NCBI GenBank assembly: GCA_026388185.1
Contig: JAPLKG010000011.1
Span: 372,001 to 436,000 of the forward strand
DNA from: Candidatus Eisenbacteria bacterium
GTDB lineage: Bacteria; Eisenbacteria; RBG-16-71-46; JAFGJU01
Direction of reading: 5' to 3'
Length of the DNA: 64,000 nt
The position numbers and the translations under genes are program-made. Below, piece by piece: positions 1 through 64,000 of the stretch; position 1 is the first letter of the stretch, and the number at the start of each line of letters is the position of its first letter. Under the pieces are notes generated by a model. The model made no database searches and was not told where the DNA came from. It worked only from the letters and a program-made list of their open reading frames with translations.

Positions 1-358
1 TTGTTTGAAAGAAGGAAAGGGCCTCCTGCTGAATCTTGCGCTGAGTTACGGGGGGCGGGCCGAAATAGTGGACGCCGTGAAGAGAATTCTCTCGGAGGCA
101 TCGGTCGCCGGGACGAGGCCGGAACTGATTGACGAGAAGCTCATCGAGAGCCGCCTCTATACGTCGGGACTTCCGGACCCCGATCTGCTCATCAGAACAA
201 GCGGAGAGATGCGGCTGAGCAACTTCCTGCTGTGGCAACTCGCTTACTCCGAGATGTGGGTCACCGATACACTCTGGCCCGACTTCCGGAAGAAACACCT
301 CTTCGAGGCCGTGCGGGACTATCAGAAGCGTGAGCGGCGCTTCGGGAGGATAGATTGA
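1..358 (+). CDS. uppS: Isoprenyl transferase (undecaprenyl diphosphate synthase), 3' part
   Basis: This is the C-terminal part of a cis-prenyltransferase that makes undecaprenyl diphosphate, the lipid carrier for peptidoglycan and lipopolysaccharide. The 5' end lies outside the window; the frame is open from base 2. Visible family motifs are LALSYGGRAEIVDA and the late PDLLIRTSGEMRLSNFLLWQ block, which contains the Arg and Ser residues that bind isopentenyl diphosphate. The TTG at base 5 is internal, not a start. The stop overlaps the TTG start of cdsA, so the two are probably translationally coupled, as in the widespread uppS-cdsA-dxr-rseP-bamA cluster. Confidence 0.95.
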   Translation, partial: CLKEGKGLLLNLALSYGGRAEIVDAVKRILSEASVAGTRPELIDEKLIESRLYTSGLPDPDLLIRTSGEMRLSNFLLWQLAYSEMWVTDTLWPDFRKKHLFEAVRDYQKRERRFGRID

Positions 359-1218
359 GCCGAGTAATGGAGGCGATTTCTCGCTCGAAAGAGAACAGAT
401 CTTTCCGCCTGAGATTCCTCATGGGCGTGATATTCGTGCCGCTGCTCGTCTACCTGGCGCACGTCGGGAAGTTCTTCTTCCTGGGCCTCGTGGATCTGGT
501 GCTGCTCTTGGGCATACTCGAATTCTATCGCATGATGAGAAAGGCGGGTTATCAGCCGTACAGAGCCATAGGGGCCGGCACGACGCTCGCCCTCACGTGG
601 TACGTGTACTTCGGGAGCGCGTTTTACTCCAACTTTCTGCTGACCGCGGTCCTGATACTTATCGCAATCCTGGAGCTGTTTCGCGAGGGAGGAAACTTTT
701 CCGTCACGCACATGGCCGTCACGATCTTCGGCGTGTTTTACGTCGGCTGGTTGGGGACGCATCTCGTTTTTCTGAGAGAGCTGCCGTTGAGGATTGGCCA
801 ACCGTACAGCGAGGGCGCGAGATACGTCCTGCTGCCTTTCTTTCTCGCATGGAGTTCCGACACCGCGGCCTACTTGGCCGGCAGGTTTTTTGGAAAGACG
901 AAGCTCATGCCCAGGATAAGTCCGAACAAGTCGCTCGAAGGCTCCGCGGGCGCGCTCATCGCGTCCCCGTTCGTGGCTTGGGTCGCCAAGGTGACGTTCG
1001 CACCGTTTCTCACCACGGTCGATGTCGTCGCTCTTGGGCTCATCTGCGGCGTGGCTTCTCAATTGGGAGACCTCGTGGAATCCATGATAAAGAGAGAGGC
1101 CAGTGTGAAGGACGCCTCGAGTGTGATTCCTGGACACGGTGGATTGCTTGACAGATTCGACAGCCTTCTATTTGCGGCTCCCGCCGTCTACTACTACCTC
1201 GCTATTGCTGTGTTCTAA
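355..1218 (+). CDS. cdsA: Phosphatidate cytidylyltransferase
   Basis: Makes CDP-diacylglycerol from phosphatidate and CTP in the inner membrane, the branch point of phospholipid synthesis. The 287-residue product is strongly hydrophobic with several membrane segments. It carries the family signature near the C-terminus: SQLGDLVESMIKREASVKD followed by IPGHGGLLDRFDSL. An earlier SPNKSLEGSAGA motif is also typical. The TTG start overlaps the uppS stop (ATTGA). Length fits the family. Confidence 0.95.
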   Translation: MSRVMEAISRSKENRSFRLRFLMGVIFVPLLVYLAHVGKFFFLGLVDLVLLLGILEFYRMMRKAGYQPYRAIGAGTTLALTWYVYFGSAFYSNFLLTAVLILIAILELFREGGNFSVTHMAVTIFGVFYVGWLGTHLVFLRELPLRIGQPYSEGARYVLLPFFLAWSSDTAAYLAGRFFGKTKLMPRISPNKSLEGSAGALIASPFVAWVAKVTFAPFLTTVDVVALGLICGVASQLGDLVESMIKREASVKDASSVIPGHGGLLDRFDSLLFAAPAVYYYLAIAVF

Positions 1219-1239
1219 CCCAACCAGGCTGGAACTAGA

Positions 1240-2403
1240 GTGAAAGAAATCGTCGTCCTCGGTAGCACAGGTTCAATCGGCCGGAATTGCCTCGCCGTGG
1301 CGAGGGAGTTTAGCTCGGCCTTCAGGATCGTTGGTCTGGCAACGGGTTCCAACGTTGATGCACTTGCAGAGCAAGTCGAAGAATTCAGGCCCGAAGTCGT
1401 TTCCATTGCACAGGAAGCGGCGGCGGAAGAGTTCTCCAAACGCCACGCTGCATCCGGGCTCAGGGTTCTGAGCGGCACCGAGGGCCTGAGGGAACTTGCC
1501 AGGTGGAAGCGATCCCAGATGATCGTGAACGGCCTGGTGGGAGCAATAGGGCTGGTCCCGACTGTCGAGGCCATCGAGGCCGGCAAGGATGTTGCTCTGG
1601 CGAACAAGGAGTCGATGGTACTGGCCGGTGAGCTTGTGATGAGCCTGGCGAGAGCGCGCGGCTCGACGGTCCTCCCCATAGACAGTGAGCACTGCGGAAT
1701 TCACCAGTGCCTTGTGGGCCGGAGTGCCGGGATAAGACGAATCGTTCTGACCGCCTCCGGCGGCCCCTTTCTCAATCGGGAGCCGGACGAGCTGAGGGAC
1801 GTGACGCCGGAGGAAGTGATGCAGCACCCCGTCTGGAACATGGGGCGGCGAATCTGCGTCGACAGCGCCACGTTGCTCAACAAGGGCTTTGAGCTCATGG
1901 AGGCGAGATGGTTTTTCGGGGTGGAGCTCTCGAGCCTTGGGGTTCTGATACACCCTCAGTGCGCGATTCACGCGATGGTCGAGTTTGCTGACGGAACTGC
2001 GCTGGCTCAAGTCAGCAGAGCGGACATGAGAATACCCATCCTCTACGCAATGAGCTATCCTGAAACAGTCGACACACGCTTTGAATCGAGCGATCTTCCA
2101 TGCGTCGGCCCTCTGACGTTTGCGGAACCGGATCTCGAACGGTTTCCGTGCCTGCGATTGGCATACAGTGCGGCGAGGGCAGGCGGGACGGTCCCTGCGT
2201 TCTTGAACGCCGCAGATGAGGTGGCCGTGGCGGCCTTTCTTGAGAGAAGAATACGATTCACCGACATTATCCGAGTCCTCGAGGGTTCGCTCGAGCGTCT
2301 GGCGGGGACGCCGGCCACGTCCGTCGAGGGCGTGCTCCGCGCAGACGGTGAGGCGCGAATTGTGGCTCGGGAAATTGTGACGGGAATAGCGGCTTCTTCG
2401 TGA
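1240..2403 (+). CDS. dxr: 1-deoxy-D-xylulose 5-phosphate reductoisomerase
   Basis: Second step of the non-mevalonate isoprenoid pathway: converts DXP to 2-C-methyl-D-erythritol 4-phosphate with NADPH. The 387-residue product has the N-terminal nucleotide-binding GSTGSIG, the ALANKESMVLAGE segment, the metal/substrate region IDSEHCGIHQCL, TASGGPF, and NMGRRICVDSATLLNKGFE. Start is GTG 1240, 21 nt after cdsA. Making isoprenoid precursor beside uppS is the conserved arrangement. I see no missing active-site block. Confidence 0.95.
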   Translation: MKEIVVLGSTGSIGRNCLAVAREFSSAFRIVGLATGSNVDALAEQVEEFRPEVVSIAQEAAAEEFSKRHAASGLRVLSGTEGLRELARWKRSQMIVNGLVGAIGLVPTVEAIEAGKDVALANKESMVLAGELVMSLARARGSTVLPIDSEHCGIHQCLVGRSAGIRRIVLTASGGPFLNREPDELRDVTPEEVMQHPVWNMGRRICVDSATLLNKGFELMEARWFFGVELSSLGVLIHPQCAIHAMVEFADGTALAQVSRADMRIPILYAMSYPETVDTRFESSDLPCVGPLTFAEPDLERFPCLRLAYSAARAGGTVPAFLNAADEVAVAAFLERRIRFTDIIRVLEGSLERLAGTPATSVEGVLRADGEARIVAREIVTGIAASS

Positions 2404-2457
2404 CCGTGTCCTTTACCTGGACTCACACGTTGCCGCGACTAGATTGCCGAGGTGATC

Positions 2458-3492
2458 ATGAAAATCGACGAACCCAAGAGGAGAAGGCTGGAGAAAATCG
2501 CGGGGAGTTTCCCCGAGAAGAAGGTGCTCGTGATCGGGGACCTCATGCTGGACGAGTACGTGTATGGGAGCACCGACCGCATCTCTCGAGAGGCTCCGGT
2601 CCTCATCCTGACCTACACCGGAAGCCTGCTCATGCCGGGAGGCGCGGGCAACGCCTGCGCGAACGTGAGTTCTCTTGGAGCCACGGCTATACCGGTGGGC
2701 GTGGTGGGAAGGGACGCGCCCGGGGCGCGGTTACTCACTCTCTTGGGAGAGTCGGGAATTGCGACCGAATCGGTGGCGTCGTGCGATGGTTTCGAGACCG
2801 TGGAGAAGACGCGGATTCTTGCGGGCGGCTTTCATTGCGCCAAGCAGCAGGTGATAAGGATTGACAGAGGAAGAAGGGTAGGGCTGGAGCGGCGCGTCGA
2901 GAATCTTGTGCTGGAAAGAGCGCTGGACCTGGTGGCCCGGGTTGACGCCGTTCTTTTTTCAGACTACGGGTACGGCGTGGTGTCCGAGAGAGTGCGCGGC
3001 GAGGTGATGAGATCGGCAAGGGCCAAGCGGAAGCCCGTGTGCGTCGATTCTCGGTTCCACCTGCCGAAGTTCAAGGGCGCCACCGTGGCGACTCCGAACG
3101 AGGCAGAGGCGGGGCAGGCAGCGGGCATTCTGATCAAGGACCGCGACACCCTGGCCTCCGCGGGGAAAAGGCTCGTGGACCGACTGGACTTGAGGAACCT
3201 GCTGATCACTCAGGGGAGCTCAGGGATGACGGTTTTTGAGAAGGGTAAGCTTCCCGTACACATACCGATATTCGGCTCGGACGAGATTGCAGACGTGACG
3301 GGAGCCGGGGATACTGTTGCGGCGGCGGTGTCGCTCTCTCTCTCGTGCGGGGCGACCATTGTGGAGGCTTCGTGCGTTGCCACGTACGCCGGTTCCGTGG
3401 TTGTGATGAAGAGGGGCACGGCGACCGCGAGCACCGCCGAGATCGTTGAGGCCATGTCGAGGGGGAGAATCGGAGGTCTGAAGACCCTGTGA
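2458..3492 (+). CDS. rfaE1: D-glycero-beta-D-manno-heptose-7-phosphate kinase (HldE kinase-type)
   Basis: PfkB-family kinase that phosphorylates D-glycero-D-manno-heptose 7-phosphate at C1 for ADP-heptose synthesis. Visible motifs: VIGDLMLDEYVYGSTDRISRE at the N-terminus (the RfaE signature), a GGAGNACANVSSLG sugar-binding stretch, and the anion-hole/catalytic DVTGAGDTVAAA near the C-terminus. In Escherichia coli this domain is fused to the adenylyltransferase; here the two are separate genes overlapping by 4 nt. ATG 2458 is preferred because GAGG at 2449-2452 (within GAGGTGATC) lies 5 nt upstream; GTG 2452 is inside that ribosome site. Confidence 0.9.
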   Translation: MKIDEPKRRRLEKIAGSFPEKKVLVIGDLMLDEYVYGSTDRISREAPVLILTYTGSLLMPGGAGNACANVSSLGATAIPVGVVGRDAPGARLLTLLGESGIATESVASCDGFETVEKTRILAGGFHCAKQQVIRIDRGRRVGLERRVENLVLERALDLVARVDAVLFSDYGYGVVSERVRGEVMRSARAKRKPVCVDSRFHLPKFKGATVATPNEAEAGQAAGILIKDRDTLASAGKRLVDRLDLRNLLITQGSSGMTVFEKGKLPVHIPIFGSDEIADVTGAGDTVAAAVSLSLSCGATIVEASCVATYAGSVVVMKRGTATASTAEIVEAMSRGRIGGLKTL

Positions 3493-3980
3493 AGTCTGCG
3501 AAGCTGAGGACGTTGGGGGAACTCGAGAAGACAGTCGCTGCACTGAGGCGCGGAGGCAAGCGAGTCGTGCTCGCGAACGGCTGCTTCGATCTCATTCACG
3601 TGGGACACGTCCGATATCTCGGGGCGGCAAGAGCACTCGGTGATTGTCTCATCGTCGGGATCAACAGTGACAGAAGCGCCAGGAAATTGAAGGGGAAAGG
3701 TCGGCCGGTAGTGAATGCGGAGGAGAGGGCAGAGATAATCGGCGCGTTCGGGTGCGTGGATTACTGCTTCGTCTTCGACGAGCCGACGCTGGACTCTTGT
3801 ATCCTGCGTCTTAAGCCGGACGTTCATGCGAAGGGCACGGACTACACGAGGGAGAATGTTCCGGAGCGCTCCACGGTGCTGGAAGTGGGCGGAAGAGTCG
3901 AGATCGTCGGAGACGAGAAGTCGCACGCCACCAGAGATCTGGTAAAGATCATACTTGGAAAGTTCTCAAGAGATAGATGA
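3489..3980 (+). CDS. rfaE2: D-glycero-beta-D-manno-heptose 1-phosphate adenylyltransferase
   Basis: Cytidylyltransferase-like nucleotidyltransferase that makes ADP-heptose from heptose 1-phosphate and ATP. The 163-residue product has the family's ANGCFDLIHVGHVRYL (the HxGH motif), GINSDRSARKLKGKGRPV, and the late KGTDYTRENVPE that replaces the ISSTxI motif region in this group. GTG start overlaps the kinase stop (GTGA). Together with rfaE1 it gives the last two activation steps of the heptose pathway; gmhA and gmhB are not in the window. Confidence 0.93.
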   Translation: MKSAKLRTLGELEKTVAALRRGGKRVVLANGCFDLIHVGHVRYLGAARALGDCLIVGINSDRSARKLKGKGRPVVNAEERAEIIGAFGCVDYCFVFDEPTLDSCILRLKPDVHAKGTDYTRENVPERSTVLEVGGRVEIVGDEKSHATRDLVKIILGKFSRDR

Positions 3981-4996
3981 ACGTTGAAAGAATTCTGCTC
4001 ACAAGACTCAGGTACATCGGCGACGTTGTGCTCACCACGTCGTGCATTCGGGCACTCAGAGAGAGCTTCCCGAAAGCCGAGATAGTCTATCTCACTCAGG
4101 CCCCATACGGTGAACTCCTCATGGAGCATCCCCTCCTCGCGCGCACGATAACCATCGACCGGGCTTCTTACGGCGCCCGAGAGGCGCTCTCCCTAATGTG
4201 GAACCTGATGAGAACCCGCTATTCGCTTGCCATCGACCTGTTTGCGAATCCACGAAGCGCGATCTTGACTGCCTCCACTTTGGCGGCGAGAAGAGTCGGT
4301 ACTTACCATCTGTCGCGGAGCTGGGCCTACAACGTGAACGTGCGCGTAGCTCCCGAGATTCGGAGCGCCGTGGAGCATCACCTCGAGCATCTCAGGAAGA
4401 TCGGCCTGAACGTTCGTTTCTCTCTCCCCGAGTTGTTCGTGACGAAGGACGAATCCCGGGAAGGCGAGCGCATCATGAGGGCACTGGGGGCGCGCGAGCC
4501 GCGGAGAACCGTCTTGATTCAACCTGGTGCCAAGTGGCAGGCGAAGAGGTGGCCGTCGGAGCGGTTCGTGGAAGTGGCTCGACTGGTGCGAGGTGAGGCC
4601 CTCGACGTGGGTTTTCTGGCCGGACCGGGAGAGGAGAGTCTCGTCGAAGATTGTGCGCGTAGTGTGCCCGGTGCGCGTGTCGTTGCCGGCCTGACGCTGA
4701 GAGAGCTGATGAAGGTGATGTCGGTGACGGCCGGTTACGTCGGGAACGATGGAGGGCCCACTCACGTATCCGCCGCGCTCGGACGGGTCACGGTGGGAGT
4801 TTTTGGGCCGAGCGAACCGGACGTATGGTTCCCGTACGGAGTTGGAGGCAGGGCGGCCTGTGTGTACGAACAAGCGGATTGCAGGCCCTGTCATCTTCAT
4901 TTCTGTGAGCATGTGAGCTGTCTCAAGAGAATAGACGCGAGAAGAGTGTTTTCCAGGCTGATGGATCTCGTCTCGACGAGGAATACGGAAGCATGA
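3977..4996 (+). CDS. Glycosyltransferase family 9 (heptosyltransferase), copy 1
   Basis: Lipopolysaccharide heptosyltransferase-type GT9 (GT-B fold), expected to transfer ADP-heptose to the inner core at the cytoplasmic face. Starts ILLTRLRYIGDVVLTTSCIRAL, the family's N-terminal signature, and has LIQPGAKWQAKRWPSERF before the donor site and GNDGGPTHVSAALG in the C-terminal lobe. The tail has the usual cysteine set (CRPCHLHFCEH..C). ATG overlaps the rfaE2 stop (ATGA). Acceptor specificity (WaaC, WaaF or WaaQ-like) cannot be read from sequence. Confidence 0.9.
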   Translation: MNVERILLTRLRYIGDVVLTTSCIRALRESFPKAEIVYLTQAPYGELLMEHPLLARTITIDRASYGAREALSLMWNLMRTRYSLAIDLFANPRSAILTASTLAARRVGTYHLSRSWAYNVNVRVAPEIRSAVEHHLEHLRKIGLNVRFSLPELFVTKDESREGERIMRALGAREPRRTVLIQPGAKWQAKRWPSERFVEVARLVRGEALDVGFLAGPGEESLVEDCARSVPGARVVAGLTLRELMKVMSVTAGYVGNDGGPTHVSAALGRVTVGVFGPSEPDVWFPYGVGGRAACVYEQADCRPCHLHFCEHVSCLKRIDARRVFSRLMDLVSTRNTEA

Positions 4997-6144
4997 AGGT
5001 CGAGTCAACCTGCAAGCTTGCCCTCAGACTCGCAACTGCTCCCCCGCGCTCCATTCTGGTGCTGCGGCCAGGGGCGATGGGAGACGTACTTCTTACAACC
5101 CCGGCGCTGAGGGCCCTGAGGCGGGGGTTTCCTGACGCGACGCTCTCTGTTCTTGTGACCCGCGCCGGAGAGGCGATCCTGAGAGGAAACCCGAACGTCG
5201 ACGAGATCATTGTGCTTGACAAGTCCTCGCTGCGTTCGCAGGCGGGCGTGATCCCACTTGTAAGACGGAAGAGGTTCGATCTGATCGTTGACTTTCTCTG
5301 TAATCCCAGGACGGCAATCATTGCGCTCCTCTCAGGCGCTCCGCAAAGGCTGGGCTACGACGTCAGGATGAGGAAGATCGCGTACAATCATCGTAAAGCG
5401 AGGGACGAATACAGAGAGGGGAAGAAGGTAGTCAAGTATGCCGCCCAGGTGAACCTCGATATGCTAAGATGCGTCGGAATCGAGAGCGTGGATACGGGGC
5501 TCGATCTCGAAGTGAGTGAGGCCGCACGGAGCAAGATGGACGAGTTCTTGCGCCTTCATTCCATCGAGAAGAACAAGCTCGTCTGCGTGTGCCCCGCGGG
5601 CACGTGGCCGGCCAAAACCTGGGAGGTGGAGAAATTCGCCGGACTGGGAGACAGAATAGTGAGTGAACTGGGCCGCGAGGTTGTAATCCTGTGGGGACCG
5701 GGGGAGAAGGCGCTCGCAGAGAAGATGGCGCGGGCCATGAAGGCCGAAGCCGTCATCGCCTGTGAGACCGGGGTCGACGAGGTGAGCGCGATAATCCGAA
5801 ACTCCGCGCTCTTCGTCTCCAACGATTCGGGTTTGAAACACATCGCAGTCGGTCTGGGGACGCCGACCGTGACGATCTTTGGTCCCACCAATCCCAGGAC
5901 GTGGAACCCGGACGAGCCTGCGCACGGGGTTGTTTACGCCGCGGTAGATTGTCTTTTTTGTGACAAGAACGTTTGCGACGACATGCGATGTATGAAAGAA
6001 CTGAGCGTCGGCGCTGTATTCTCGACGGTCAAGGAGGTCTTGGACCGGGGGCTGCGCGGGATTCAGGTGGGAAATTTCACGGACTCGGGGCGTGAGCCCG
6101 GGAAGTGCTCTGCGACGGAATCCGGGAGGGGGGAACCGCTGTGA
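4993..6144 (+). CDS. Glycosyltransferase family 9 (heptosyltransferase), copy 2
   Basis: A second GT9, diverged from its neighbour rather than a recent copy. Signature blocks are ILVLRPGAMGDVLLTTPALRAL near residue 20, VCPAGTWPAKTWEVEKFAGL, and VSNDSGLKHIAVGLGTPTVT followed by FGPTNPRTW. The C-terminal cysteine cluster CLFCDKNVCDDMRC matches the heptosyltransferase tail. ATG overlaps the previous stop (ATGA). Two adjacent GT9 genes suggest successive heptose additions to the core; the order of action is inference. Confidence 0.88.
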   Translation: MKVESTCKLALRLATAPPRSILVLRPGAMGDVLLTTPALRALRRGFPDATLSVLVTRAGEAILRGNPNVDEIIVLDKSSLRSQAGVIPLVRRKRFDLIVDFLCNPRTAIIALLSGAPQRLGYDVRMRKIAYNHRKARDEYREGKKVVKYAAQVNLDMLRCVGIESVDTGLDLEVSEAARSKMDEFLRLHSIEKNKLVCVCPAGTWPAKTWEVEKFAGLGDRIVSELGREVVILWGPGEKALAEKMARAMKAEAVIACETGVDEVSAIIRNSALFVSNDSGLKHIAVGLGTPTVTIFGPTNPRTWNPDEPAHGVVYAAVDCLFCDKNVCDDMRCMKELSVGAVFSTVKEVLDRGLRGIQVGNFTDSGREPGKCSATESGRGEPL

Positions 6145-6896
6145 GGGAGAAGCTGAGCGTGATAATCCCGACCTTCAATGAGGCGCACAATATTGCCGCT
6201 TGTTTGGATTCTGTTCTTTGGGCCGACGAGGTGATCGTGGTTGATTCTTTCAGCACGGATTCCACGGCGCAGATTTGTAAGAACTACGGCGTGAGGATAT
6301 TCGACCACGAGTACGTGAATTCCGCGTCTCAGAAGAATTGGGTTTTGCCCCAGGTGTCGCACACGTGGGTGCTGATTGTTGACGCCGACGAGAGAGTGAC
6401 GGAGCGCCTGCGCGACGAGATTCTGGGATTGCTGGAGGGCGGACCGGGATGCGACGGGTACTGGATAAGAAGGCGAAACTGCTTCATGGGAAGGGAAATC
6501 AGGCATTGCGGATGGGAGCGAGACAAAGTCCTGAGATTCTTCGACAGAACGAAGGGCCGCTATGAGGAAAAACACGTCCACGCGGAGATCGCACTCCGGG
6601 GCCGGGCGGGTTTTCTCGGAGCGCACCTGCTTCACGACAGTTACAGAGATTTTTCGGCCTATCTCACGAAGCTCGACAGGTACAGCGACTGGGGAGCCCA
6701 GGACGCCGCAAAGGGTGGGCGAGGTCGAGTGGTGGAGAAGCTTCTATTGAGACCTCCCGCCAGATTCGTGAGAATGTACGTATTTCGACTCGGGTTCTTG
6801 GACGGCATCCAGGGTTTCATGCTCTGCTCGCTGGCGGCCGTCAGTGTCTTCATGAAGTATGCGAAACTCTGGAAACTCACGCGGGGACGTCATTGA
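6141..6896 (+). CDS. Glycosyltransferase family 2 (WaaE/KdtX-like)
   Basis: GT-A fold glycosyltransferase, 251 residues. It begins REKLSVIIPTFNEAHNIAACL, then ADEVIVVDSFSTDST and the metal-binding VDADERVT (DxD-type). The block GWERDKVLRFFDRTKGRYEE and a hydrophobic C-terminal segment are as in WaaE-type beta-1,4-glucosyltransferases of the lipopolysaccharide core. GTG 6141 is chosen: it overlaps the previous stop (GTGA) and follows a GGGAGGGGGG ribosome site. The longer frame from 6105 would overlap the upstream gene by 40 nt without a site of its own. The sugar transferred is not known. Confidence 0.88.
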   Translation: MREKLSVIIPTFNEAHNIAACLDSVLWADEVIVVDSFSTDSTAQICKNYGVRIFDHEYVNSASQKNWVLPQVSHTWVLIVDADERVTERLRDEILGLLEGGPGCDGYWIRRRNCFMGREIRHCGWERDKVLRFFDRTKGRYEEKHVHAEIALRGRAGFLGAHLLHDSYRDFSAYLTKLDRYSDWGAQDAAKGGRGRVVEKLLLRPPARFVRMYVFRLGFLDGIQGFMLCSLAAVSVFMKYAKLWKLTRGRH

Positions 6897-7981
6897 TGCG
6901 GGTTCTCTTCGTCGACAGCGGACGTTCATGGCGAGGCGGGCAATACCAGGTCCTGAACCTCGGAACGGAGCTTCATAAGAGAGGCCACGAAGTCCTGCTC
7001 GTGTGTCAGAGGAAGAGCCCCCTTCAGCTCAAGTGGAGAGAACGGGGCCTTCTCGGTGAAGCCACGCGCATAAGGAGTGACCTGGACGTGAAGTCGTGGT
7101 TCCGCTTGGCTGGGATCCTTCGAGCGTTCGAACCTGCCGTCGTCCATGCGCACACGGGTCACTCGCACGCGGTGGCGTTGGGGGCGAGCTTCATTCACGA
7201 CGTCAACGCGCTGGTGGTGACGAGAAGGGTCGCCAGTCCCATAAGGAGAACTTTTCTTAACAGGATGAAGTACTCGCGGTTCGTGACACGTTTTGTGGCG
7301 ATCTCGTCCTCCGTCGCCAAGACGCTCGAGGACGCAGGCGTCTCTCCGGAGAGAATAAGCGTGATTCCAAGCAGCGTGAGGATCGAGACGAGTGAAGGAG
7401 AGGAGTCGCGTCTTGAGACGCGCTCGAAACTCGGCCTATCCGAAGAGGACTTCGTCGTACTGAACGTGGGGCGTCTCTCCGCGGAGAAGAGACAGGAGAC
7501 TGTTCTGGAGGTGGCGGCAGTTGCCTCCGAGAAGGTAGCGAGGGCCAAGTTCATCGTCGTGGGTGAAGGTCGTCTCCGCGGTCGACTCGAAAGGCGCGCG
7601 AGAGAACTTGGGGTGGAGGAGCAGGTGAGATTCCTGGGATTCAGAGAAGACGTCCCCAGGCTGATGAGAATTGCGGACGTGTTTCTTTTTCCGTCGGTAT
7701 CCGAGGGGTTGGGCACGTCTGTTCTGGAGGCCATGGCTGCGGGTGTCCCTGTTGTTGCATCTCGTACCGGCGGAATCGTCGAAATAGTCGAGGACGGTGC
7801 CACCGGGTTTCTTGCGGAGCCCGACGACGTGGATTCCATGGCGGAAGCCGTCGTCCGGTTGGCCGGAGAACCGGAGCTTTCCGGCGCGATGAGCGCCAGG
7901 GCCCGCGTCGTGGCAAAGGATCACTCGTTTGCGCGTTCCGGCGAATCGCACGAGAAGCTCTATCACGAGCTCGCGGGCTAG
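6896..7981 (+). CDS. Glycosyltransferase family 4 (GT-B)
   Basis: Retaining GT-B glycosyltransferase, 361 residues. N-terminal lobe starts MRVLFVDSGRSWRGGQYQVL with the glycine-rich acceptor loop. The C-terminal lobe has LNVGRLSAEKRQETVLEVAA, VGEGRLRGRLERRARELG, and the donor E-x7-E motif in PSVSEGLGTSVLEAMAAGVP. ATG 6896 overlaps the GT2 stop by one base (TGATG). Last member of the inserted lipopolysaccharide-core block. Acceptor and donor are unknown. Confidence 0.9.
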   Translation: MRVLFVDSGRSWRGGQYQVLNLGTELHKRGHEVLLVCQRKSPLQLKWRERGLLGEATRIRSDLDVKSWFRLAGILRAFEPAVVHAHTGHSHAVALGASFIHDVNALVVTRRVASPIRRTFLNRMKYSRFVTRFVAISSSVAKTLEDAGVSPERISVIPSSVRIETSEGEESRLETRSKLGLSEEDFVVLNVGRLSAEKRQETVLEVAAVASEKVARAKFIVVGEGRLRGRLERRARELGVEEQVRFLGFREDVPRLMRIADVFLFPSVSEGLGTSVLEAMAAGVPVVASRTGGIVEIVEDGATGFLAEPDDVDSMAEAVVRLAGEPELSGAMSARARVVAKDHSFARSGESHEKLYHELAG

Positions 7982-8032
7982 ATCGACAGCTCTTCCGGCG
8001 CCGCGATCGGCGGCCGCTCGTGGTTCCGATGC

Positions 8033-8061
8033 TTGACTGACGGGGACAATGGGATTAAAGT
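8033..8061 (+). promoter_or_regulatory. Sigma-70-type promoter of rseP
   Basis: TTGACT at 8033-8038 and TAAAGT at 8056-8061 are separated by 17 bp. It lies in the only sizeable gap of the first 11 kb, with about 43 nt from the expected transcription start to the rseP ATG. The apparent upstream TTG start codon at 8033 is actually the -35 box. Confidence 0.55.
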
Positions 8062-8110
8062 AACCGATGAGGGAGGCGGGCGTTCTTATGTTATCCAGAA
8101 GGGGAAGCAG

Positions 8111-9517
8111 ATGTTGACGATTTTCGCCGGCGCACTTGTATTGGGTGTTCTCATGTTTGTGCATGAGTTCGGTCATTTCGCAAGCGCCAAGGCGCTGGGC
8201 GTGCGAGTTCTGAAGTTTTCGCTGGGTTTCGGACCCGAACTCGTCGGATTCTCTCTGCGAGGGACGCGCTATGTCATCGCCGCCCTACCGGTGGGGGGAT
8301 TTGTGAAGATGGCGGGTGAGAGTCCGGAGGCTCCCGAGAGGAGTGGGGCGCCGTGGGAGTTTTACTCGAAGCCGTGGTGGGCGCGCGTGATAATCGCCGC
8401 TTCCGGTCCGGCCATGAACCTTTTCTTTGCCTTTCTTGCGTGCGGCGCCATGTACCTCGTGGGCATCAGATTCCTGGACTTTGACAGCGTTGTCGGTCGC
8501 GTGGAACCGAGTTCCGTGGCCACTCAATACGGGTTTGCGGACGGCGACAGAGTGGTCGAGGTGAACGGTGTGCGGGTACGTACCTGGAGCGACTTCCTGG
8601 GGAAGGTACAGAAGGCGAACGACGGTTCCGCCGTCACCATAGTTGTGCAGAGAGAAGTCAAACCGGGACAGAACGTGCGAGTGAAAATCCCGGTGAAACC
8701 GCAGGACAGGGGCAAACTCCTCAGCGAACTGAGTCCTCCATCGAGCCCTCCGATCATCGGCTCGGTGAGCATCGGTCTTCCGGCGTACGAACGCGGTCTC
8801 AAGGTGGGCGATCGCATAGTGTCCGTGGACGGGACAGAGGTGACGAGCTGGGAACAATTGGCCGTCCTCATTCACGAAAGGCCCGACAGGGAGGTCTCGC
8901 TTGTCGTGGAACGAGCAGGAAGACAATTCCGGCGGACCGTGACGCCTGCGAGCCAGCAGATAGAGGGCCAGGGTGCGATAGGCTTGATAGGAATCTCGCC
9001 GACCGGCACGACTTACGGGATTGTCAGGGCAGGCGGTGTTCGAGTCGTCGCGTTGGCCGCTCGAGGCACTGCCGAGATGTTGGCTCAGACCTACTCGGGT
9101 CTTTTCAAGCTTGTGCTGAGGCCACGACAGTTGGGCAAGAGCATCGCCGGTCCCGTGACGATAATACAGATGTCCGGTGACCAGGCGCGTAGAGGACTTG
9201 GAAACCTTCTCTACTTCATAGCGTTTGTCAGCATTGCTCTTGTCGTCGTAAACCTGCTTCCAATTCCAATCATGGACGGGGGTCACGTAGTCTTCTGTGT
9301 AATAGAAGGAATCAGGGGAAAGGCCCTGAGCATGTCAAAGCAAATCGCGTTTCAAAGGATCGGAATCGCGATCGTAGGCACGCTCATTGTGTTTGCCTTT
9401 TGGGTAGACTTCGCCAGAATCGTTCAAAGGGGAAGGGCAACCTTGGGAACGCCGATTGAGCAGAAAGGTGGAAGCCCTGGTGAACGTGACACAGCAGGGG
9501 CGGTTTCGTCTGAATAG
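8111..9517 (+). CDS. rseP: Site-2 intramembrane zinc protease RseP
   Basis: M50 family metalloprotease of the inner membrane; in model species it cuts anti-sigma factors and clears signal peptides. The first membrane segment carries the HEFGH zinc motif shortly after the start (FVHEFGHFASAKALGV). Two PDZ domains follow: one with GFADGDRVVEVNGV and one with GLKVGDRIVSVDGTEV. The last region contains the third zinc ligand in NLLPIPIMDGGHVVF. ATG 8111 is chosen because upstream TTG 8033 is a -35 box and the HExxH segment normally sits within about 25 residues of the start. Its 3' end overlaps the next gene by about 38 nt. Confidence 0.94.
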   Translation: MLTIFAGALVLGVLMFVHEFGHFASAKALGVRVLKFSLGFGPELVGFSLRGTRYVIAALPVGGFVKMAGESPEAPERSGAPWEFYSKPWWARVIIAASGPAMNLFFAFLACGAMYLVGIRFLDFDSVVGRVEPSSVATQYGFADGDRVVEVNGVRVRTWSDFLGKVQKANDGSAVTIVVQREVKPGQNVRVKIPVKPQDRGKLLSELSPPSSPPIIGSVSIGLPAYERGLKVGDRIVSVDGTEVTSWEQLAVLIHERPDREVSLVVERAGRQFRRTVTPASQQIEGQGAIGLIGISPTGTTYGIVRAGGVRVVALAARGTAEMLAQTYSGLFKLVLRPRQLGKSIAGPVTIIQMSGDQARRGLGNLLYFIAFVSIALVVVNLLPIPIMDGGHVVFCVIEGIRGKALSMSKQIAFQRIGIAIVGTLIVFAFWVDFARIVQRGRATLGTPIEQKGGSPGERDTAGAVSSE

Positions 9518-11384
9518 AAATCTCACCTCCCTGGTAGTTCTCTGCATGCTTCTCCTCGCGCCGGCCGCCTCCTTTTGTGCCGACGTCTTCAAACCCGTCT
9601 ACGTGTCAGAGATAGAATTCGAAGGCAATCGAGTCTTCTCTGATTCGAAACTGAAGAAAGTCATGAAAACAAGGGAGCGCTCGATTCTGAGGCCCTTCAG
9701 AGAGAATGCGTTCAGAAAGGACTTTCTCCAGACCGACATCGAGTCAATAATCGGATTGTACAGCAGACACGGTTATCTCAAGACGAAGGTCGATTCGCAA
9801 AGCGTCGAGAGAATCAAGAAGGGCAGGGCCGTCTCGATTCTTCTGTGGATATCCGAAGGGCCGAGGACGATGGTCGCGGGCGTGCGAATCGAGGGAGCGT
9901 CAGCTCTGCGCGAACAGAAACTTACCAAGGGACTGCGTCTCAAGAAGGGAGTGCCGTTCGATCCGACGGCCCTCGAGACCGATAAGCTCAAGATCCTCGA
10001 AAGATACGCGGAGGCCGGCTACATATATGCGACCGTACTTGACAACACGGTGTTCGAGGGAAACCTGGCCAGCGTATTCTACATCGTGAGGGAAGGAATC
10101 CAGGTAAGAACGGGCAACATTGTGGTTGAGGGGAACAAGGCCACGGCGGAGCGGCTTGTCAGAAGAGAGGTGACGCTCAAGAGGGGCGACGTCTTGAGGC
10201 GCTCGGAACTGATCAAGACGCAGCAGTACATCTACGACTCCGAGCTATATTCCGACGTGCAGATATCGACCGTCAACGTGGACACCATGCCGCCGGTGGC
10301 GGATCTGCTGATTCTTGTCAAGGAACGCAAGCTTGGGTGGGTCGGAGGTGGTATCGGTTACGGGTCCAGCGACCAGCTGAAGGTTTTTAGTGACTGGGGA
10401 CACAGGAATCTCTTCGGCAGTGGAAAGAGGCTCTTCACGTCCGCCAGCTTTGCTTTTGGAAGGAGACTATTCGAACAGGGAGAGGCCGTTCTGGATGCAT
10501 CGCGGTTTGACGTTGGTATTGTGGAACCGTGGCTTTTCCACACCAGGACCGCGGGACAGGCCGTGCTTTACAGAGAGTACAAGAGAGAGGTTTCCTTCAG
10601 TCAGGAGTTCACTGGTTTCACCTTCACGGTGAAGAGGAACATTTCTTCTGTCACGAAGGCCTTCCTCAGCTACGACAACAGATGGGTTCACACCACTGAT
10701 CCGACTGCAATCAGGAGGGAATACGTTACACGAAGCCTTTATCTGTCAGGCGTGAGGGACAGCAGGGACGACGTGTTCGACCCGGGTACGGGCTCGTTGG
10801 AAGAGGCGTCATGGAAGGTGTCGGGTGGAGTCCTGGGAGGCAACTACAATTTCCACAGGGTTTCTGCCGCCGCGAGCCGGTACTCACCGGTGAGAGGCAA
10901 GATACTGGCAGTGCGGGTCAAGGCCGGCTTCGCCGAGCCTTTCGGGGCGAGGCAAGGTGCCAGTCCGTTGGATAGGATTCCTTTCGAAGAGAGATTCAGA
11001 ACCGGCGGTTCCACTTCGATAAGAGGATACGTGGAGGATGACGAACTTGGACCCAGGGATTCCGCCGGGGACGTGGTGGGAGGAAGGGTCCTCCTGTTGA
11101 CCAATGTGGAGGTACGATTCCCACTGTTCTGGAGGCTCTCCGGCGCTCTTTTTCTTGACGGAGGTAACGTCTGGAGGAATCCTTCCGACATCAAGCTAAC
11201 TAATTTTGATCCCGGACGGACGTCGACGGAGGATTCGGACTACAGGTACTCTTTCGGCGGCGGCATTAGAGTTAGGACGCCGGTGGGTCCGATAAGAGTA
11301 GACTACGGTAGAAAGTTGAGACTTTCGTCTCGTGACGGCGACGACAGGGGGCAGTTTCACATCAGCCTCGGCCAGGCTTTCTGA
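9480..11384 (+). CDS. Omp85 outer-membrane assembly protein (BamA/TamA type)
   Basis: Outer-membrane beta-barrel insertase of the Omp85 family. After a signal peptide (hydrophobic LTSLVVLCMLLLAPAASFCA, cut before DVFKP) come about three POTRA units (VYVSEIEFEGNRVFS; MVAGVRIEGASALRE; RTGNIVVEGNKATAER). The barrel follows, with the loop-6 motif RFRTGGSTSIRGY and a C-terminal aromatic ending (SLGQAF). Canonical BamA has five POTRA domains and about 800 residues. This product has about 634 and three, as in TamA, and tamB follows directly. Yet position after rseP is the usual bamA place. BamA versus TamA is therefore undecided. GTG 9480 has an AGGTGG site upstream; TTG 9456 is the alternative. Confidence 0.88.
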   Translation: MNVTQQGRFRLNRNLTSLVVLCMLLLAPAASFCADVFKPVYVSEIEFEGNRVFSDSKLKKVMKTRERSILRPFRENAFRKDFLQTDIESIIGLYSRHGYLKTKVDSQSVERIKKGRAVSILLWISEGPRTMVAGVRIEGASALREQKLTKGLRLKKGVPFDPTALETDKLKILERYAEAGYIYATVLDNTVFEGNLASVFYIVREGIQVRTGNIVVEGNKATAERLVRREVTLKRGDVLRRSELIKTQQYIYDSELYSDVQISTVNVDTMPPVADLLILVKERKLGWVGGGIGYGSSDQLKVFSDWGHRNLFGSGKRLFTSASFAFGRRLFEQGEAVLDASRFDVGIVEPWLFHTRTAGQAVLYREYKREVSFSQEFTGFTFTVKRNISSVTKAFLSYDNRWVHTTDPTAIRREYVTRSLYLSGVRDSRDDVFDPGTGSLEEASWKVSGGVLGGNYNFHRVSAAASRYSPVRGKILAVRVKAGFAEPFGARQGASPLDRIPFEERFRTGGSTSIRGYVEDDELGPRDSAGDVVGGRVLLLTNVEVRFPLFWRLSGALFLDGGNVWRNPSDIKLTNFDPGRTSTEDSDYRYSFGGGIRVRTPVGPIRVDYGRKLRLSSRDGDDRGQFHISLGQAF

Positions 11385-11425
11385 GCGCGGGTCGAGGTGA
11401 GAGGACGGAGGAGTTCGCTAGGGCA

Positions 11426-14400
11426 ATGCGGCTGAGAGGTCTCAAGATAGCGGGAGTGGTTCTTGTATCCGCGGTTGCGGTTGTGGCAGTTGCTGTTGTG
11501 CTGCTCTGGCAGACGGATCGCGCCGCGATTAACACAAGGCTTGCGAAGCTCGCGCAGGAATTCCTGATAGCGAACGATTCTACGAGAATCGAAATCTCGA
11601 GCATCTCCGGGAATGCTGTGGGCTCTGTGACCCTGCACGACGTGAGTCTCTTCGTCAGGGACGGCAAGGATTGGAGAAGCGTGTTGACGGCACGCAAGAT
11701 CAAATTGGGCTACAGCCTGTGGGAACTCGCACGGAGAAGATTCGTACTGAATCAGGTGGAGATTGAAGAGCCCGTTTGTTCGCTCACCAAGGGAGCGCGT
11801 GGAACGTATCTGTGGCCGCGCTTTGGAAAGGGTGGGAAGGGAAAGGGGACGAAATTCGTAATCGGCAGCTTGGTAATAGAGCGCGGGGAATTCAGGATAG
11901 GTAGGCGCGGAGAGAAGGGGCTCTTTGACGACATTTCGATGAGGAGCTCGCTGACGAGCGGCCCCGACGGGATCGCCCTGAAGGGGCTGGAGGTCAGCTT
12001 TGCCGCTTCAACCTGGAAGTACACGGTGGAAAGCTGCAGTGGAGACCTGCTCTTCCGCGAAGGCAGGATGTGGTTGCAGAGTCTGGACGTGCGCACCGCA
12101 GGGTCGAGCTACAACGTGGACGGCTTCATCGGTCTCGGGCACCCGATGGACGTCGAGATTAAGGTTCTCGTAGACACGCTTTCGATTGTCGAGTTGAAAG
12201 GCATGAAGACACTCGCGTTTCTTCCCGGCGAAGGGAAAGTGTCGGGAAGCGCGACTTTCTCGAGAAAAGGAGGGGGACCGACGAGGATTACCTCTCTCCT
12301 ATCCGGAACGTACGGGACGCATGTCATAGACACGCTGCAATCAGTTACCACGGCGAAAAACGGCAAATGGGAAAACCAATTCCGGATGGAGTCTCAGGGA
12401 AGTGTGATAGAAGGCACGTTCAACGCGGGCCCCGGGACTCTGCAGGAATGTGCTGTAGATTTCGTGAGCTTTGACCCGAGGGCCTGGCCCGAGATCTTCA
12501 CGGAAGCCAGGATCCCGGAGGGTTCCCTCAACGGGGCCTTCAGATTCTCGGGAAATTCGCTCGTTTCTCCCCAGAGAAAGGGAGAGATTCAAGTGGCACT
12601 CGACGGCGGGAGCTACGCCGGGCTGTCATTTCTTGAGGGGAAGGGGGAGGGCAGCTTCGACGGCGAAGGAAGTCTCGTTTTCTCGAGCATCGATTTCCGC
12701 GGGGCCGGCTACAACGTTACCGCGTTCGGGACGGTGGGGCCGAAGGCCACGATTGATGCTGCGTTCAGAGCTTCAGTGGAGAAACTGGGTGAGTTTGCTC
12801 CACTGAGGGGCAAGTTCGACGTCGAGAGCGAACTGACGGTTTCAGGAAAGCTGCACGGCACCGGGGAGCGGTTGACGATTGAGACAGATCTGAGCGGCGA
12901 GCTCCTTCGCACGTCGCCATCGACTGTGTCTGGCGTTCTCAGGGACGGCCGGGTGGAAGGGGAGCTCTGGCCGCTTCTTTCTCTGAGTGCGAAGGCGGTT
13001 CTGAGTCCGGGGGAAGTGAGAGGTTCGGGGTTTGATTCGCTGACGGTGGAAACTCTGATTGAGAAGCCTCGAGACGGGAGCCGCCGTGCGGAGGTCGCTA
13101 AGGACAACGGTGAAGGATGGTGCTCGCCGGTGGTGGTCGTTAGCGGAAACGCCCGGGCCGTACGAGGTGACACCGTCATCACGGCGGAGGCGACTTTGGA
13201 TTGCTGCGAGAGCGGAGTCCAAGTCAGGGTCGAGAATCTTGTGGCGAGTCTGGGGCAATCGGTCTGGCGGAATGAAGGAACCGTGCATCTCGGGTGGCAC
13301 CGGGGGACCATGGAAGTGGCGGACCTCGTGCTCTTTTCGGGAGAGAGTCGCATCGAGCTTGCAGGTTCAACCGAGCCCGCAAAGAAGAGGGCCGCAGGGA
13401 GGCTGACCGTGGTCTCGCTGGACGTGCGGGGCGTCGCCGGCAAGTTTGTGCCCGCGGCCGGCAAGATGGACGCAGACGTGACGTTCGAGCAGACGGACAG
13501 TGGGTCCTCTTTGGACGGTCGGGTTGACTGGTCGGACGCCAGCTTCGGGGAAAGAACCTTTGACAGACTGTCCCTTTCGGCGTCGGTGAGCAACAACGAG
13601 ATTCACCTGAAACAGGTGGAGGTCGTTAAGGCGCAGGGGAAGATCACGGCGTCGGGAGAGCTTCACTTACCCATCCACTTTGGAGAATTCATCGACTCCT
13701 TGAGGTCGAGGCGCTCGGTTCCGAGGGGTGTTCAGGCAAACCTTGACGTGGTGACGGCGGGATTGAGTCTTTCCGAATTCTCTCAGTGGCATCCTGCCCT
13801 GGCATCGCTGAGCGGCATCGTGGACGCGCGGATCAGGATAGATGGGTTTCTAGAGAATCCGCGGATGACCATCAGTTCAGACGCCAAGGACTTCCGCATT
13901 AGAAAATACCAGGTTGCGGGCTTGGAACTGAGAGCGACACTGGCGGACGGCGTGTGTAACATCTCCCGCCTCGGCGTGATGGAAGGGAATGCGAAGGGAG
14001 AGGCCCAGGGCTTCTTCCCCGTAGCGTTGAACCTGGGCACGGGTCACCTGAGCTTTCCGGATGGCGCCGTTGACGTGAGCGTCAAGCTGTCGGAGAGCGA
14101 TTTGTCGGTTATTTCGCTTTTCGTGAAGCAGATTGCGTCCGCGTCGGGGCTGACCAAGGGCGAGGCTCGTATCAGCGGCACGTTGAGGAATCCCACGCTC
14201 AAAGGCGGCTTCGAGATCACGAATGCGACTCTCAGGCTGGTTGGGAGAGAGGAAGTACTCGAGAATGTCAATGCTCAGGTTTCCTTGAACGAGAGGGCGA
14301 TCGAACTCGTAAGCTTCACCGCGACTCAGGGAGAAGAGGGCAGGTTGGAGGGAAGCGGCCGCATACCCTTGGGCAAGACCGAAGGGGCCGGGTATAGCTT

Positions 14401-15352
14401 CGCGATCAAGGGGAAGAAAGTCACGTTCGGCGACCCGGAGGATATCGCTCTCAAGTTTGATTGTGACCTCGTGATTTCGGCCGTCGAAGTGCGGGACCGG
14501 GGCACGTATCCGAAGATCACCGGAAAGATTGACGTGAAGCAGGGGATCATCGCGAGGGAGTTCCAGAGCGTCCAGGGTCCGCAGGAAGAGCAGCGGTGGC
14601 TCTGCGACGTCCGGGTGGAAGTCGTCAACAATCTGTGGCTCAAGAACATCAACACCGAGATAGAACTCGCCGGATCGGTAACGGCAAGAAAGGACATGTC
14701 CGGGCTCATTCTCCTCGGGTCTCTCACAATCTTGAGGGGAAAGTACTACGTTTTCGATAATGAGTTTACGATCACCTCGGGCACGCTGGAATTCAAGGAC
14801 GTGGGGCGAATAGATCCTGAAATGAACATCAAGGCCGAGACCAGTGCCTCGGGAAGGATCGTTTACCTTACCCTGACGGGGAAGCTGAGCGAACCCACCA
14901 TTGTGCTGGCTTCGGACGATTCCAATCTATCACAGACCGACATTCTGCGTCTTCTCACCGTGGGGAAGTACGCCACAACGGAGTCGGGGCAGACCGGCGA
15001 TACTGGGCTGATGCCGGGCGTGACAGGTTCCGTGGGCAACTACTTCCTCAGGCAGGTTGAAAGAAGACTGGCGCGGGAACTCAAGTGGGTCGACTCCATC
15101 GAGCTCGGGGGCGACCTCGAGGGAACGAGCGCGATGAGCGAACTGCGATGGGGGCTTGGCAAGTACATCACGCCGGAGATATACCTGCGCTACTCACAAG
15201 GGCTCACCAAGATGTCTGGGAGAGACGTCTCCGTCGAGTACAGGCTGAGCAGTCTTCTGTTTCTGAGAGGTGGAGTCAGCAGCCGAGATAGATTTGCAGG
15301 CAGGGAGAGAGACGAGTACAATCTAGACCTGAGGCTCAAGTACGAGTACTAG
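11426..15352 (+). CDS. tamB: TamB-like translocation and assembly module protein
   Basis: A 1308-residue AsmA-superfamily protein. One N-terminal membrane anchor (about residues 9-28) is followed by a long, beta-rich, repetitive periplasmic region and the C-terminal TamB domain. That domain includes GSLTILRGKYYVFDNEFTI, the DPEMNIKAETSASGR stretch, and a final barrel-like LRWGLGKYITPEIYLRYSQG segment ending in YEY. TamB-type proteins span the periplasm as hydrophobic grooves, help Omp85 proteins insert barrels and, in other work, take part in phospholipid transport. The Omp85 gene 41 nt upstream is the obvious partner. Confidence 0.92.
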   Translation: MRLRGLKIAGVVLVSAVAVVAVAVVLLWQTDRAAINTRLAKLAQEFLIANDSTRIEISSISGNAVGSVTLHDVSLFVRDGKDWRSVLTARKIKLGYSLWELARRRFVLNQVEIEEPVCSLTKGARGTYLWPRFGKGGKGKGTKFVIGSLVIERGEFRIGRRGEKGLFDDISMRSSLTSGPDGIALKGLEVSFAASTWKYTVESCSGDLLFREGRMWLQSLDVRTAGSSYNVDGFIGLGHPMDVEIKVLVDTLSIVELKGMKTLAFLPGEGKVSGSATFSRKGGGPTRITSLLSGTYGTHVIDTLQSVTTAKNGKWENQFRMESQGSVIEGTFNAGPGTLQECAVDFVSFDPRAWPEIFTEARIPEGSLNGAFRFSGNSLVSPQRKGEIQVALDGGSYAGLSFLEGKGEGSFDGEGSLVFSSIDFRGAGYNVTAFGTVGPKATIDAAFRASVEKLGEFAPLRGKFDVESELTVSGKLHGTGERLTIETDLSGELLRTSPSTVSGVLRDGRVEGELWPLLSLSAKAVLSPGEVRGSGFDSLTVETLIEKPRDGSRRAEVAKDNGEGWCSPVVVVSGNARAVRGDTVITAEATLDCCESGVQVRVENLVASLGQSVWRNEGTVHLGWHRGTMEVADLVLFSGESRIELAGSTEPAKKRAAGRLTVVSLDVRGVAGKFVPAAGKMDADVTFEQTDSGSSLDGRVDWSDASFGERTFDRLSLSASVSNNEIHLKQVEVVKAQGKITASGELHLPIHFGEFIDSLRSRRSVPRGVQANLDVVTAGLSLSEFSQWHPALASLSGIVDARIRIDGFLENPRMTISSDAKDFRIRKYQVAGLELRATLADGVCNISRLGVMEGNAKGEAQGFFPVALNLGTGHLSFPDGAVDVSVKLSESDLSVISLFVKQIASASGLTKGEARISGTLRNPTLKGGFEITNATLRLVGREEVLENVNAQVSLNERAIELVSFTATQGEEGRLEGSGRIPLGKTEGAGYSFAIKGKKVTFGDPEDIALKFDCDLVISAVEVRDRGTYPKITGKIDVKQGIIAREFQSVQGPQEEQRWLCDVRVEVVNNLWLKNINTEIELAGSVTARKDMSGLILLGSLTILRGKYYVFDNEFTITSGTLEFKDVGRIDPEMNIKAETSASGRIVYLTLTGKLSEPTIVLASDDSNLSQTDILRLLTVGKYATTESGQTGDTGLMPGVTGSVGNYFLRQVERRLARELKWVDSIELGGDLEGTSAMSELRWGLGKYITPEIYLRYSQGLTKMSGRDVSVEYRLSSLLFLRGGVSSRDRFAGRERDEYNLDLRLKYEY

Positions 15353-15409
15353 GAGCTTGCCGGGGTGGAACTGCGTGCCCGTACGTGAGCGCGCGCAACG
15401 AGGTGGGGC

Positions 15410-18400
15410 ATGAGTTTTGGCAAAGTGTACAAGTTGACGTGGGCGATTCTGGGCATCGTGATTCTCGCGGCTCACTGTCTGGCCGGCGAGGCAAGCGCGC
15501 AAACCTTTGGGAAGAACAAGGTCCAGTACACGCAGTTTCAATGGCGAGTGGCGTCCTCCAAGAACTTCGATGTCTACTTCTACACGGGCGAAGACACGTT
15601 GGCCACCATCGTTCTGGACCTCGCCGAGCAGGCCGTGAGCAAACTCTCGAATGACATGGGCCATCGTCTTCACAAAAAAGTACCGATAATCATTTACGAG
15701 TCCCACTACGACTTCGAGCAGACAAATGTGGTAACGGAACTCATAGAGGAGGGCGTCGGAGGCTTCACGGAGCTTTTCAAGAACCGAGTGGTGATCCCGT
15801 TCACGGGTTCGTACGAGGACTTGAGGCACGTGGTCGTACACGAGCTCACCCACGCCTTCATGTTTGACATGATGTACACGGGAATCTTCGATTCGATTCT
15901 GAGCGCCCAGTATCTCTACCAGATACCGCTGTGGTTTTCGGAAGGTCTTGCTGAATATGAATCGTTGGGGTGGGACGAAGAAGCGGACATGGTGATGAGG
16001 GACGCGGCAGTCTCAGGCTACGCCGTGCATCTTGACATGCTGAGCGGGGGATATCTTGTCTACAAACAGGGTCAGTCCGCCATGAGCTTTCTTGCCAGGC
16101 GCTACGGGAAGGAGAAGTTGCGGGAGATCGTCGGAGGTCTTAGGACAAATAGAGACTTGGAGAATGCGTTCCAGAGGAGTCTCGGGATGAGCGAGCGCAA
16201 GTTCAGCGAAGCGTGGATGGAGTCGCTGCGCAAGCAATACTGGCCGGAGGTGGCGCTTCGAGACAATCCCGAGACATTCGGAAGAAGAATAACGGACCAC
16301 AGCGCCGACGGTTCCTTCCTCAACCACAGCCCGGCGGTGTCGCCGAAAGGAGACAGACTCGTTTTTCTCTCCGACCGGGCGGGCGCCATGGACATTGTGC
16401 TTGCCTCGGCGATAGACGGGAAGATCATCCGCAGGCTCGCGCGGGGCGAGAAATCGATGCGTTTCGAGGTAATTCCTTCCTTCAGGAATTCACTCGCCTG
16501 GTCTCCTGACGAGAAGAAGATTGCGTTCATAGCAAAGAGCGGTGAGGGGGACGTGCTCTATCTCCTGGACGTCAACTCCGGGCGGATTTCAAAACGGTTT
16601 AAACTGAAACTGAACGAGGCGGCTTACCCGAGCTGGTCGCCCGAGGGGGACAAAATCGCCCTCACGGGACTGATGGAGGGGAAGGCCGACCTCTATTTGC
16701 TGGACGTTCGAACCGGCGAATTGGAGAGATTGACGGAGGACCTCTACGACGACGTCGAGGCCAACTGGTCGCGCGACGGAAAGCTGATAGCCTTTGCCTC
16801 GGACAGACGCCTTCCTTTTGCCCTCGGCGCGGCCGCGGAGAAGGGCGGGATCGGTACTTATGCCATTTACACAATTGACCCGGTCACGCGACAAATAAGG
16901 AGCGCGATAGACACCGGAGGGAACGACAGGAGTCCGGCCTGGTCGCCCGACGGATCCGAGATAATCTTTACCTCAAGCCCTGACGGAGTCAGCAATCTCT
17001 TTGCTTTTGATTTCAAGGATTCATCCCTGGTACAGCTTACCGACGTTCTGGGAGGGGTATTCTCTCCCAACTGGTCCAAGAGTGACAGGCTTGCGTTCTC
17101 CCTGTTCTCCGACGCGGGATGGGACATTTATGTCGCCAAGGAGCCTCTGTCGCTGAAGGCCGTCATGGATGAGCTTGTCAAGGAAGGGAAGGCGCGGCGC
17201 ATCGTGGCCGGTTCCGATACATCCAAGGCCTTCGTCGCTGCGACTCAGGCAGACACGTCTGCCGCCTCTTTTGCGGGGGCTGGAGTGGACACGTCGACGG
17301 TCTCCGTTGTCGCTGCTCAACGTGACACATCTGGGGTTTCTGTGACTGCGACCCTGCCGGAAACGTCACTTGCGCTTCTACCCACTGCCCTCAGCGTAGC
17401 CACGCCCCCGAACGCGCTGCTGGCGCGAGTGGACACCCTCGTCTCGAACGCTGATTCCTCCGGAACCGTGGTTCCGGGGAGCGTTGGCGTGGCAAAAGCC
17501 CGACCGTACAGGGTTAAGTTTTCGCCGGATTGGGTGACGGGTGGCTTCCAGTACAGCTCTGCCTACGGCCTCGGAGGCAGCACTCAGATTTCACTCAGCG
17601 ACTTTCTCGGTAATCACAGAATCTACGTCGCCTCCGACTTCTTCTCGTCCGTGGAGGAAACTGACATCCTGGCAATCTACTACTATTTGCCGAGGCGGTT
17701 GGACCTGGGCGTGGGCGGGTTTCACTACAAGAATTACTACTATTCCAATACGACCACCCTCGGTGAGGAGTTCTCGGAGGAGAAGTATTTTTCCGAAAGA
17801 AACTACGGGTTCATGTTTCTTGGAAGCTATCCGTTCGGAAAATTCAACAGGGTGGAAGTGGATTTGACACAACTCACTGTTGAGAGAGAATTCTACGAAT
17901 ATGACGAATACACTGGAGCGTTCTACGCCGCGGGGACGAAGACCAAGCACGTTCTTTCGCCCGGCATCACCTTCGTCGGCGACACGGTTCAGTGGGGCGC
18001 GTTCGGGCCCGTGGCCGGATCGAGATGGGCCGTCTCATATTCGCACGCGCTCAAGCTGTCTGACGAAAGCATGGATTTCCACACCGCCTGGGTGGACCTT
18101 CGGAAGTACTTTAGAGTGGCTCCAGGGTATTCCTTCGCCTTCCGGCTCGTCGGAGCCGCGAGCGATGGTGGCGACGCGCAACGTTTCTTCGCGGGCGGGC
18201 CGTATACATTGCGCGGCTACGACGATTTTCAATTCAGGGGGACCAGACTCGTTTTCCTGAACAGCGAGTTTAGATTCCCGTTCATTGACAGAGTCGGATT
18301 CGTGTGGCCCCTTCCGATCGGGCTGAGGAACATCGAAGGTGTGTTGTTCTTCGACGTCGGAGCCGCGTGGAGCGACGACGAAAGCTTCAAGCCGTTCACG

Positions 18401-18568
18401 CGGATCCACGGATTCCACATGGATCCAACGTACGGGGGTGCCTGCCTGGGCACCGGCATAAGAACCAACCTCTCTTTCATCATACTCAAATTGGACTTTG
18501 CATGGCGAAGTGACTTGAACGAGGTCGCCGGCTACCGAACGCACGTCTCCATCGGCGGGGATTTCTGA
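15410..18568 (+). CDS. Metallopeptidase / TolB-like propeller / outer-membrane barrel fusion protein
   Basis: A 1052-residue secreted protein with three parts. Residues 1-31 look like a signal peptide. Residues about 40-260 form a gluzincin-like peptidase: HELTH at 144-148 and the likely third zinc ligand Glu178 in WFSEGLAEYES. About 300-590 hold six TolB/PD40-type blades with repeated W/SP-x-G-x-x-I/L-x-F units (AWSPDEKKIAF, SWSPEGDKIAL, AWSPDGSEIIF). A DTS-rich low-complexity linker covers about 600-690. About 700-1052 is an Omp85-like barrel with FFAGGPYTLRGYDDFQFRG and FLNSEFRFPF. It has no POTRA domain. ATG follows GAGGTGGGG. Function is unknown; the zinc motif predicts protease activity at or near the outer membrane. 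Confidence 0.85.
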   Translation: MSFGKVYKLTWAILGIVILAAHCLAGEASAQTFGKNKVQYTQFQWRVASSKNFDVYFYTGEDTLATIVLDLAEQAVSKLSNDMGHRLHKKVPIIIYESHYDFEQTNVVTELIEEGVGGFTELFKNRVVIPFTGSYEDLRHVVVHELTHAFMFDMMYTGIFDSILSAQYLYQIPLWFSEGLAEYESLGWDEEADMVMRDAAVSGYAVHLDMLSGGYLVYKQGQSAMSFLARRYGKEKLREIVGGLRTNRDLENAFQRSLGMSERKFSEAWMESLRKQYWPEVALRDNPETFGRRITDHSADGSFLNHSPAVSPKGDRLVFLSDRAGAMDIVLASAIDGKIIRRLARGEKSMRFEVIPSFRNSLAWSPDEKKIAFIAKSGEGDVLYLLDVNSGRISKRFKLKLNEAAYPSWSPEGDKIALTGLMEGKADLYLLDVRTGELERLTEDLYDDVEANWSRDGKLIAFASDRRLPFALGAAAEKGGIGTYAIYTIDPVTRQIRSAIDTGGNDRSPAWSPDGSEIIFTSSPDGVSNLFAFDFKDSSLVQLTDVLGGVFSPNWSKSDRLAFSLFSDAGWDIYVAKEPLSLKAVMDELVKEGKARRIVAGSDTSKAFVAATQADTSAASFAGAGVDTSTVSVVAAQRDTSGVSVTATLPETSLALLPTALSVATPPNALLARVDTLVSNADSSGTVVPGSVGVAKARPYRVKFSPDWVTGGFQYSSAYGLGGSTQISLSDFLGNHRIYVASDFFSSVEETDILAIYYYLPRRLDLGVGGFHYKNYYYSNTTTLGEEFSEEKYFSERNYGFMFLGSYPFGKFNRVEVDLTQLTVEREFYEYDEYTGAFYAAGTKTKHVLSPGITFVGDTVQWGAFGPVAGSRWAVSYSHALKLSDESMDFHTAWVDLRKYFRVAPGYSFAFRLVGAASDGGDAQRFFAGGPYTLRGYDDFQFRGTRLVFLNSEFRFPFIDRVGFVWPLPIGLRNIEGVLFFDVGAAWSDDESFKPFTRIHGFHMDPTYGGACLGTGIRTNLSFIILKLDFAWRSDLNEVAGYRTHVSIGGDF

Positions 18569-18571
18569 TAG

Positions 18572-20728
18572 ATGGAGGCCGAGCTGAACCCCGAACAGCG
18601 AGAGGCCGTCTCCTACGAATGCGGTCCCTTGCTTGTTCTGGCAGGCGCAGGCAGCGGGAAGACGCGCGTCATCGCGTATCGCATCGCCCACCTGGTCAAG
18701 CAGCGCGGTGTGCGGCCTGACGAGATACTTGCAATTACTTTCACGAGGAAGGCCGCCGCGGAGATGAGACGGCGCATCGAGGCGCTGTTGAGCTTGCGCG
18801 TCGTAGGGATGTGGATAGGCACGTTTCACTCCGTCTGCGCCCGCGTCTTGCGCGAGCAGGGGACAAAACTGGGATACGGGGCGAATTTCTCAATCTACGA
18901 CGAGGATGATCAGAGAAGTCTCGTCAAGGAGGTCATCGAAGAGCTCGAAGTGTCAGACCGCGAGTTTCCTCCCGGCAGGGTGCTCCAGAAGATAAGCTCG
19001 CTCAAGTCGGAACTCGTCGGTCCCGATGAGATGTCGAGACTCAGCATGTCTCATTATGACAAGATCATTGCGCGCATCTACGAGGCCTACCAGAAGGCCC
19101 TCGTGGACAACAACGCCATGGATTTCGACGATCTCCTGGTGAACACGGTGAGGCTCTTCTCGGAGTTTCCTTCGGTGAGAGATGGTTACGCTCGGAGATT
19201 CAAGCACGTGCTCGTTGACGAATATCAGGACACGAATCTCGCCCAGTACAGGATCGTTGCGGAGCTTCGTCGCGAGAACCACAATCTGTGCGTGGTCGGG
19301 GACGACGACCAGTCCATCTATGGCTGGAGAGGGGCGAACATACGAAACATCCTGGAGTTTGAGGACAACTTCCCAGAGGCAAGAGTGATCAGGATGGAGC
19401 AGAACTACAGATCGACCGGGCTCATTCTGGAGGCCGCCAACAACGTCATCAAGTGTAACGTCGGGCGTAAGGGCAAGACACTCAGAACGGACAACGAATA
19501 CGGCGAAAAGATCTCGCTTCTTCTTTTCCAGAACGAGGAGGAAGAGGCCGAGGCGGTGGCCCACGAGATATCGGCAGAGCGGATGACGAACGGAACGTCG
19601 CTCTCGGAGATGGCCGTCCTTTACAGGACCAACGCGCAATCGCGCACGCTCGAAATCGCTCTGAGACACGCCGGGATAAGCTATCAGCTTGTGGGAGCGA
19701 CCTCCTTCTACGAGAGGAAGGAGATAAAGGACATTCTGGCCTACCTGAAATTGTGTGTGAATCCGCGGGACGAGGTGAGTTTGAGGCGGATCCTGAACGT
19801 TCCCCCGAGGCGAATAGGCCAGGGAGCGATTGCGAGGCTCACCGACGCTGCCTCGAGGCGCGGGATGTCTCTGTCCGATGCGCTCAGAATCGCCCGCGAA
19901 ATCGAGGGCATGCCGCCGGCCGCGATCAAGGGGGTCGAGGGGTTTGTTTCCGTGATGGACGAATTCGCGACGCGCAAGAACGAGAGTATGGATACGTTGA
20001 TCCGGAATCTCATCGAAAGAGTAGGTTACAGGCAGTATCTTCAGAGCGCGAGCACGAACGTGGAGGACAGACTCGAGAACGTCGAAGAGCTGATCGCGTC
20101 GGCGAAGCTGTTTGCGGAGGAGAACCCGGCCGGCGAGTCCGTTTCTGGGAGTGGCGAGGTGCGTGAGGGCGTGCCGCAGGAGGATCGTGAAGGGTCGCTG
20201 CTTGGCGGTTTCCTGAACGACGTCGCGTTGGTCTCACAGATCGACACCTGGCGACCGGAGGAAGAGAAGGTCACGTTGATGACCGCGCACAATGCTAAGG
20301 GTCTCGAGTTCGGATGCGTCTTTATCACCGGATTAGAGGAAGGGCTCTTTCCTCACTCGGCCTCGATGGACAGCAGGGAGGAAATCGAGGAGGAAAGAAG
20401 GCTCTTTTACGTCGCACTCACGAGGGCGAAGCGGCGCGCGTTCCTGACTGCCGCAGCCAGGCGGAGGCGGTTCGACAGCCGGGGAGAGACGGCTCTCTCG
20501 AGGTTCGTGCACGAGATTCCGGAAAGCCTCGTGGCCGCGAAGGAACTCTGGGAGGTGCGGCGGGACAGCACGCTCGTGGGACGGCAGGTTTTTCATGAGG
20601 AGTTTGGCAGAGGTGTGGTCATCGGTCAGGACGGGCACGGTGAGAACGCCAAGGTGACCGTGCGTTTCGGTGGAAACGTGGTGAAGAAGATCGTGGCGAG
20701 ATACATGCAGTTGGAGGGCGGTGAATGA
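18572..20728 (+). CDS. pcrA: PcrA/UvrD-type superfamily 1 DNA helicase
   Basis: ATP-dependent 3'-5' helicase for repair and replication-fork clearing, 718 residues. Walker A AGAGSGKT at residues 24-31, Walker B in LVDEYQDTN, motif III DDQSIYGWRGA, motif IV EQNYRSTG, and the late TAHNAKGLEF and FYVALTRAKRR motifs are all present. The C-terminal tail ends in a Tudor-like segment (VFHEEFGRGVVIGQDG) seen in PcrA, which in other species contacts RNA polymerase. ATG starts 3 nt after the preceding stop. UvrD is the alternative name; tail and length favour PcrA. Confidence 0.93.
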   Translation: MEAELNPEQREAVSYECGPLLVLAGAGSGKTRVIAYRIAHLVKQRGVRPDEILAITFTRKAAAEMRRRIEALLSLRVVGMWIGTFHSVCARVLREQGTKLGYGANFSIYDEDDQRSLVKEVIEELEVSDREFPPGRVLQKISSLKSELVGPDEMSRLSMSHYDKIIARIYEAYQKALVDNNAMDFDDLLVNTVRLFSEFPSVRDGYARRFKHVLVDEYQDTNLAQYRIVAELRRENHNLCVVGDDDQSIYGWRGANIRNILEFEDNFPEARVIRMEQNYRSTGLILEAANNVIKCNVGRKGKTLRTDNEYGEKISLLLFQNEEEEAEAVAHEISAERMTNGTSLSEMAVLYRTNAQSRTLEIALRHAGISYQLVGATSFYERKEIKDILAYLKLCVNPRDEVSLRRILNVPPRRIGQGAIARLTDAASRRGMSLSDALRIAREIEGMPPAAIKGVEGFVSVMDEFATRKNESMDTLIRNLIERVGYRQYLQSASTNVEDRLENVEELIASAKLFAEENPAGESVSGSGEVREGVPQEDREGSLLGGFLNDVALVSQIDTWRPEEEKVTLMTAHNAKGLEFGCVFITGLEEGLFPHSASMDSREEIEEERRLFYVALTRAKRRAFLTAAARRRRFDSRGETALSRFVHEIPESLVAAKELWEVRRDSTLVGRQVFHEEFGRGVVIGQDGHGENAKVTVRFGGNVVKKIVARYMQLEGGE

Positions 20729-22029
20729 AGGACGGAACGATAAGTCTTTCCTTCGGAACAGACAGGGTGGAGTTTCGGCCTCCCGAACGCACCAGGATCC
20801 GGATTCTTTCACCCAGGCACGCAGGCGCACTCGGTGACCCCGTCGGCGAACTGCTCTCCGTTCTCGATGGTGGAAAGGCCGGCGCGAATTCAGTGGGTCC
20901 TTCGCTCGAGAGTCTTTGTAGCGGCGTCGAACGAGTGCTCGTGGTCGTCTCGGATAGGACGAGGGTCACGGGTGTCAAGGTCTACCTGCCGCTTCTCACG
21001 GACTTCCTGATGCAGTGCGGGCTTGGCGAAACCGGGATAGAGATTCTCGTTTCAAATGGGATGCACGGGCCTGCGGGAGACGGAGCGCTGGGAGAGTTCC
21101 TGCCGGCCGAGGTGCTCGGGAGATTCCGTGTCAGTGAGCACGATTGTCACCGCCGGGACGCGCACTCCTACGCCGGCAAGACGAAGCGCGGGACGGAGGT
21201 CTATCTTAACAAGAGAGTTTTCGAGGCCGAGCTTGTCGTCATGACCGGTTCGATCGGTCTTCACTACTTTTCAGGGTACAGGGGCGGGAGAAAGAGCATC
21301 CTGCCCGGCGTAGCGTCCTTCGAGACGATTTGCGCAAACCACCGCCTCACAATACCGGGGGGCGAGGGTTTTCATCCACTCTGCAGAAACGGGTCTCTGA
21401 AAGGGAATCCGGTGCACGAGGACATGCTCGAAGCACTCCCCATGATTCCTCCTTCGTTCCTCCTCAACACGATCACCGACGCGTCCGGGAGCATCGTGAG
21501 TGTGTTCGCCGGCGATCCTGTCGAGGCGCATCTCAGGGGCTGTGATTCGTTCAGAAAGGGTGCAGAGGTGTCGGTGGACGAACGGGCCGACTGCGTGATC
21601 GTAAGCTGCGGTGGTTACCCCAGAGACGTGACGCTCATCCAAGCCCACAAGGCCATGGAGAACGTCAGCCCCGCTCTGAAGAAAGGCGGCTCGATGGTCG
21701 TGCTGGCGGAGTGCCGGCACGGAGTCGGGTCGGAGACTTTCATGAGCTGGTTCGAAGGAAACAGCCTGGCCCACGTGAGGCGGAAACTTGTGTCAAACTA
21801 CGTGCTTCACGGCCACACGGCTCTTTCCCTGATGGAGAAGCTGAGTCGCTTCAAAATATACCTCGTCTCCGCGCTGGACAATGACGTCGTCGCCTCGACC
21901 GGCCTTGTGCCCGTCGGGAGCGCCGAAGAGGCTCTGAGGCAAATCTTGAGTGAGACGAGTGGCGAGTTGAGCACGTTTGTCTTCCCTGAGGGTTCAGAGA
22001 CGCTCCCCGTGCTGAAGGCCTCTTGCTAG
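20725..22029 (+). CDS. LarA-like nickel-dependent racemase/epimerase family protein
   Basis: Member of the LarA (DUF2088) family, whose founding member is nickel-pincer lactate racemase. Visible: VVVSDRTRVTG (family DxTRxTP block with the final Pro replaced), SNGMHGPAG in place of the usual NAxGxHRxxT region, and a clear SGYRGGRKSILPGVAS segment that binds the cofactor Lys. The SNGMH variation suggests a different 2-hydroxyacid substrate. ATG overlaps the helicase stop (ATGA). The cofactor makers larB, larC and larE are not in this window. Confidence 0.8.
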   Translation: MKDGTISLSFGTDRVEFRPPERTRIRILSPRHAGALGDPVGELLSVLDGGKAGANSVGPSLESLCSGVERVLVVVSDRTRVTGVKVYLPLLTDFLMQCGLGETGIEILVSNGMHGPAGDGALGEFLPAEVLGRFRVSEHDCHRRDAHSYAGKTKRGTEVYLNKRVFEAELVVMTGSIGLHYFSGYRGGRKSILPGVASFETICANHRLTIPGGEGFHPLCRNGSLKGNPVHEDMLEALPMIPPSFLLNTITDASGSIVSVFAGDPVEAHLRGCDSFRKGAEVSVDERADCVIVSCGGYPRDVTLIQAHKAMENVSPALKKGGSMVVLAECRHGVGSETFMSWFEGNSLAHVRRKLVSNYVLHGHTALSLMEKLSRFKIYLVSALDNDVVASTGLVPVGSAEEALRQILSETSGELSTFVFPEGSETLPVLKASC

Positions 22030-22084
22030 AGGAATTGCGAGTACCTGCGCAAGAGAGAGGGCGCTCCGGAAGGGTGAGTTCTCC

Positions 22085-23365
22085 ATGAAAGTGATGGTCG
22101 TCGGAAGTGGAGGGAGAGAGCACGCCCTTGCATGGAAACTCTCACGGGACAGGGAAGTGGAGAGCATTGTGTGCTGTCCGGGAAATCCAGGCATCGCAGA
22201 GCTGGCGACATGTTTGCCGGTTACTCCGGATGACGCGACAGGCCTCCTCGCGGCATGCAACGAACGTTCCATAGACCTGGTTGTCTTTGGTCCGGAGGAG
22301 CCTCTCGTCAAAGGCGTCGGAGAGTGGTTGAAGGGGAACGGAGTGAACGTTTTCGGACCATCTCGCGGGGCCGCGCGCCTAGAAGGGAGCAAGGCTTTCG
22401 CCAAGCTCTTCATGGAGCGACACAAGATTCCCACTGCGGGTTTTCGGATTCTTGACTCCTACGCCGATGCGCGGGAGTCCGTTCGTGGGCTCGATGGGCG
22501 CGTGGTCGTGAAAGCAGACGGCCTCGCCGGGGGTAAGGGCGTGATGATTTGTACCGGAGAGAGTGAGGCCGAGAGGGCGTTGCGGGAGATCATGGTTGAG
22601 CGGAGATTCGGCACGGCGGGGGAGAGAGTCATCATAGAGGAATTTCTCGAAGGCGAGGAAGTCTCAGTGATGGCGATTTGTGACGGGGAGGACGTCGCTC
22701 TTCTTCCATGCTCGAAGGATCATAAGAAGGTTTTTGACAACGATAGGGGGCCGAACACCGGGGGCATGGGGGCGTTCTGTCCGGTGCCGTGGATCGAGCA
22801 GGATTTGCTGGACGTCATTGAATCCACAATCATGCGTCGCGTTGTTGAAGGGTTGGCGGAGGAGGGGAGTGTCTATGCGGGAGTCCTGTACGCAGGTCTC
22901 ATGCTGACGTCCGGGGGACCCAAGGTTCTCGAGTTCAACTGTCGCTTCGGGGATCCCGAGGCGCAGGTCGTTCTTCCCGCGGGCGAGTTTGAGGTCGCCC
23001 AAATGCTCTTGGAAGCATCTGAAGGAAGGCTCGGTCGCAGAGAAAGGCTTGAAGCCGGCTCACACTGTGTGTGCGTCGTGGTGTGTTCTGGAGGCTACCC
23101 CGGCGACTACGAGGTAGGCAAGGAAATCGTCGGCCTCGACAGCCTGCGAGATACCGACGGCGTCCTGGTGTTTCAGGCAGGTACTCAGAGGAGAGGAGAT
23201 CGCTTGGTCACTGCCGGCGGCAGAGTGTTGGGTGTGGTCGGAGTGACGCCGACCTTGACCGAGGCGAGGGCGAAGGCATACGAGGCAGTACGAATGATAG
23301 ATTTTGAGGGGATACACTATCGAGGGGACATCGGAGCCAAGGCGCTTCGCGGGGAAAGGATGTAA
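22085..23365 (+). CDS. purD: Phosphoribosylamine-glycine ligase
   Basis: ATP-grasp enzyme for the second step of purine synthesis, making glycinamide ribonucleotide. The 426-residue product has MKVMVVGSGGREHALAWKL at the N-terminus, GPEEPLVKGVGEWL, the ATP-binding VVKADGLAGGKGVMIC, and the hallmark DHKKVFDNDRGPNTGGMGAF with LEFNCRFGDPEAQVVLP. It is the first purine gene of a short operon (purE follows after 2 nt). The rest of the purine genes in the window are 33 kb downstream. Confidence 0.96.
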   Translation: MKVMVVGSGGREHALAWKLSRDREVESIVCCPGNPGIAELATCLPVTPDDATGLLAACNERSIDLVVFGPEEPLVKGVGEWLKGNGVNVFGPSRGAARLEGSKAFAKLFMERHKIPTAGFRILDSYADARESVRGLDGRVVVKADGLAGGKGVMICTGESEAERALREIMVERRFGTAGERVIIEEFLEGEEVSVMAICDGEDVALLPCSKDHKKVFDNDRGPNTGGMGAFCPVPWIEQDLLDVIESTIMRRVVEGLAEEGSVYAGVLYAGLMLTSGGPKVLEFNCRFGDPEAQVVLPAGEFEVAQMLLEASEGRLGRRERLEAGSHCVCVVVCSGGYPGDYEVGKEIVGLDSLRDTDGVLVFQAGTQRRGDRLVTAGGRVLGVVGVTPTLTEARAKAYEAVRMIDFEGIHYRGDIGAKALRGERM

Positions 23366-23367
23366 CC

Positions 23368-23844
23368 ATGATGCGTTACTCCGTTCTGATAGTGGCAGGA
23401 AGTAAGTCGGACGTTCCGGTCATGGAAGAGGCCGTGAAAACTCTGGACCTGTTCGGGGTGACAAGCCGCCTGGTCGTCGCCTCGGCGCACAGGCATCCGG
23501 AGAAGGTGAGATCGCTGGGAAAGAACGCGCGTCGTAGCGGCACGCAGGTGATAATCGCCGGCGCTGGAATGTCGGCCCATCTCGCCGGCGTGCTCGCCTC
23601 GTACACGACCGTCCCGGTGATCGGGATACCTCTTTATTCGGAGCCGTTCGGAGCCCTGGACTCTCTTTTTGCGACAATCCAGATGCCTCGAGGCGTGCCG
23701 GTCGGCGTGGTTTCGGTGGGCGAGGCAGGTGCCGTCAACGCGGCCATTCTGGCCGTAGAGATACTCTCCATCAGAAACGATTCGCTCACTGCAAAGCTGG
23801 ACGGATATCGAAAAGAGCTGAGGAAAACGGCTTGGGTAGGGTGA
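23368..23844 (+). CDS. purE: N5-carboxyaminoimidazole ribonucleotide mutase
   Basis: Purine-pathway enzyme that shifts the carboxyl of N5-CAIR to give CAIR. Motifs: VAGSKSDVPVMEEA, the catalytic ASAHRHPEKV and IIAGAGMSAHLAGVLA, and IQMPRGVPVGVVSVGEAGA. The GMSAHLAG loop differs from the common GGAAHLPG; the overall pattern is nearer class I (bacterial) PurE than the class II enzyme that uses CO2 directly. A purK partner is not in the window, so the reaction type should be regarded as likely, not proven. Confidence 0.93.
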   Translation: MMRYSVLIVAGSKSDVPVMEEAVKTLDLFGVTSRLVVASAHRHPEKVRSLGKNARRSGTQVIIAGAGMSAHLAGVLASYTTVPVIGIPLYSEPFGALDSLFATIQMPRGVPVGVVSVGEAGAVNAAILAVEILSIRNDSLTAKLDGYRKELRKTAWVG

Positions 23845-24470
23845 TCAAGACCACCGAAGGATTCTCAGAAAGTGAGCTCTTGGACCTCGTTGAGAGTCTC
23901 AAGAGGGGCGGAATAGTGTGCATGGCGACGGACACCGTGTATGGGCTCATCTGCGCTGCGGGCAACGAGGAAGCCGTAAGGAAACTGGCTGGCATCAAGG
24001 GCGCGGGCAGGAGACCTTTCTTGGTCCTCATCGGAGAGCTTTCTTGGCTCCGCTTACTTGTGGCTGAAGTACCCGCGGCTGCCGAGCGACTCATTGCCCG
24101 TTACTGGCCCGGACCACTCACTATTGTGTTCGAGGCGGGTAAAGACGTCGGAGCCTGGCTCAAGGGATCTCGCAGCACGATTGCCGTGCGCTATCCGAAT
24201 TGCCTTCCGTGCCGGCAACTCTTGAAGGGTCTCGGCAGTCCGGTCGTGTCATCCAGCGCGAATCTTCAAGGAGAGGACGCCTGCCTCACCGGACGCGAAG
24301 CTTGCCAGGCGTTTCTGGAAGAAGTAGATTTTGTGGTAGATTCGGGGAGGGCTCCGACGACCCTGCCGTCCACGATCATCGACGTCACACTCGCGCGCCC
24401 AACGGTGCTGCGCCGGGGCACGTTGAACGTGGACGATGGGCAGCTTTCGGAAGGCGAGGCGAATCAATAG
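23832..24470 (+). CDS. tsaC: Threonylcarbamoyl-AMP synthase (Sua5/YwlC/YrdC family)
   Basis: Makes threonylcarbamoyl-AMP for the t6A modification of ANN-decoding tRNAs. The YrdC fold is shown by MATDTVYGLICAAGNEEAV, the conserved KxR replaced as KGAGRRPF, YWPGPLTIVF, TIAVRYPNCLPC and SPVVSSSANLQGE. At 212 residues it is the short type lacking the extra Sua5 domain. TTG 23832 has AGGA 7 nt upstream; GTG 23841, which overlaps the purE stop, is the other option. In Bacillus the same gene (ywlC) heads an operon with ywlE, rpiB and glyA, as here. Confidence 0.92.
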   Translation: MGRVIKTTEGFSESELLDLVESLKRGGIVCMATDTVYGLICAAGNEEAVRKLAGIKGAGRRPFLVLIGELSWLRLLVAEVPAAAERLIARYWPGPLTIVFEAGKDVGAWLKGSRSTIAVRYPNCLPCRQLLKGLGSPVVSSSANLQGEDACLTGREACQAFLEEVDFVVDSGRAPTTLPSTIIDVTLARPTVLRRGTLNVDDGQLSEGEANQ

Positions 24471-24495
24471 ACCTTAGAAGAGGAGACGAGGCACA

Positions 24496-24984
24496 TTGTT
24501 CACGATACTTCTGGTGTGCACGGGAAACACTTGTCGAAGTCCCATGGCCGCCGGTCTACTTGAACGGCTTATCCCGAGAACGTTGGCGAAGAGTGTCAGG
24601 ATAGAGTCGGCAGGGGTCGACGCGCAGAACGGGGGTCCGGCGTCAAGGAACGCGATAGAGGTCAGTAAGAGGAGAGGAATCGACGTCTCGGGTCACTTTT
24701 CGAGAAGGCTGACGCGAGAGATCGTGGAGGCCGCCGACCTCATTCTTGTCATGCAGAAGATGCACTTCGACGAGGTGCGAGAGATCTGTCCCTCGCGGGC
24801 CGAGCACACATTGCTTCTCACGGAGCTGCATAAAGACCCGAGCGCGGATGCGAAGGAGATAGCCGACCCCTGCGGGGGTTCGGAGGAAGTGTATGAGCGG
24901 TGCTTCAGTCAGATACAGACGAGTCTCGAGAAGGGCATGAAGTTTCTGCTCGAGCTTGTCAAGTCCAAGGAGGGTTCGCAGTGA
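24496..24984 (+). CDS. ywlE: Low-molecular-weight protein phosphatase, YwlE-like
   Basis: LMW-PTP fold phosphatase of 162 residues. The phosphate loop is VCTGNTCRSPMAAGLL (CxxxxxRS). The Thr in the P-loop (GNT, as in Bacillus YwlE, rather than the bulkier residue of tyrosine phosphatases) is the feature tied to phosphoarginine preference. The late Asp loop reads ADPCGGSEEVYERC, close to YwlE's DPFGGSxDxY. A protein-arginine kinase is not seen here, so tyrosine or arginine specificity stays open. TTG start after GAGGAGACGAGG. Confidence 0.88.
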   Translation: MFTILLVCTGNTCRSPMAAGLLERLIPRTLAKSVRIESAGVDAQNGGPASRNAIEVSKRRGIDVSGHFSRRLTREIVEAADLILVMQKMHFDEVREICPSRAEHTLLLTELHKDPSADAKEIADPCGGSEEVYERCFSQIQTSLEKGMKFLLELVKSKEGSQ

Positions 24985-26741
24985 CGAGTGAGAAGGAAGT
25001 CGGGGGCCGAACGTCGACGAAGATTGCTCTGGGCTCTGACCATGCGGGTTTCGAACTGAAGAACCATCTGGTGAAGACCCTCAGGAATGAGGGTCGCGAC
25101 GTGGAAGATTTCGGCACGTTCTCTTTGGAGTCGGTGGACTATCCTGACTACGGGTTGCGCGTTGCAGCGGCCGTAGCGGACGGGCGATTTCAAAGGGGAA
25201 TACTCGTTTGTCATTCGGGGATAGGCATGTCCATCGCCGCAAACAAGGTCAGGGGAGTCAGGGCCGCTCTGTGCAGGGACGCCGAGTCCGCAAAGCTTTC
25301 GCGACTTCACAACGATTCCAACGTGCTTGTTCTGGGTGCAGGTTTTACGCAGCCTGGCGAGGCTGCGGAACTCGTGAGGATTTGGCTCGACACACCTTTC
25401 GAAGGCGGACGTCACGCCAGGCGCGTGGAGAAGATCTCGCGTTTCGAGGAGAAGATCGACGGGCCGTCTTCGCCGGACGGCGGACCCAGGCCGGTCTTCT
25501 GGTCCTATCACGGACAGACGGTCAAGCACGTTGACGCGGAAGTCTACGGACTCCTACAGCGAGAAACCAAGAGGCACAGCGAAACCTTGGACCTGGTCGC
25601 CTCTGAGAGCGTTGTCGATCCTGCCATCCTCGAGGCGATGGGCAGCATCTTTGCGTTGAAATACGCCGAAGGATACCCGGGCGACCGGCTGTATCCGGGC
25701 TGCGAGGTGATGGACGAGGCGGAGACGCTGGCCATCGAGAGAGCCAAACTCCTCTTTGGAGCCGACCACGTGAACGTGCAACCGTACTCGGGGACGCAAT
25801 CAAACATGGCGACCTACTTCGCAATCCTGAAGCCGGGGGACAAGATCGTCAGTATGAGAAGCGATCACGGAGGACACTCCACGCACGGAGGGAAGTCCAG
25901 CTTTTCGGGTGCGCTCTACAGGTCCTTCAGGTATGGCGTGAAGAAGACCACGGAACTTATTGATTATGAACAGGTTGAAGAACTGGCTAAGAAAGAGAAG
26001 CCGCGCCTCATAATCGCCGGCGGGAGCGCTTACTCGAGATTGATAGACTTCGCCAGGTTTCGCGCCATTGCAGACTCATGCGACGCCATGCTGATGGTGG
26101 ACATGGCTCATCTCGCCGGCCTCGTGGCGGCGGGGATTCACCCGAGCCCCATTCCTTTCGCGGACGTCGTCACGAGCACGACCCACAAGACGCTCCGGGG
26201 ACCCAGGGGTGGTCTCATACTCTGCAGGAGAGAACTGGCCGAGGCCATCGACAGGGCGGTGTTTCCGATAATGCAGGGTGGTCCGCTGATGCACGTGATA
26301 CTGGCCAAAGCGATTTGTTTTGGGCTTGCGCTCCAAAAAGAATTCAGAGAATTTCAACTGCAGGTGGTGCGCAACTCCAGGGCCCTTGCGGAGGAGATGA
26401 AGAAGCTGAGTTACAGAATCGTGTCCGACGGTACCGACAATCACCTCTTCGTCGTGGACACAACCGCGTCGGGCATTGACGGCTCCGTCGCTTGGAAGGA
26501 GCTCGAGAAGGCGGGTATACTCGTGAACAAATGCGCGGTTCCGTTTGAGGAGACTGACGCGTTCGGAGGTCTCCGAATGGGCACGCTGTCCTTGACATCC
26601 AGGGGGATGAAGGAAGCGGACATGGCCGAGGTTGCCGGCCTGATAGACGTCGGGCTCAAGAAGGGGTCAAGCGGCGCCGAAATTGCCGGCGTCAGAGCCG
26701 GTGTGAAACAGCTCTGCGGCCGTTTCAAGGTCTATCGTTAG
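24981..26741 (+). CDS. Ribose 5-phosphate isomerase B / serine hydroxymethyltransferase fusion
   Basis: One 586-residue reading frame carries two enzymes. Residues about 12-150 are RpiB: ALGSDHAGFELKNHL, the active-site Cys in ILVCHSGIGMSIAANKVRG (usual CGTG reads CHSG), and HNDSNVLVLGA. Residues about 165-586 are a divergent SHMT: KYAEGYPGDRLYPGCE, QPYSGTQSNMATYFA, VDMAHLAGLVAAG and the PLP lysine in TTHKTLRGPRGG. Several SHMT positions differ from the common form (ASES for ASEN, NKCAVPF for NKNTIPF, MGTLSLTSRG for IGTPALTTRG). GTG 24981 overlaps the previous stop and follows AAGGAGG by 8 nt. Separate adjacent rpiB and glyA genes are usual elsewhere. Confidence 0.92.
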   Translation: MTSEKEVGGRTSTKIALGSDHAGFELKNHLVKTLRNEGRDVEDFGTFSLESVDYPDYGLRVAAAVADGRFQRGILVCHSGIGMSIAANKVRGVRAALCRDAESAKLSRLHNDSNVLVLGAGFTQPGEAAELVRIWLDTPFEGGRHARRVEKISRFEEKIDGPSSPDGGPRPVFWSYHGQTVKHVDAEVYGLLQRETKRHSETLDLVASESVVDPAILEAMGSIFALKYAEGYPGDRLYPGCEVMDEAETLAIERAKLLFGADHVNVQPYSGTQSNMATYFAILKPGDKIVSMRSDHGGHSTHGGKSSFSGALYRSFRYGVKKTTELIDYEQVEELAKKEKPRLIIAGGSAYSRLIDFARFRAIADSCDAMLMVDMAHLAGLVAAGIHPSPIPFADVVTSTTHKTLRGPRGGLILCRRELAEAIDRAVFPIMQGGPLMHVILAKAICFGLALQKEFREFQLQVVRNSRALAEEMKKLSYRIVSDGTDNHLFVVDTTASGIDGSVAWKELEKAGILVNKCAVPFEETDAFGGLRMGTLSLTSRGMKEADMAEVAGLIDVGLKKGSSGAEIAGVRAGVKQLCGRFKVYR

Positions 26742-27050
26742 GATTTTCCTCCTTTGGGCCTCTTTTCCAGCCCCTCTGCTCGTTTCTCTCCGAGTCTTAC
26801 CCCGAAGTTGAGACTTGCGCCGGCGTATTGCAAATTGGGCGCGTGGGCTTCTAGTTTGCAAGGACGGCAGTAATCGAAACCCAAGGCCAATCGTGAGCCT
26901 CCGCTAACCTCTTGTCTTATAGTGCATTATACCTCATTTCTTTTGCCGATCGTGGTACGGAAGTTGCTCTGTGGTGTACTGTGGCCGATTCTCTTAGGGG
27001 CCTGGAAAGACAACGGAGTGACTTTACACCCAACGAGGAATAGGAAAGCG
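26742..27050. other. Intergenic region after the purine/glyA operon
   Basis: A 309-nt gap without a convincing gene. It contains the sigma-54-type element at 26953-26968. I see no clear terminator, tRNA or repeat. An open frame starting at GTG 26922 crosses this promoter and is not supported by a ribosome site, so it is not counted as coding upstream of 27051. Confidence 0.6.
26953..26968 (+). promoter_or_regulatory. Sigma-54-type -24/-12 promoter
   Basis: TGGTACG, four bases (GAAG), then TTGCT. The GG and GC dinucleotides are exactly 10 bp apart, as sigma-54 promoters require; one base differs from the TGGCACG consensus. Expected transcription start is about 26979, some 70 nt before the ATG at 27051. 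Confidence 0.55.
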
Positions 27051-27542
27051 ATGTTGCGTTTATGGCGAGGGTTGATAGAGAAGATTAGAAGTGGGGATCA
27101 TGTCTACGTCAAGGGGCTCAGTCAGGCCTGTCTGGGCTACCACGGGAAGGCGATGAAGCTCCTGGAGGAGGCTGCCGAGAGATACAGAAAAGAGGAAAGC
27201 GTAGAGAAGCTCGCAAGGCTCAGGGTCCACCAGCTGATGGTGAAGTACCAGATACAGCGAAGCCCTATCGAGAAGCAGAAGATAGTAGAGGAGGTAGTGC
27301 TTCGATTGAGCAAGCTAGGGGAGATTGAATCTCCCGAACCGCCGTTCGCTCCACGCGATGCACGAGAGGTTTTGCGCAACTGGATGGAAGAGAAGGCATT
27401 CGTGATCGGTACGGGCGCGGTGGAGACTGTAGCGGGAATCGAAGAAGAAGCCATTCTGGCTGAGCTGGAGTCGACTCTGCCTTGCGAGCTGCTCGGCGTT
27501 CTTGCCGGTGCGGGTGAGGGAGAGAAACAAATGAGAGAATGA
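27051..27542 (+). CDS. Hypothetical helical protein
   Basis: Not recognised. The 163-residue product is rich in Glu, Lys, Arg and Leu and looks all-helical; residues about 20-55 (GLSQACLGYHGKAMKLLEEA...) resemble a single TPR-like helical hairpin. There is no signal peptide or membrane segment from this start. ATG 27051 follows AGGAAAGCG and lies downstream of a sigma-54-type promoter; the longer frame from 26922 would add a hydrophobic leader that spans the promoter. A terminator-like hairpin follows, so it is probably transcribed alone. Confidence 0.65.
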   Translation: MLRLWRGLIEKIRSGDHVYVKGLSQACLGYHGKAMKLLEEAAERYRKEESVEKLARLRVHQLMVKYQIQRSPIEKQKIVEEVVLRLSKLGEIESPEPPFAPRDAREVLRNWMEEKAFVIGTGAVETVAGIEEEAILAELESTLPCELLGVLAGAGEGEKQMRE

Positions 27543-27578
27543 GCGGGACAGCCTTAGAGATTTCGCGGGACCGCCGCC

Positions 27579-27620
27579 GGCCCTGCTGGTGCCTCCACCG
27601 GGTTCAGCAGGGCCTCTTCT
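27579..27620 (+). terminator. Rho-independent terminator-like hairpin
   Basis: GGCCCTGCTG at 27579-27588 pairs perfectly with CAGCAGGGCC at 27605-27614, and GGTG/CACC can extend inside the loop. The 3' side continues TCTTCTTAT, a short pyrimidine run. It sits 36 nt after the stop of the small helical protein gene. Confidence 0.65.
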
Positions 27621-27747
27621 TATAGGAGGGTGGCTTCCCCTTGACTTTCTCCCGCATGCATTCTACGTTGGCCACTGTCGACGCTCGAGAAATATCCCTT
27701 CCGCTGCAGCGTGGAGCGTCGCGGATATTGTTGAGGAGGTGGCCGCC

Positions 27748-30192
27748 TTGAAAGCTCACTCGCTCAATCCGAAGAATCACTTGTCGAAGCGGAGGACGCG
27801 CCTTCTGTGGGGAGTACTCATTCCCGCAGTCTGCGTTCTGGCGCTTGTCCTCGTCGCCTTCCTTATCATGCGCTCTATCTTTCCCTCGGAAAAACTGCGA
27901 GAAATCGCGATCGCGAGACTCGAGGAAACGACCGGTCTGTCGATCTCGGTAGAGGACGCAGAGATCTCGCTCGTGCACTGGCGAATCGGGGTCAAGGTCT
28001 CTGGGCTTGAAGTAGCCGCAGGTGCAGGGCAGCAGGGATCTCAGATCTCTCGACTCGCCACAATCCCTCAACTCGGAATAGTGGTTTCGATACTACCTCT
28101 GCTCAGGAGAGAGATTGTCGTGAACGAGCTCTACGTGGAGAAACCCCGGATAACTCTGCAACTGGGGGGTGAGCCGATTCTCCGTCGCCCGCCGGGCAAG
28201 CCTGCCGCCCAGACCGCGATCCCCATGTCATTTTCGCTCTCGAGGGCGGTCGTCAGCGGCGCGGATATCGAGCTGCGAGACGTGCGTAGCGGGAGCGTCG
28301 TAGAGTTCAGGGATCTTGACGCAAGCTCAAGCATCGGTGCAGACAAGAGCACAGAGAGCTTGTCGTTCGAAGGGAAATCATCCGTGAAGGAAGTCTCGGT
28401 GCGCTTGGCCCAAAAGTTGCCCATCGACATACCTCCGTTGAACGTCAAGACGTCGTGGAAAGCTCGTGTTGGACTCAGGGACAAACTGCTGGAGCTGGAG
28501 AGAGTCTCGGTGAGAGTCGCGGAGTTTCCGATTGAGGCCGCCGGCAGGGTGAGTCTGGCAGGCGAGAAGCCCAACCTGGACGTGACGGTCAAGATTGAGA
28601 AGATCGGTGCAGGGAGGTTGCTTGCCCTTGCTTCGAAGGTGCTTCCGGAGAAGGCCAAGGCCGTGAAGATCGACGGACAGATTGAGGCCGTCGCCAGAAT
28701 TCGGGGAAAGATGCCTTCGCCCGAAGTGGATGTCGACAGATTCGAAGTCTCAGTCGGGCACTCGAACGTGAGCTGCAAGGCTGTGTTGAAGACCCAGGAG
28801 CCGCGCAGCGTCAACTTCGAGTCCAACGGGAATCTCAGGCTCGATGAGCTTGCCGGTGTTCTCCCTGCGGGCAATGGGCCGAGAGTCACGTCAGGAACCG
28901 CGTCCTTCCGCATCAAGGGCGGGGGTCTCATCAAAGAACTCAAGGCGAACCCGCTCTCGCTCCAGGCTGAAGGGCACGCGACGATCAGCTCTGTCGTCGT
29001 GGAGCTTCCTCGGCCGTCTCCGCGTGTGCTGTTGGACAGGGCAGAAGTTACCGTGGCCGGTCGAAGCGTGGAGATAACCGGAGCCACGGCCCGCGTGGGG
29101 AGCTCCACGTTCAACGCGACGGGCCGCGTACGCGACTGGAAAGAGCGCTCCGTTGAACTTGACGTGAGCTCTCCGATGCTCGACCTCGGTGAGCTTCTCC
29201 TGCCTGTTGCGAAGCAACAGAAGGTCTCCAAGAGTGAAGCGACGAAGAGTGCCGTCCTCAAGCAAGGAATTCCGGCGAACGGCACAGCGAAACTGAAAGT
29301 GGACAAGCTCAAATTCGGAAACTTCGATGCGAAGGATTTGAACGCGAAGGTCGTCTTTGGCGGAGACAGCGTCGTGGTCACGGACATGACGATGAATACG
29401 CTGGGAGGCAGATGCAGCGGCAAGAGCCGACTCGTCGTGCCCAGGGAAGGTGCGCGAGGTTACAAAGCCTCCTTTGTCGCGGACAACCTCCAAATGAGAG
29501 AGCTCCTCAACTCGCTCACGCCCGTCAAGGAGTTCATGAGCGGTCTCAGCTCCTTCGAGATCTCCGTTGAGGGCACGCTTCCCGAGGATGCATCTCCGCT
29601 CAAGAGTGTGGCTGCGAAGGGCCAGGTAGCCACGACCCAAGCCAGGGCGATTGCGTCGCCTCTCGTGTCCGCGATCGCGTCGTGGGTGGGTCTTGAGAAG
29701 ACCGATCAATATGCCATCAAGGATTTCTCGACCTCCTTTTTCGTCCAGGAGGGAAGAGTGATTCTGCCGCAGTGCAGTCTGGAGGAAAAGAACTCGACGT
29801 GGAATTTTGCCGGTTCCACTGGGTTCGATGGGTCGCTTGACTACAAGGTGAACGTCACCCTCTCGCAAGAATACTCGAAGCGCACAGGCTCCCTCAGAGG
29901 GCTGGAGCAACTATTGAAGGACGACGAGGGTCGAGTCGTGGTCGACCTGATTGTGGGCGGAACCGTGAAGAAGCCGGCGTTCAAGTGGGACAGCACCCGA
30001 ATGCAGCAGCGCGGCCAGGACCTGCTGACTGGGAAAGTGCGTGGCCAGATCGAGGCGCAGACAAAAAAGGGCGAAGCACTCAAGCAGGAAGTGAAAACCG
30101 AACTCGAGAACAAGACCGACAGTCTGAAGGTGGAGACGGCCAGGAAAGGGGCCAAACTCCTCGAAGACTTGCTCAAGAAGGGGAAGAAATAG
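27748..30192 (+). CDS. AsmA family protein
   Basis: An 814-residue AsmA-superfamily protein with an N-terminal cytoplasmic basic stretch, one membrane segment (about residues 16-37) and a long beta-rich periplasmic part. The start of the periplasmic part (LEETTGLSISVEDAEISLVHWRIGVKVSGLEV) is characteristic of the family. The C-terminal quarter has the second AsmA domain, then a charged, probably coiled tail rich in Lys and Glu. TTG 27748 is chosen because GAGGAGGT ends 7 nt upstream; the open frame continues further upstream through the terminator hairpin. Probable role: lipid transport or outer-membrane assembly, alongside TamB encoded at 11-15 kb. Confidence 0.85.
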   Translation: MKAHSLNPKNHLSKRRTRLLWGVLIPAVCVLALVLVAFLIMRSIFPSEKLREIAIARLEETTGLSISVEDAEISLVHWRIGVKVSGLEVAAGAGQQGSQISRLATIPQLGIVVSILPLLRREIVVNELYVEKPRITLQLGGEPILRRPPGKPAAQTAIPMSFSLSRAVVSGADIELRDVRSGSVVEFRDLDASSSIGADKSTESLSFEGKSSVKEVSVRLAQKLPIDIPPLNVKTSWKARVGLRDKLLELERVSVRVAEFPIEAAGRVSLAGEKPNLDVTVKIEKIGAGRLLALASKVLPEKAKAVKIDGQIEAVARIRGKMPSPEVDVDRFEVSVGHSNVSCKAVLKTQEPRSVNFESNGNLRLDELAGVLPAGNGPRVTSGTASFRIKGGGLIKELKANPLSLQAEGHATISSVVVELPRPSPRVLLDRAEVTVAGRSVEITGATARVGSSTFNATGRVRDWKERSVELDVSSPMLDLGELLLPVAKQQKVSKSEATKSAVLKQGIPANGTAKLKVDKLKFGNFDAKDLNAKVVFGGDSVVVTDMTMNTLGGRCSGKSRLVVPREGARGYKASFVADNLQMRELLNSLTPVKEFMSGLSSFEISVEGTLPEDASPLKSVAAKGQVATTQARAIASPLVSAIASWVGLEKTDQYAIKDFSTSFFVQEGRVILPQCSLEEKNSTWNFAGSTGFDGSLDYKVNVTLSQEYSKRTGSLRGLEQLLKDDEGRVVVDLIVGGTVKKPAFKWDSTRMQQRGQDLLTGKVRGQIEAQTKKGEALKQEVKTELENKTDSLKVETARKGAKLLEDLLKKGKK

Positions 30193-30263
30193 CACGTGCG
30201 AGGGCACGGAGAGAGGGCTCTGCCGCGGAGTGATCCCAGGCGAGGAGGGCGGGAAAATACATA

Positions 30264-30292
30264 TTGACGTTCGACGAAGCTTTGGATATACT
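30264..30292 (+). promoter_or_regulatory. Sigma-70-type promoter of the PTS IIA gene
   Basis: TTGACG at 30264-30269 and TATACT at 30287-30292 with a 17-bp spacer, a near-consensus pair. The expected start of transcription is about 15 nt before ATG 30314, so the leader is very short. Confidence 0.7.
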
Positions 30293-30313
30293 GCGGAACG
30301 AATGTGGTTGTAG

Positions 30314-30865
30314 ATGGGCGAACTTGAGATTCTGCACGTAATAACAACCGCCATCTTAAGTTCTGCTGCGACCGTGTTCGGAATGTTGACTTCAAGTATG
30401 ACAAAAGAGACCAAGCTCGCTGCTTGTTTTGAGTCAGCTCTTTTCATTCCCAATCTCCGCGCCGCCGATAGGCTGCAGGCCCTCGAGGAGATGGTGGATT
30501 GCCTTTACGAGAACGGGCGAGTCAAGGACAGGTCGCTCGTGCTCGAGATGCTTCGTCGCAGGGAGATCCTTGGTAGCACGGGCATAGGCAAGGGCATAGC
30601 GATCCCTCACGGCAGAACGCTCGCCGCGCCGGAATTGAGCATACTCTTCGCGCGTTCGGCCGACGGCATAGACTTCGACGCCCTCGACAGTAAACCCATT
30701 CACCTATTCTTCGTGATCGTCGCTCCGCCGCATGATCGTTCCAACATCTACCTGCCGGTTCTCGGCCGAATTGTGGAGAAGGTGAAAGAATCTCGCATAC
30801 GTCAGAAGCTCATGAAGGTCGCGAGCTTCGAGGAGCTGAGGAAGGTGTTTCTAGCCGATGGTTAG
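30314..30865 (+). CDS. PTS EIIA-type (PtsN/fructose family) domain protein
   Basis: A PTS_EIIA_2 domain protein of 183 residues. The phosphorylated His lies in GIGKGIAIPHGRT; upstream RREILGSTG and downstream HLFFVIVAPPHDRSNIYLPVLG also fit. There is no EIIB or EIIC beside it, so a regulatory PtsN-like role is more likely than sugar import. The first 28 residues (ILHVITTAILSSAATVFGML) are hydrophobic and unusual for the family; they may instead be untranslated, with ATG 30398 as the true start. The promoter position allows either. Neither start has a clear ribosome site. Confidence 0.82.
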   Translation: MGELEILHVITTAILSSAATVFGMLTSSMTKETKLAACFESALFIPNLRAADRLQALEEMVDCLYENGRVKDRSLVLEMLRRREILGSTGIGKGIAIPHGRTLAAPELSILFARSADGIDFDALDSKPIHLFFVIVAPPHDRSNIYLPVLGRIVEKVKESRIRQKLMKVASFEELRKVFLADG

Positions 30866-31214
30866 TACGAGGAAGACCCTGAGACTGTTGGTCACGCTCC
30901 AAGATCTGGACTTGATGATTCGTGAGTCGCACGACCCCGCAAGCAAGGGCGAAGAGGAAGACATGGGTTTTGAGCTCAAGAACGTCGAGACGCTTCAAAC
31001 AGCCAGGACAAAACTCGCAGAGCAGATAGGCCCCAGGTGGCTAGGCGTTTATGAGCGGGTCGCAAGGCGATATGGCAGGGCGGTGGTGCCGGTGCAAGAG
31101 AGAATCTGTCTCGGCTGCTTCGTGACGCTTCCGACTTCCATCGCTCACAAGAACCTCGAAGACCCCGAAATCACGGTGTGCGAGAACTGCGGCAGGATTC
31201 TGTACTGGCTGTGA
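30858..31214 (+). CDS. Zinc-ribbon protein (C4 type)
   Basis: A 118-residue protein with a helical first half and a C-terminal zinc ribbon made of CLGC and CENC pairs about 29 residues apart, ending GRILYWL. This tail is the C4-type zinc-ribbon (DUF164-like) found in bacterial CsgD-like nucleic-acid-binding or scaffold proteins; the long N-terminal coiled coil of that family is missing or very short. ATG lies inside the end of the PTS IIA gene. Function unknown. Confidence 0.7.
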   Translation: MVSTRKTLRLLVTLQDLDLMIRESHDPASKGEEEDMGFELKNVETLQTARTKLAEQIGPRWLGVYERVARRYGRAVVPVQERICLGCFVTLPTSIAHKNLEDPEITVCENCGRILYWL

Positions 31215-31297
31215 GACAACCGGCCTGGGGCTCGAGGTCTACCCTCGAGCTCATGGTTCCGCAAGCGAAATCTCCAGACACGGGAGGGAACCTCGGC

Positions 31298-31846
31298 ATG
31301 ATGACGCGCCAAGAAGCTCTCGAACTGGTGAAGACAAACGTCACAAACGCGAATCTCATCAAGCACATGTTTGCAGTCGAAGCGGTCATGGGAGTACTCG
31401 CGAAACGTCTGGGCGAGAACGAGGAAACCTGGAGGCTGGCCGGCCTGCTTCATGACTTGGACTACGATTTCACCGCGAAGGATCCGGCGAGGCACGGGCA
31501 TCTGACTGCCGAGATGCTCGCGTCTAAGGATCTGCCGGCGGAGATTCTCTATTCTATCAAGTGCCACGCAAGCCATTGCGAGCCAGTCTCGAACATGGAC
31601 AGGGCGATTGTGGCTGCGGATCCGCTCACGGGACTGATCGTGGCGGCAACGCTCATGCATCCCACAAAGAAGTTGAGGGGCGTTGACGCGACGTTCGTGC
31701 TCAATAGGTTCAAGGAGAAGGGGTTCGCGCGTGGTGCCAACCGCGAGCAGATGAAAACCTGTAGTTCAATAGGTCTGGAGCTTGAGGAATTCGTCGCGAT
31801 CGGGCTGGAAGCGATGACGGGGATTGACACGGAGCTGGGGCTCTAG
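31298..31846 (+). CDS. HD-domain hydrolase
   Basis: A 182-residue HD-superfamily protein. The metal-binding His-Asp pair is in AGLLHDLDYDF, with an upstream His in NLIKHMFAVEAVM and later His residues in KCHASHCEP. The DLLIVAATLMHP-like segment (TGLIVAATLMHPTKKL) is seen in stand-alone HD proteins of the HDIG type. ATG 31298 has GGGAGG 10 nt upstream; an upstream GTG frame from 31178 overlaps the zinc-ribbon gene. Substrate (nucleotide or phosphate ester) unknown. Confidence 0.78.
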   Translation: MMTRQEALELVKTNVTNANLIKHMFAVEAVMGVLAKRLGENEETWRLAGLLHDLDYDFTAKDPARHGHLTAEMLASKDLPAEILYSIKCHASHCEPVSNMDRAIVAADPLTGLIVAATLMHPTKKLRGVDATFVLNRFKEKGFARGANREQMKTCSSIGLELEEFVAIGLEAMTGIDTELGL

Positions 31847-31878
31847 ATCCGAGCATTTGCTGGGAGGGGGAAGACGGG

Positions 31879-33570
31879 TTGATCGCTGACATTCTGAGGG
31901 AATCCGCGCGAAGACACGCACACAGGCCTTGCGTGCGCATCCGCTCCGATAGCCGTTTCTCCACCCTGACTTACGAGGAAGTTGACAGGTTTGTTGATTT
32001 CTTTGCCGCCGCGGTCATCCGCCAGGGCATAGAGCCTCGCCAGAGAGTCTGCATCATTTCTGAGAACAGACCAGAGTGGGTTATCAGCTACCTGGGAACT
32101 CTTCGGGCCGGCTGCACGGTGGTTCCTCTCGATTCTCTCTCCAAGCCGGAGGATATCCGTTACCTGGTGCGGCGCTCGCAAGCCAGGATGGTATTGAGCT
32201 CGGGGAAGTTCGTAAAGGATCTGGGGCAGTTGGAGGATTCGGAAGAAATCAAGCCCGTGATCGTATGCTTTGACAAGGCAGAATCATTCGCTGACTGGCT
32301 GGCAGGTGGAGAGAATGCCTTGAAGGAAGGCGGTCCCTCTGAACGACGTGGACCGGAGGACGAGGAAGCGGTTCTCATTTTTACGTCTGGAACCACCGGA
32401 ACCGCGAAAGGAGTTGTTCTTTCGCATCGCAACATCTGTTTCGACGTGGCAGCGGTTCTCGAGTCTATCCCTCTCAGGGAAACTGATAGACTTCTGTCAG
32501 TCCTTCCTCTTCATCATACTCTTGAGAGCACCGCAGGTTTTCTCGCACCACTCAGCCGTGGGGCCTCGATTACATATGCGAGAAGCTTGCGTTCGAAGGA
32601 GATCTTGGCTGATCTCTGTGCTTGCAGGGCCACCGTTTTCATCTCAGTTCCTCTCATGTATGAAAAGATAGGAGCGGGGATAGAACGTGCGATTGCGCAG
32701 TCCCCGGCGCACAGGAGACTAGTTGCGAAGCTCCTGCTGAGGTTCAGTACGTCCGCGAAAGAGAAACTTGGATTGGACGCAGGATCATTCCTTCTCAGGT
32801 CGCTGCGGAAGAGGGCAGGTCTAGACTGCGTGAGAATCGCCGTTTCTGGCGCCGCACCTTTGCCCGCAGAGGTGCAGAAGTTCTTTGGAGTTTTGGGCGT
32901 CCCGATTCTGGAGGGCTATGGACTAACAGAGGCTTCCCCTGTGGTCAGCGTCAATGAACTGGACAAGTTGAGACCGGGCTCAGTAGGACGACCTATACCG
33001 GGTGTTGAGGTAAGGATCGACAAGCCAGATGCACAGGGTATCGGCGAAATCATGGTCAAAGGCGATAACGTAATGAAAGGATATCTCGAGTCGCCCGAGG
33101 CAACTGCAAGAGTGTTATCGAGAGGTTGGCTCCGTACCGGCGATCTCGGCAAACTGGACGAAGACGGCTACCTCCGCATTTGTGGTCGGTCAAAGAACGT
33201 AATAGTCACTCGGGCAGGCAAGAAGATATTCCCAGAAGAAGTTGAGACATTGCTGGCAGGTAGCCCATTTGTGTCAGAGGTGATGGTCGTCGGGGCAAAG
33301 AATCCGATTTCCGGAAGGGAAGAGGTACACGCACTCATCTATCCCGACTTTGAGCAACTCCGGATCTACGCAGAGGAAAACGACATACGCCTGGACGAGG
33401 AGCAAATCAAAGAGCTCGTTCGTTCTGAAATAAGGAGACTCTGCGTTCGCCTTTCCGACTACAAGAGGGTCAAGAACTTCACCATTCGTAACGAGGAATT
33501 CCCCAAGACCTCTACCAAGAAGATAAGAAGGCAGGCGGTTTTGGAGAGCGCGAGTGCCCCAGAACCTTGA
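31879..33570 (+). CDS. AMP-dependent acyl-CoA synthetase/ligase
   Basis: ANL-superfamily adenylate-forming enzyme, 563 residues, most like long-chain fatty acid-CoA ligases. Motifs: A3 IFTSGTTGTAKGVVLSHRN, A5 GYGLTEASPVV, A7 RTGDLGKLDEDGYLRICGR and the catalytic lysine region SKNVIVTRAGKKIFPEEVE with the C-terminal STKKIRRQ lysine. TTG 31879 follows GGGAGGGGGAAG. The chain length of the acyl substrate cannot be told from sequence. Confidence 0.9.
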   Translation: MIADILRESARRHAHRPCVRIRSDSRFSTLTYEEVDRFVDFFAAAVIRQGIEPRQRVCIISENRPEWVISYLGTLRAGCTVVPLDSLSKPEDIRYLVRRSQARMVLSSGKFVKDLGQLEDSEEIKPVIVCFDKAESFADWLAGGENALKEGGPSERRGPEDEEAVLIFTSGTTGTAKGVVLSHRNICFDVAAVLESIPLRETDRLLSVLPLHHTLESTAGFLAPLSRGASITYARSLRSKEILADLCACRATVFISVPLMYEKIGAGIERAIAQSPAHRRLVAKLLLRFSTSAKEKLGLDAGSFLLRSLRKRAGLDCVRIAVSGAAPLPAEVQKFFGVLGVPILEGYGLTEASPVVSVNELDKLRPGSVGRPIPGVEVRIDKPDAQGIGEIMVKGDNVMKGYLESPEATARVLSRGWLRTGDLGKLDEDGYLRICGRSKNVIVTRAGKKIFPEEVETLLAGSPFVSEVMVVGAKNPISGREEVHALIYPDFEQLRIYAEENDIRLDEEQIKELVRSEIRRLCVRLSDYKRVKNFTIRNEEFPKTSTKKIRRQAVLESASAPEP

Positions 33571-33601
33571 CTGTCGTTTCGCCAAGAGGGAGTTGCGTTC
33601 T

Positions 33602-34183
33602 ATGACCAGCTTTCACCCGCTGACAAAGAAACGATGGCCTGATTTCGAGAAGCTCTTTGGTGCTCGCGGAGCCTACTGCGGCTGCTGGTGCATGTACTGG
33701 AGGGAGACGCGCGGGGAGTTCGCGGCGAGGCCGGGCGAAGGGAATCGGAAGGCCATGAAGAAGATCGTGGACTCCGGGCAGGTTCCGGGCATTCTGGCCT
33801 ACGCCGGCGGGGAGCCCGTCGGATGGTGCTCGGTGGGTCCCCGAGGGGACTTTCCGTCTTTGAATAGGTCCCCCGTGCTCAAGCCACTGGACGAACTGCC
33901 GGTCTGGTCGATCGTGTGTTTCTACATCGCCAAGGGCTACAGAGGCAAGGGACTGGCCCAAGATCTTGTTCGAGCTGCCGTGGGATACGCCAGGACGAAG
34001 GGCGGGAAGATAGTCGAGGCCTATCCGACGGAGCCGAGGGGACGTTGTTTGGCACCCGTGTCCAGTTACATGGGGACGCCGTCCGTGTTCTTACGAGCCG
34101 GGTTTGTCGAATGCGCCCGTCCGTCCAAGTGCAAAGTAGTGATGCGATACTACATGTCGTCGAGTAATCGGAGGACTATGTGA
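33602..34183 (+). CDS. GNAT family N-acetyltransferase
   Basis: A 193-residue acetyltransferase-fold protein. The acetyl-CoA pocket is formed by the strand WSIVCFYIAKGYRGKGLAQDL (the R/Q-x-x-G-x-G/A loop reads YRGKGLA), with a later LRAGFVE block. An unusual cysteine-rich segment, GAYCGCWCMYWR, near the N-terminus resembles GNATs of the YncA/unknown-substrate kind. ATG follows AGAGGGAG. Overlaps the next gene by 4 nt. Confidence 0.8.
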   Translation: MTSFHPLTKKRWPDFEKLFGARGAYCGCWCMYWRETRGEFAARPGEGNRKAMKKIVDSGQVPGILAYAGGEPVGWCSVGPRGDFPSLNRSPVLKPLDELPVWSIVCFYIAKGYRGKGLAQDLVRAAVGYARTKGGKIVEAYPTEPRGRCLAPVSSYMGTPSVFLRAGFVECARPSKCKVVMRYYMSSSNRRTM

Positions 34184-35193
34184 GAGGCACATCATTGAGC
34201 ATTCTCCTTGCAGTCGTGACCCTGGGCTGTTCGGCAGGGATTGATCCCGGGTCCATAGCCCGTTCGCAAGGTGTGAACTCTGTACCCGCAGCCTCTTCAC
34301 AGTCCGTTGGGTTCGCGACGAGCGATTCTTCAGGAGACATAGAATGGTCAGACTTTGAATGGCGTGACGCCACGATCGGAGGGAGAACATTCGAGCGGGG
34401 TGCGGTCCTGGTTCCAGTAAGGTTGAAAGGCAACCCGAAGACCTTCTGGATGCAGTTGGACACCGGAAGCGACGTCAGCGTCGCATATGGAATACCGCTC
34501 ATGCAACTAGAGTGCCCGGTGCGACCCGTTGAAGGTCAGGAGGGCTTCGTCGGACTGAGCGGCACTCTGGGGAGTTGTCCATTCGATTCGCTCCGCTTCT
34601 TCATGCGAGAGGATTTCGGTGATTCGCTGAGCGAGAAAGAGACGCGCCCTGTCATCGGGACGATCGGCCAGGATTTTCTGGTTGAGAAAGTGCTCCTTCT
34701 CGACTTTGTGAAGGCTAGATTCTACTTGGCCGATTCGACGGACGGCGCGCTAAGAAGGTTGCTTTCTCGCGCGAGTTTCGTGGATTTGGAGAGACGGAAC
34801 AACAAGCTCTTCGTTCCTGTGCAGATTGGTGAAGTAGCTTCCAAGGATTTCTTCTTCGATACGGGCGCAAGCCTCTTCCCGATCACAACCTCAAAGCAGA
34901 TGTGGCAGAAGCTGACTGGTCGAAAGGGAACTGAGAGCAGCAATGTGCGAGTCAGGGTGTCCTCGTGGGGACAGGAAGTCGTGCTCATAGGCGCTCCGGC
35001 GAAAGGAATGCTGAGATTCGGTGAGCTGCAGGTGGAACATCCCATGGCTTACTTCGATTCGACAGGATCCATAGATTTCTCGAACTGGCCTTTCAAGACG
35101 GACGGCCTGCTCGGGAATGCTCTGTTTTATCACGACTTCACCGTCGTTCTCGATCTCCAACAGAACAGGTTTGGCATTCTCAAGAGCGAATGA
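34180..35193 (+). CDS. Retropepsin-like aspartyl protease lipoprotein
   Basis: A 337-residue probable lipoprotein: hydrophobic start, lipobox VTLGC with Cys17. Two aspartic-protease motifs are present in one chain: DTGSD at Asp94 and DTGAS at Asp227, each with flanking hydrophobic strands (FWMQLDTGSDVS; DFFFDTGASLF). Retropepsins usually have one motif and dimerise; two in one chain suggests an internal pseudo-dimer, as in pepsins. GTG overlaps the GNAT stop (GTGA). Activity is likely but unproven; substrates would be periplasmic or cell-surface. Confidence 0.75.
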   Translation: MRGTSLSILLAVVTLGCSAGIDPGSIARSQGVNSVPAASSQSVGFATSDSSGDIEWSDFEWRDATIGGRTFERGAVLVPVRLKGNPKTFWMQLDTGSDVSVAYGIPLMQLECPVRPVEGQEGFVGLSGTLGSCPFDSLRFFMREDFGDSLSEKETRPVIGTIGQDFLVEKVLLLDFVKARFYLADSTDGALRRLLSRASFVDLERRNNKLFVPVQIGEVASKDFFFDTGASLFPITTSKQMWQKLTGRKGTESSNVRVRVSSWGQEVVLIGAPAKGMLRFGELQVEHPMAYFDSTGSIDFSNWPFKTDGLLGNALFYHDFTVVLDLQQNRFGILKSE

Positions 35194-35252
35194 GTGGAGC
35201 CGCCGCGTGCCGCCCCGCCTGGAACTTCGTGGGCCGTGGTTTGTAGTCCTCG

Positions 35253-35282
35253 TTGACGTATGCCCACGCGAGAATCTATACT
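35253..35282 (+). promoter_or_regulatory. Sigma-70-type promoter of the beta-helix gene
   Basis: TTGACG at 35253-35258 and TATACT at 35277-35282, 18-bp spacer, in the 167-nt gap before the beta-helix gene. Expected leader of about 70 nt. Confidence 0.6.
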
Positions 35283-35360
35283 CATTGGAACGCGCACCTG
35301 GCCCGAGAGAACGCATAGAATCCGGGTCTTGATCTTAGGTCCGTTTGAAAGGAGTCCAAG

Positions 35361-36635
35361 GTGAAGAAGGTCACCGAATCCCTCGTTTTCCTTCGCGTCA
35401 GTCAGGCCGCAGCGTCATTTGTTCGGTGCCTGGCCCGCGGCGGGACGCCGTTTCTCGTGAGCCTCTTTGTTGTCACCGTGGTTGCTGCCGGTATCTTTCT
35501 TCCGCTGGATTCTGCCTGCGCGCGCCTACGCCGTGTCCCGTCAGAATACAAGACGATCCAGAAGGCCATCGATCTGGCCGAAGTCGGGGACACCTTGCTG
35601 GTGGGCCCAGGTGTCTACAAAGAGAATTTGCTTCTCAGGAAGGCGGCTTCTCTGATCGGTGTGGCGGGTGCCTCGAAGACCATAATCGATGCCGGACGGC
35701 GGGGAGTAGCGCTCACTTGCGATCAGGTGGATAGCACTGCCACGATTCAGGGGTTTACTTTCAAAAACGGTGTGGGTCTGCACGGCGGTGGACTGTTTCT
35801 CAGTAGCTCTTTTCCGAGGGTCATAGGGAACGTTTTCACTGCGGATTCCGCCAAGTATGGAGGTGCCCTCTGTGCGCTGTGGTCCAATTCAGTGATCAAG
35901 AACAACAAGTTCGTAGGGAACGCGGCCGAGTATGGCGGCGCCATCTACACCATGTTCATTTCACCGACCATAGACTCGAACCTCGTGGAGAACAACAGGG
36001 CGAAGCTAGCCGGCGGCCTGTACTTTGCGAAGTCTTCCGAGGCCAAGGTGAGGGGGAATACCATAGTCGGAAATCGAGCCGAGACTGGCGGAGGTGCGTT
36101 CTTGAACAGGGCCGCGCCTCTTCTGGAGGGGAACGTCTTCAAGGCCAACAAGGCGGAACAGGGTGGTGGAGTGTGTGCGCGCCAAGCCGGAGGGCTCATC
36201 AAGGACAACGTTTTCTGTGACAACGTAGGCTCGAGGGGCGCCGCGCTCGCTTTTGTGGACACGATCGGTCCCGACGTCCGCGGCAACACCATAGTGCGCA
36301 ACTCGGCGCCAGATTCTCTGTGCGCGGGTATCTACTTCTTGACGACGTACATGAACGTTGCGAACAACATCATCGCTCACAATTCCCCGGGCTACGCCGT
36401 CTATTGCCTGTCGGGAGCGACGCCGGTCCTGTCCTGCAACATCATGTGGGATAACGCGACTGGTGACTATTCGGGTGTCGTGTCAGAGACGGCGGAGGTG
36501 CGCGAGGACCCGCTGTTCTGCGCACCGGAGAAGGATGATTTCTCTGTTCGCGAGGGCTCGCCCGCTCTGAGCAAGGATTGCGGCAACATTGGGGCCAAGG
36601 GCCAGGGTTGTGGTGCCGTGAAGCGAGCCAGATGA
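35361..36635 (+). CDS. Secreted right-handed parallel beta-helix protein
   Basis: A 424-residue exported protein with a long N-terminal region and a hydrophobic segment (about residues 33-52) that acts as signal peptide or anchor. The DUF1565/NosD-like start is PSEYKTIQKAIDLAEVGDTL with LVGPGVYKENLLLRKAASLI. About eight coils follow, each ending in N-x-x-V/I-G-N or GG-x-L/Y turns (GGALCALWSNSVIKNNKF, GGAIYTMFISPTIDSN). Such folds occur in pectate-lyase-like enzymes and adhesins; no catalytic residues are obvious. GTG 35361 follows AAGGAG. Confidence 0.82.
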   Translation: MKKVTESLVFLRVSQAAASFVRCLARGGTPFLVSLFVVTVVAAGIFLPLDSACARLRRVPSEYKTIQKAIDLAEVGDTLLVGPGVYKENLLLRKAASLIGVAGASKTIIDAGRRGVALTCDQVDSTATIQGFTFKNGVGLHGGGLFLSSSFPRVIGNVFTADSAKYGGALCALWSNSVIKNNKFVGNAAEYGGAIYTMFISPTIDSNLVENNRAKLAGGLYFAKSSEAKVRGNTIVGNRAETGGGAFLNRAAPLLEGNVFKANKAEQGGGVCARQAGGLIKDNVFCDNVGSRGAALAFVDTIGPDVRGNTIVRNSAPDSLCAGIYFLTTYMNVANNIIAHNSPGYAVYCLSGATPVLSCNIMWDNATGDYSGVVSETAEVREDPLFCAPEKDDFSVREGSPALSKDCGNIGAKGQGCGAVKRAR

Positions 36636-36637
36636 GA

Positions 36638-36654
36638 CCCGGCCTCAAGCCGGG
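36638..36654 (+). terminator. Short hairpin after the beta-helix gene
   Basis: CCCGGC (36638-36643), five-base loop, GCCGGG (36649-36654), 2 nt after the stop codon. No strong T run follows (CCTCCTAT), so termination is uncertain. Confidence 0.4.
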
Positions 36655-36708
36655 CCTCCTATCGTCGAAAACGGAACTTTGTGGCTGACTCGGGTGTTGA
36701 AGGTTTCG

Positions 36709-36750
36709 GAGACAATGTCCGGCGCAAAGCGCCGGACATCAGGGTGTCTC
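36709..36750 (+). repeat. Two-tier inverted repeat upstream of the PDZ protein gene
   Basis: An inner perfect stem of 11 bp, ATGTCCGGCGC (36715-36725) with GCGCCGGACAT (36729-36739) around an AAA loop, is flanked by an outer 6-bp stem GAGACA (36709-36714) with TGTCTC (36745-36750). No T tract follows. It lies 60 nt before the PDZ gene start and may be a leader structure. Confidence 0.55.
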
Positions 36751-36809
36751 GGAACGCATCGGTCCGGGATTCCGAGTGCGCGCGAGAAGATCGAGAAGGA
36801 GGTTTGCAA

Positions 36810-37784
36810 ATGGTTCTGCACTCCAGGGCGCTGACTGTGCTGGTTCTGGTTGCCGTCGTGGCGCTGGTAATCGCAGCGGGGTCGAGCGTGATGGCTCGGC
36901 CGGTCACCCGGTGTTCTTTTGCGACACCCTGTGTAGCGAAGTCGGTGGAGAAAGTTGATTCAACCCCGAAGGGTTGGCTGGGAGTTGAGATCCAGGACCT
37001 AACGCCGGAGCTTCGCGAGGTTTTGGAGCTTGACGAAGAGACCGAGGGCGTTCTCGTCGCGGGAGTGAGCGAGGGGGGTCCTGCGGAGAAAGCGGGGATC
37101 GGCAAGGGTGACGTGATAATGAGTCTCGACGCTAAGGTGGTTGATGGGACGCCCAAGCTGGTGGCCATGGTGAGCAAGAGGAAGCCTGGGGAAACGGTCA
37201 CGGTCGTCCTGCTTAGAGACGGTCGAAAGAAAACCGTGAAGGTGACCCTGGGCAGTGAGCATCTGGAGTCCCTGCCGTCGGTGGAACATCTAAAGTTCGA
37301 GCTTAACAGGGGACGGCTGGGGGTGAACGTGGTGGACCTCAACCCGGATCTGGGTGGGTATTTTGGCGCCGCGAAAGGCGTCCTGGTGACGGAGGTGTTG
37401 GAGGGAACAGCCGCTGAAGACGCCGGCATCAAGGCGGGCGACATCATAATCAGCGCAGACGGAAAGCGCGTGGAGAGTAGAGAAGGACTTCTACGCATCC
37501 TCGGCAAGCGAGAAGTGGGCGACAAGGTTGAGCTTGTGGTGTTGAGAAAGGGTAGAGAGACGAAGCTCGGCGCAACCCTTGAGGAAGGGTCGTTCATGGC
37601 CTGGGTTCGGGGAGTTCGAAAGAAGGGGAGTTCCATTCCAGAACGATACATCACGCCAAGGGTGGAGAAGTTCAAGGGGAACGTTGAGCTTCGTCGTCGC
37701 CTGGACGATCTTTCACGCCAGATGGAGGAATTGCGGAAGAAACTTGACGAGCTGAACGAGGACTTGAAGACCCAGAGGGATTAG
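36810..37784 (+). CDS. Exported protein with two PDZ domains
   Basis: A 324-residue protein with signal peptide (MVLHSRALTVLVLVAVVALV...MA). Two PDZ domains follow: about residues 46-115 (GWLGVEIQDLTPELREVL, ...PAEKAGIGKGDVIMSLDAK) and about 168-250 (GRLGVNVVDLNPDLG, AAEDAGIKAGDIIISADGK). The C-terminus is a charged coiled coil (MEELRKKLDELNEDLK). There is no protease domain, unlike DegP-type proteins, so a periplasmic scaffold or substrate-binding role is likely. ATG 36810 follows AAGGAGG; the longer open frame from 36681 would translate the hairpin. Confidence 0.82.
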   Translation: MVLHSRALTVLVLVAVVALVIAAGSSVMARPVTRCSFATPCVAKSVEKVDSTPKGWLGVEIQDLTPELREVLELDEETEGVLVAGVSEGGPAEKAGIGKGDVIMSLDAKVVDGTPKLVAMVSKRKPGETVTVVLLRDGRKKTVKVTLGSEHLESLPSVEHLKFELNRGRLGVNVVDLNPDLGGYFGAAKGVLVTEVLEGTAAEDAGIKAGDIIISADGKRVESREGLLRILGKREVGDKVELVVLRKGRETKLGATLEEGSFMAWVRGVRKKGSSIPERYITPRVEKFKGNVELRRRLDDLSRQMEELRKKLDELNEDLKTQRD

Positions 37785-37889
37785 CCTCCTCCGGGGATTG
37801 GAGTCCAAAGAGAACGGCCCCATCCATAGACTGTAACCGTAGCTCAAGCGCACTGCCGGATACGAACTGGGATGGGGCCGCTGCTTTCC

Positions 37890-37925
37890 GGCACCTCCGT
37901 TCACACGTCCGTGAACGGAGGTGCC
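37890..37925. repeat. Perfect 15-bp inverted repeat
   Basis: GGCACCTCCGTTCAC (37890-37904), loop ACGTCC, then GTGAACGGAGGTGCC (37911-37925). No T run follows, so it is not a typical intrinsic terminator for the PDZ gene. It lies about 170-200 bp upstream of the sigma-54-like element, the usual distance of an enhancer-binding-protein site. Confidence 0.7.
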
Positions 37926-38090
37926 ACCTCTAACCGCCGCAACTGCACCGAGTAAGAGATTGCGTCGCCTGCCGTGTTCACTTCGTTACCGCGAAGGATA
38001 GATCGAAGGCAGGCCAGGTGAACGAAGGTCTCGACCGTAAGCCCTTGCACGTCAAGCGGACGGACTCGTTGCGCTACGGTACGTGGAATC

Positions 38091-38106
38091 TGGCACGGAA
38101 GTTGTT
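38091..38106 (+). promoter_or_regulatory. Sigma-54-like -24/-12 promoter of the microcompartment operon
   Basis: TGGCACG (perfect -24), spacer GAAG, then TTGTT; the -12 GC is changed to GT, so the match is good but not perfect. Spacer bases are the same as in the element at 26953. Expected transcription start about 38117, giving a leader of about 270 nt that includes a CCCTGCGA/TCGCAGGG hairpin at 38224-38251. Confidence 0.45.
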
Positions 38107-38343
38107 ATAGTCCCCGTGTGCGCGTTGATCGTTGCATGTGATCTTAGAGGCCGGGGAGCTGAACGTGACGTAAGACTCCGTTCTTCAATAATCCTTCCGA
38201 CTTCTGCCTCAGCGAGAAACTCGCCCTGCGATTTCCTCCGTCGTCGCAGGGAAGGGGTCTTTCGCACGCGAAGTTCCCCGTGCTTCTCCGCGATAGCAGC
38301 CTCTTGCCTCGTGCCCGCAGTCGCCGCACTGCGCTAAAAGACG

Positions 38344-38373
38344 TTGACATGGTTCGCCTCCATCTGCTAACTT
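38344..38373 (+). promoter_or_regulatory. Possible sigma-70 promoter before pduL
   Basis: TTGACA at 38344-38349 (perfect) and TAACTT at 38368-38373 (weak), spacer 18 bp. Transcription would begin about 38380, only 10 nt before ATG 38390, which would favour an in-frame start further in, such as GTG 38432. Confidence 0.3.
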
Positions 38374-38389
38374 TCAGACGCCTAAAGAG

Positions 38390-39196
38390 ATGCACAGAGG
38401 CCGCTCGAGAGAAGAGGCCTTCCAGAGTGAGGTGTTACCGCAACCCAGAGAGGTCAGATTGGAGCGCCGGCGCCCCTCCTGTCACGAATGTGGTTATTGT
38501 GATAACATCCCTCGCGCGACGACAAGGCTTGCCGAGTCCCCGGGGCTTGAGGAAAAGGAGCTCAGGGACGTCGCGCAGGCCGTTCTCGCTAGGGTCAGGG
38601 CCAGGCTCTCCGGCGTGCCGGCTCGTCTTGTTCCCGTGGCAGTCTCAGCGAGGCACGTGCATCTCACCAAGGAGGCGCTGGAGGCGGTCTACGGAACGGG
38701 CTACGAGCTTTCGAAACTGCGGGACCTGAGTCAGCACGGCCAATACGCTGCCAAGGAAACTCTGACGGTGGTCGGGACGAGGATGCGCACGATAGAAGGG
38801 GTGCGTATACTGGGGCCGGTTCGAAGCTACACGCAGGTTGAGCTTGCCAGGACCGACGGCGTAACGCTCGGTCTCGAGTTGCCGGTCAGGGATTCGGGAA
38901 AGCTCTCAGGGAGTTCGCCCATAGTCCTTGTCGGGCCTAGAGGTGCCTTGAGCTTGAAGGAGGGCGCAATAAGACCCACGAGGCACATGCACGCGAGCGA
39001 GAACGAGGCCGCCGTACTCAATCTGAGAGACGGCCAGACCGTTAGCGTCCGCGTCGCTGGCGAGAAGGGGCTCGTGTTCGAGAACGTGATTGTGAGAACG
39101 GACTCGTCGTTTGTGTTGGAAATGCACCTCGACACTGACGACGCCAACGCGGCAGACGTCTGTTGCGACACGTTGCTCGAAATTCTGGACGGCTAG
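38390..39196 (+). CDS. pduL: Microcompartment phosphotransacylase PduL
   Basis: Converts acyl-CoA and phosphate to acyl phosphate plus CoA inside bacterial microcompartments. The PduL fold is shown by VPVAVSARHVHLTKEALEAVYG with its zinc-binding His pair, LSQHGQYAAKETL, ILGPVRSYTQVEL, and the second His set RPTRHMHASENEA. The helix EEKELRDVAQAVLARVRARL before the core is amphipathic and could be the encapsulation peptide. The first about 50 residues, including CHECGYC, are not typical; start may be GTG 38432 or later. It heads the microcompartment operon. Confidence 0.92.
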   Translation: MHRGRSREEAFQSEVLPQPREVRLERRRPSCHECGYCDNIPRATTRLAESPGLEEKELRDVAQAVLARVRARLSGVPARLVPVAVSARHVHLTKEALEAVYGTGYELSKLRDLSQHGQYAAKETLTVVGTRMRTIEGVRILGPVRSYTQVELARTDGVTLGLELPVRDSGKLSGSSPIVLVGPRGALSLKEGAIRPTRHMHASENEAAVLNLRDGQTVSVRVAGEKGLVFENVIVRTDSSFVLEMHLDTDDANAADVCCDTLLEILDG

Positions 39197-39215
39197 AGAG
39201 ACGCAGAACGAAAAT

Positions 39216-39235
39216 CGTGACTTGCGGAAGTCACG
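39216..39235 (+). repeat. Hairpin between pduL and the first shell gene
   Basis: CGTGACTT (39216-39223), loop GCGG, AAGTCACG (39228-39235): a perfect 8-bp stem within the operon, 33 nt before the ribosome site of the first shell gene. Could serve as an mRNA processing or stability element. Confidence 0.5.
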
Positions 39236-39281
39236 CTCGATTGAGATCCTGCGAAGTTGAAGTTGCTAGGAGGTGATTAAC

Positions 39282-39554
39282 TTGCAAGGCGAAGCGCTCG
39301 GTATGATCGAGACGAGAGGGTTTGTTGGGATGGTTGAGGCTTCCGACGCGATGGTGAAGGCTGCCAAGGTCACACTCGTGAAATACGAGAAGGTGGGTGG
39401 AGGCTACGTCACGGCGCTTGTAAGAGGAGACGTGGGAGCGGTCAAGGCGGCTGTGCAAGCAGGTGCGGCTGCTGCGGAGAAAGTGGGAGAATTGGTGTCG
39501 ACCCACGTTATTCCCAGTCCTCACAGTCAACTTGAGGAGCCGTTGCTGAGGTAG
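39282..39554 (+). CDS. Hexameric microcompartment shell protein (BMC-H), copy 1
   Basis: A 90-residue single BMC domain, PduA/EutM type, that forms shell hexamers. Typical sequence: [20 protein letters not shown], pore loop [15 protein letters not shown], and [19 protein letters not shown] 39282 is chosen because AGGAGGTGA at 39268-39276 is a nearly full ribosome site; the GTG at 39273 is inside that site. The next gene is a close paralogue, suggesting tandem duplication. Confidence 0.95.
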
Positions 39555-39585
39555 TCGGCAGGCGTTCCCAAACGGAGGGGAAAAG

Positions 39586-39879
39586 ATGGAAGAAGCTCTT
39601 GGTCTCATTGAGACACGAGGTTTTGTCGCCATGGTTGAGGCCTCCGACGCGATGGTGAAGGCCGCCAGGGTGAGGCTCGTGGGTTACGAGAAGATCGGCG
39701 GCGGCTACGTCACGGCCGTCGTCCGGGGCGACGTGGCGGCGGTACGTGCCGCTACGGAGGCAGGCGGGAGCGCAGCGAGCAAGGTCGGCGAAGTGATCTC
39801 CGTGCATGTGATCCCGAGACCTCATGCCAGTCTAGAGGACGCACTCCCGATAGGGAAGGCCTCCGAGTCAAAGAAGTAA
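39586..39879 (+). CDS. Hexameric microcompartment shell protein (BMC-H), copy 2
   Basis: A 97-residue BMC-H protein, very close to Pdu[22 protein letters not shown], pore loop [16 protein letters not shown], and [20 protein letters not shown]. It differs from copy 1 mainly at the C-terminus (Lys- and Ser-rich tail [10 protein letters not shown]), which in such proteins faces the shell surface. ATG follows GGAGGGGAAAAG. Two BMC-H types may mix in one facet or fill different facets. Confidence 0.95.
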
Positions 39880-39902
39880 GAGACAACTCAGCGGAGGCAG
39901 TC

Positions 39903-40208
39903 GTGATTCTTGGAAAAATCGTGGGAACCGTCGTTTCCACGCGCAAGGAAGAAGCGCTGACTGGCATCAAGCTACTTGTTGTCAGGGAGCTCGACACCGA
40001 GCTCAAGCTCAAGAGCAACCTTTTGGTTGCCGCAGACGCGGTCGGAGCAGGAGTCGGGGAAGTCGTGCTCTACGCGACTGGAAGTTCCGCAAGGCTTACC
40101 GACGTTACGCGGGACAAGCCTGTCGATGCCGTGATAATGGGCATCGTGGACACGCTCGAGATCGGGGGAAAAGAGATCTACCAGAAGAGCGTGGCTGGGC
40201 GAGGCTAG
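39903..40208 (+). CDS. Pentameric microcompartment vertex protein (EutN/CcmL), copy 1
   Basis: A 101-residue EutN/CcmL (BMV) protein that caps shell vertices as pentamers. Starts MILGKIVGTVVSTRKEEALTG, the family signature, with KLLVVRELD, VAADAVGAGVGEVVLYATGSSAR and DAVIMGIVD. GTG follows GCGGAGGCAG. A second, more diverged BMV gene closes the operon. Confidence 0.94.
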   Translation: MILGKIVGTVVSTRKEEALTGIKLLVVRELDTELKLKSNLLVAADAVGAGVGEVVLYATGSSARLTDVTRDKPVDAVIMGIVDTLEIGGKEIYQKSVAGRG

Positions 40209-40348
40209 GCGTCACACGCGACTGGAGAGCGCCGCGGAGAGCGGCAAGGAGTCCCAACCGATACGGGCGGTGGGAAGCGATGGCAGTTCAGTGCCGGCGG
40301 AGAACACTGTCGATCGGGATCGCACCTGGAGACCCTGGAGACTGTTGA

Positions 40349-41827
40349 ATGGTGTCTGACGACAAGAGAATCTCTGCTCTGATAGACGCAGTGCTGCGAG
40401 AGCTCAAGACTGAGGCGCCGGCAGAAAGGACTGAAACCAGGTCGAGCCGAGAAGTGTTGCGAGGTCAGTCTTTGGGCGAGACGCGCCCGAGAGCAGGAGG
40501 ACAAACCTCTGTTTTTAGGGACGCGGATTCAGCGGCGCAGGCGGCTCTGCGAGCTCAGGAAGCCCTCGTTTCATCCACGTTAGAGCTGCGCAAGAAGATG
40601 ATCGAGGCCATGAGGGAGGTCTCCGTCCGCAACGCACTTCTTCTCTCCAGAATGGCCGTCAAGGAGACCGGCCTCGGCAGGGTCGAGGACAAGGTAAAAA
40701 AGAACCTCCTCGTTGCGCAGAAGACTCCCGGCGTCGAGGACTTGAACCCGACGTGTTGGTCGGGTGACAGAGGACTCACGTTAACGGAGTGGGCGCCGTA
40801 CGGAGTCATCGCCTCTGTGACTCCTTCCACAAATCCCTCGGAAACGGTCATCAACAATGCCATCGGCATGGTGGCCGCCGGTAACTCGGTGGTATTCTGC
40901 CCGCATCCTTCTGCAAAAGAGACCACGCTCGCTACGGTCGAGCTTCTTAACGACGCAATCGCGTCGGTTTCGGGCATAGACAATCTTCTTGTTTCGTTTG
41001 AGGAGCCCTCAATAGAGCTGGCCCAGGATTTGATGAAGCACAAGGGAATTGACTTGCTCGTTGTCACCGGCGGTCCGGCTGTTGTGAGGGCGGCCATGAA
41101 CTGCGGGAAAAAAGTCATCGCCGGGGGCCCCGGCAACCCGCCGGTCGTCGTGGATGAAACGGCGGACATCGAGAAGGCGGGAAAGGACATTTTTGACGGC
41201 GCCTCTCTCGACAACAACATAGTTTGTATCTCTGAGAAGGAAATAATCGCAGTAGACGCGGTTTCTACCGAGCTCAAACGCGCCCTCGAGAGGGCCGGAG
41301 CGGTAGAGCTCGAGAGCGGTTTGGATTCAAAGCTCGTTCGGCTTCTGATCAAAGAGAATCGCGGGCCGGCGCGTCCTTCAGTGACCGAGAGGACTTTTGT
41401 GGGGAAATCGGTGGCCACGATTCTTACCGAGGTGGGGGTGAGAGTGCCGGAGGAGACGCGGCTGGCCTTCATCGAAGTCGCGTGGGATCATCCGTTTGTG
41501 TGGACCGAGATGCTGATGCCCATAATTCCATTGGTGAGGACGAGAAACGCCCAGGAGGCGATCGAGCTTGCGAAGAAAGTGGAACAGAATCTCGGTCACA
41601 CGGCCGCAATTCACTCGAAGAACATCGAGCGGCTGAGCTACATGGCGCGACTGATGGACGTGTCCATTTTTGTCAAGAACGGGCCTTCCTTTGCAGGATT
41701 GGGTCTTGGGGGAGAGGGCTACACGAGCTTCACCATTGCGAGTCCCACTGGGGAAGGACTGACGTCCGCGAGGCATTTCTCGAGAATGCGCCGGTGCGTG
41801 CTCGTGGACTATTTTAGGATTGTCTAG
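40349..41827 (+). CDS. CoA-acylating aldehyde dehydrogenase (PduP/EutE type)
   Basis: Oxidises an aldehyde to acyl-CoA with NAD+ in the microcompartment lumen. Catalytic Cys is Cys293 in SLDNNIVCISEKE. Other motifs: SVTPSTNPSETVINNAIG, VVFCPHPSAKETT, GGPGNPPVVVDETAD, HPFVWTEMLMPIIPLV and FTIASPTGEGLTSARHF. The N-terminus DDKRISALIDAVLRELK is an amphipathic helix like the PduP encapsulation peptide, joined by a charged linker to the enzyme. Aldehyde chain length (acetaldehyde, propionaldehyde or other) cannot be told. Feeds acyl-CoA to PduL. Confidence 0.93.
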   Translation: MVSDDKRISALIDAVLRELKTEAPAERTETRSSREVLRGQSLGETRPRAGGQTSVFRDADSAAQAALRAQEALVSSTLELRKKMIEAMREVSVRNALLLSRMAVKETGLGRVEDKVKKNLLVAQKTPGVEDLNPTCWSGDRGLTLTEWAPYGVIASVTPSTNPSETVINNAIGMVAAGNSVVFCPHPSAKETTLATVELLNDAIASVSGIDNLLVSFEEPSIELAQDLMKHKGIDLLVVTGGPAVVRAAMNCGKKVIAGGPGNPPVVVDETADIEKAGKDIFDGASLDNNIVCISEKEIIAVDAVSTELKRALERAGAVELESGLDSKLVRLLIKENRGPARPSVTERTFVGKSVATILTEVGVRVPEETRLAFIEVAWDHPFVWTEMLMPIIPLVRTRNAQEAIELAKKVEQNLGHTAAIHSKNIERLSYMARLMDVSIFVKNGPSFAGLGLGGEGYTSFTIASPTGEGLTSARHFSRMRRCVLVDYFRIV

Positions 41828-41878
41828 CTTTTCGTTGAGTGTTCGAGGAATCCCGACTCGAAAAGGGAGAAACGGTTC

Positions 41879-43201
41879 TTGGTGACTGAACTTGTGCGGG
41901 CGATTGAAGAGGCAGGCGTGGTGGGTGCGGGAGGAGCGGGCTTCCCGACTCACGTGAAGGCGGCTGCGAGGGCGGACACGATCATCGCAAACTACGCCGA
42001 GTGTGAGCCTCTCGTTGCATCTGACACTGCCGTCATGACCGCTGAGCCCGAACTCGTGATGAGAGGTCTAAGACTTATGCAGGAGGCGACAGGCGCCCGG
42101 GAGGCCGTCGTTGCTGCGAAGGCCAAGAGAAAGGAGCAACTTGAGATCATCGAGAGGATTGCCAGAACACAAGGAGGCTTTTCTCTCCATCTCCTGGAGG
42201 ACGTCTATCCTGCGGGCGATGAGCATTTGCTCGTCGAGGAAGTGACGGGCAGGGTCGTGCCCCAGGGAGGCATTCCTCCTCAGGTGTCGGTCGTTGTGAG
42301 CAACGTGACCACGTTGTGGCGCGTTGCACTCGCCGCCGACGGGAAAGCATTTACGGAAAGATACGTGAGCGTAGCCGGTGAGGTGAAGAATCCCTCCACG
42401 CTCCTGGTTCCGATAGGAACGCCGGTTTCTCGAGTTTTGGAGGCGTGCGGCGGGGTAACGGCAGAGGGCTGCGTGTTCATTCTCGGCGGCCCGATGATGG
42501 GGGAAATCGTGGAGGATACCGCCGTGCCGGTGAGGAAAAGCACAAGCGCGGTCGTGGTCCTTCCCCCAAATAACCCTCTCGTGAGAAAGAGGCGGGTGAG
42601 TGTTTCTGTGGCCGTGCGCAGAGCCATGGCTTCGTGCATGCAATGCTACGATTGCACGCTGCTTTGTCCGAGGCACTTGCTCGGGCATCAGCTCTTCCCG
42701 CACAAGACGATGCGCTCCGTGGCCTTCTGGATAGAGGGCTCTCCGGATGATTTGGTGTGCGCAACTCTTTGCTCTGAGTGCGGTCTCTGCGGCATCTTCG
42801 TTTGTCCCATGGACCTTTCGCCCGTCACCGTTTATCAACGCATAAAGCAGGATCTTGCGGCGAGGGGCGTGAGGCCGAGGGTGGGGCGGGAAGCAGTGCG
42901 GCCGCTGCCCGAGAGACACGGCAGACACGTTCCGCTGGAGCGTCTGGTGGCAAGACTTGGACTCGGCAAATATGAAGTCGGGGCTCCTTTGAAGGAGAGG
43001 TTGCTTGACGTGGGGGAGGTCAGGATTCCGTTGGGCGAGAAGTGGGGACGACTCAGGCCGACGGTACGCGTCGGGGAGTCGGTAAAGACGGGGACGGTCG
43101 TGGCGGAACCTCTGGGCCCCGGGCCGGGAGCCAGGGCACACGCCAGCATAGACGGAAAAATAGAGAAGATCACTGAGGAATCTATTTGTATTGCTGCATG
43201 A
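41879..43201 (+). CDS. PduS-like iron-sulfur flavoprotein (RnfC-like)
   Basis: RnfC-related electron-transfer protein of microcompartments; PduS reduces cobalamin in propanediol systems and may move electrons across the shell. N-terminal EEAGVVGAGGAGFPTHVKAAA and the NAD/FMN-type region with NYAECEPLV are diagnostic. An SLBB domain (VAGEVKNPSTLLVPIGTPV) precedes two 4Fe-4S sites: Cys253/256/259/263-Pro and Cys298/301/304/309-Pro, the latter with one extra residue in the last gap. No B12 enzyme is nearby, so cobalamin reduction is not assured. TTG 41879 or GTG 41882 follows AGGGAGA. Confidence 0.9.
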   Translation: MVTELVRAIEEAGVVGAGGAGFPTHVKAAARADTIIANYAECEPLVASDTAVMTAEPELVMRGLRLMQEATGAREAVVAAKAKRKEQLEIIERIARTQGGFSLHLLEDVYPAGDEHLLVEEVTGRVVPQGGIPPQVSVVVSNVTTLWRVALAADGKAFTERYVSVAGEVKNPSTLLVPIGTPVSRVLEACGGVTAEGCVFILGGPMMGEIVEDTAVPVRKSTSAVVVLPPNNPLVRKRRVSVSVAVRRAMASCMQCYDCTLLCPRHLLGHQLFPHKTMRSVAFWIEGSPDDLVCATLCSECGLCGIFVCPMDLSPVTVYQRIKQDLAARGVRPRVGREAVRPLPERHGRHVPLERLVARLGLGKYEVGAPLKERLLDVGEVRIPLGEKWGRLRPTVRVGESVKTGTVVAEPLGPGPGARAHASIDGKIEKITEESICIAA

Positions 43202-43232
43202 AAGCGTGATAAGGATGAACGGGTGATGGACG

Positions 43233-43883
43233 ATGCAAGTTAAGCAACCGGCCCCCGACAAGAAGAGACGCGGCTTAGAGGTGGGTGGAGCAGATCCCGA
43301 AGGAACCGGGCCACGGACTGACGGCGGACCTCTCGACGAGCCGGCGCTCGGTCTGGTCGAGTTGAACACCGTGGCGATAGGCATCCTGGTGGCTGACGAA
43401 ATGCTGAAAGCGGCCCCGGTGAGACTTGTCGAGGCCACGCCCGTGTGCTCGGGGAAATACGTGGTGATAGTAAAGGGTGATGTGGCGAGCGTGGACGCGA
43501 GCGTTGCGAAGGGGACCTCCGTCGGTGAAGAGTGCGTCGTCGACACGCTTTTCCTTCCGAACCCGCATCCCGGCATTTTCGCCGCGATCACTGGAACGTC
43601 TGAGATTGAGAAGATCGAGGCGCTGGGAGTCATAGAAACCTTCTCTGTGGCGTCGACGATTGTTGCAGCCGACGCAGCGGGGAAGGCAGCAAGAGTGAAG
43701 ATGATCGACATTCGTTTGGCGAAGGGCCTGGGAGGCCGGGCGTTCGTGACCCTCACCGGTGATGTGAGCGAGGTCGAGGCCGCAGTTGAAGCAGGGAGCA
43801 AGCATCCGAGGGGGAAGGGGCTTCTCGTGAGAAGCATAGTGATCGCCAGGCCGGATGAGGCTCTGTTCGAAAAGCTACTGTAG
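43233..43883 (+). CDS. Tandem-domain shell protein, PduT type (BMC-T)
   Basis: Two BMC domains in one 216-residue chain, forming pseudohexameric trimers. Domain 1 (about 37-120) starts PALGLVELNTVAIGILVADEM; domain 2 (about 128-216) starts EALGVIETFSVASTIVAADAA. Cys72 in EATPVCSGKYVV matches the pore cysteine of PduT, which binds a 4Fe-4S cluster at the three-fold axis. It follows the PduS-like gene, its usual partner. A 36-residue, Gly/Pro/charged N-terminal extension is not in PduT and may be a localisation tag, or the true start may lie further in. Confidence 0.92.
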   Translation: MQVKQPAPDKKRRGLEVGGADPEGTGPRTDGGPLDEPALGLVELNTVAIGILVADEMLKAAPVRLVEATPVCSGKYVVIVKGDVASVDASVAKGTSVGEECVVDTLFLPNPHPGIFAAITGTSEIEKIEALGVIETFSVASTIVAADAAGKAARVKMIDIRLAKGLGGRAFVTLTGDVSEVEAAVEAGSKHPRGKGLLVRSIVIARPDEALFEKLL

Positions 43884-43902
43884 TGACGAGGACGATGGCG
43901 CA

Positions 43903-44175
43903 ATGCACCTGGCGCGAGTGATAGGCACGGTGGTTTCGACCGCCAAGGTAACGTCCCTCAAGGGATACAGACTACTTGTCGTGCAACCCCTGGACGAGAA
44001 GGGGGTCGTGACCGGTCCGCCCGTCGTTGCGGTGGACACCGTGAGCGCCGCGCCGGGCCAACTGGTCTTTTTCGTGAGGGGCAGAGAAGCTGCGTCGGCA
44101 CTTGCTGACAAGTTCAACCCCGTCGACGCTACGATAGTCGTGATTCCGGACGAGGTAACGGACGAACAGGTTTGA
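43903..44175 (+). CDS. Pentameric microcompartment vertex protein (EutN/CcmL), copy 2
   Basis: A second EutN/CcmL protein, 90 residues: HLARVIGTVVSTAKVTSLKGYRL, VQPLDEKGVVTGPPVVAVDTVSA and DATIVVIPDEV. It is diverged from copy 1, so the two probably make distinct vertex pentamers. ATG 43903 is preceded by GAGGACG; the longer frame overlaps the shell gene upstream. It is the last recognisable microcompartment gene of the operon. Confidence 0.92.
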   Translation: MHLARVIGTVVSTAKVTSLKGYRLLVVQPLDEKGVVTGPPVVAVDTVSAAPGQLVFFVRGREAASALADKFNPVDATIVVIPDEVTDEQV

Positions 44176-44219
44176 CATGAGGCCGCGGCTGTGATAGCTT
44201 CGCCCTGGGTGTTTTTCAG

Positions 44220-44444
44220 ATGCCGATATATGAATTCAAGTGCCGTTCGTGCGGCAAGAAATTCGAGAAGCTCTGCGCAATTGGCAAGGACACCGGGATC
44301 GGGTGTCCCAAGTGCGGGAGTCGCAAATCGGAGCGACTCTTCTCGCTATTTGGCGTGGGGTCTTCGTTGAAGTCCGGAGCTGGTTCCCATTCCAAGTCAT
44401 CGTGCGGTAGTTGTGGCGGCGGGAGCTGCTCGACTTGCCGATGA
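44220..44444 (+). CDS. FmdB-family zinc-ribbon protein
   Basis: A 74-residue FmdB/regulatory zinc ribbon. The start PIYEFKCRSCGKKFEKLC and CPKCGSRKSERLFS match the family, with two CxxC pairs. The tail is rich in Gly, Ser and Cys (SCGSCGGGSCSTC), possibly a second metal site. Family members occur widely, with no settled function. It lies 44 nt after the last microcompartment gene and just before the HU gene. Confidence 0.88.
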   Translation: MPIYEFKCRSCGKKFEKLCAIGKDTGIGCPKCGSRKSERLFSLFGVGSSLKSGAGSHSKSSCGSCGGGSCSTCR

Positions 44445-44472
44445 GAAATCGATTGAAGTCGGGGGTGGCAGC

Positions 44473-44751
44473 ATGACAAAAGCTGAGATCGTCAAAGAAG
44501 TGTCGAGGCGAACAAGGCAAGGCCACAATGAGACGGCGACCGTGGTGGAAGAGGTTCTCTCCTCGATTTCCAGAGCGCTGAGCGAGGGAACCGAGGTGAA
44601 GCTTCGAGGTTTCGGGACCTTCTCTGTCGTTGAGAAGGCCCTCAGCATGGGAAAGAATCCCAGAACCGGACAGGACATCATTGTTCCCGCGAGGCTGATG
44701 CCTGTTTTCAGGCCGGCTCCGGCGCTGAGATCGATCGTATCGGAAGGCTGA
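44473..44751 (+). CDS. HU/IHF-family DNA-binding protein
   Basis: A 92-residue nucleoid protein: MTKAEIVKEVSRRT, dimer helix, LRGFGTFSVVEKAL and the beta-arm GKNPRTGQDIIVPARLMPVF with the DNA-intercalating Pro in NPRTGQ. It would act as a homodimer or with another subunit. ATG 44473 with GGGGGTGG upstream is chosen; the longer frame overlaps the end of the FmdB gene. Confidence 0.93.
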   Translation: MTKAEIVKEVSRRTRQGHNETATVVEEVLSSISRALSEGTEVKLRGFGTFSVVEKALSMGKNPRTGQDIIVPARLMPVFRPAPALRSIVSEG

Positions 44752-44791
44752 CCGTTCCTCACCGCTCTGCAACGAGTACGGAGGCGCATCA

Positions 44792-44887
44792 ATGGGTTGT
44801 GGAAAGAAGAGAAAGAAAAAGAAGATCGCGACACACAAGAGAAAGAAGAGACTGCGCAGGGACCGTCACAAGAAGAGAATACGTTAG
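44792..44887 (+). CDS. Tiny basic ribosomal-type protein (COX24/AURKAIP1-like)
   Basis: A 31-codon gene. The product begins MGCGKKRKKKKIATHKRKK and ends RLRRDRHKKRIR, extremely rich in Lys and Arg. It matches the short COX24/AURKAIP1-type protein (the mitochondrial mS38 relative) seen in Bacteroidetes and allied phyla, where MGCGKKRK...ATHKRKKR is the conserved core. GGAGG at 44780-44784 lies 7 nt before ATG, a strong ribosome site. It follows the HU gene by 40 nt. Small size and composition mean gene callers often miss it. Confidence 0.85.
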   Translation: MGCGKKRKKKKIATHKRKKRLRRDRHKKRIR

Positions 44888-44916
44888 ACTGGTGACTGAT
44901 TTTGTCTAGAGAAGGG

Positions 44917-44972
44917 ACGCCGGAGGGCTCGGGCTCTACGCTCGTGGGCCGCACTCCGGCGTTGCTTTGTGT
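44917..44972 (+). terminator. Terminator-like hairpin after the mini-protein gene
   Basis: ACGCCGGAG (44917-44925) pairs perfectly with CTCCGGCGT (44954-44962), with further partial pairing inside the 28-nt loop, and is followed by TGCTTTGTGT. It separates the FmdB-HU-COX24 group from the RNase R gene. Confidence 0.55.
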
Positions 44973-45056
44973 GAGAATTGACCGCCTCGCGGGGCTTCGG
45001 CCGGGGCAGGAGCCGGGTGTCCCGAGACGAACTCGCACTCTGGAGGAAGCAACGCC

Positions 45057-46979
45057 TTGCGAAGAAAGATGAGACCCACGCCCAGGGCGTGGAGGGTGAC
45101 GGGACGGCTGCGGAGAAGCTCGGCGCGCTTCGGTTTTGTGACAACCGAGGGAGCGGACGGCGACGTGTATGTGCCTTCGCGTCATCTGTCGGGGGCCCTC
45201 GACGGTGACGAAGTGGAAGTCGAGGTGAGGAGGAATCGGAGCTCGGGCCTATTGGAAGGGAGAATAGTCAGAATCACCCGCCGCCTCCCGAGAGAATTGA
45301 CGGGCAGAGTAAGGGAGACTGGAGGAGGGCGCGTGTTCATACCCGACGACCCCAAGTTCCCGAGTCCTCTCGGAATCGCGAAAAGCAAGAAAGAAGTTTG
45401 TGCGGAGGGCGATCGTGTGGTGGCCACGCTTGAGCCGCGTGACAGAGGGGACGTCAATAGGTGCAGGATCACGGAGGTCCTGGGCGACTCGAAGGACGCG
45501 AGGCTCGACAGCATGATTGTTGCGAGGGAATTCGGTATTCCTACTGCATTCGGAGCGAGAGCGCAGGAGGAGGCGGAACGTCTCGCGGACGAGGGCACGG
45601 GAAACCGGGCGGAGCTCTCGGATCACAGGGTCTTCACGATCGACCCCGCGGAGGCGAAGGATTTCGATGACGCCGTATCGGTGAAGGAGCTTCCTTCCGG
45701 GAGTCTGGAAGTCGGCGTTCACATAGCGGACGTCTCCTCCGTCGTAGAGAACGGAGGGGTACTGGACATCGAGGCCATGGATCGAGGCAACAGCGTCTAT
45801 CTTCCGGACGTCGTTTTTCCGATGCTTCCCGGCAGGATCTCTAACGAGCTCTGCAGCCTTGAACCGGAAAAGCCCAAACGCTGCATGAGCATCATGATGG
45901 AGCTCACGAGAGACGGCAGCCTAGTTCGATCGAGAATTCTTGAGACCAACGTCACGAGCGTGAGGAGATTTACGTACGACGAGGTTCAGGCAATCCTGGA
46001 AGGAAAGCTCGAATGTCCCCGAGAACTTCAGCGGGACCTGAGCCTTCTGCATTCTCTGGCGCAGGCGCTGAAGGAGAGGCGGCGCGAGGGGAATGCCGTC
46101 GACCTCGAGATACCCGAGATGAAGGTTCAGCTTTCGGAGCAAGGTGTGCCTCAGGGGCTTTATCTTGCCGAACACAGCCCCGCACATTCTCTTATCGAGG
46201 AGCTGATGGTGCTGGCAAACACCGTCGTTGGTTCAAGCATCAAGGCCTTGGGCGTGCCCTTCATTTTTCGGGTTCATCCCAGGGCGAAGAAAGAGAAAAT
46301 GGAGGAGTTCTTTCGGGCGGCGCACGTAATCTCACCGAAAGTGACCGTACGGCCCAGGGGCGATTTCAGGAGGCTGAAAGACCCGTTCGAGGCGGGGCTC
46401 GATGGATCGAGGAAGAGGCTTCTGGATTCATTCTTCGTACGTTCTATGGAGAAGGCTCGCTATGACGTCTCCGACGTCGGGCACTACGGTCTCGGGACCG
46501 AGAGCTATTGCCACTTCACGTCGCCTATTCGCAGATACGCAGATCTCGTGGATCACAGAATAGTCAGAGCCTGCCTGATTAGAAGGGCGAAGCGGGTCGG
46601 GCGAGAAATCGAGGCGAAACTCTCGGTCGCCGCGGAACTCTGTTCGGAGAGGGAAGTGAGAGCAGACGAAGCAGAGAGGACTGCCGTGAGGGTGAAGGCG
46701 CTCAGATTCATGGAGCGCTTCCTCGGAGATGTGCTTGAGGGAACCATAGTGGGTGTGATAAATTCAGGTTTCTTCGTGGAGATTTGTGGACACTGGGTTG
46801 AGGGTATGGTACCTAAAGACTTGTTGCGAGATGACTCTTACTATTTCGACCAGGAGCATTTTGCCTTGGTAGGCAAGAGGAGAGGGACAAGATACTCGCT
46901 CGGGCAGTCTCTCAGGGTTCAGATTGTGAGAGTCGAACCGCTGGCTCGCATGATGGACCTACTGCCGGTCAGGGAATAG
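45057..46979 (+). CDS. rnr: Exoribonuclease R (RNB family)
   Basis: Processive 3'-5' exoribonuclease for structured RNA, 640 residues. Order: cold-shock domain (ARFGFVTTEGADGDVYVPSRHL), a second OB-like part, RNB catalytic domain with DPAEAKDFDDAVSV (four acidic residues for Mg2+), SPIRRYADLVDHRIV, then an S1 domain (LEGTIVGVINSGFFVEICGHWVEG). It is shorter than the about 800 residues of E. coli RNase R and lacks the long basic tail, near RNase II length, but motifs fit RNase R. TTG 45057 follows GGAGGAAG. Confidence 0.92.
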   Translation: MRRKMRPTPRAWRVTGRLRRSSARFGFVTTEGADGDVYVPSRHLSGALDGDEVEVEVRRNRSSGLLEGRIVRITRRLPRELTGRVRETGGGRVFIPDDPKFPSPLGIAKSKKEVCAEGDRVVATLEPRDRGDVNRCRITEVLGDSKDARLDSMIVAREFGIPTAFGARAQEEAERLADEGTGNRAELSDHRVFTIDPAEAKDFDDAVSVKELPSGSLEVGVHIADVSSVVENGGVLDIEAMDRGNSVYLPDVVFPMLPGRISNELCSLEPEKPKRCMSIMMELTRDGSLVRSRILETNVTSVRRFTYDEVQAILEGKLECPRELQRDLSLLHSLAQALKERRREGNAVDLEIPEMKVQLSEQGVPQGLYLAEHSPAHSLIEELMVLANTVVGSSIKALGVPFIFRVHPRAKKEKMEEFFRAAHVISPKVTVRPRGDFRRLKDPFEAGLDGSRKRLLDSFFVRSMEKARYDVSDVGHYGLGTESYCHFTSPIRRYADLVDHRIVRACLIRRAKRVGREIEAKLSVAAELCSEREVRADEAERTAVRVKALRFMERFLGDVLEGTIVGVINSGFFVEICGHWVEGMVPKDLLRDDSYYFDQEHFALVGKRRGTRYSLGQSLRVQIVRVEPLARMMDLLPVRE

Positions 46980-47015
46980 AACTGACTGCCGATTCCAATC
47001 GAAGGAGATGAAAGC

Positions 47016-47423
47016 GTGGAAAGGAACAAGTCGTTCATCGAGAGACGGAAAAGCCATCGCGTTGAGGCCAGAGTACCCCTCCAGTTGGAGGAGAGGGAAC
47101 AAGAGGTCGGCGGAGATATTATTCCCGCAGAGAGTGCGAACTTAAGCGAAGGTGGGGTGTATTGTGAGGTAGAGAAGTATCTGCCGCCTCTTACGAGAGT
47201 GTCACTCACGCTGTTGCTGCCCGCCTTCGGTGAGAAGCACTCTAAGGCCCAGCAAATCAAGGCGGAAGCGGTCGTGGTCAGAAATATCCCTGTCAAGACG
47301 GGGAGAAAGGTAATAAAATATAGAATCGCCTGCGCCTTCACTACCATTTCGGACGAGCAGAGGGAGGTAGTGAGGGACTACATCATCTGGCATCTTCTGC
47401 GTGGTTTGCAGGGGCAAGGGTGA
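47016..47423 (+). CDS. PilZ-domain protein, probable cyclic-di-GMP binder
   Basis: A 135-residue single PilZ domain. The cyclic-di-GMP motif is complete: ERRKSHRVEAR (RxxxR) near residue 10 and ANLSEGGVYC (the D/NxSxxG motif) around residue 48. The fold continues with strands to a C-terminal helix (EQREVVRDYIIWHLLRG). No partner domain is fused. GTG start follows GAAGGAG. The next gene is a PorV-like outer-membrane protein, so a link to surface export is possible but unproven. Confidence 0.88.
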   Translation: MERNKSFIERRKSHRVEARVPLQLEEREQEVGGDIIPAESANLSEGGVYCEVEKYLPPLTRVSLTLLLPAFGEKHSKAQQIKAEAVVVRNIPVKTGRKVIKYRIACAFTTISDEQREVVRDYIIWHLLRGLQGQG

Positions 47424-47473
47424 ACGCGGCGCACCGCGAGGGAAGTGTGTTTCTTGGACACAGGAGGAAATCC

Positions 47474-48517
47474 GTGACGCGAGTGTTTGTTGTGGCGTTT
47501 TGTGTTGCCCTGCTGCTCGCTTCCATCAGCGCTTGTGCTCTTGCCGACAAGTACGCGGCGGAGTTTCTCAAGGTGGGGGCCGGTGCGAGGGCCTTGGGCA
47601 TGGGTGGCGCATTCGTCGCGCTGGCCGATGACGCGAGCGCCATTTACTGGAATCCGGCGGGGATCGCGTCGGTGCGTAAGACTGAGATTGAGGCAATGCA
47701 CGCGGAGCAATTCGGAAGTCTCATAAACTACGATTTCGTGGCCGTTGCGTTTCCGATTTCCGGGGACGCCGCGAGGAAGGCCTCTATCGGAGCCGCCATC
47801 ATCCGGCTCGCCGTGGACGACATTCCCTACACTAAGAATCTGGAATGGGAGGATTACGGCATCGACCAGACCCCGGGGACGGGAGATTACGGCGAAGGGA
47901 ACGGTACGTGGGATCCGGGAGAGAGGATAGTACTGGACGAGGGAAAGATGATCTGGAAGAGCAACGCCGACATGGCGCTGCTCCTTTCGTACGCCTCGGA
48001 GCTCACGGAAAAGATCTCCGTCGGTGGCACGTTCAAGCTGGTCAGGCAGGAGATCATAGACAACAGCAGCCTCGGAGCCGGGGTGGACATCGGCGCCATT
48101 TATACCTTGAACAAGTCGACGTCCTTCGGTCTCGTCGTTTCCGATGCTACTACTACTCAGCTTGTCTGGGACACGGGGCATCACGAGTTTGTAGCGCCGA
48201 CAGTGAGAATGGGCGGACAATACACGAGAAAGATCGGCCCTCTTGACGGCATCGGCACTGCCGCCCTGGACATGGAGATTGGATTTGAGAAAAGGAGACT
48301 GGCGAGCCAGTTTTGGGCCGGGCCATTCACGGCCGATGTCAGTGCAGGTGTTGAGTACTGGCTCAAACGTGCGGTTGCGATCCGTGTGGGGCTCGACGCG
48401 GGGAGATTTACAGCGGGAACGGGTGCCAGATTCTCCAGATTTGGTTTCGACTACGCCTTCCTGAGCCACAAGGATCTCGACAATTCCCACCGGGTCTCGG
48501 CGTCGTTTCGTTTCTAG
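47474..48517 (+). CDS. PorV/PorQ-family outer-membrane protein
   Basis: A 347-residue outer-membrane protein of the PorV/PorQ (UPF0164, FadL-like) group, common in the FCB phyla, where PorV helps type IX secretion. Signal peptide TRVFVVAFCVALLLASISACALA, then the family start KYAAEFLKVGAGARALGMGG and AFVALADDASAIYWNPAG. The rest alternates beta strands and ends with an aromatic residue (SASFRF). GTG 47474 follows AGGAGG by 6 nt; the open frame continues to 47420, overlapping the PilZ stop. No other type IX components are in the window. Confidence 0.85.
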   Translation: MTRVFVVAFCVALLLASISACALADKYAAEFLKVGAGARALGMGGAFVALADDASAIYWNPAGIASVRKTEIEAMHAEQFGSLINYDFVAVAFPISGDAARKASIGAAIIRLAVDDIPYTKNLEWEDYGIDQTPGTGDYGEGNGTWDPGERIVLDEGKMIWKSNADMALLLSYASELTEKISVGGTFKLVRQEIIDNSSLGAGVDIGAIYTLNKSTSFGLVVSDATTTQLVWDTGHHEFVAPTVRMGGQYTRKIGPLDGIGTAALDMEIGFEKRRLASQFWAGPFTADVSAGVEYWLKRAVAIRVGLDAGRFTAGTGARFSRFGFDYAFLSHKDLDNSHRVSASFRF

Positions 48518-48628
48518 GACGGCCGGATCCCACCGCAGTGTCTGTGGAGAACGTTCGAAACGTGCGTTCGCTCCGCGAGACTAACTCGAGGGCACATCAA
48601 AACGGGCTGGTGGATTCAAGATCGAGGA

Positions 48629-50350
48629 TTACTGTGTGTCGGTCCGATCGGTCGTCTTGGGGTTCTCGTCGGGCAGTATGACGAGCCTTTGCCCGGCTCG
48701 GATGGGCCTGCGTGACGTCAGGTCATTCCATTCTGCGATGTCACTGACTGAGACGCCGTAGCTTCTTGAAATCTCGTACAACGTTTCGCCACGCCGCACG
48801 ACGTGCATAAGCTTTGCGGATTTCCTAACGTGCTTGTCTGACGGGTGCTCAGCCAGCCTGACGCCGTCTCTGGGGATGAGAAGCTTCTGGCCGGGTCTTA
48901 TGACGTTGCCGCGGGCCACTTCATTGAACTCCTGGATCTGTCCGATGCTCACGCCGAAATTCCTGGAAATCCTGTAGAGACTGTCACCTTTCCGGACTCG
49001 ATATGTGAGATATAATTCCTCTTCTGGAGCAGGGGAGGAATAGGCTGACGACTCGGAAGCTCGGACGACGTCAGGGGATCCATCCTGACGCTGAGTTGCC
49101 GCCGCCCTCGTGGGCCGATAAACCTCTTGATCCCCGGGACCGAAGCACTCGCCCCGTATGCCTTGCGCCGATAAAGCGGAAAGATACTCCTCGGATGTTC
49201 CGGCAGGCACTCTTACCTTCATTCCACCTTTTCTCGCGGGAGTCTTCGAGCGCTTGAAAGAAGGGTTGAGGAGCTTGACTGAGTCGGGCGAGATATTGCA
49301 GACCTGGGAGATTTTCTGGAGGTCGAGGGGCCCGTAAACGACGACTTCCTCAAACGGCATCGCGACGGGGACCTCGAGGCCGACACAATACTTCTCGGGC
49401 TCCTTTGCTATGTGAAGGGCGGCCATGAACTGCGGGACGTACTCCTCCGTTTGGCGAGGGAGTCTGAGTGACCAGAAATCCCGCGTGTTCTGTCTCTGTA
49501 ACGCCCTGCCCACGAGGCCTTCTCCGCCATTGTATGCGGCGATTGCAAGGGGCCAGGAACCGAACAGGGAATAGAGGTGCTTGAGGTAGCGCGCCGCGGC
49601 TACGGTCGAAGTCTCCGGGTCGTATCTTTCGTCGACCCAGGGATCAACTTGGAGGTCAAAGAGACGAGCCGTGCCGAGGATGAATTGCCATGGTCCCACC
49701 GCATGTGCCCAACTGCGGGCCTGCAGGTTGAAGCCGCTCTCTATCATGACGAGATAGGCCAGGTCACCGGGTACGCCTTCACGCTCGAGTATGCTCTGCA
49801 CGAGGTTCATGTACTGCGCCGAAGTCTTTAGCCATCTTACGAACAGTCTGCCGCCGTCCCGCGCATAAAACTCTATCCATTTCTTCACTTTCTGGTTCAT
49901 TTCGGGCATGACGCCAGGCAACCTGGCATCGCCGGCCGTTGGGCCCGCGGGAGAGTGCGTGGAATCATAACCCATGTAGGAGGAAAGGTCCGGCGTCTGA
50001 ACCGTAGCTCTCGGCGTGGCGTAGGAGAGAAGGCTGATCCTTTCGGCCGCCTGCGAGGCCAGGTGTTCTGCCTTCGCGGACAGCGTGCGCATCTCTGCAA
50101 CCTCTTGCTCGCTGAGTCCACCCTTCTCCAGAAGTTCCTTTGCAGCCAGCGAGGCGCGGCTAAAATCGTCCGAAGCCTTTTCATATTCGCCCGTGGCCAA
50201 GGACCGTAACCCTGCATCGTAGAAGGAATTAGCCCTCTCGATGGCGCGGGTCGTCTGCCGAGCCTGGCCCATATGTTGGGGGGGAGACACAGCAAGCCCC
50301 ACAGATGGTAGAAGCAAAGCTGCTGCAAGAGTGAATATGGCTATGCGCAT
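48629..50350 (-). CDS. Membrane-associated lytic transglycosylase with LysM domains (MltD-like)
   Basis: A 573-residue exported murein hydrolase. Signal peptide (ALLLPSVGLA), a helical first region to about 130, an SLT domain about 165-320 with the catalytic Glu in LVMIESGFNLQARSWAHAVG and AIAAYNGGEG, then two LysM domains (YRVRKGDSLYRISRNFGVS; HVVRRGETLYEISRSYGVS) that bind peptidoglycan. The written start is ATG 50350, but AGGAGG at 50377-50382 is 26 nt away. An in-frame CTG at 50366-50368 sits 8 nt after that site and adds MKTNTR, a good basic signal-peptide start. Only gene on this strand besides fbp. Confidence 0.9.
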   Translation of the reverse strand: MRIAIFTLAAALLLPSVGLAVSPPQHMGQARQTTRAIERANSFYDAGLRSLATGEYEKASDDFSRASLAAKELLEKGGLSEQEVAEMRTLSAKAEHLASQAAERISLLSYATPRATVQTPDLSSYMGYDSTHSPAGPTAGDARLPGVMPEMNQKVKKWIEFYARDGGRLFVRWLKTSAQYMNLVQSILEREGVPGDLAYLVMIESGFNLQARSWAHAVGPWQFILGTARLFDLQVDPWVDERYDPETSTVAAARYLKHLYSLFGSWPLAIAAYNGGEGLVGRALQRQNTRDFWSLRLPRQTEEYVPQFMAALHIAKEPEKYCVGLEVPVAMPFEEVVVYGPLDLQKISQVCNISPDSVKLLNPSFKRSKTPARKGGMKVRVPAGTSEEYLSALSAQGIRGECFGPGDQEVYRPTRAAATQRQDGSPDVVRASESSAYSSPAPEEELYLTYRVRKGDSLYRISRNFGVSIGQIQEFNEVARGNVIRPGQKLLIPRDGVRLAEHPSDKHVRKSAKLMHVVRRGETLYEISRSYGVSVSDIAEWNDLTSRRPIRAGQRLVILPDENPKTTDRTDTQ

Positions 50351-50411
50351 CCGGGTGTTCGTTTTCAGGGGAAAGACCTCCTAATCTGACAGGCTCGCTG
50401 GTACTGAGGGC

Positions 50412-50440
50412 ATGATATAGAAATGCCCCCCAGAGCGCAA
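50412..50440 (-). promoter_or_regulatory. Sigma-70-type promoter of the transglycosylase gene
   Basis: Read on the - strand: TTGCGC (50440-50435), 17 bp, TATCAT (50417-50412). The -10 box is one base from consensus, the -35 is weak. Places the ribosome site AGGAGG about 25 nt into the message. Confidence 0.45.
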
Positions 50441-50618
50441 GAGTTTTCTTCGAGGCACTCCTGTCGCTCCACCCGGGGCAGTGTTGGGTGCCGCTCACCC
50501 GTATACATAGATAATCGGCAAGAAGCTGGAGGTTCTTAAGCCCTAATCGTCTCAGACCCCTGGCCCCTACACGCGTATCAGTCGCTCTGGGATGTAGATG
50601 CGGCTCTCCGGATACAGA

Positions 50619-50647
50619 TTGACATCCCCACGGGGCTGTAGTATGTT
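50619..50647 (+). promoter_or_regulatory. Sigma-70-type promoter of the PEGA protein gene
   Basis: TTGACA (50619-50624), 17 bp, TATGTT (50642-50647). The spacer contains the small palindrome CCCCACGGGG (50626-50635), a possible operator. Leader to ATG 50741 is about 85 nt. Confidence 0.55.
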
Positions 50648-50740
50648 GCACCCCTGTACACGGTCGAGGGAACTGCTTGTCGGCAGAAGATCTAGGCTAC
50701 TGGCATTAGTGAGACCGCACTGGGGGGAGCAGCTCAGAGG

Positions 50741-52636
50741 ATGAGCAAGAAAAGCGTGGACGAGCGAGACGAGAGCGAAAGGCTCAAGTGTTCCTTTTAC
50801 TCTTCCGATGATGCGAGGAGCTTCGGGCTGCTGGAGGACTCAGGTCCAAGCGCGTGCCTGGTCTGCGTCGCCGGTGAGCCGGGCAGAGACGCACTGGTAT
50901 GGCTCAAGAGTTTCCTCGGGGAGAGGTTCCGGAGCGCTTTTGCGCAGGCAGATGGTTCAGGACATGGAGGGGGCCTCGTGGCTTTTCTCCAGTCGAGCCA
51001 CGCCGACCTCTTCAAGGAAGGAACGCGACGGCCCGAGGGCCTGGCTCAAGTGTCACTCGTGGCCGCGCACGTGGAGGGACACACGATTGAGATTGCGGCC
51101 ATCGGAACCTGTGCTGCTTACAGAACCGCGGCATCGGGGGTGGATAAGGTCATCCCGTCGGATGCCAACGGAGGAGAAGGCTGCTATCTGGGGGTTTCTC
51201 TCAAAGTGAGCGTCGAGATGGTCAGACGACGTCTTGCTCCCGGCGTAGGGTATCTCCTCACCTCGAGACGAGTGGACCTCTCGGCTGGCTGGGATAACAA
51301 CGTCGGTCAAGCCTTGAAGGTGGTGGCGGTAGATGCCGGCTCGGCTGCCGGGTTACTTTTCGGCGCGGAGGGAGGTGCCTTCGCAACGTTGGAAAGTGGA
51401 AGGGTCTCGGACGAGACTGTGGCTGAGGAGACGCCGGGTGCGGATGAAGTCGCGACACCGATCTCCGACGCGGAAGAAGCCGCGACGCCAGCGGGGACGG
51501 TGAAGACCCTCACCTCCGTGGCGTGGAAGAGGGCTCCTTTCATAGTGCTTGCGGTGGCCCTGGGGGTTGCCATTTACATGCTTGGGACTAACGAAGGCGG
51601 GAGATGGGCCGGGGGGATCCTGAGGGGAGGCCGCACTGCCGGTCATCAGGGGCTTGCGGGGGCGACCCGCGGTGGCACATTGAGCGTAAGTTCGATTCCG
51701 CCGGGCGCAGAGGTGATGCTTGACGACAGCGTGATCTCATCTCGTACCCCCGTCTCCAGTGCTAATGTTTCTCCGGGTCTGCATCGACTAACAATGAGAT
51801 TGGGTGATCTCGGAGAGTGGAGCGGAAGCGTCAACGTTAGAACGGGTGACACGGCGAACGTGGAAGTTGCGTTCGTGGGACAGATCGCCGTGAACTCAAA
51901 ACCACAGGAAGGCTTGTCGGTGCTTCTTGACGGCGAACCTAGGGGATTCACTCCTTGCTTGCTAGAAAGCGTGCCTGCGGGTCTCCATATCGTTAAGGTC
52001 GAGGGTAAGGGTTTCAGCTCCTGGGAAGAAGAGGTGCTTGTTGCCCAGGGCGGCACTGCCGAAGTCCAGGTCAGCCCGGGCAAGTTACCCGCGACAGGAG
52101 TCGTCCGGGTTACCGCGGCACAAGTCTCCGAGGAAGGTTATGCGGAGTCGAACGGCCGCGCCGTTTTCATTGACGGAAGGCAAGCTGGTGCCACCCCCCT
52201 CAAGATAAACGTGAAACCCGGGTTCCATAGCATAAGGGTGGCAGGAACAAAAGGCGACGCTCCGTCGGTGACCGTTATTCAGGTCAGACCCGGTGGAAAG
52301 CACTTCATCAAGGCGGAGTTCGCAGGCGTCCAGCCGATTCTGGTGGAATGTCTGCAGACCCGCATGCCGTCCGGTGGCCAAGTGGTGCTGTGTGCCTCGC
52401 TGGCAGGCAACACCGGAACAGACATCTCAAGAGTGGAGCTCTACTTGGAGAAGCTGGACTCAAGCCGCGCCGGTTGGGAACCAATGACGCTCCTGTCGGG
52501 TTCGCGCTCGGTCTACGCCGCTGCCGTGCCCCTGGGATTTGCCTCGGGGGGCGATCAGATCAGGTATTTCGCGAAGGTCACAACAGCGGAGGGCCTCGAG
52601 TACTTTTCCGACGTGGCCACGTTGACTACCCGCTAG
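50741..52636 (+). CDS. Membrane protein with degenerate PP2C-like head and PEGA repeats
   Basis: A 631-residue protein. Residues about 20-205 have the layout of a PP2C phosphatase (VSLVAAHVEGHTIEIAAIGTCAAYR in place of the GDSRAY strand; VGYLLTSRRVDLS in place of LLCSDGL) but without the metal-binding Asp residues, so probably inactive. An acidic linker leads to one membrane segment (about 266-284). Outside are three PEGA-type repeats (SVSSIPPGAEVMLDDSVI; SKPQEGLSVLLDGEPRGFTP; RAVFIDGRQAGATPL). This layout suits a signal receptor that relays between cytoplasm and periplasm. The PP2C reading is by pattern only and uncertain; the PEGA part is secure. Confidence 0.75.
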   Translation: MSKKSVDERDESERLKCSFYSSDDARSFGLLEDSGPSACLVCVAGEPGRDALVWLKSFLGERFRSAFAQADGSGHGGGLVAFLQSSHADLFKEGTRRPEGLAQVSLVAAHVEGHTIEIAAIGTCAAYRTAASGVDKVIPSDANGGEGCYLGVSLKVSVEMVRRRLAPGVGYLLTSRRVDLSAGWDNNVGQALKVVAVDAGSAAGLLFGAEGGAFATLESGRVSDETVAEETPGADEVATPISDAEEAATPAGTVKTLTSVAWKRAPFIVLAVALGVAIYMLGTNEGGRWAGGILRGGRTAGHQGLAGATRGGTLSVSSIPPGAEVMLDDSVISSRTPVSSANVSPGLHRLTMRLGDLGEWSGSVNVRTGDTANVEVAFVGQIAVNSKPQEGLSVLLDGEPRGFTPCLLESVPAGLHIVKVEGKGFSSWEEEVLVAQGGTAEVQVSPGKLPATGVVRVTAAQVSEEGYAESNGRAVFIDGRQAGATPLKINVKPGFHSIRVAGTKGDAPSVTVIQVRPGGKHFIKAEFAGVQPILVECLQTRMPSGGQVVLCASLAGNTGTDISRVELYLEKLDSSRAGWEPMTLLSGSRSVYAAAVPLGFASGGDQIRYFAKVTTAEGLEYFSDVATLTTR

Positions 52637-52761
52637 TCGCAAACTATCAACGACGTCTACATTCTGCGCCCACTCACTCCGCACCATGAACCCGTCAAGA
52701 TATCTCCCGTTTGCCTGTGCGCGTTGCCTCCGCACTGCGGCAAGATTCCGGAATGCTCCGT

Positions 52762-52777
52762 TGGCACGGACGTTGCC
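52762..52777 (+). promoter_or_regulatory. Near-consensus sigma-54 promoter of comEC
   Basis: TGGCACG, spacer GACG, TTGCC; GG and GC are 10 bp apart. Compared with TGGCACG-N4-TTGCA/T only the last base differs. The expected transcription start is about 52788, 14 nt before the comEC GTG. Confidence 0.65.
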
Positions 52778-52801
52778 CGCTCTGGCGCCCGGTGACGAAA
52801 A

Positions 52802-55800
52802 GTGTGGAACTGCGGAAGCGCCAGAGTCGCGCTCATCGTTGTCATAGGTACCGCTGTTTGTACCGGGGTCTCTCCGGACTGCTGGCTGGCCATTTCGGCC
52901 CTGGCCGGAACGTGCCTCGTCGTATTGGCCGCTTGTTCCGGACCTCGGCGAGCAATCGGCGGCCTGGTGGATCTCAAGGACGCCGTTCTCATCTTGTTCT
53001 TCATGTCTGGAGTAGCGCTGCTTGCGTCCTTGAGAATGGAGGGGTACGCCGGGGAGTCTCACATTATTACGGAGAGAGTTGCCTGCGTCAGAGGGACTGT
53101 GAGCGGCTTTGCGCAGCCCTCTGAATCGGGAACAAGCGTGACTCTTTCGACCCTCCATCCTGACTCGCTGTGCGCACCCTTGCCGAGGGGAACGAGAGTG
53201 CTGGTCAGACTCACGGGGAGGACGGCCTTCACGGTGTCTGCCGGCGACACTATGGCCGTCGCGGGTCTCCTGCGAAGTCCACTTGGGGCGCGAAACCCGG
53301 GCGGGTTCAGCGAAGCGACTTACCTATCTCTGAGCAAGACCGCGGCCGTCCTGACGGTTCCGGCCTTCCTGAAACCCGTGGTTACAAGAGCCGATCCTCC
53401 CAGGGGTTTTGTTGCGACCTACATGGCGCCGCTGCACAGATGGATAGAGAAGGCCATCAATCGCAACGTGGGCGGAGAAGAAAGAGCCTTCCTGCTGGCT
53501 CTTGTGTTGGGAGAGAGAGGAGAGCTTACGGATGAAATGAAGGACGCTTTCAGGCGGTCGGGAATCATTCATCTCATTTCCGTTTCGGGCCTGCACACCG
53601 GACTTGTCGGCATGATTGCCTTTCTCTTTCTCAGGGGAGTCAGGGCACCCGTCAAGACCTCGCTCGTCGGCTCGGTCCTGATCGTGTGGTTCTACTGCGG
53701 CATTTCCGGATGCTCGCCACCAACGTTGAGGTGCTCCGTCATGGTGACTTGCGTCGCAGGCTCACGTCTGCTCGGCAGGGGCGCCGGGCTCGTCAGCCCT
53801 CTGTGCGCCAGTTGCGCGATTCTGCTCCTCGTCAATCCCGGATACATGAGGGACGTCGGCTTTCAGTTGTCCTACGCGGCGACCGGGTCGATGATGGCCG
53901 GCGCAACGTTGAGCAAAGCCGTCAGACGGCGGCTCTCTGCCCCCGAATGGGTTTCGAAATATGTGTTTTCCACGATTCTGACGACGATCGTCGCTCAACT
54001 GGGTGTTCTACCCATACTCGCGTGTCAGTTTGGTTCGGTCTCGGCCGTCTCCATACCGGCGAATCTGCTTGCCATTCCGGTTGCGTCGGGCGCACTGGTG
54101 AGCTCGTTCTGCTCACTGGGATTCCTGGCAATAGCGCCACCTCTGGCCTCGGCCTCTTTCTCACTGACGTGGTTTCTCCTGCGGCTCTGCAATCTGATCG
54201 CTAGGTTCGCGTCCTCCGTCCCGGGAGCGTCCATCGAACTGGTGAAACCCACGGGCGTCGAGGCCGTCATGTTCGTGGTCTGCTTGTTTGTCTTTCTGCG
54301 AAAGACGGACTTTGGGCGCAGCCCCCGGCAACGCTCAGAGGGCGTCAAGATCCGGGCGGGACGCGGCGACAAGTGGTTACTTGGCGTGAGCGGCCTGGGC
54401 ATGGTTGTGTGCGGCATTCTCTTGGCAGGCGGCGGGATTCCGGGGGCGAAGCGCGGAGACAGGTCAACGGAGGTTCACTTCCTGGACGTGGGGCAGGGTG
54501 ACGCCACCGCCGTGCGGCTGCCGGACGGAAGGCTCATTCTGATAGACGGTGGCGAGTCCCAAGAAGAGTGGGATTCGGCGAAGAGGGTGTTGGTTCCGTT
54601 CCTCAGGGAGGCGAGAAAGAAGGCGTTCGACGTGGTCGTCGTAACACATTTCCATTCCGATCACGTCGGCGGGGTCATGAAACTGCTCGAAGAGGGCAGG
54701 GTGGGGAGACTCATAGTTGGCGGGGCCGACACCACGACTGCTCTGTCGCGTCTCACACGTCTCGAGGCACTGCGGCGAGGCACGGAGGTAACGTTCGCGC
54801 GTGCGCATGAGAAAATCGTGAGTTCACATGGAGTCGAGTTGGTCGTACTCCATCCCTCGGGCTCGGCTTCGGCCGACACATCATTTGCATCGCTGAACGA
54901 CTCTTCCATGGTGCTCGTCCTCCGTGCCAAGACGGTGCAGTTCGTACTTACAGGCGATGCCGGACCGCAGACGATGGACGGGGTGGTGGATTCGGTCGAG
55001 CCCGGAAAGCTGACCGTGTTGAAGGCTCCACACCACGGCGGCAAGGGGACCCTGGGCGTTCGCTTTCTGGAGAGAATTCGACCCCGTTACGCCGTGTTCA
55101 GCGTGGGACACAACAACAGGTTCGGACATCCTGCGAAAGAGATTGTGCAAGCCTACGAACAGGGCGGAGCGAAGATATTCCGAACGGACGCCGATGGCTG
55201 CGTCAGCTTCCGGGTCGTCGGGGATTCGCTTGACGTGAGAACGGCTCAGCCGGCATCGGGTTTGCCCTTCGCCCAAAAAGCAAAACGCCAGAGAGGAGAA
55301 CGAAGAGCAATCCTCTTCGCTCTCTTCTCCGGCGCAGCGGGCGTGAGCGAATTGTCACGACCTCGGCTACTTCACAGGCTTGAACCTGTTCTTCAACTTC
55401 TCCTGCAGACTCGGCAGCGTCGTATACTCCATGACCTCGGCGGGAAGTCTATGGGGCTCGAACGGTCCGTGCCTTCTCATGTATTCGGCGATCTCGTTGG
55501 CTTTTTGCCTCGTGAGGTCGAAGCCGGGATCGTCGAACATGTCGACGGGTCCCACCAGCGTTCCATCGCAAAGCTGGAAGCCCGCGGCGATCACTCTGGG
55601 TGGTCCGTCGAAGCGCGTCGGCGTGGCGTCCTCAAAGCTCACGGGCATGAGTGGACCGTTGTGAGAACCTCTCATCCATCCCTCGACGATGTGCGGAAAT
55701 GCAAATGCTTCGAGCATTTCTCCGACGGCGGGGAGTCCGCTCTGGCAGCGCACGATGAGAACGGGGTCGTCCTTACCGACGTACTTTCCGGCAATCAGGC

Positions 55801-56266
55801 TCAACTTCTGTGTGGAAGCAGACGCGCCTATCTCGCCGTCGGCTCTTCTATACACCGCCTTGATCATGTAGCGTCCGGTCGAACCGATGAGGGCAAGGAG
55901 GTCGTAGAGTTCATTCGGCGTAGAGAGCATTATTTCCCTGGATTCTTTCACGTCCAAGACCAGGAAGTTGAAACCGTCGTGCATGCTGGGGTCTATGATA
56001 AGTCCCGCGGTGTTGAATGGATCCGCGAACATTTTGTAGACGGGCAAGTTCCACGCGCCGGGAGACGTCTTGTCCGCCATGAAAACGATGACCGGATCGC
56101 TCTTTCTCTCGACGAACTCCATCTCAGCCACACCCGGCCCCATTCCCTTCACGTTCCCGCTGAAAGCGTCCTTCAGTATGTCCTGGCCGGCCCCATAGAG
56201 CGCAAGCTTCTTGGCAACTTCCGTGCACGCGAGAAAAATGTCCCAGGCGATCTTGTGAACCTCTGA
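52802..56266 (+). CDS. comEC: ComEC/Rec2 competence DNA-uptake channel
   Basis: Inner-membrane channel that takes single-stranded DNA into the cell in natural transformation. Order: membrane part with a DUF4131-like start, Competence domain (LISVSGLHTGLVGMIAFLF and further membrane helices), then a metallo-beta-lactamase domain (FLDVGQGDATAVRLPDGRLI, THFHSDHVGGVMKLL, KAPHHGG). The recognisable protein ends near VRTAQP (about 55260), about 820 residues, the normal length. The frame then stays open to 56266, antisense through fbp and its terminator, to give 1154 codons. That tail has no family likeness and is probably a lost stop or a sequencing frameshift. Confidence 0.88.
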   Translation: MWNCGSARVALIVVIGTAVCTGVSPDCWLAISALAGTCLVVLAACSGPRRAIGGLVDLKDAVLILFFMSGVALLASLRMEGYAGESHIITERVACVRGTVSGFAQPSESGTSVTLSTLHPDSLCAPLPRGTRVLVRLTGRTAFTVSAGDTMAVAGLLRSPLGARNPGGFSEATYLSLSKTAAVLTVPAFLKPVVTRADPPRGFVATYMAPLHRWIEKAINRNVGGEERAFLLALVLGERGELTDEMKDAFRRSGIIHLISVSGLHTGLVGMIAFLFLRGVRAPVKTSLVGSVLIVWFYCGISGCSPPTLRCSVMVTCVAGSRLLGRGAGLVSPLCASCAILLLVNPGYMRDVGFQLSYAATGSMMAGATLSKAVRRRLSAPEWVSKYVFSTILTTIVAQLGVLPILACQFGSVSAVSIPANLLAIPVASGALVSSFCSLGFLAIAPPLASASFSLTWFLLRLCNLIARFASSVPGASIELVKPTGVEAVMFVVCLFVFLRKTDFGRSPRQRSEGVKIRAGRGDKWLLGVSGLGMVVCGILLAGGGIPGAKRGDRSTEVHFLDVGQGDATAVRLPDGRLILIDGGESQEEWDSAKRVLVPFLREARKKAFDVVVVTHFHSDHVGGVMKLLEEGRVGRLIVGGADTTTALSRLTRLEALRRGTEVTFARAHEKIVSSHGVELVVLHPSGSASADTSFASLNDSSMVLVLRAKTVQFVLTGDAGPQTMDGVVDSVEPGKLTVLKAPHHGGKGTLGVRFLERIRPRYAVFSVGHNNRFGHPAKEIVQAYEQGGAKIFRTDADGCVSFRVVGDSLDVRTAQPASGLPFAQKAKRQRGERRAILFALFSGAAGVSELSRPRLLHRLEPVLQLLLQTRQRRILHDLGGKSMGLERSVPSHVFGDLVGFLPREVEAGIVEHVDGSHQRSIAKLEARGDHSGWSVEARRRGVLKAHGHEWTVVRTSHPSLDDVRKCKCFEHFSDGGESALAAHDENGVVLTDVLSGNQAQLLCGSRRAYLAVGSSIHRLDHVASGRTDEGKEVVEFIRRREHYFPGFFHVQDQEVETVVHAGVYDKSRGVEWIREHFVDGQVPRAGRRLVRHENDDRIALSLDELHLSHTRPHSLHVPAESVLQYVLAGPIERKLLGNFRAREKNVPGDLVNL
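55270..55334 (-). terminator. Intrinsic terminator of fbp
   Basis: Stem elements CGCC (55286-55289), GGAGAA (55295-55300) and CGAAGAG (55301-55307) pair with CTCTTCG (55313-55319), TTCTCC (55325-55330) and GGCG (55331-55334), with a 5-nt loop and a symmetrical 5-nt internal loop. On the - strand it is followed by GTTTTGCTTTTTGGG, a typical U tract. It is 33 nt past the fbp stop and lies inside the open comEC frame. Confidence 0.75.
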
Positions 56267-56473
56267 AGACTCCACACCCTTCTGGTGCGTCATTATGAGC
56301 TCCAGGTCGTCCCCGCAAGAAGTCACGTGGAAGTCTATGAGACTCCCTTTTTCAGTCGCGGCTTCGAGCATCTCGTTGGCCTTGGCGACAAGGTCCGGAT
56401 GCATGCTTGAATGTCCCACGTATCCACCGACGTCAGCCTTTATCACACTCAACGTTATTTTCTTCCCTGCCAT
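55367..56473 (-). CDS. fbp: Archaeal-type fructose-1,6-bisphosphate aldolase/phosphatase
   Basis: Class V FBPase, a bifunctional gluconeogenic enzyme that joins triose phosphates and removes the C1 phosphate. The 368-residue product starts KITLSVIKADVGGYVGHSS and has the metal-binding Asp and His residues of GGYVGHSSMHPD, CGDDLELIMTHQKG, DKTSPGAWNLPVYKMFADPF and PPRVIAAGFQL. It is the form typical of archaea and some deep-branching bacteria. ATG (56473) follows AAGGAGGAC. Promoter and terminator are both visible, so it is a single-gene unit. Its strand is opposite to its neighbours. Confidence 0.94.
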   Translation of the reverse strand: MAGKKITLSVIKADVGGYVGHSSMHPDLVAKANEMLEAATEKGSLIDFHVTSCGDDLELIMTHQKGVESSEVHKIAWDIFLACTEVAKKLALYGAGQDILKDAFSGNVKGMGPGVAEMEFVERKSDPVIVFMADKTSPGAWNLPVYKMFADPFNTAGLIIDPSMHDGFNFLVLDVKESREIMLSTPNELYDLLALIGSTGRYMIKAVYRRADGEIGASASTQKLSLIAGKYVGKDDPVLIVRCQSGLPAVGEMLEAFAFPHIVEGWMRGSHNGPLMPVSFEDATPTRFDGPPRVIAAGFQLCDGTLVGPVDMFDDPGFDLTRQKANEIAEYMRRHGPFEPHRLPAEVMEYTTLPSLQEKLKNRFKPVK

Positions 56474-56490
56474 TTGTCCTCCTTTTGGCA

Positions 56491-56510
56491 CGTGTCGGGT
56501 GCTCGACACG
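56491..56510 (-). repeat. Hairpin in the fbp leader
   Basis: CGTGTCG (56491-56497), six-base loop, CGACACG (56504-56510), a 7-bp stem in the 5' untranslated part of fbp just before the ribosome site. Could affect translation; no known motif recognised. Confidence 0.4.
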
Positions 56511-56568
56511 GCGCCCAGGTCAGCGGGTTTGCTGAGTTGGCTCCGTGCAGTGAGAAAGCGTACTTAGT

Positions 56569-56597
56569 ATCGTAAGAAATCCGCGCCACCGTGTCAA
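56569..56597 (-). promoter_or_regulatory. Sigma-70-type promoter of fbp
   Basis: On the - strand: TTGACA (56597-56592, perfect), 17 bp, TACGAT (56574-56569). Leader of about 90 nt includes the hairpin at 56491-56510. Confidence 0.6.
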
Positions 56598-56635
56598 CTG
56601 AAAGCTGGCGACCGCGCTTGCCTCCAGTAATCTAC

Positions 56636-56664
56636 TTGCCAGCGCAGTCCGAGCATGGTATACG
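56636..56664 (+). promoter_or_regulatory. Sigma-70-type promoter of the purN-purC-purH-guaA operon
   Basis: TTGCCA (56636-56641), 17 bp, TATACG (56659-56664). The leader of about 90 nt before purN shows no riboswitch that I can recognise. Confidence 0.5.
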
Positions 56665-56762
56665 TTTGATGCAGAGGCATGCAAATACGTCACGAGAGAC
56701 GCTCCGGCAGACACCGAAGGAAAACGGTGCTTCCAAGGGCACAGGAGGCGCAGGAGAAGGAC

Positions 56763-57428
56763 TTGAAGAAGCTAGGTCTTGGCGTGCTTGCATCCGGCAG
56801 GGGAACCAATCTTCAGGCAATCATTGATGCTTGCGCGGAGGGCCGCATACCCGCAGAGGTGAGAGTCGTCGTCAGCGACGTTGAGAATGCCCTCGCCCTC
56901 GATAGGGCACGTAGGGCCGCCATTCCCGCCGTCTATCTTCCCCCCGGAAAGTTCAAGACAAAGCTCGATCCCGGCACAGAAGCGGCGTATGCCCGCTGTC
57001 TGAAGGAGCACTGTGTCGACCTAGTTCTGCTTGCGGGCTTCATGAGGATTCTGCACGCAGGATTTCTCTCGCAATTCTCGGGTAGGACAATGAACGTCCA
57101 TCCCGCGCTGCTCCCCGCTTTCCCCGGCCTGGACGCGCAGAGGCAGGCCCTGGAACGCGGGGTGAGATTCACCGGCTGCACGGTCCATTTCGTTGACGAG
57201 AGCGTCGACGGCGGTCCGATCATTCTTCAGGCCGTGGTCCCCGTCCGCGAAAACGACAGCGTCGCGACCCTCTCCGAAAGGATCCTGAAGGAAGAACACA
57301 AGACTTATTGCGAGGCGGTGAGACTTTTCTGCGAAGGGAAACTGAAGATCGACGGGAGAAAAGTCCGCATCCTCGATACGCCTCGGTGGGGAGCTTGTGG
57401 GTGCGGGCGCGCCGAAGGAGCGAACTAG
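56763..57428 (+). CDS. purN: Phosphoribosylglycinamide formyltransferase
   Basis: Adds the formyl group from 10-formyl-tetrahydrofolate to GAR, third step of purine synthesis. The 221-residue product has LGVLASGRGTNLQAIIDA, the loop LLAGFMRIL, and the catalytic Asn/His/Asp set in NVHPALLPAFPGLDAQRQAL and GCTVHFVDESVDGGPII. TTG 56763 follows GGAGAAGG. A longer open frame from 56679 would add 28 residues that have no family likeness. First gene of the second purine operon. Confidence 0.93.
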   Translation: MKKLGLGVLASGRGTNLQAIIDACAEGRIPAEVRVVVSDVENALALDRARRAAIPAVYLPPGKFKTKLDPGTEAAYARCLKEHCVDLVLLAGFMRILHAGFLSQFSGRTMNVHPALLPAFPGLDAQRQALERGVRFTGCTVHFVDESVDGGPIILQAVVPVRENDSVATLSERILKEEHKTYCEAVRLFCEGKLKIDGRKVRILDTPRWGACGCGRAEGAN

Positions 57429-57429
57429 C

Positions 57430-58323
57430 ATGGTGGGTAGCTTGACGGAGATCTCTCTTGACGATCTCAGGCCTATTCGGAAGGGAAAGGTGCGGGACGT
57501 ATACGACGCGCAGGACGGGCGGCTGGTCATCGTGGCGACGGACAGGATTTCCGCCTACGATTGCATTCTCCCTTCGGGCATTCCTCAAAAGGGCGTAATC
57601 CTGACCAACCTTTCCGCGTTCTGGTTCGAGAGAGTGTCACACATCGTGAGGACTCACTTCATAACCTGCGACCCACACCGATTCCCGGGAGATTTTTCGT
57701 CTTACGCCTCGGTTCTGGCGGGAAGGTCGATGCTGGTCTGGAAGGCAGACCCGATTGAATTCGAGTGTGTTGTCCGGGGCTACCTCGCCGGTTCGGCGTG
57801 GCGGGAATACAGAGAGAGGGGCACGGTCGGCGGGGAGCCTCTTCGACCCGGCCTGAAGGAAGCAAGCAGATTCGACATTCCCTTGTTCACACCGGCCAGA
57901 AAGGCGGCGTCCGGCCACGATGAGAACGTCAGCTTCGCAGTGCTTGAGGGAGAGACGGGAGTTGCGCGCGGGAGGGAGCTCAAAAACGTGAGCCAGAAGC
58001 TATTTGCGTTTGCCTCGGAATACTGTGAGAAAAGGGGCCTGATACTCGCGGACTCGAAATTCGAGTTCGGTCTCCTTGACGGGAACCTGATACTCATAGA
58101 CGAGCTTTTCTCTCCTGACTCCTCACGTTTCTGGTCATCGGAGTCGTACGAACCGGGACGGCCGCAGGAGAGCTTCGACAAGCAATCGGTGCGAGACTAT
58201 CTTCGATCCACGGGGTGGGACGGAGCACCTCCGGCGCCCCCTTTGCCCCCGGACGTGGTCAAGCAAACTCACGAGAGATACTTTGAAGCCCTGGAGAGAA
58301 TCTGCGGCAAGGGTGCGCTCTAG
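57430..58323 (+). CDS. purC: SAICAR synthase
   Basis: Joins aspartate to CAIR with ATP. The 297-residue product is the longer form, as in yeast, not the about 240 residues of E. coli. Motifs: RKGKVRDVYD, VATDRISAYDCILPSGIPQKG, ECVVRGYLAGSAWREY and LIDELFSPDSSRFW with DKQSVRDYL. ATG starts 2 nt after purN; AAGGAG lies about 10 nt upstream. Confidence 0.95.
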   Translation: MVGSLTEISLDDLRPIRKGKVRDVYDAQDGRLVIVATDRISAYDCILPSGIPQKGVILTNLSAFWFERVSHIVRTHFITCDPHRFPGDFSSYASVLAGRSMLVWKADPIEFECVVRGYLAGSAWREYRERGTVGGEPLRPGLKEASRFDIPLFTPARKAASGHDENVSFAVLEGETGVARGRELKNVSQKLFAFASEYCEKRGLILADSKFEFGLLDGNLILIDELFSPDSSRFWSSESYEPGRPQESFDKQSVRDYLRSTGWDGAPPAPPLPPDVVKQTHERYFEALERICGKGAL

Positions 58324-58328
58324 AGGAA

Positions 58329-60089
58329 TTGACATTCAATTGGCGAGATTCGCTCGTGGAAACGAAAAACGTGTTGACCGGTGAAAGAGTAAGAGTACGA
58401 AGGGCGTTCATCAGCGTCCACAACAAGGACGGGCTGGTGCGCTTTGCAGCCCTTCTCGCGGGCAAGGGCATCGAGCTCTACGCAACGGAGGGAACGGCGA
58501 GCTACCTGCGGGAAGCGTCGATCGCCGTAAGACCTGCCCACGAGCTCACGGGATTCGCTGAGGTACTTTCGGGCAAGGTGAAGAGCTTGAGCCCGAGACT
58601 CCACGCAGCGATACTGTTCTCCCGCGCAAGCAGCGAGGAAAGAAGGCAGATAGAAAAAGAGGGTCTATTGCCGGTGGACATGGTCGTCGTAAACTTCTAT
58701 CCCTTCCACGAGGTGGCCGACGAAACGTCCCTCTCTGAGGCCACGAAGATGATAGACATAGGCGGCCCCGCCGCCTTGAGAGCAGCCGCGAAGAACTTCC
58801 GGTGGGTGGTGCCTGTGCCCGAGCCGGCTTCTTATGACCGGGTGACGGAGGAGATGCTGAAAGACGAGCCCGGCGTGGCGACGGACGGCGGCTCCGTGAG
58901 CCTTCAACTGTCACTTCAATTGGCGGCATTAACGTTTGCAACCACTGCTCGTTACGAACGATTGATCGAAAACTATCTCCTCCGGCAGGCGAAGCGCCTT
59001 GCCCCGCAGGAGGGGCGACTCGCTCGGCCCTCAGAGGCCGCAGTCGAACATTCTGAGCGCGTTGCCGCTCGCCCAGCAGATATGACGGGGACTTCGCCCT
59101 CCTTTCCCGAGGACATCTGTCTGAGGCTACGGAAAGTCCAGGAGCTCCGTTACGGAGAAAATCCTCACCAGGCGGCAGGTTTCTACGTGGGTTCAGGGGC
59201 CGGAGAGGAGACTCGCGCGGTCCTTGGGGCAGACGAGAACCTTTGGGGACGCCAGCTCCAGGGAAAGGAGCTTTCTTTCAACAATCTTCTCGACCTCGAT
59301 GCGGCCACTTGCGCGGTGAGGGAGTTCGAAGCTCCAGCCTGCGTCATCGTTAAACACAGAAGCCCGTGCGGGGTTTCGCAGAGTCCGGATCTCCTGAACG
59401 CGTATAGGCGTGCGAGGGACTGCGATCCGCTCTCGGCGTTTGGCGGAGTCCTTGCCGTGAACCGGCCTCTCACAGACGCGCTTGCGATAGAGATGTCCAG
59501 GCTATTCCTGGAGCTCGTCGCGGCGCCGTCATTTGAACCGGGCGCAGTCGAAGCCTTCTCGAGAAAGAAGAATCTTCGGCTCCTGGAGTTTTCGTCAAGC
59601 ACTCTGGCCGATGGCGGATCGTCCCGGGTGCTCATGCGCTCCGCCGCGGGCGGCGTGCTTCTTCAGAAAGAGGACTCCCAGGCAGAGAGTTCCGCAGATT
59701 GGAGGTTGGTGTCCAAGAGGGCACTGAATGACGCGGACCGTGAGGGGCTGCTCTTTCTGTGGAAAGTGGCGAGACACGTCGTGTCCAACGCAATAGTTAT
59801 AGGGAACGGCGAGAGGACGCTCGGAATAGGGGCGGGTCAGACAAGCAGGGTGGATGCGGTGGAGGTCGCGTTGATGAAGGCCGCACGTGCAGGACACGAC
59901 GTGAAGGGTGCCTGGCTTGCGTCAGACGGATTCTTTCCTTTCCGAGATTCAATCGATGTCGCCGCAAGGGCGGGCATTCGCGCGATAGTTGAACCCGGAG
60001 GCTCGATACGAGACGAGGAGTGCATCGCGGCCGCCGATGAACACGGCGTCGCCATGTACTTCACCGGCCGGCGTTGTTTCAAGCATTGA
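58329..60089 (+). CDS. purH: Bifunctional AICAR transformylase / IMP cyclohydrolase
   Basis: Last two steps of IMP synthesis. The 586-residue product has an N-terminal IMPCH domain of MGS type (VRRAFISVHNKDGLVRFAA, ELYATEGTASYLREA, VVVNFYPF, MIDIGGPAALRAAAKN) and a C-terminal AICARFT domain (RYGENPHQAA, ELSFNNLLDLDAA, then KHRSPCGVS, where the usual KHxNPCG Asn is Ser, and SDGFFPFRDSID). TTG 58329 is 6 nt after the purC stop and its site (AGAGGA) is close; GTG 58356 is an alternative start. Confidence 0.95.
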   Translation: MTFNWRDSLVETKNVLTGERVRVRRAFISVHNKDGLVRFAALLAGKGIELYATEGTASYLREASIAVRPAHELTGFAEVLSGKVKSLSPRLHAAILFSRASSEERRQIEKEGLLPVDMVVVNFYPFHEVADETSLSEATKMIDIGGPAALRAAAKNFRWVVPVPEPASYDRVTEEMLKDEPGVATDGGSVSLQLSLQLAALTFATTARYERLIENYLLRQAKRLAPQEGRLARPSEAAVEHSERVAARPADMTGTSPSFPEDICLRLRKVQELRYGENPHQAAGFYVGSGAGEETRAVLGADENLWGRQLQGKELSFNNLLDLDAATCAVREFEAPACVIVKHRSPCGVSQSPDLLNAYRRARDCDPLSAFGGVLAVNRPLTDALAIEMSRLFLELVAAPSFEPGAVEAFSRKKNLRLLEFSSSTLADGGSSRVLMRSAAGGVLLQKEDSQAESSADWRLVSKRALNDADREGLLFLWKVARHVVSNAIVIGNGERTLGIGAGQTSRVDAVEVALMKAARAGHDVKGAWLASDGFFPFRDSIDVAARAGIRAIVEPGGSIRDEECIAAADEHGVAMYFTGRRCFKH

Positions 60090-60166
60090 GGGGAGTCACT
60101 ACCGGGGCCTACTCGGGCGAAGGTTCGGCGTTACGCGCGGCACTTCGAAGTGACAGTGAGAGAGAC

Positions 60167-61714
60167 GTGGGAAAGAGAACAAGAGAAACCATACTGATCC
60201 TGGACTTCGGTTCTCAGTACACCCAGCTCATAGCGAGACGGGTCCGCGAAGGCAGGGTATTCTCTGAGATTGTGAGCTTCGACATAGCGCCGCCGGAAAT
60301 CAGAAAGAGGGCTCCCGTGGGGCTCATCTTCTCCGGTGGTCCCGGGAGCGTCTACCGGCAAGGAGCGCCCTTGCCGGCGGCGGGAATCTTCAAACTCGGA
60401 ATCCCAATTCTCGGCATCTGCTACGGTATGCAGGCGACAAGTCACGTTCTCGGAGGCGAGGTCGGGCTGGGGCGGCGGGGGGAGTACGGGAGGACGGCCT
60501 TTCGGAAGGTGGGGAGCGACCCCCTGTTGCGAGGAGTGCCTGACAGGTTCGCGGTATGGATGAGCCATCGAGATGAGGTCGTCTCGTTGCCCGCGGACTT
60601 CGTTCTGTCGGGCGGGTCTTCAAACGCAAAGCGTGGAGCCGCGTATGACCGGAAGAGGGGAATCCACCTGTTGCAATTTCATCCCGAGGTGGTTCACACT
60701 GAGTTCGGAAAGAGAATCTTCGACAATTTTCTGCGTGACATCTGCGGGTGCCGGGGGACGTGGTCGCTCGAGGAGTTCGTTTCGGAGGCGCGCCGGAAGA
60801 TAAGAGGCAAGGTGGGGAACGGACGGGCGATCGCTGCCTTGAGTGGAGGAGTGGATTCCTCGGTGGCGTGCGTCCTTGCGGAACGCGCAATGGGCTCGAG
60901 GCTCACCTGTGTCTTTGTCGACCACGGATTGGGTAGGGCGGACGAAGCCGAAGAAGCGACAAGAATTCTGGAGAAAAAGTTCGGCTTGAGGGTAGCAAGG
61001 ATTGACGCACGGGAGCGCTTCCTGAGAAGGCTCAAGGGAGTTCTTGATCCCGAAAAGAAGAGAAAGCTGATCGGCGAGGAATTCGTGAGAGTGTTCGAAG
61101 AGGAAAGCTTGAAGCTTGGTAACGCCAGGTTTCTTGTCCAGGGCACGCTCTACCCCGACGTGATAGAGAGCGTTTCCAGGAAGGGTCCTTCGTCATCCAT
61201 CAAGACGCACCACAACGTGGGAGGGCTCCCGGCTTTCATGAAACTCGAGGTCGTCGAACCTCTGCGTGAGCTTTTCAAAGACGAAGTGAGGGAAGTGGGA
61301 AGGATACTCGGCGTACCGCGCAGTGTTCTCGGTCGCCACCCTTTTCCAGGACCCGGTCTCGCCGTAAGGATACTGGGGAGCGTCAGCTCTGAAAGACTCA
61401 AGAGGTTGCGAGAGGCCGACAGAATATTCGCGGAGGAGCTGAGGTCAGCCGGCCTTTACGACGAAATATGGCAGGCGTTTGCCGTGTTACTTACCGCGAA
61501 ATCCGTCGGTGTCATGGGTGACAAACGAACGTATCACAACATTATTGCTCTGCGAGCGGTGACCAGCAGAGACGGAATGACCGCGGATTGGGCTCGCATT
61601 CCGCCTTCCGTGTTGAAGAAGGTCTCGAGTAGAATCGTCAACGAAGTGAAAGGTGTCAACAGAGTGGTGTACGACATTAGCTCGAAGCCACCCGCTACAA
61701 TAGAATGGGAGTAG
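60167..61714 (+). CDS. guaA: GMP synthase (glutamine-hydrolysing)
   Basis: Converts XMP to GMP with glutamine. Residues about 8-195 are the amidotransferase part (ILILDFGSQYTQLIARRVRE, nucleophile in LGICYGMQATSHVLGG, HPEVVHTEFG). Then the ATP-pyrophosphatase part with the PP-loop ALSGGVDSSVACVLAE, and the C-terminal GMP synthase domain (RHPFPGPGLAVRIL, VYDISSKPPATIEWE, the exact usual C-terminus). GTG 60167 gives the usual 515 residues; the open frame extends to 60074 inside purH. Last gene of the purine operon. Confidence 0.96.
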   Translation: MGKRTRETILILDFGSQYTQLIARRVREGRVFSEIVSFDIAPPEIRKRAPVGLIFSGGPGSVYRQGAPLPAAGIFKLGIPILGICYGMQATSHVLGGEVGLGRRGEYGRTAFRKVGSDPLLRGVPDRFAVWMSHRDEVVSLPADFVLSGGSSNAKRGAAYDRKRGIHLLQFHPEVVHTEFGKRIFDNFLRDICGCRGTWSLEEFVSEARRKIRGKVGNGRAIAALSGGVDSSVACVLAERAMGSRLTCVFVDHGLGRADEAEEATRILEKKFGLRVARIDARERFLRRLKGVLDPEKKRKLIGEEFVRVFEEESLKLGNARFLVQGTLYPDVIESVSRKGPSSSIKTHHNVGGLPAFMKLEVVEPLRELFKDEVREVGRILGVPRSVLGRHPFPGPGLAVRILGSVSSERLKRLREADRIFAEELRSAGLYDEIWQAFAVLLTAKSVGVMGDKRTYHNIIALRAVTSRDGMTADWARIPPSVLKKVSSRIVNEVKGVNRVVYDISSKPPATIEWE

Positions 61715-61722
61715 AGACAGGA

Positions 61723-64000
61723 ATGGGAGCGAAGACAGCGAAGAACATTTTCATCTTGCTTCTCACGTCCGTCGTTCTCACGTGGCCGGCCTCGTCGCAC
61801 GCGGTGCCGCTCAGGCCCGACGTTCTCGAGAAGTTGAAGCGAGACGGGGTCGCGTTTCCATCGGGAAAGCAACTGAAGACACTCGGAGTCGACGTTCCCT
61901 TCGAGAAAATCAGTCAAAATCTGTTGAGACCCCACGGCGCAGGGCGGGAGGGGCAAGTCCAGATCAAGGCCCTGGTAATTTTGGTCGAATTCTCCGACGC
62001 CCCCGCCGAGAAGGCTGCGCACGGCGTGTCACACTACGAGCACCTCTTGTTCGGTGAGGGACTGGGCGCAACGAGAAGTCAGCGCGCTTTCTTCCTGGAG
62101 AATTCGTACGGAAAACTGGACGTGGCGGGTGACGTCTACGGCTGGTACACGCTTCCCAACACACGGGCTTACTATGGGAACGCGAGCTACGGACTCTGCT
62201 CGTCCTGTTTTCCGAGGAACGCAAGGGGCCTCGTGGAGGACGCTCTCATATTGGCGAGCGCCGACGTGGATTTCTCCCTCTACGACAACGACGGACCCGA
62301 CGGCATTCCATCTTCCGGTGACGACGACGGCTACATCGATGCCCTCTACGTCGTTCACTCGGGCCCGGGGTACGAAGACACGGGAAGTCCGGACGATATC
62401 GTCTCCCATCAGTGGATGCTGGCCGTGCCTTTCTCCGTAGGCGGCGTGAGCGCCTACGTGTATTCGATGGAGGCCGAGAGCTCACCGGTCGGCACCTTCT
62501 GCCACGAGCTCGGCCACGTCCTCGGTCTTCCCGATCTGTACGACAGGGACTACACCTCCTACGGGCTGGACCTGTGGTCGCTCATGGGTGCCGGAGCCTG
62601 GCTTGACGACGGGAACAGTCCCTCGCACCTCGACGCCTGGTCGAAAGTGAGACTGGGCTTTGTAGAACCGGTGGTGTTGGACCACAACGTGGAGGACGTG
62701 ACGCTCCCACCGGTCGAAGCGTCTCCGGCCGTGTACAAGCTGTGGAAGAACGGAACCGAGGGCAAGGAATACTTCCTGCTGGAGAACAGAGAGAAGACGG
62801 GATTCGATTTTCCACTTCCGGGGAACGGACTCCTGATCTATCACGTGGATGAAACTGTCAAGGACAACGACAACGAGCTGAGATACATGGTGGCACTCGA
62901 CCAGGCCGACGGCGACTTCGATCTGGAGAAGAGACTGGCCGGCAAGCAGTACGGCGCCGACGCAGGCGACCCGTTTCCCGGCTGGAGCAACAACAGGACT
63001 TTCGGAGCGCTTACCACTCCTAACAGCCTGAGTAACGACGGAGAAGATGTCGAGGTGCGCGTCACCAACATCTCTCTCAACGGACTGAACGTGAGCTTTG
63101 ACGGAACGGTCGAGACCGGGCCGGAGCCCGTCATCACGCGAGTTTTGACGGACGACACCGGCACGGGAGACGGCGACGGTAATCCTGACGCGGGCGAGAC
63201 TGCGACGCTTTATCTTGAAGTGACGAACATAGGCCTGGCTTCGGGCAAGCTCACGGCCGTGGCCTCGTGCGCGAACACCTACGTTCACCTCTTGTCTGAC
63301 ACGGTGAAGTACGATTTCCTGGCGGCGGACGAGACTCGCCTACCGGACGAGGGTTTTCTCTTCCGAGTGGACACGTCGCTGACCAAGGATCCGTTTCGTG
63401 TCTATTTTGTGATTGACATGAACGACGGCGCGTTCTTCGACCGGAGGAAGAGTGTGGTTGTGGGAGTGGGCGACAGCCTCGGTATCGCGGACGACTTCGA
63501 ATCGGGCCAGGGGGATTGGACGCACGACGGCGTCCTGGACATTGATGAGTGGCATTTGTCGACGCGCCGCGCGTTCTCTGGAACGTCTAGTTGGCACTGC
63601 GGCGCCGAGGATAGTTTGACTTACGCGAACTATCAGGATTCTTTCCTCAGGACGCCCTTTCTCATATCGGGGACCGGCAGTCGTCTCACTTTCTATCAAT
63701 GGTTGGACGTCGAGAATGAAAACTCTCGATTGGCCTGGGACGGGTGTGTGGTCGAGGTCTCAATTGACAACGTTACCTGGGAACCCGTAGAGCCGGTGGG
63801 GGGATACTCGCGTACGATCGACTGGATCGCGAACACGGAAGGGGCGGGGCGAGGGTGCTTCTCCGGCAGAAGTAAGCAGTGGGAGAACGTCGAGTTCGAC
63901 CTCGGGCGGTACAGCGGCGCTCTGTGGGTGAGATTCAGGATCATAACCGACGGGGCAGTCTCGGGAGAGGGCTGGTACGTCGATGACGTCCGCGTCACCA
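61723..64000 (+). CDS. M6-family secreted metalloprotease, 3' end cut by window
   Basis: The first 759 codons of an exported protein. Signal peptide FILLLTSVVLTWPASSHA, an immune-inhibitor-A-like (M6) catalytic domain with LVEFSDAPAEKAAHG, SYGKLDVAGDVYGWY, and the zinc site HELGH at residues 261-265 followed by VLGLPDLYD (the met-zincin/M6 pattern), then WSLMGAGAWL. After it, a beta-sandwich region with TDDTGTGDGDGNPDAGETATLYL and a jelly-roll-like part (GTSSWHCGAEDS). Starts 8 nt after guaA. Such C-terminal beta domains are usual in secreted proteases of FCB bacteria. Tail domains and sorting signal lie outside the window. Confidence 0.9.
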   Translation, partial: MGAKTAKNIFILLLTSVVLTWPASSHAVPLRPDVLEKLKRDGVAFPSGKQLKTLGVDVPFEKISQNLLRPHGAGREGQVQIKALVILVEFSDAPAEKAAHGVSHYEHLLFGEGLGATRSQRAFFLENSYGKLDVAGDVYGWYTLPNTRAYYGNASYGLCSSCFPRNARGLVEDALILASADVDFSLYDNDGPDGIPSSGDDDGYIDALYVVHSGPGYEDTGSPDDIVSHQWMLAVPFSVGGVSAYVYSMEAESSPVGTFCHELGHVLGLPDLYDRDYTSYGLDLWSLMGAGAWLDDGNSPSHLDAWSKVRLGFVEPVVLDHNVEDVTLPPVEASPAVYKLWKNGTEGKEYFLLENREKTGFDFPLPGNGLLIYHVDETVKDNDNELRYMVALDQADGDFDLEKRLAGKQYGADAGDPFPGWSNNRTFGALTTPNSLSNDGEDVEVRVTNISLNGLNVSFDGTVETGPEPVITRVLTDDTGTGDGDGNPDAGETATLYLEVTNIGLASGKLTAVASCANTYVHLLSDTVKYDFLAADETRLPDEGFLFRVDTSLTKDPFRVYFVIDMNDGAFFDRRKSVVVGVGDSLGIADDFESGQGDWTHDGVLDIDEWHLSTRRAFSGTSSWHCGAEDSLTYANYQDSFLRTPFLISGTGSRLTFYQWLDVENENSRLAWDGCVVEVSIDNVTWEPVEPVGGYSRTIDWIANTEGAGRGCFSGRSKQWENVEFDLGRYSGALWVRFRIITDGAVSGEGWYVDDVRVT

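Follow-up and report, generated by a model that had tools for sequence, protein, structure and literature searches.

We report that the window, the whole 64,000-nucleotide stretch of Candidatus Eisenbacteria DNA analysed here, encodes on its forward strand a 1052-residue protein that joins a zinc peptidase, a TolB-type β-propeller and an Omp85 barrel in one chain. The open reading frame runs from 15410 to 18568, as originally predicted, and its three-domain anatomy is well supported: domain search and structure prediction recover the peptidase, the propeller and the barrel, and Pfam domains, AlphaFold2 models and fold searches agree on the three-part architecture that the original prediction had claimed. 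Its function, including activity, membrane side and substrates, we infer: with about an even chance, the protein would act as an outer-membrane-anchored, periplasm-facing zinc peptidase in the turnover or quality control of outer-membrane proteins. The gene is organised as follows.

15410..18568, + strand: whole gene, 1052 residues (peptidase, TolB-type propeller, Omp85 barrel)
15410..15499, + strand: signal peptide, residues 1-30, expected cleavage near A30/Q31, read from sequence
15506..15529, + strand: conserved mature N-terminus FGKNKVQY, residues 33-40 (row conservation)
15506..16258, + strand: zinc peptidase domain, residues 33-283, with H144, E145, H148 and E178 (PF13485, conservation, fold)
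16268..17161, + strand: six-bladed TolB-type β-propeller, residues 287-584 (PD40, partial TIGR02800, TolB Z 28.2)
17183..17485, + strand: disordered, fast-evolving linker, residues 592-692 (pLDDT, dN; no POTRA fold)
17519..18565, + strand: Omp85 barrel, 16 strands, residues 704-1052, with LRGY at 934-937 and C-terminal F1052 (model, fold search)

The full-length AlphaFold2 model, built on a 62-row alignment, is confident (mean pLDDT 83.9, pTM 0.83) and predicts a helix at residues 7-25 within the signal peptide. On the whole protein, NCBIfam gives a partial TolB match and weak BamA and Omp85-family matches, each below its cut-off. Conservation was read from an alignment of 88 rows (the window's protein and 87 others, with at least three identical pairs); the named relatives are the best 80 of 517 confirmed stretches and were fetched with patterns that do not contain the HExxH site, and further alignments comprise 62 (A2), 64 (A3) and 60 (A4) rows. 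A30 is found in 84/88 rows and Q31 in 80/88, in a stretch overlapped by one retrieval pattern, and the strong conservation around FGxNK is partly due to that pattern, which contains AQxFGxNK.

An invariant zinc site in a gluzincin-type fold

Pfam Peptidase_MA_2 (PF13485) matches residues 72-273 with 52.5 bits (cut-off 32.4), and a search for the same family in 14 control genomes, one of them a Bacteroides, returned 0 matches. The HELTH...SEGLAEY zinc site noticed originally is intact: H144, E145, H148 and E178 are invariant in 88/88 aligned rows, and the loss of zinc residues in relatives, named beforehand as an outcome that would speak against the reading, was not seen in any of these rows. 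The HExxH site and the EGxA glutamate (E178) are also retained in 14/14 second paralogues examined, and FGxNK is carried by 13 of the 14, 12 of these having been retrieved without the AQxFGxNK pattern. E182 was considered as the third zinc ligand and rejected, as it is replaced by A in L079 and by V in L109 and L111, with E178 constant.

Modelled alone (pLDDT 86.4, pTM 0.85), the peptidase has M9 collagenases as its nearest folds (Z 17.9 over 230 residues at 3.8 Å), followed by M30 (Z 16.4) and M1 (Z about 15) peptidases, with 10-17% identity in the structural alignments, and its profile matches a collagenase by sequence (E 5e-4). We take all three families to be gluzincins, and the domain combines the HExxH motif and downstream Glu ligand of that group in a gluzincin-type fold. 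Around residues 29-48 and 99-118, block confidences are 42-73 and 62-66 in the isolated model and 79-94 and 84-87 in those blocks of the full model that lie nearest, the alignments differing between the two; the lower confidence of these stretches in the isolated domain may reflect contact with another domain.

Over the whole family, sequence is conserved more strongly in the peptidase than in the other two domains: mean identity to the window's protein is 47% there (87 rows), falling to 38% in the propeller (87 rows), 37% in the barrel (80 rows) and 12% in the linker (81 rows). This strong conservation argues that catalysis, not merely scaffolding, is under selection. Among the three closest orthologues, however, where dS is near or beyond saturation, the barrel dN is as low as that of the peptidase, a point against the quality-control reading.

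A six-bladed propeller and a disordered linker

Pfam PD40 scores 86.7 bits (cut-off 20.9), with only three PD40 stretches passing; despite this, the six blades claimed originally are upheld by VIA-align matches of the propeller to TolB (Z 28.2, 246 residues, 2.2 Å) and to the designed six-bladed Pizza6 (Z 23.7, 246/251 residues). With the full-length TolB model TIGR02800 the protein scores 137.2 bits, short of the 343.15-bit cut-off. With TolB as the closest fold to its propeller, the protein might serve as a TolB-like envelope tether, the propeller binding a Pal-like lipoprotein and the remainder anchoring or trimming, a role we hold to be very unlikely, given that Pfam reports no TolB N-terminal domain on the protein and that another ORF of the genome (G000:C8:376367, a 505-residue frame) encodes a propeller that resembles this one and is itself a putative TolB candidate.

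Between propeller and barrel, AlphaFold2 pLDDT falls below 50 at residues 592-594 and 599-692, and dN among the three closest orthologues is 0.81-0.93 in this linker and 0.15-0.29 in the domains. At a median length of 89.5 residues across members, the linker might conceivably pass through the barrel, and the M9, M30 and M1 families consist mainly of enzymes that are secreted, displayed on the surface or used in nutrition; both points weigh against a periplasm-facing quality-control peptidase. They recall a surface-displayed or secreted protease, with peptidase and propeller passed outside by the barrel for feeding or predation, a reading that draws on the collagenase-like fold and on the length of the disordered linker in most members. 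We nevertheless consider such export unlikely: linkers of only 21-23 residues occur in 3/86 members, the near-universality of the family in two phyla is unlike a patchy nutritional pattern, and the precedent of PlpD, in the accessible text of Hanson et al., is that of a periplasmic enzyme domain (PMC11116518).

A POTRA-less Omp85 barrel

AlphaFold2 predicts 16 C-terminal strands from residue 704 to 1048 and places LRGY in the loop that joins strand 11 to strand 12, the position in which Omp85 proteins carry this motif; in a Bacteroidota BamA, according to the accessible part of a structural study, LRGY lies in loop 6 (PMC12611786). Scanned by itself, the barrel segment matches Pfam Omp85 above threshold (PF01103; 32.3 bits, cut-off 24), a family that Pfam does not report when the full-length protein is scanned, and 42/60 aligned barrels, the window's among them, match it at E<=0.001. 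By VIA-align, residues 706-1052 superpose on BamA 8bnz (Z 24.0, 306 residues, 4.0 Å) and D. radiodurans BamA 8xnb (Z 23.1); the barrel profile matches 35 distinct PDB sequences at E<=0.001, almost every one of them bearing the name BamA or TamA, and reaches a probability of 97.8 when set against the TamA-like barrel of the neighbouring gene in a profile comparison. R935 is retained in 80/80 covering rows and the G of LRGY in 77/80, with a variable last position; R935, E953, R955 and D982 are invariant (62 rows), and the final residue is F in 72/79, Y in 4/79 and L in 3/79.

The 16-stranded barrel and the (V/L)RG(F/Y) loop 6 are those of the Omp85 superfamily, whereas the usual POTRA domains are lacking, with no Pfam POTRA match on the protein and a linker that is disordered in the model. 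The POTRA-less, LRGY-bearing Omp85 barrel of the original prediction is confirmed by the strands and the BamA fold match, and the contrary outcome, a C-terminal part that forms no membrane barrel, is contradicted by AlphaFold2 and by the BamA match at Z 24. Omp85 subfamilies without POTRA domains have already been described (PMC4104836, in the part accessible).

These features of assembly factors would also suit a membrane-protein assembly platform, in which a BamA-like barrel works with a BamB-like propeller, as Heinz and Lithgow envisaged, and proteolysis is a side activity. The joining of propeller and barrel does recall BamA-BamB (PMC4104836, as far as accessible), and in L109 and L111 the gene after the second paralogue encodes a BamB-like PQQ propeller. 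We judge such a platform possible though rather doubtful, as the peptidase is the best conserved domain over the family and its site is intact in 88/88 rows, POTRA domains are absent, and a BamA-type gene with five POTRA domains is already present in the genome, as are two more POTRA-Omp85 genes.

A lineage-specific link to TAM

The gene lies in a run on one strand, in the order rseP, three-POTRA Omp85 gene, tamB, three-part gene and uvrD-like gene, the last of which probably has no part in the function.

8033..9517, + strand: rseP-type site-2 protease, M50 with PDZ (Pfam)
9456..11384, + strand: TamA-like Omp85 gene with three POTRA domains (Pfam, NCBIfam)
11426..15352, + strand: tamB, the genome's sole PF04357 match (Pfam)
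18572..20728, + strand: UvrD/PcrA-type helicase (identity read from sequence)

Of the original description, a run following bamA/tamA and tamB, the order stands, and for the Omp85 gene TamA-like is the better reading. A five-POTRA gene of BamA type is found on another contig of the genome, with a Clp-type ATPase gene on one side and ompH/skp and lpxD on the other; the upstream Omp85 gene was therefore rejected as the main BamA, even though the NCBIfam BamA model scores it at 323 bits (cut-off 297), and its pairing with tamB is best read as TAM. Scans for terminator-like sites (14, with 12.7 expected) and promoter-like sites (7, with 3.4 expected) were uninformative.

Across the window's phylum, the end of tamB lies within about 0.3 kb upstream of the gene in 21/47 genomes, in four of eleven families (f1 3/3, f2 1/1, f11 1/1 and f8 16/20), with contig ends hiding some adjacencies (for example in G039 and G045). 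Among the named loci (best 80 of 517), 72 of which have more than 1 kb upstream, an iterated profile finds adjacent tamB at 14/80 and phmmer alone at 13; none of the 14 is titled KSB1, Zixibacteria, Bacteroidetes, Cloacimonadota or Gemmatimonadota, and at five of the 80 rseP is found upstream with no TamA or TamB match between. General tam linkage is thereby rejected. As to the spread of the architecture together with tamB, whose examination had been proposed at the outset, the link is real in the window's lineage but lineage-specific, and the operon is for that reason weak evidence of a shared pathway. Co-occurrence with TamB is uninformative, since TamB is itself near-ubiquitous (44/47 phylum genomes, 40/42 named genomes). 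Elsewhere, where scanning covered one or two members of each cluster, the recurrent neighbours include genes for a GWxTD-domain and a SPOR-domain protein, alongside metabolic genes.

Other parts of the window and of related loci are of separate interest. Positions 1-8000, between uppS/cdsA/dxr-like genes and rseP, hold by Pfam a PfkB-type sugar kinase and a glycosyltransferase-9 (heptosyltransferase), along with genes that read as nucleotidyltransferase and glycosyltransferases, suggesting a putative LPS-core cluster inside the rseP region. A 613-residue frame at 24900-26741 apparently joins an RpiB-like sugar-phosphate isomerase to a serine hydroxymethyltransferase. In L116:5893-11327, a third POTRA-Omp85 gene (608 residues) follows a 1189-residue protein without Pfam match, possibly as a TamA/TamB-like pair.

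Distribution, tree and paralogues

The family is present in 47/47 genomes of the window's phylum (E<=1e-40), including 26/26 that are at least 90% complete, in 98/101 genomes sampled from Gemmatimonadota (E<=1e-60) and in 134/198 genomes from the phylum to which an Ignavibacteria genome belongs, presumably Bacteroidota in GTDB; its absence from the other 64/198 at E<=1e-60 counts against the quality-control reading. Among the best 80 of 517, loci are titled Eisenbacteria, Zixibacteria, KSB1, Calditrichota, Cloacimonadota, WOR-3, Krumholzibacteriia and Fermentibacteria, among others, and a few, which may be misbinned, Actinomycetota (L031), Deferribacteres (L024) and Poribacteria (L057); most phyla carrying the family make up what we take to be the FCB group. 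A plasmid search was uninformative, its best match, in Salinibacter ruber, covering half of the query at 31% identity.

A quick tree, limited by its long branches and by unevenness of composition, recovers Gemmatimonadota, Zixibacteria, Cloacimonadota and WOR-3 as one branch apiece and divides Bacteroidota, Eisenbacteria (including paralogues), Calditrichota and Ignavibacteriota; it was built after removal of 13 named loci, the window's copy (L001), a duplicate (L114) and truncated copies. The window's nearest rows outside its own family are Eisenbacteria, and the tree follows the phyla in part. The family is old, widely retained around Bacteroidota and Gemmatimonadota, and apparently unstudied, and its retention together with the partly phylum-like tree suggests a housekeeping role in the envelope.

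The window's genome (G000) has a single copy, for which an assembly gap may be responsible, whereas a second copy of about 970-985 residues is found in G001 and G002, the two other members of its family. The second paralogue is shorter and has a related neighbour gene in 9/12 loci (L099-L113; for example L107:7652-9301 and L100:11406-13079). Of four such neighbours scanned with the Pfam NHL-repeat model, two pass the cut-off, one matches weakly and one has no match; that in L107 reads like a lipoprotein.

Proposed function

We propose that the signal peptide directs secretion and that the barrel inserts in the outer membrane and anchors the protein there, while the TolB-like propeller would serve as an adaptor or gate for substrates or partners and the gluzincin domain, as an endo- or exopeptidase, would cleave substrates on the periplasmic side, most likely outer-membrane proteins or lipoproteins during assembly. 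The N-terminal domains of Omp85 proteins generally lie in the periplasm. The PlpD enzyme domain likewise stays there, as stated in the accessible text of PMC11116518, and for both reasons we place peptidase and propeller in this compartment.

The outer-membrane quality-control role, which the original prediction had raised and which remains plausible, is our best single guess, about as probable as all other explanations together. Its case is built on the zinc site, intact in 88/88 rows and in 14/14 second paralogues, the higher mean identity of the peptidase (47% versus 38% for the propeller and 37% for the barrel), the confident full model with its gluzincin-type fold and barrel invariants, the wide retention and phylum-like part of the tree, the PlpD precedent (PMC11116518, as far as accessible), and rseP, tamA and tamB as neighbours in its lineage; against it stand the lineage-specific tam linkage and the metabolic or poorly known character of the neighbours scanned elsewhere. 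More speculatively, and in our view doubtful, the protein could be an ancestral, near-universal one-chain quality-control station of the FCB group, a proteolytic counterpart of BamA whose barrel engages unfolded outer-membrane proteins, whose propeller guides them and whose gluzincin destroys failures.

What draws attention here is a large outer-membrane protein, near-universal in two sampled phyla and present in about two-thirds of the genomes sampled from another, for which our searches found no function. An active, periplasm-facing protease would mean that an Omp85 scaffold was converted to membrane-anchored proteolysis and, if true, would offer a target for how non-Proteobacteria police outer-membrane assembly; the catalytic residues make the protease reading directly testable.

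Comparison with known systems

With BamA and TamA the protein has in common a 16-stranded barrel, the LRGY loop and sequence similarity in its C-terminal half, but it lacks the POTRA domains that mark BamA, the genome's five-POTRA BamA-type gene being a different one, and has the peptidase and propeller in addition. It shares fold and HExxH...E with M9 collagenases and M30 and M1 peptidases, none of which, to our knowledge, has an Omp85 barrel. As a zinc peptidase it would be the FCB-group functional counterpart of M48 proteases such as BepA, a likeness of role, not descent; BepA, YcaL and LoiP belong to a different peptidase family and, as far as we know, have no barrel of this kind. Those three M48 enzymes are zinc peptidases in outer-membrane quality control, according to a 2026 review (PMC13067283, in the part accessible). 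The accessible parts of the Bacteroidota BAM structure papers name no peptidase subunit of this kind (PMC12611786, PMC12578637), and those of a TAM review contain nothing on this gene (PMC11014939).

Closer parallels are found among fused Omp85 proteins. We take PF00149 to be a metallophosphoesterase family, and the label of a "metalloprotease" Omp85 group may therefore be a misnomer. That group is defined by PF00149 in section 10 of the 2014 classification, as far as its text was accessible (PMC4104836), and the metalloprotease, WD40-like and patatin-like groups are described as not well characterised in the accessible text of Hanson et al. 2024 (PMC11116518). Like this protein, PlpD of the patatin-Omp85 group has an enzyme domain fused ahead of the barrel; unlike it, PlpD is a phospholipase with POTRA and without a propeller (PMC11116518, same portion). 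The closest known system is the WD40-Omp85 subfamily of Heinz and Lithgow 2014, with a TolB-like propeller and a proposed BamA-BamB-like role (PMC4104836, in part), and the present protein shares its N-terminal TolB-like propeller joined to an Omp85 barrel without POTRA. The accessible main text of that paper contains no word beginning with "peptidase", no "metallopeptidase" and no PF13485, and regards the subfamilies outside BamA, TamA and Lipo as patchily distributed, probably through transfer (PMC4104836), in contrast to the near-universality in two phyla and the partly phylum-like tree found here. Our literature search, with subscription papers mostly and preprints wholly outside its coverage, found no paper on the three-part architecture. 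Compared with the 2014 main-text description, the three-part protein looks like the full form of WD40-Omp85, and the finding was partly anticipated by that classification; new, as far as we searched, are the peptidase with its invariant site, the two-phylum near-universality and the lineage-limited tam linkage.
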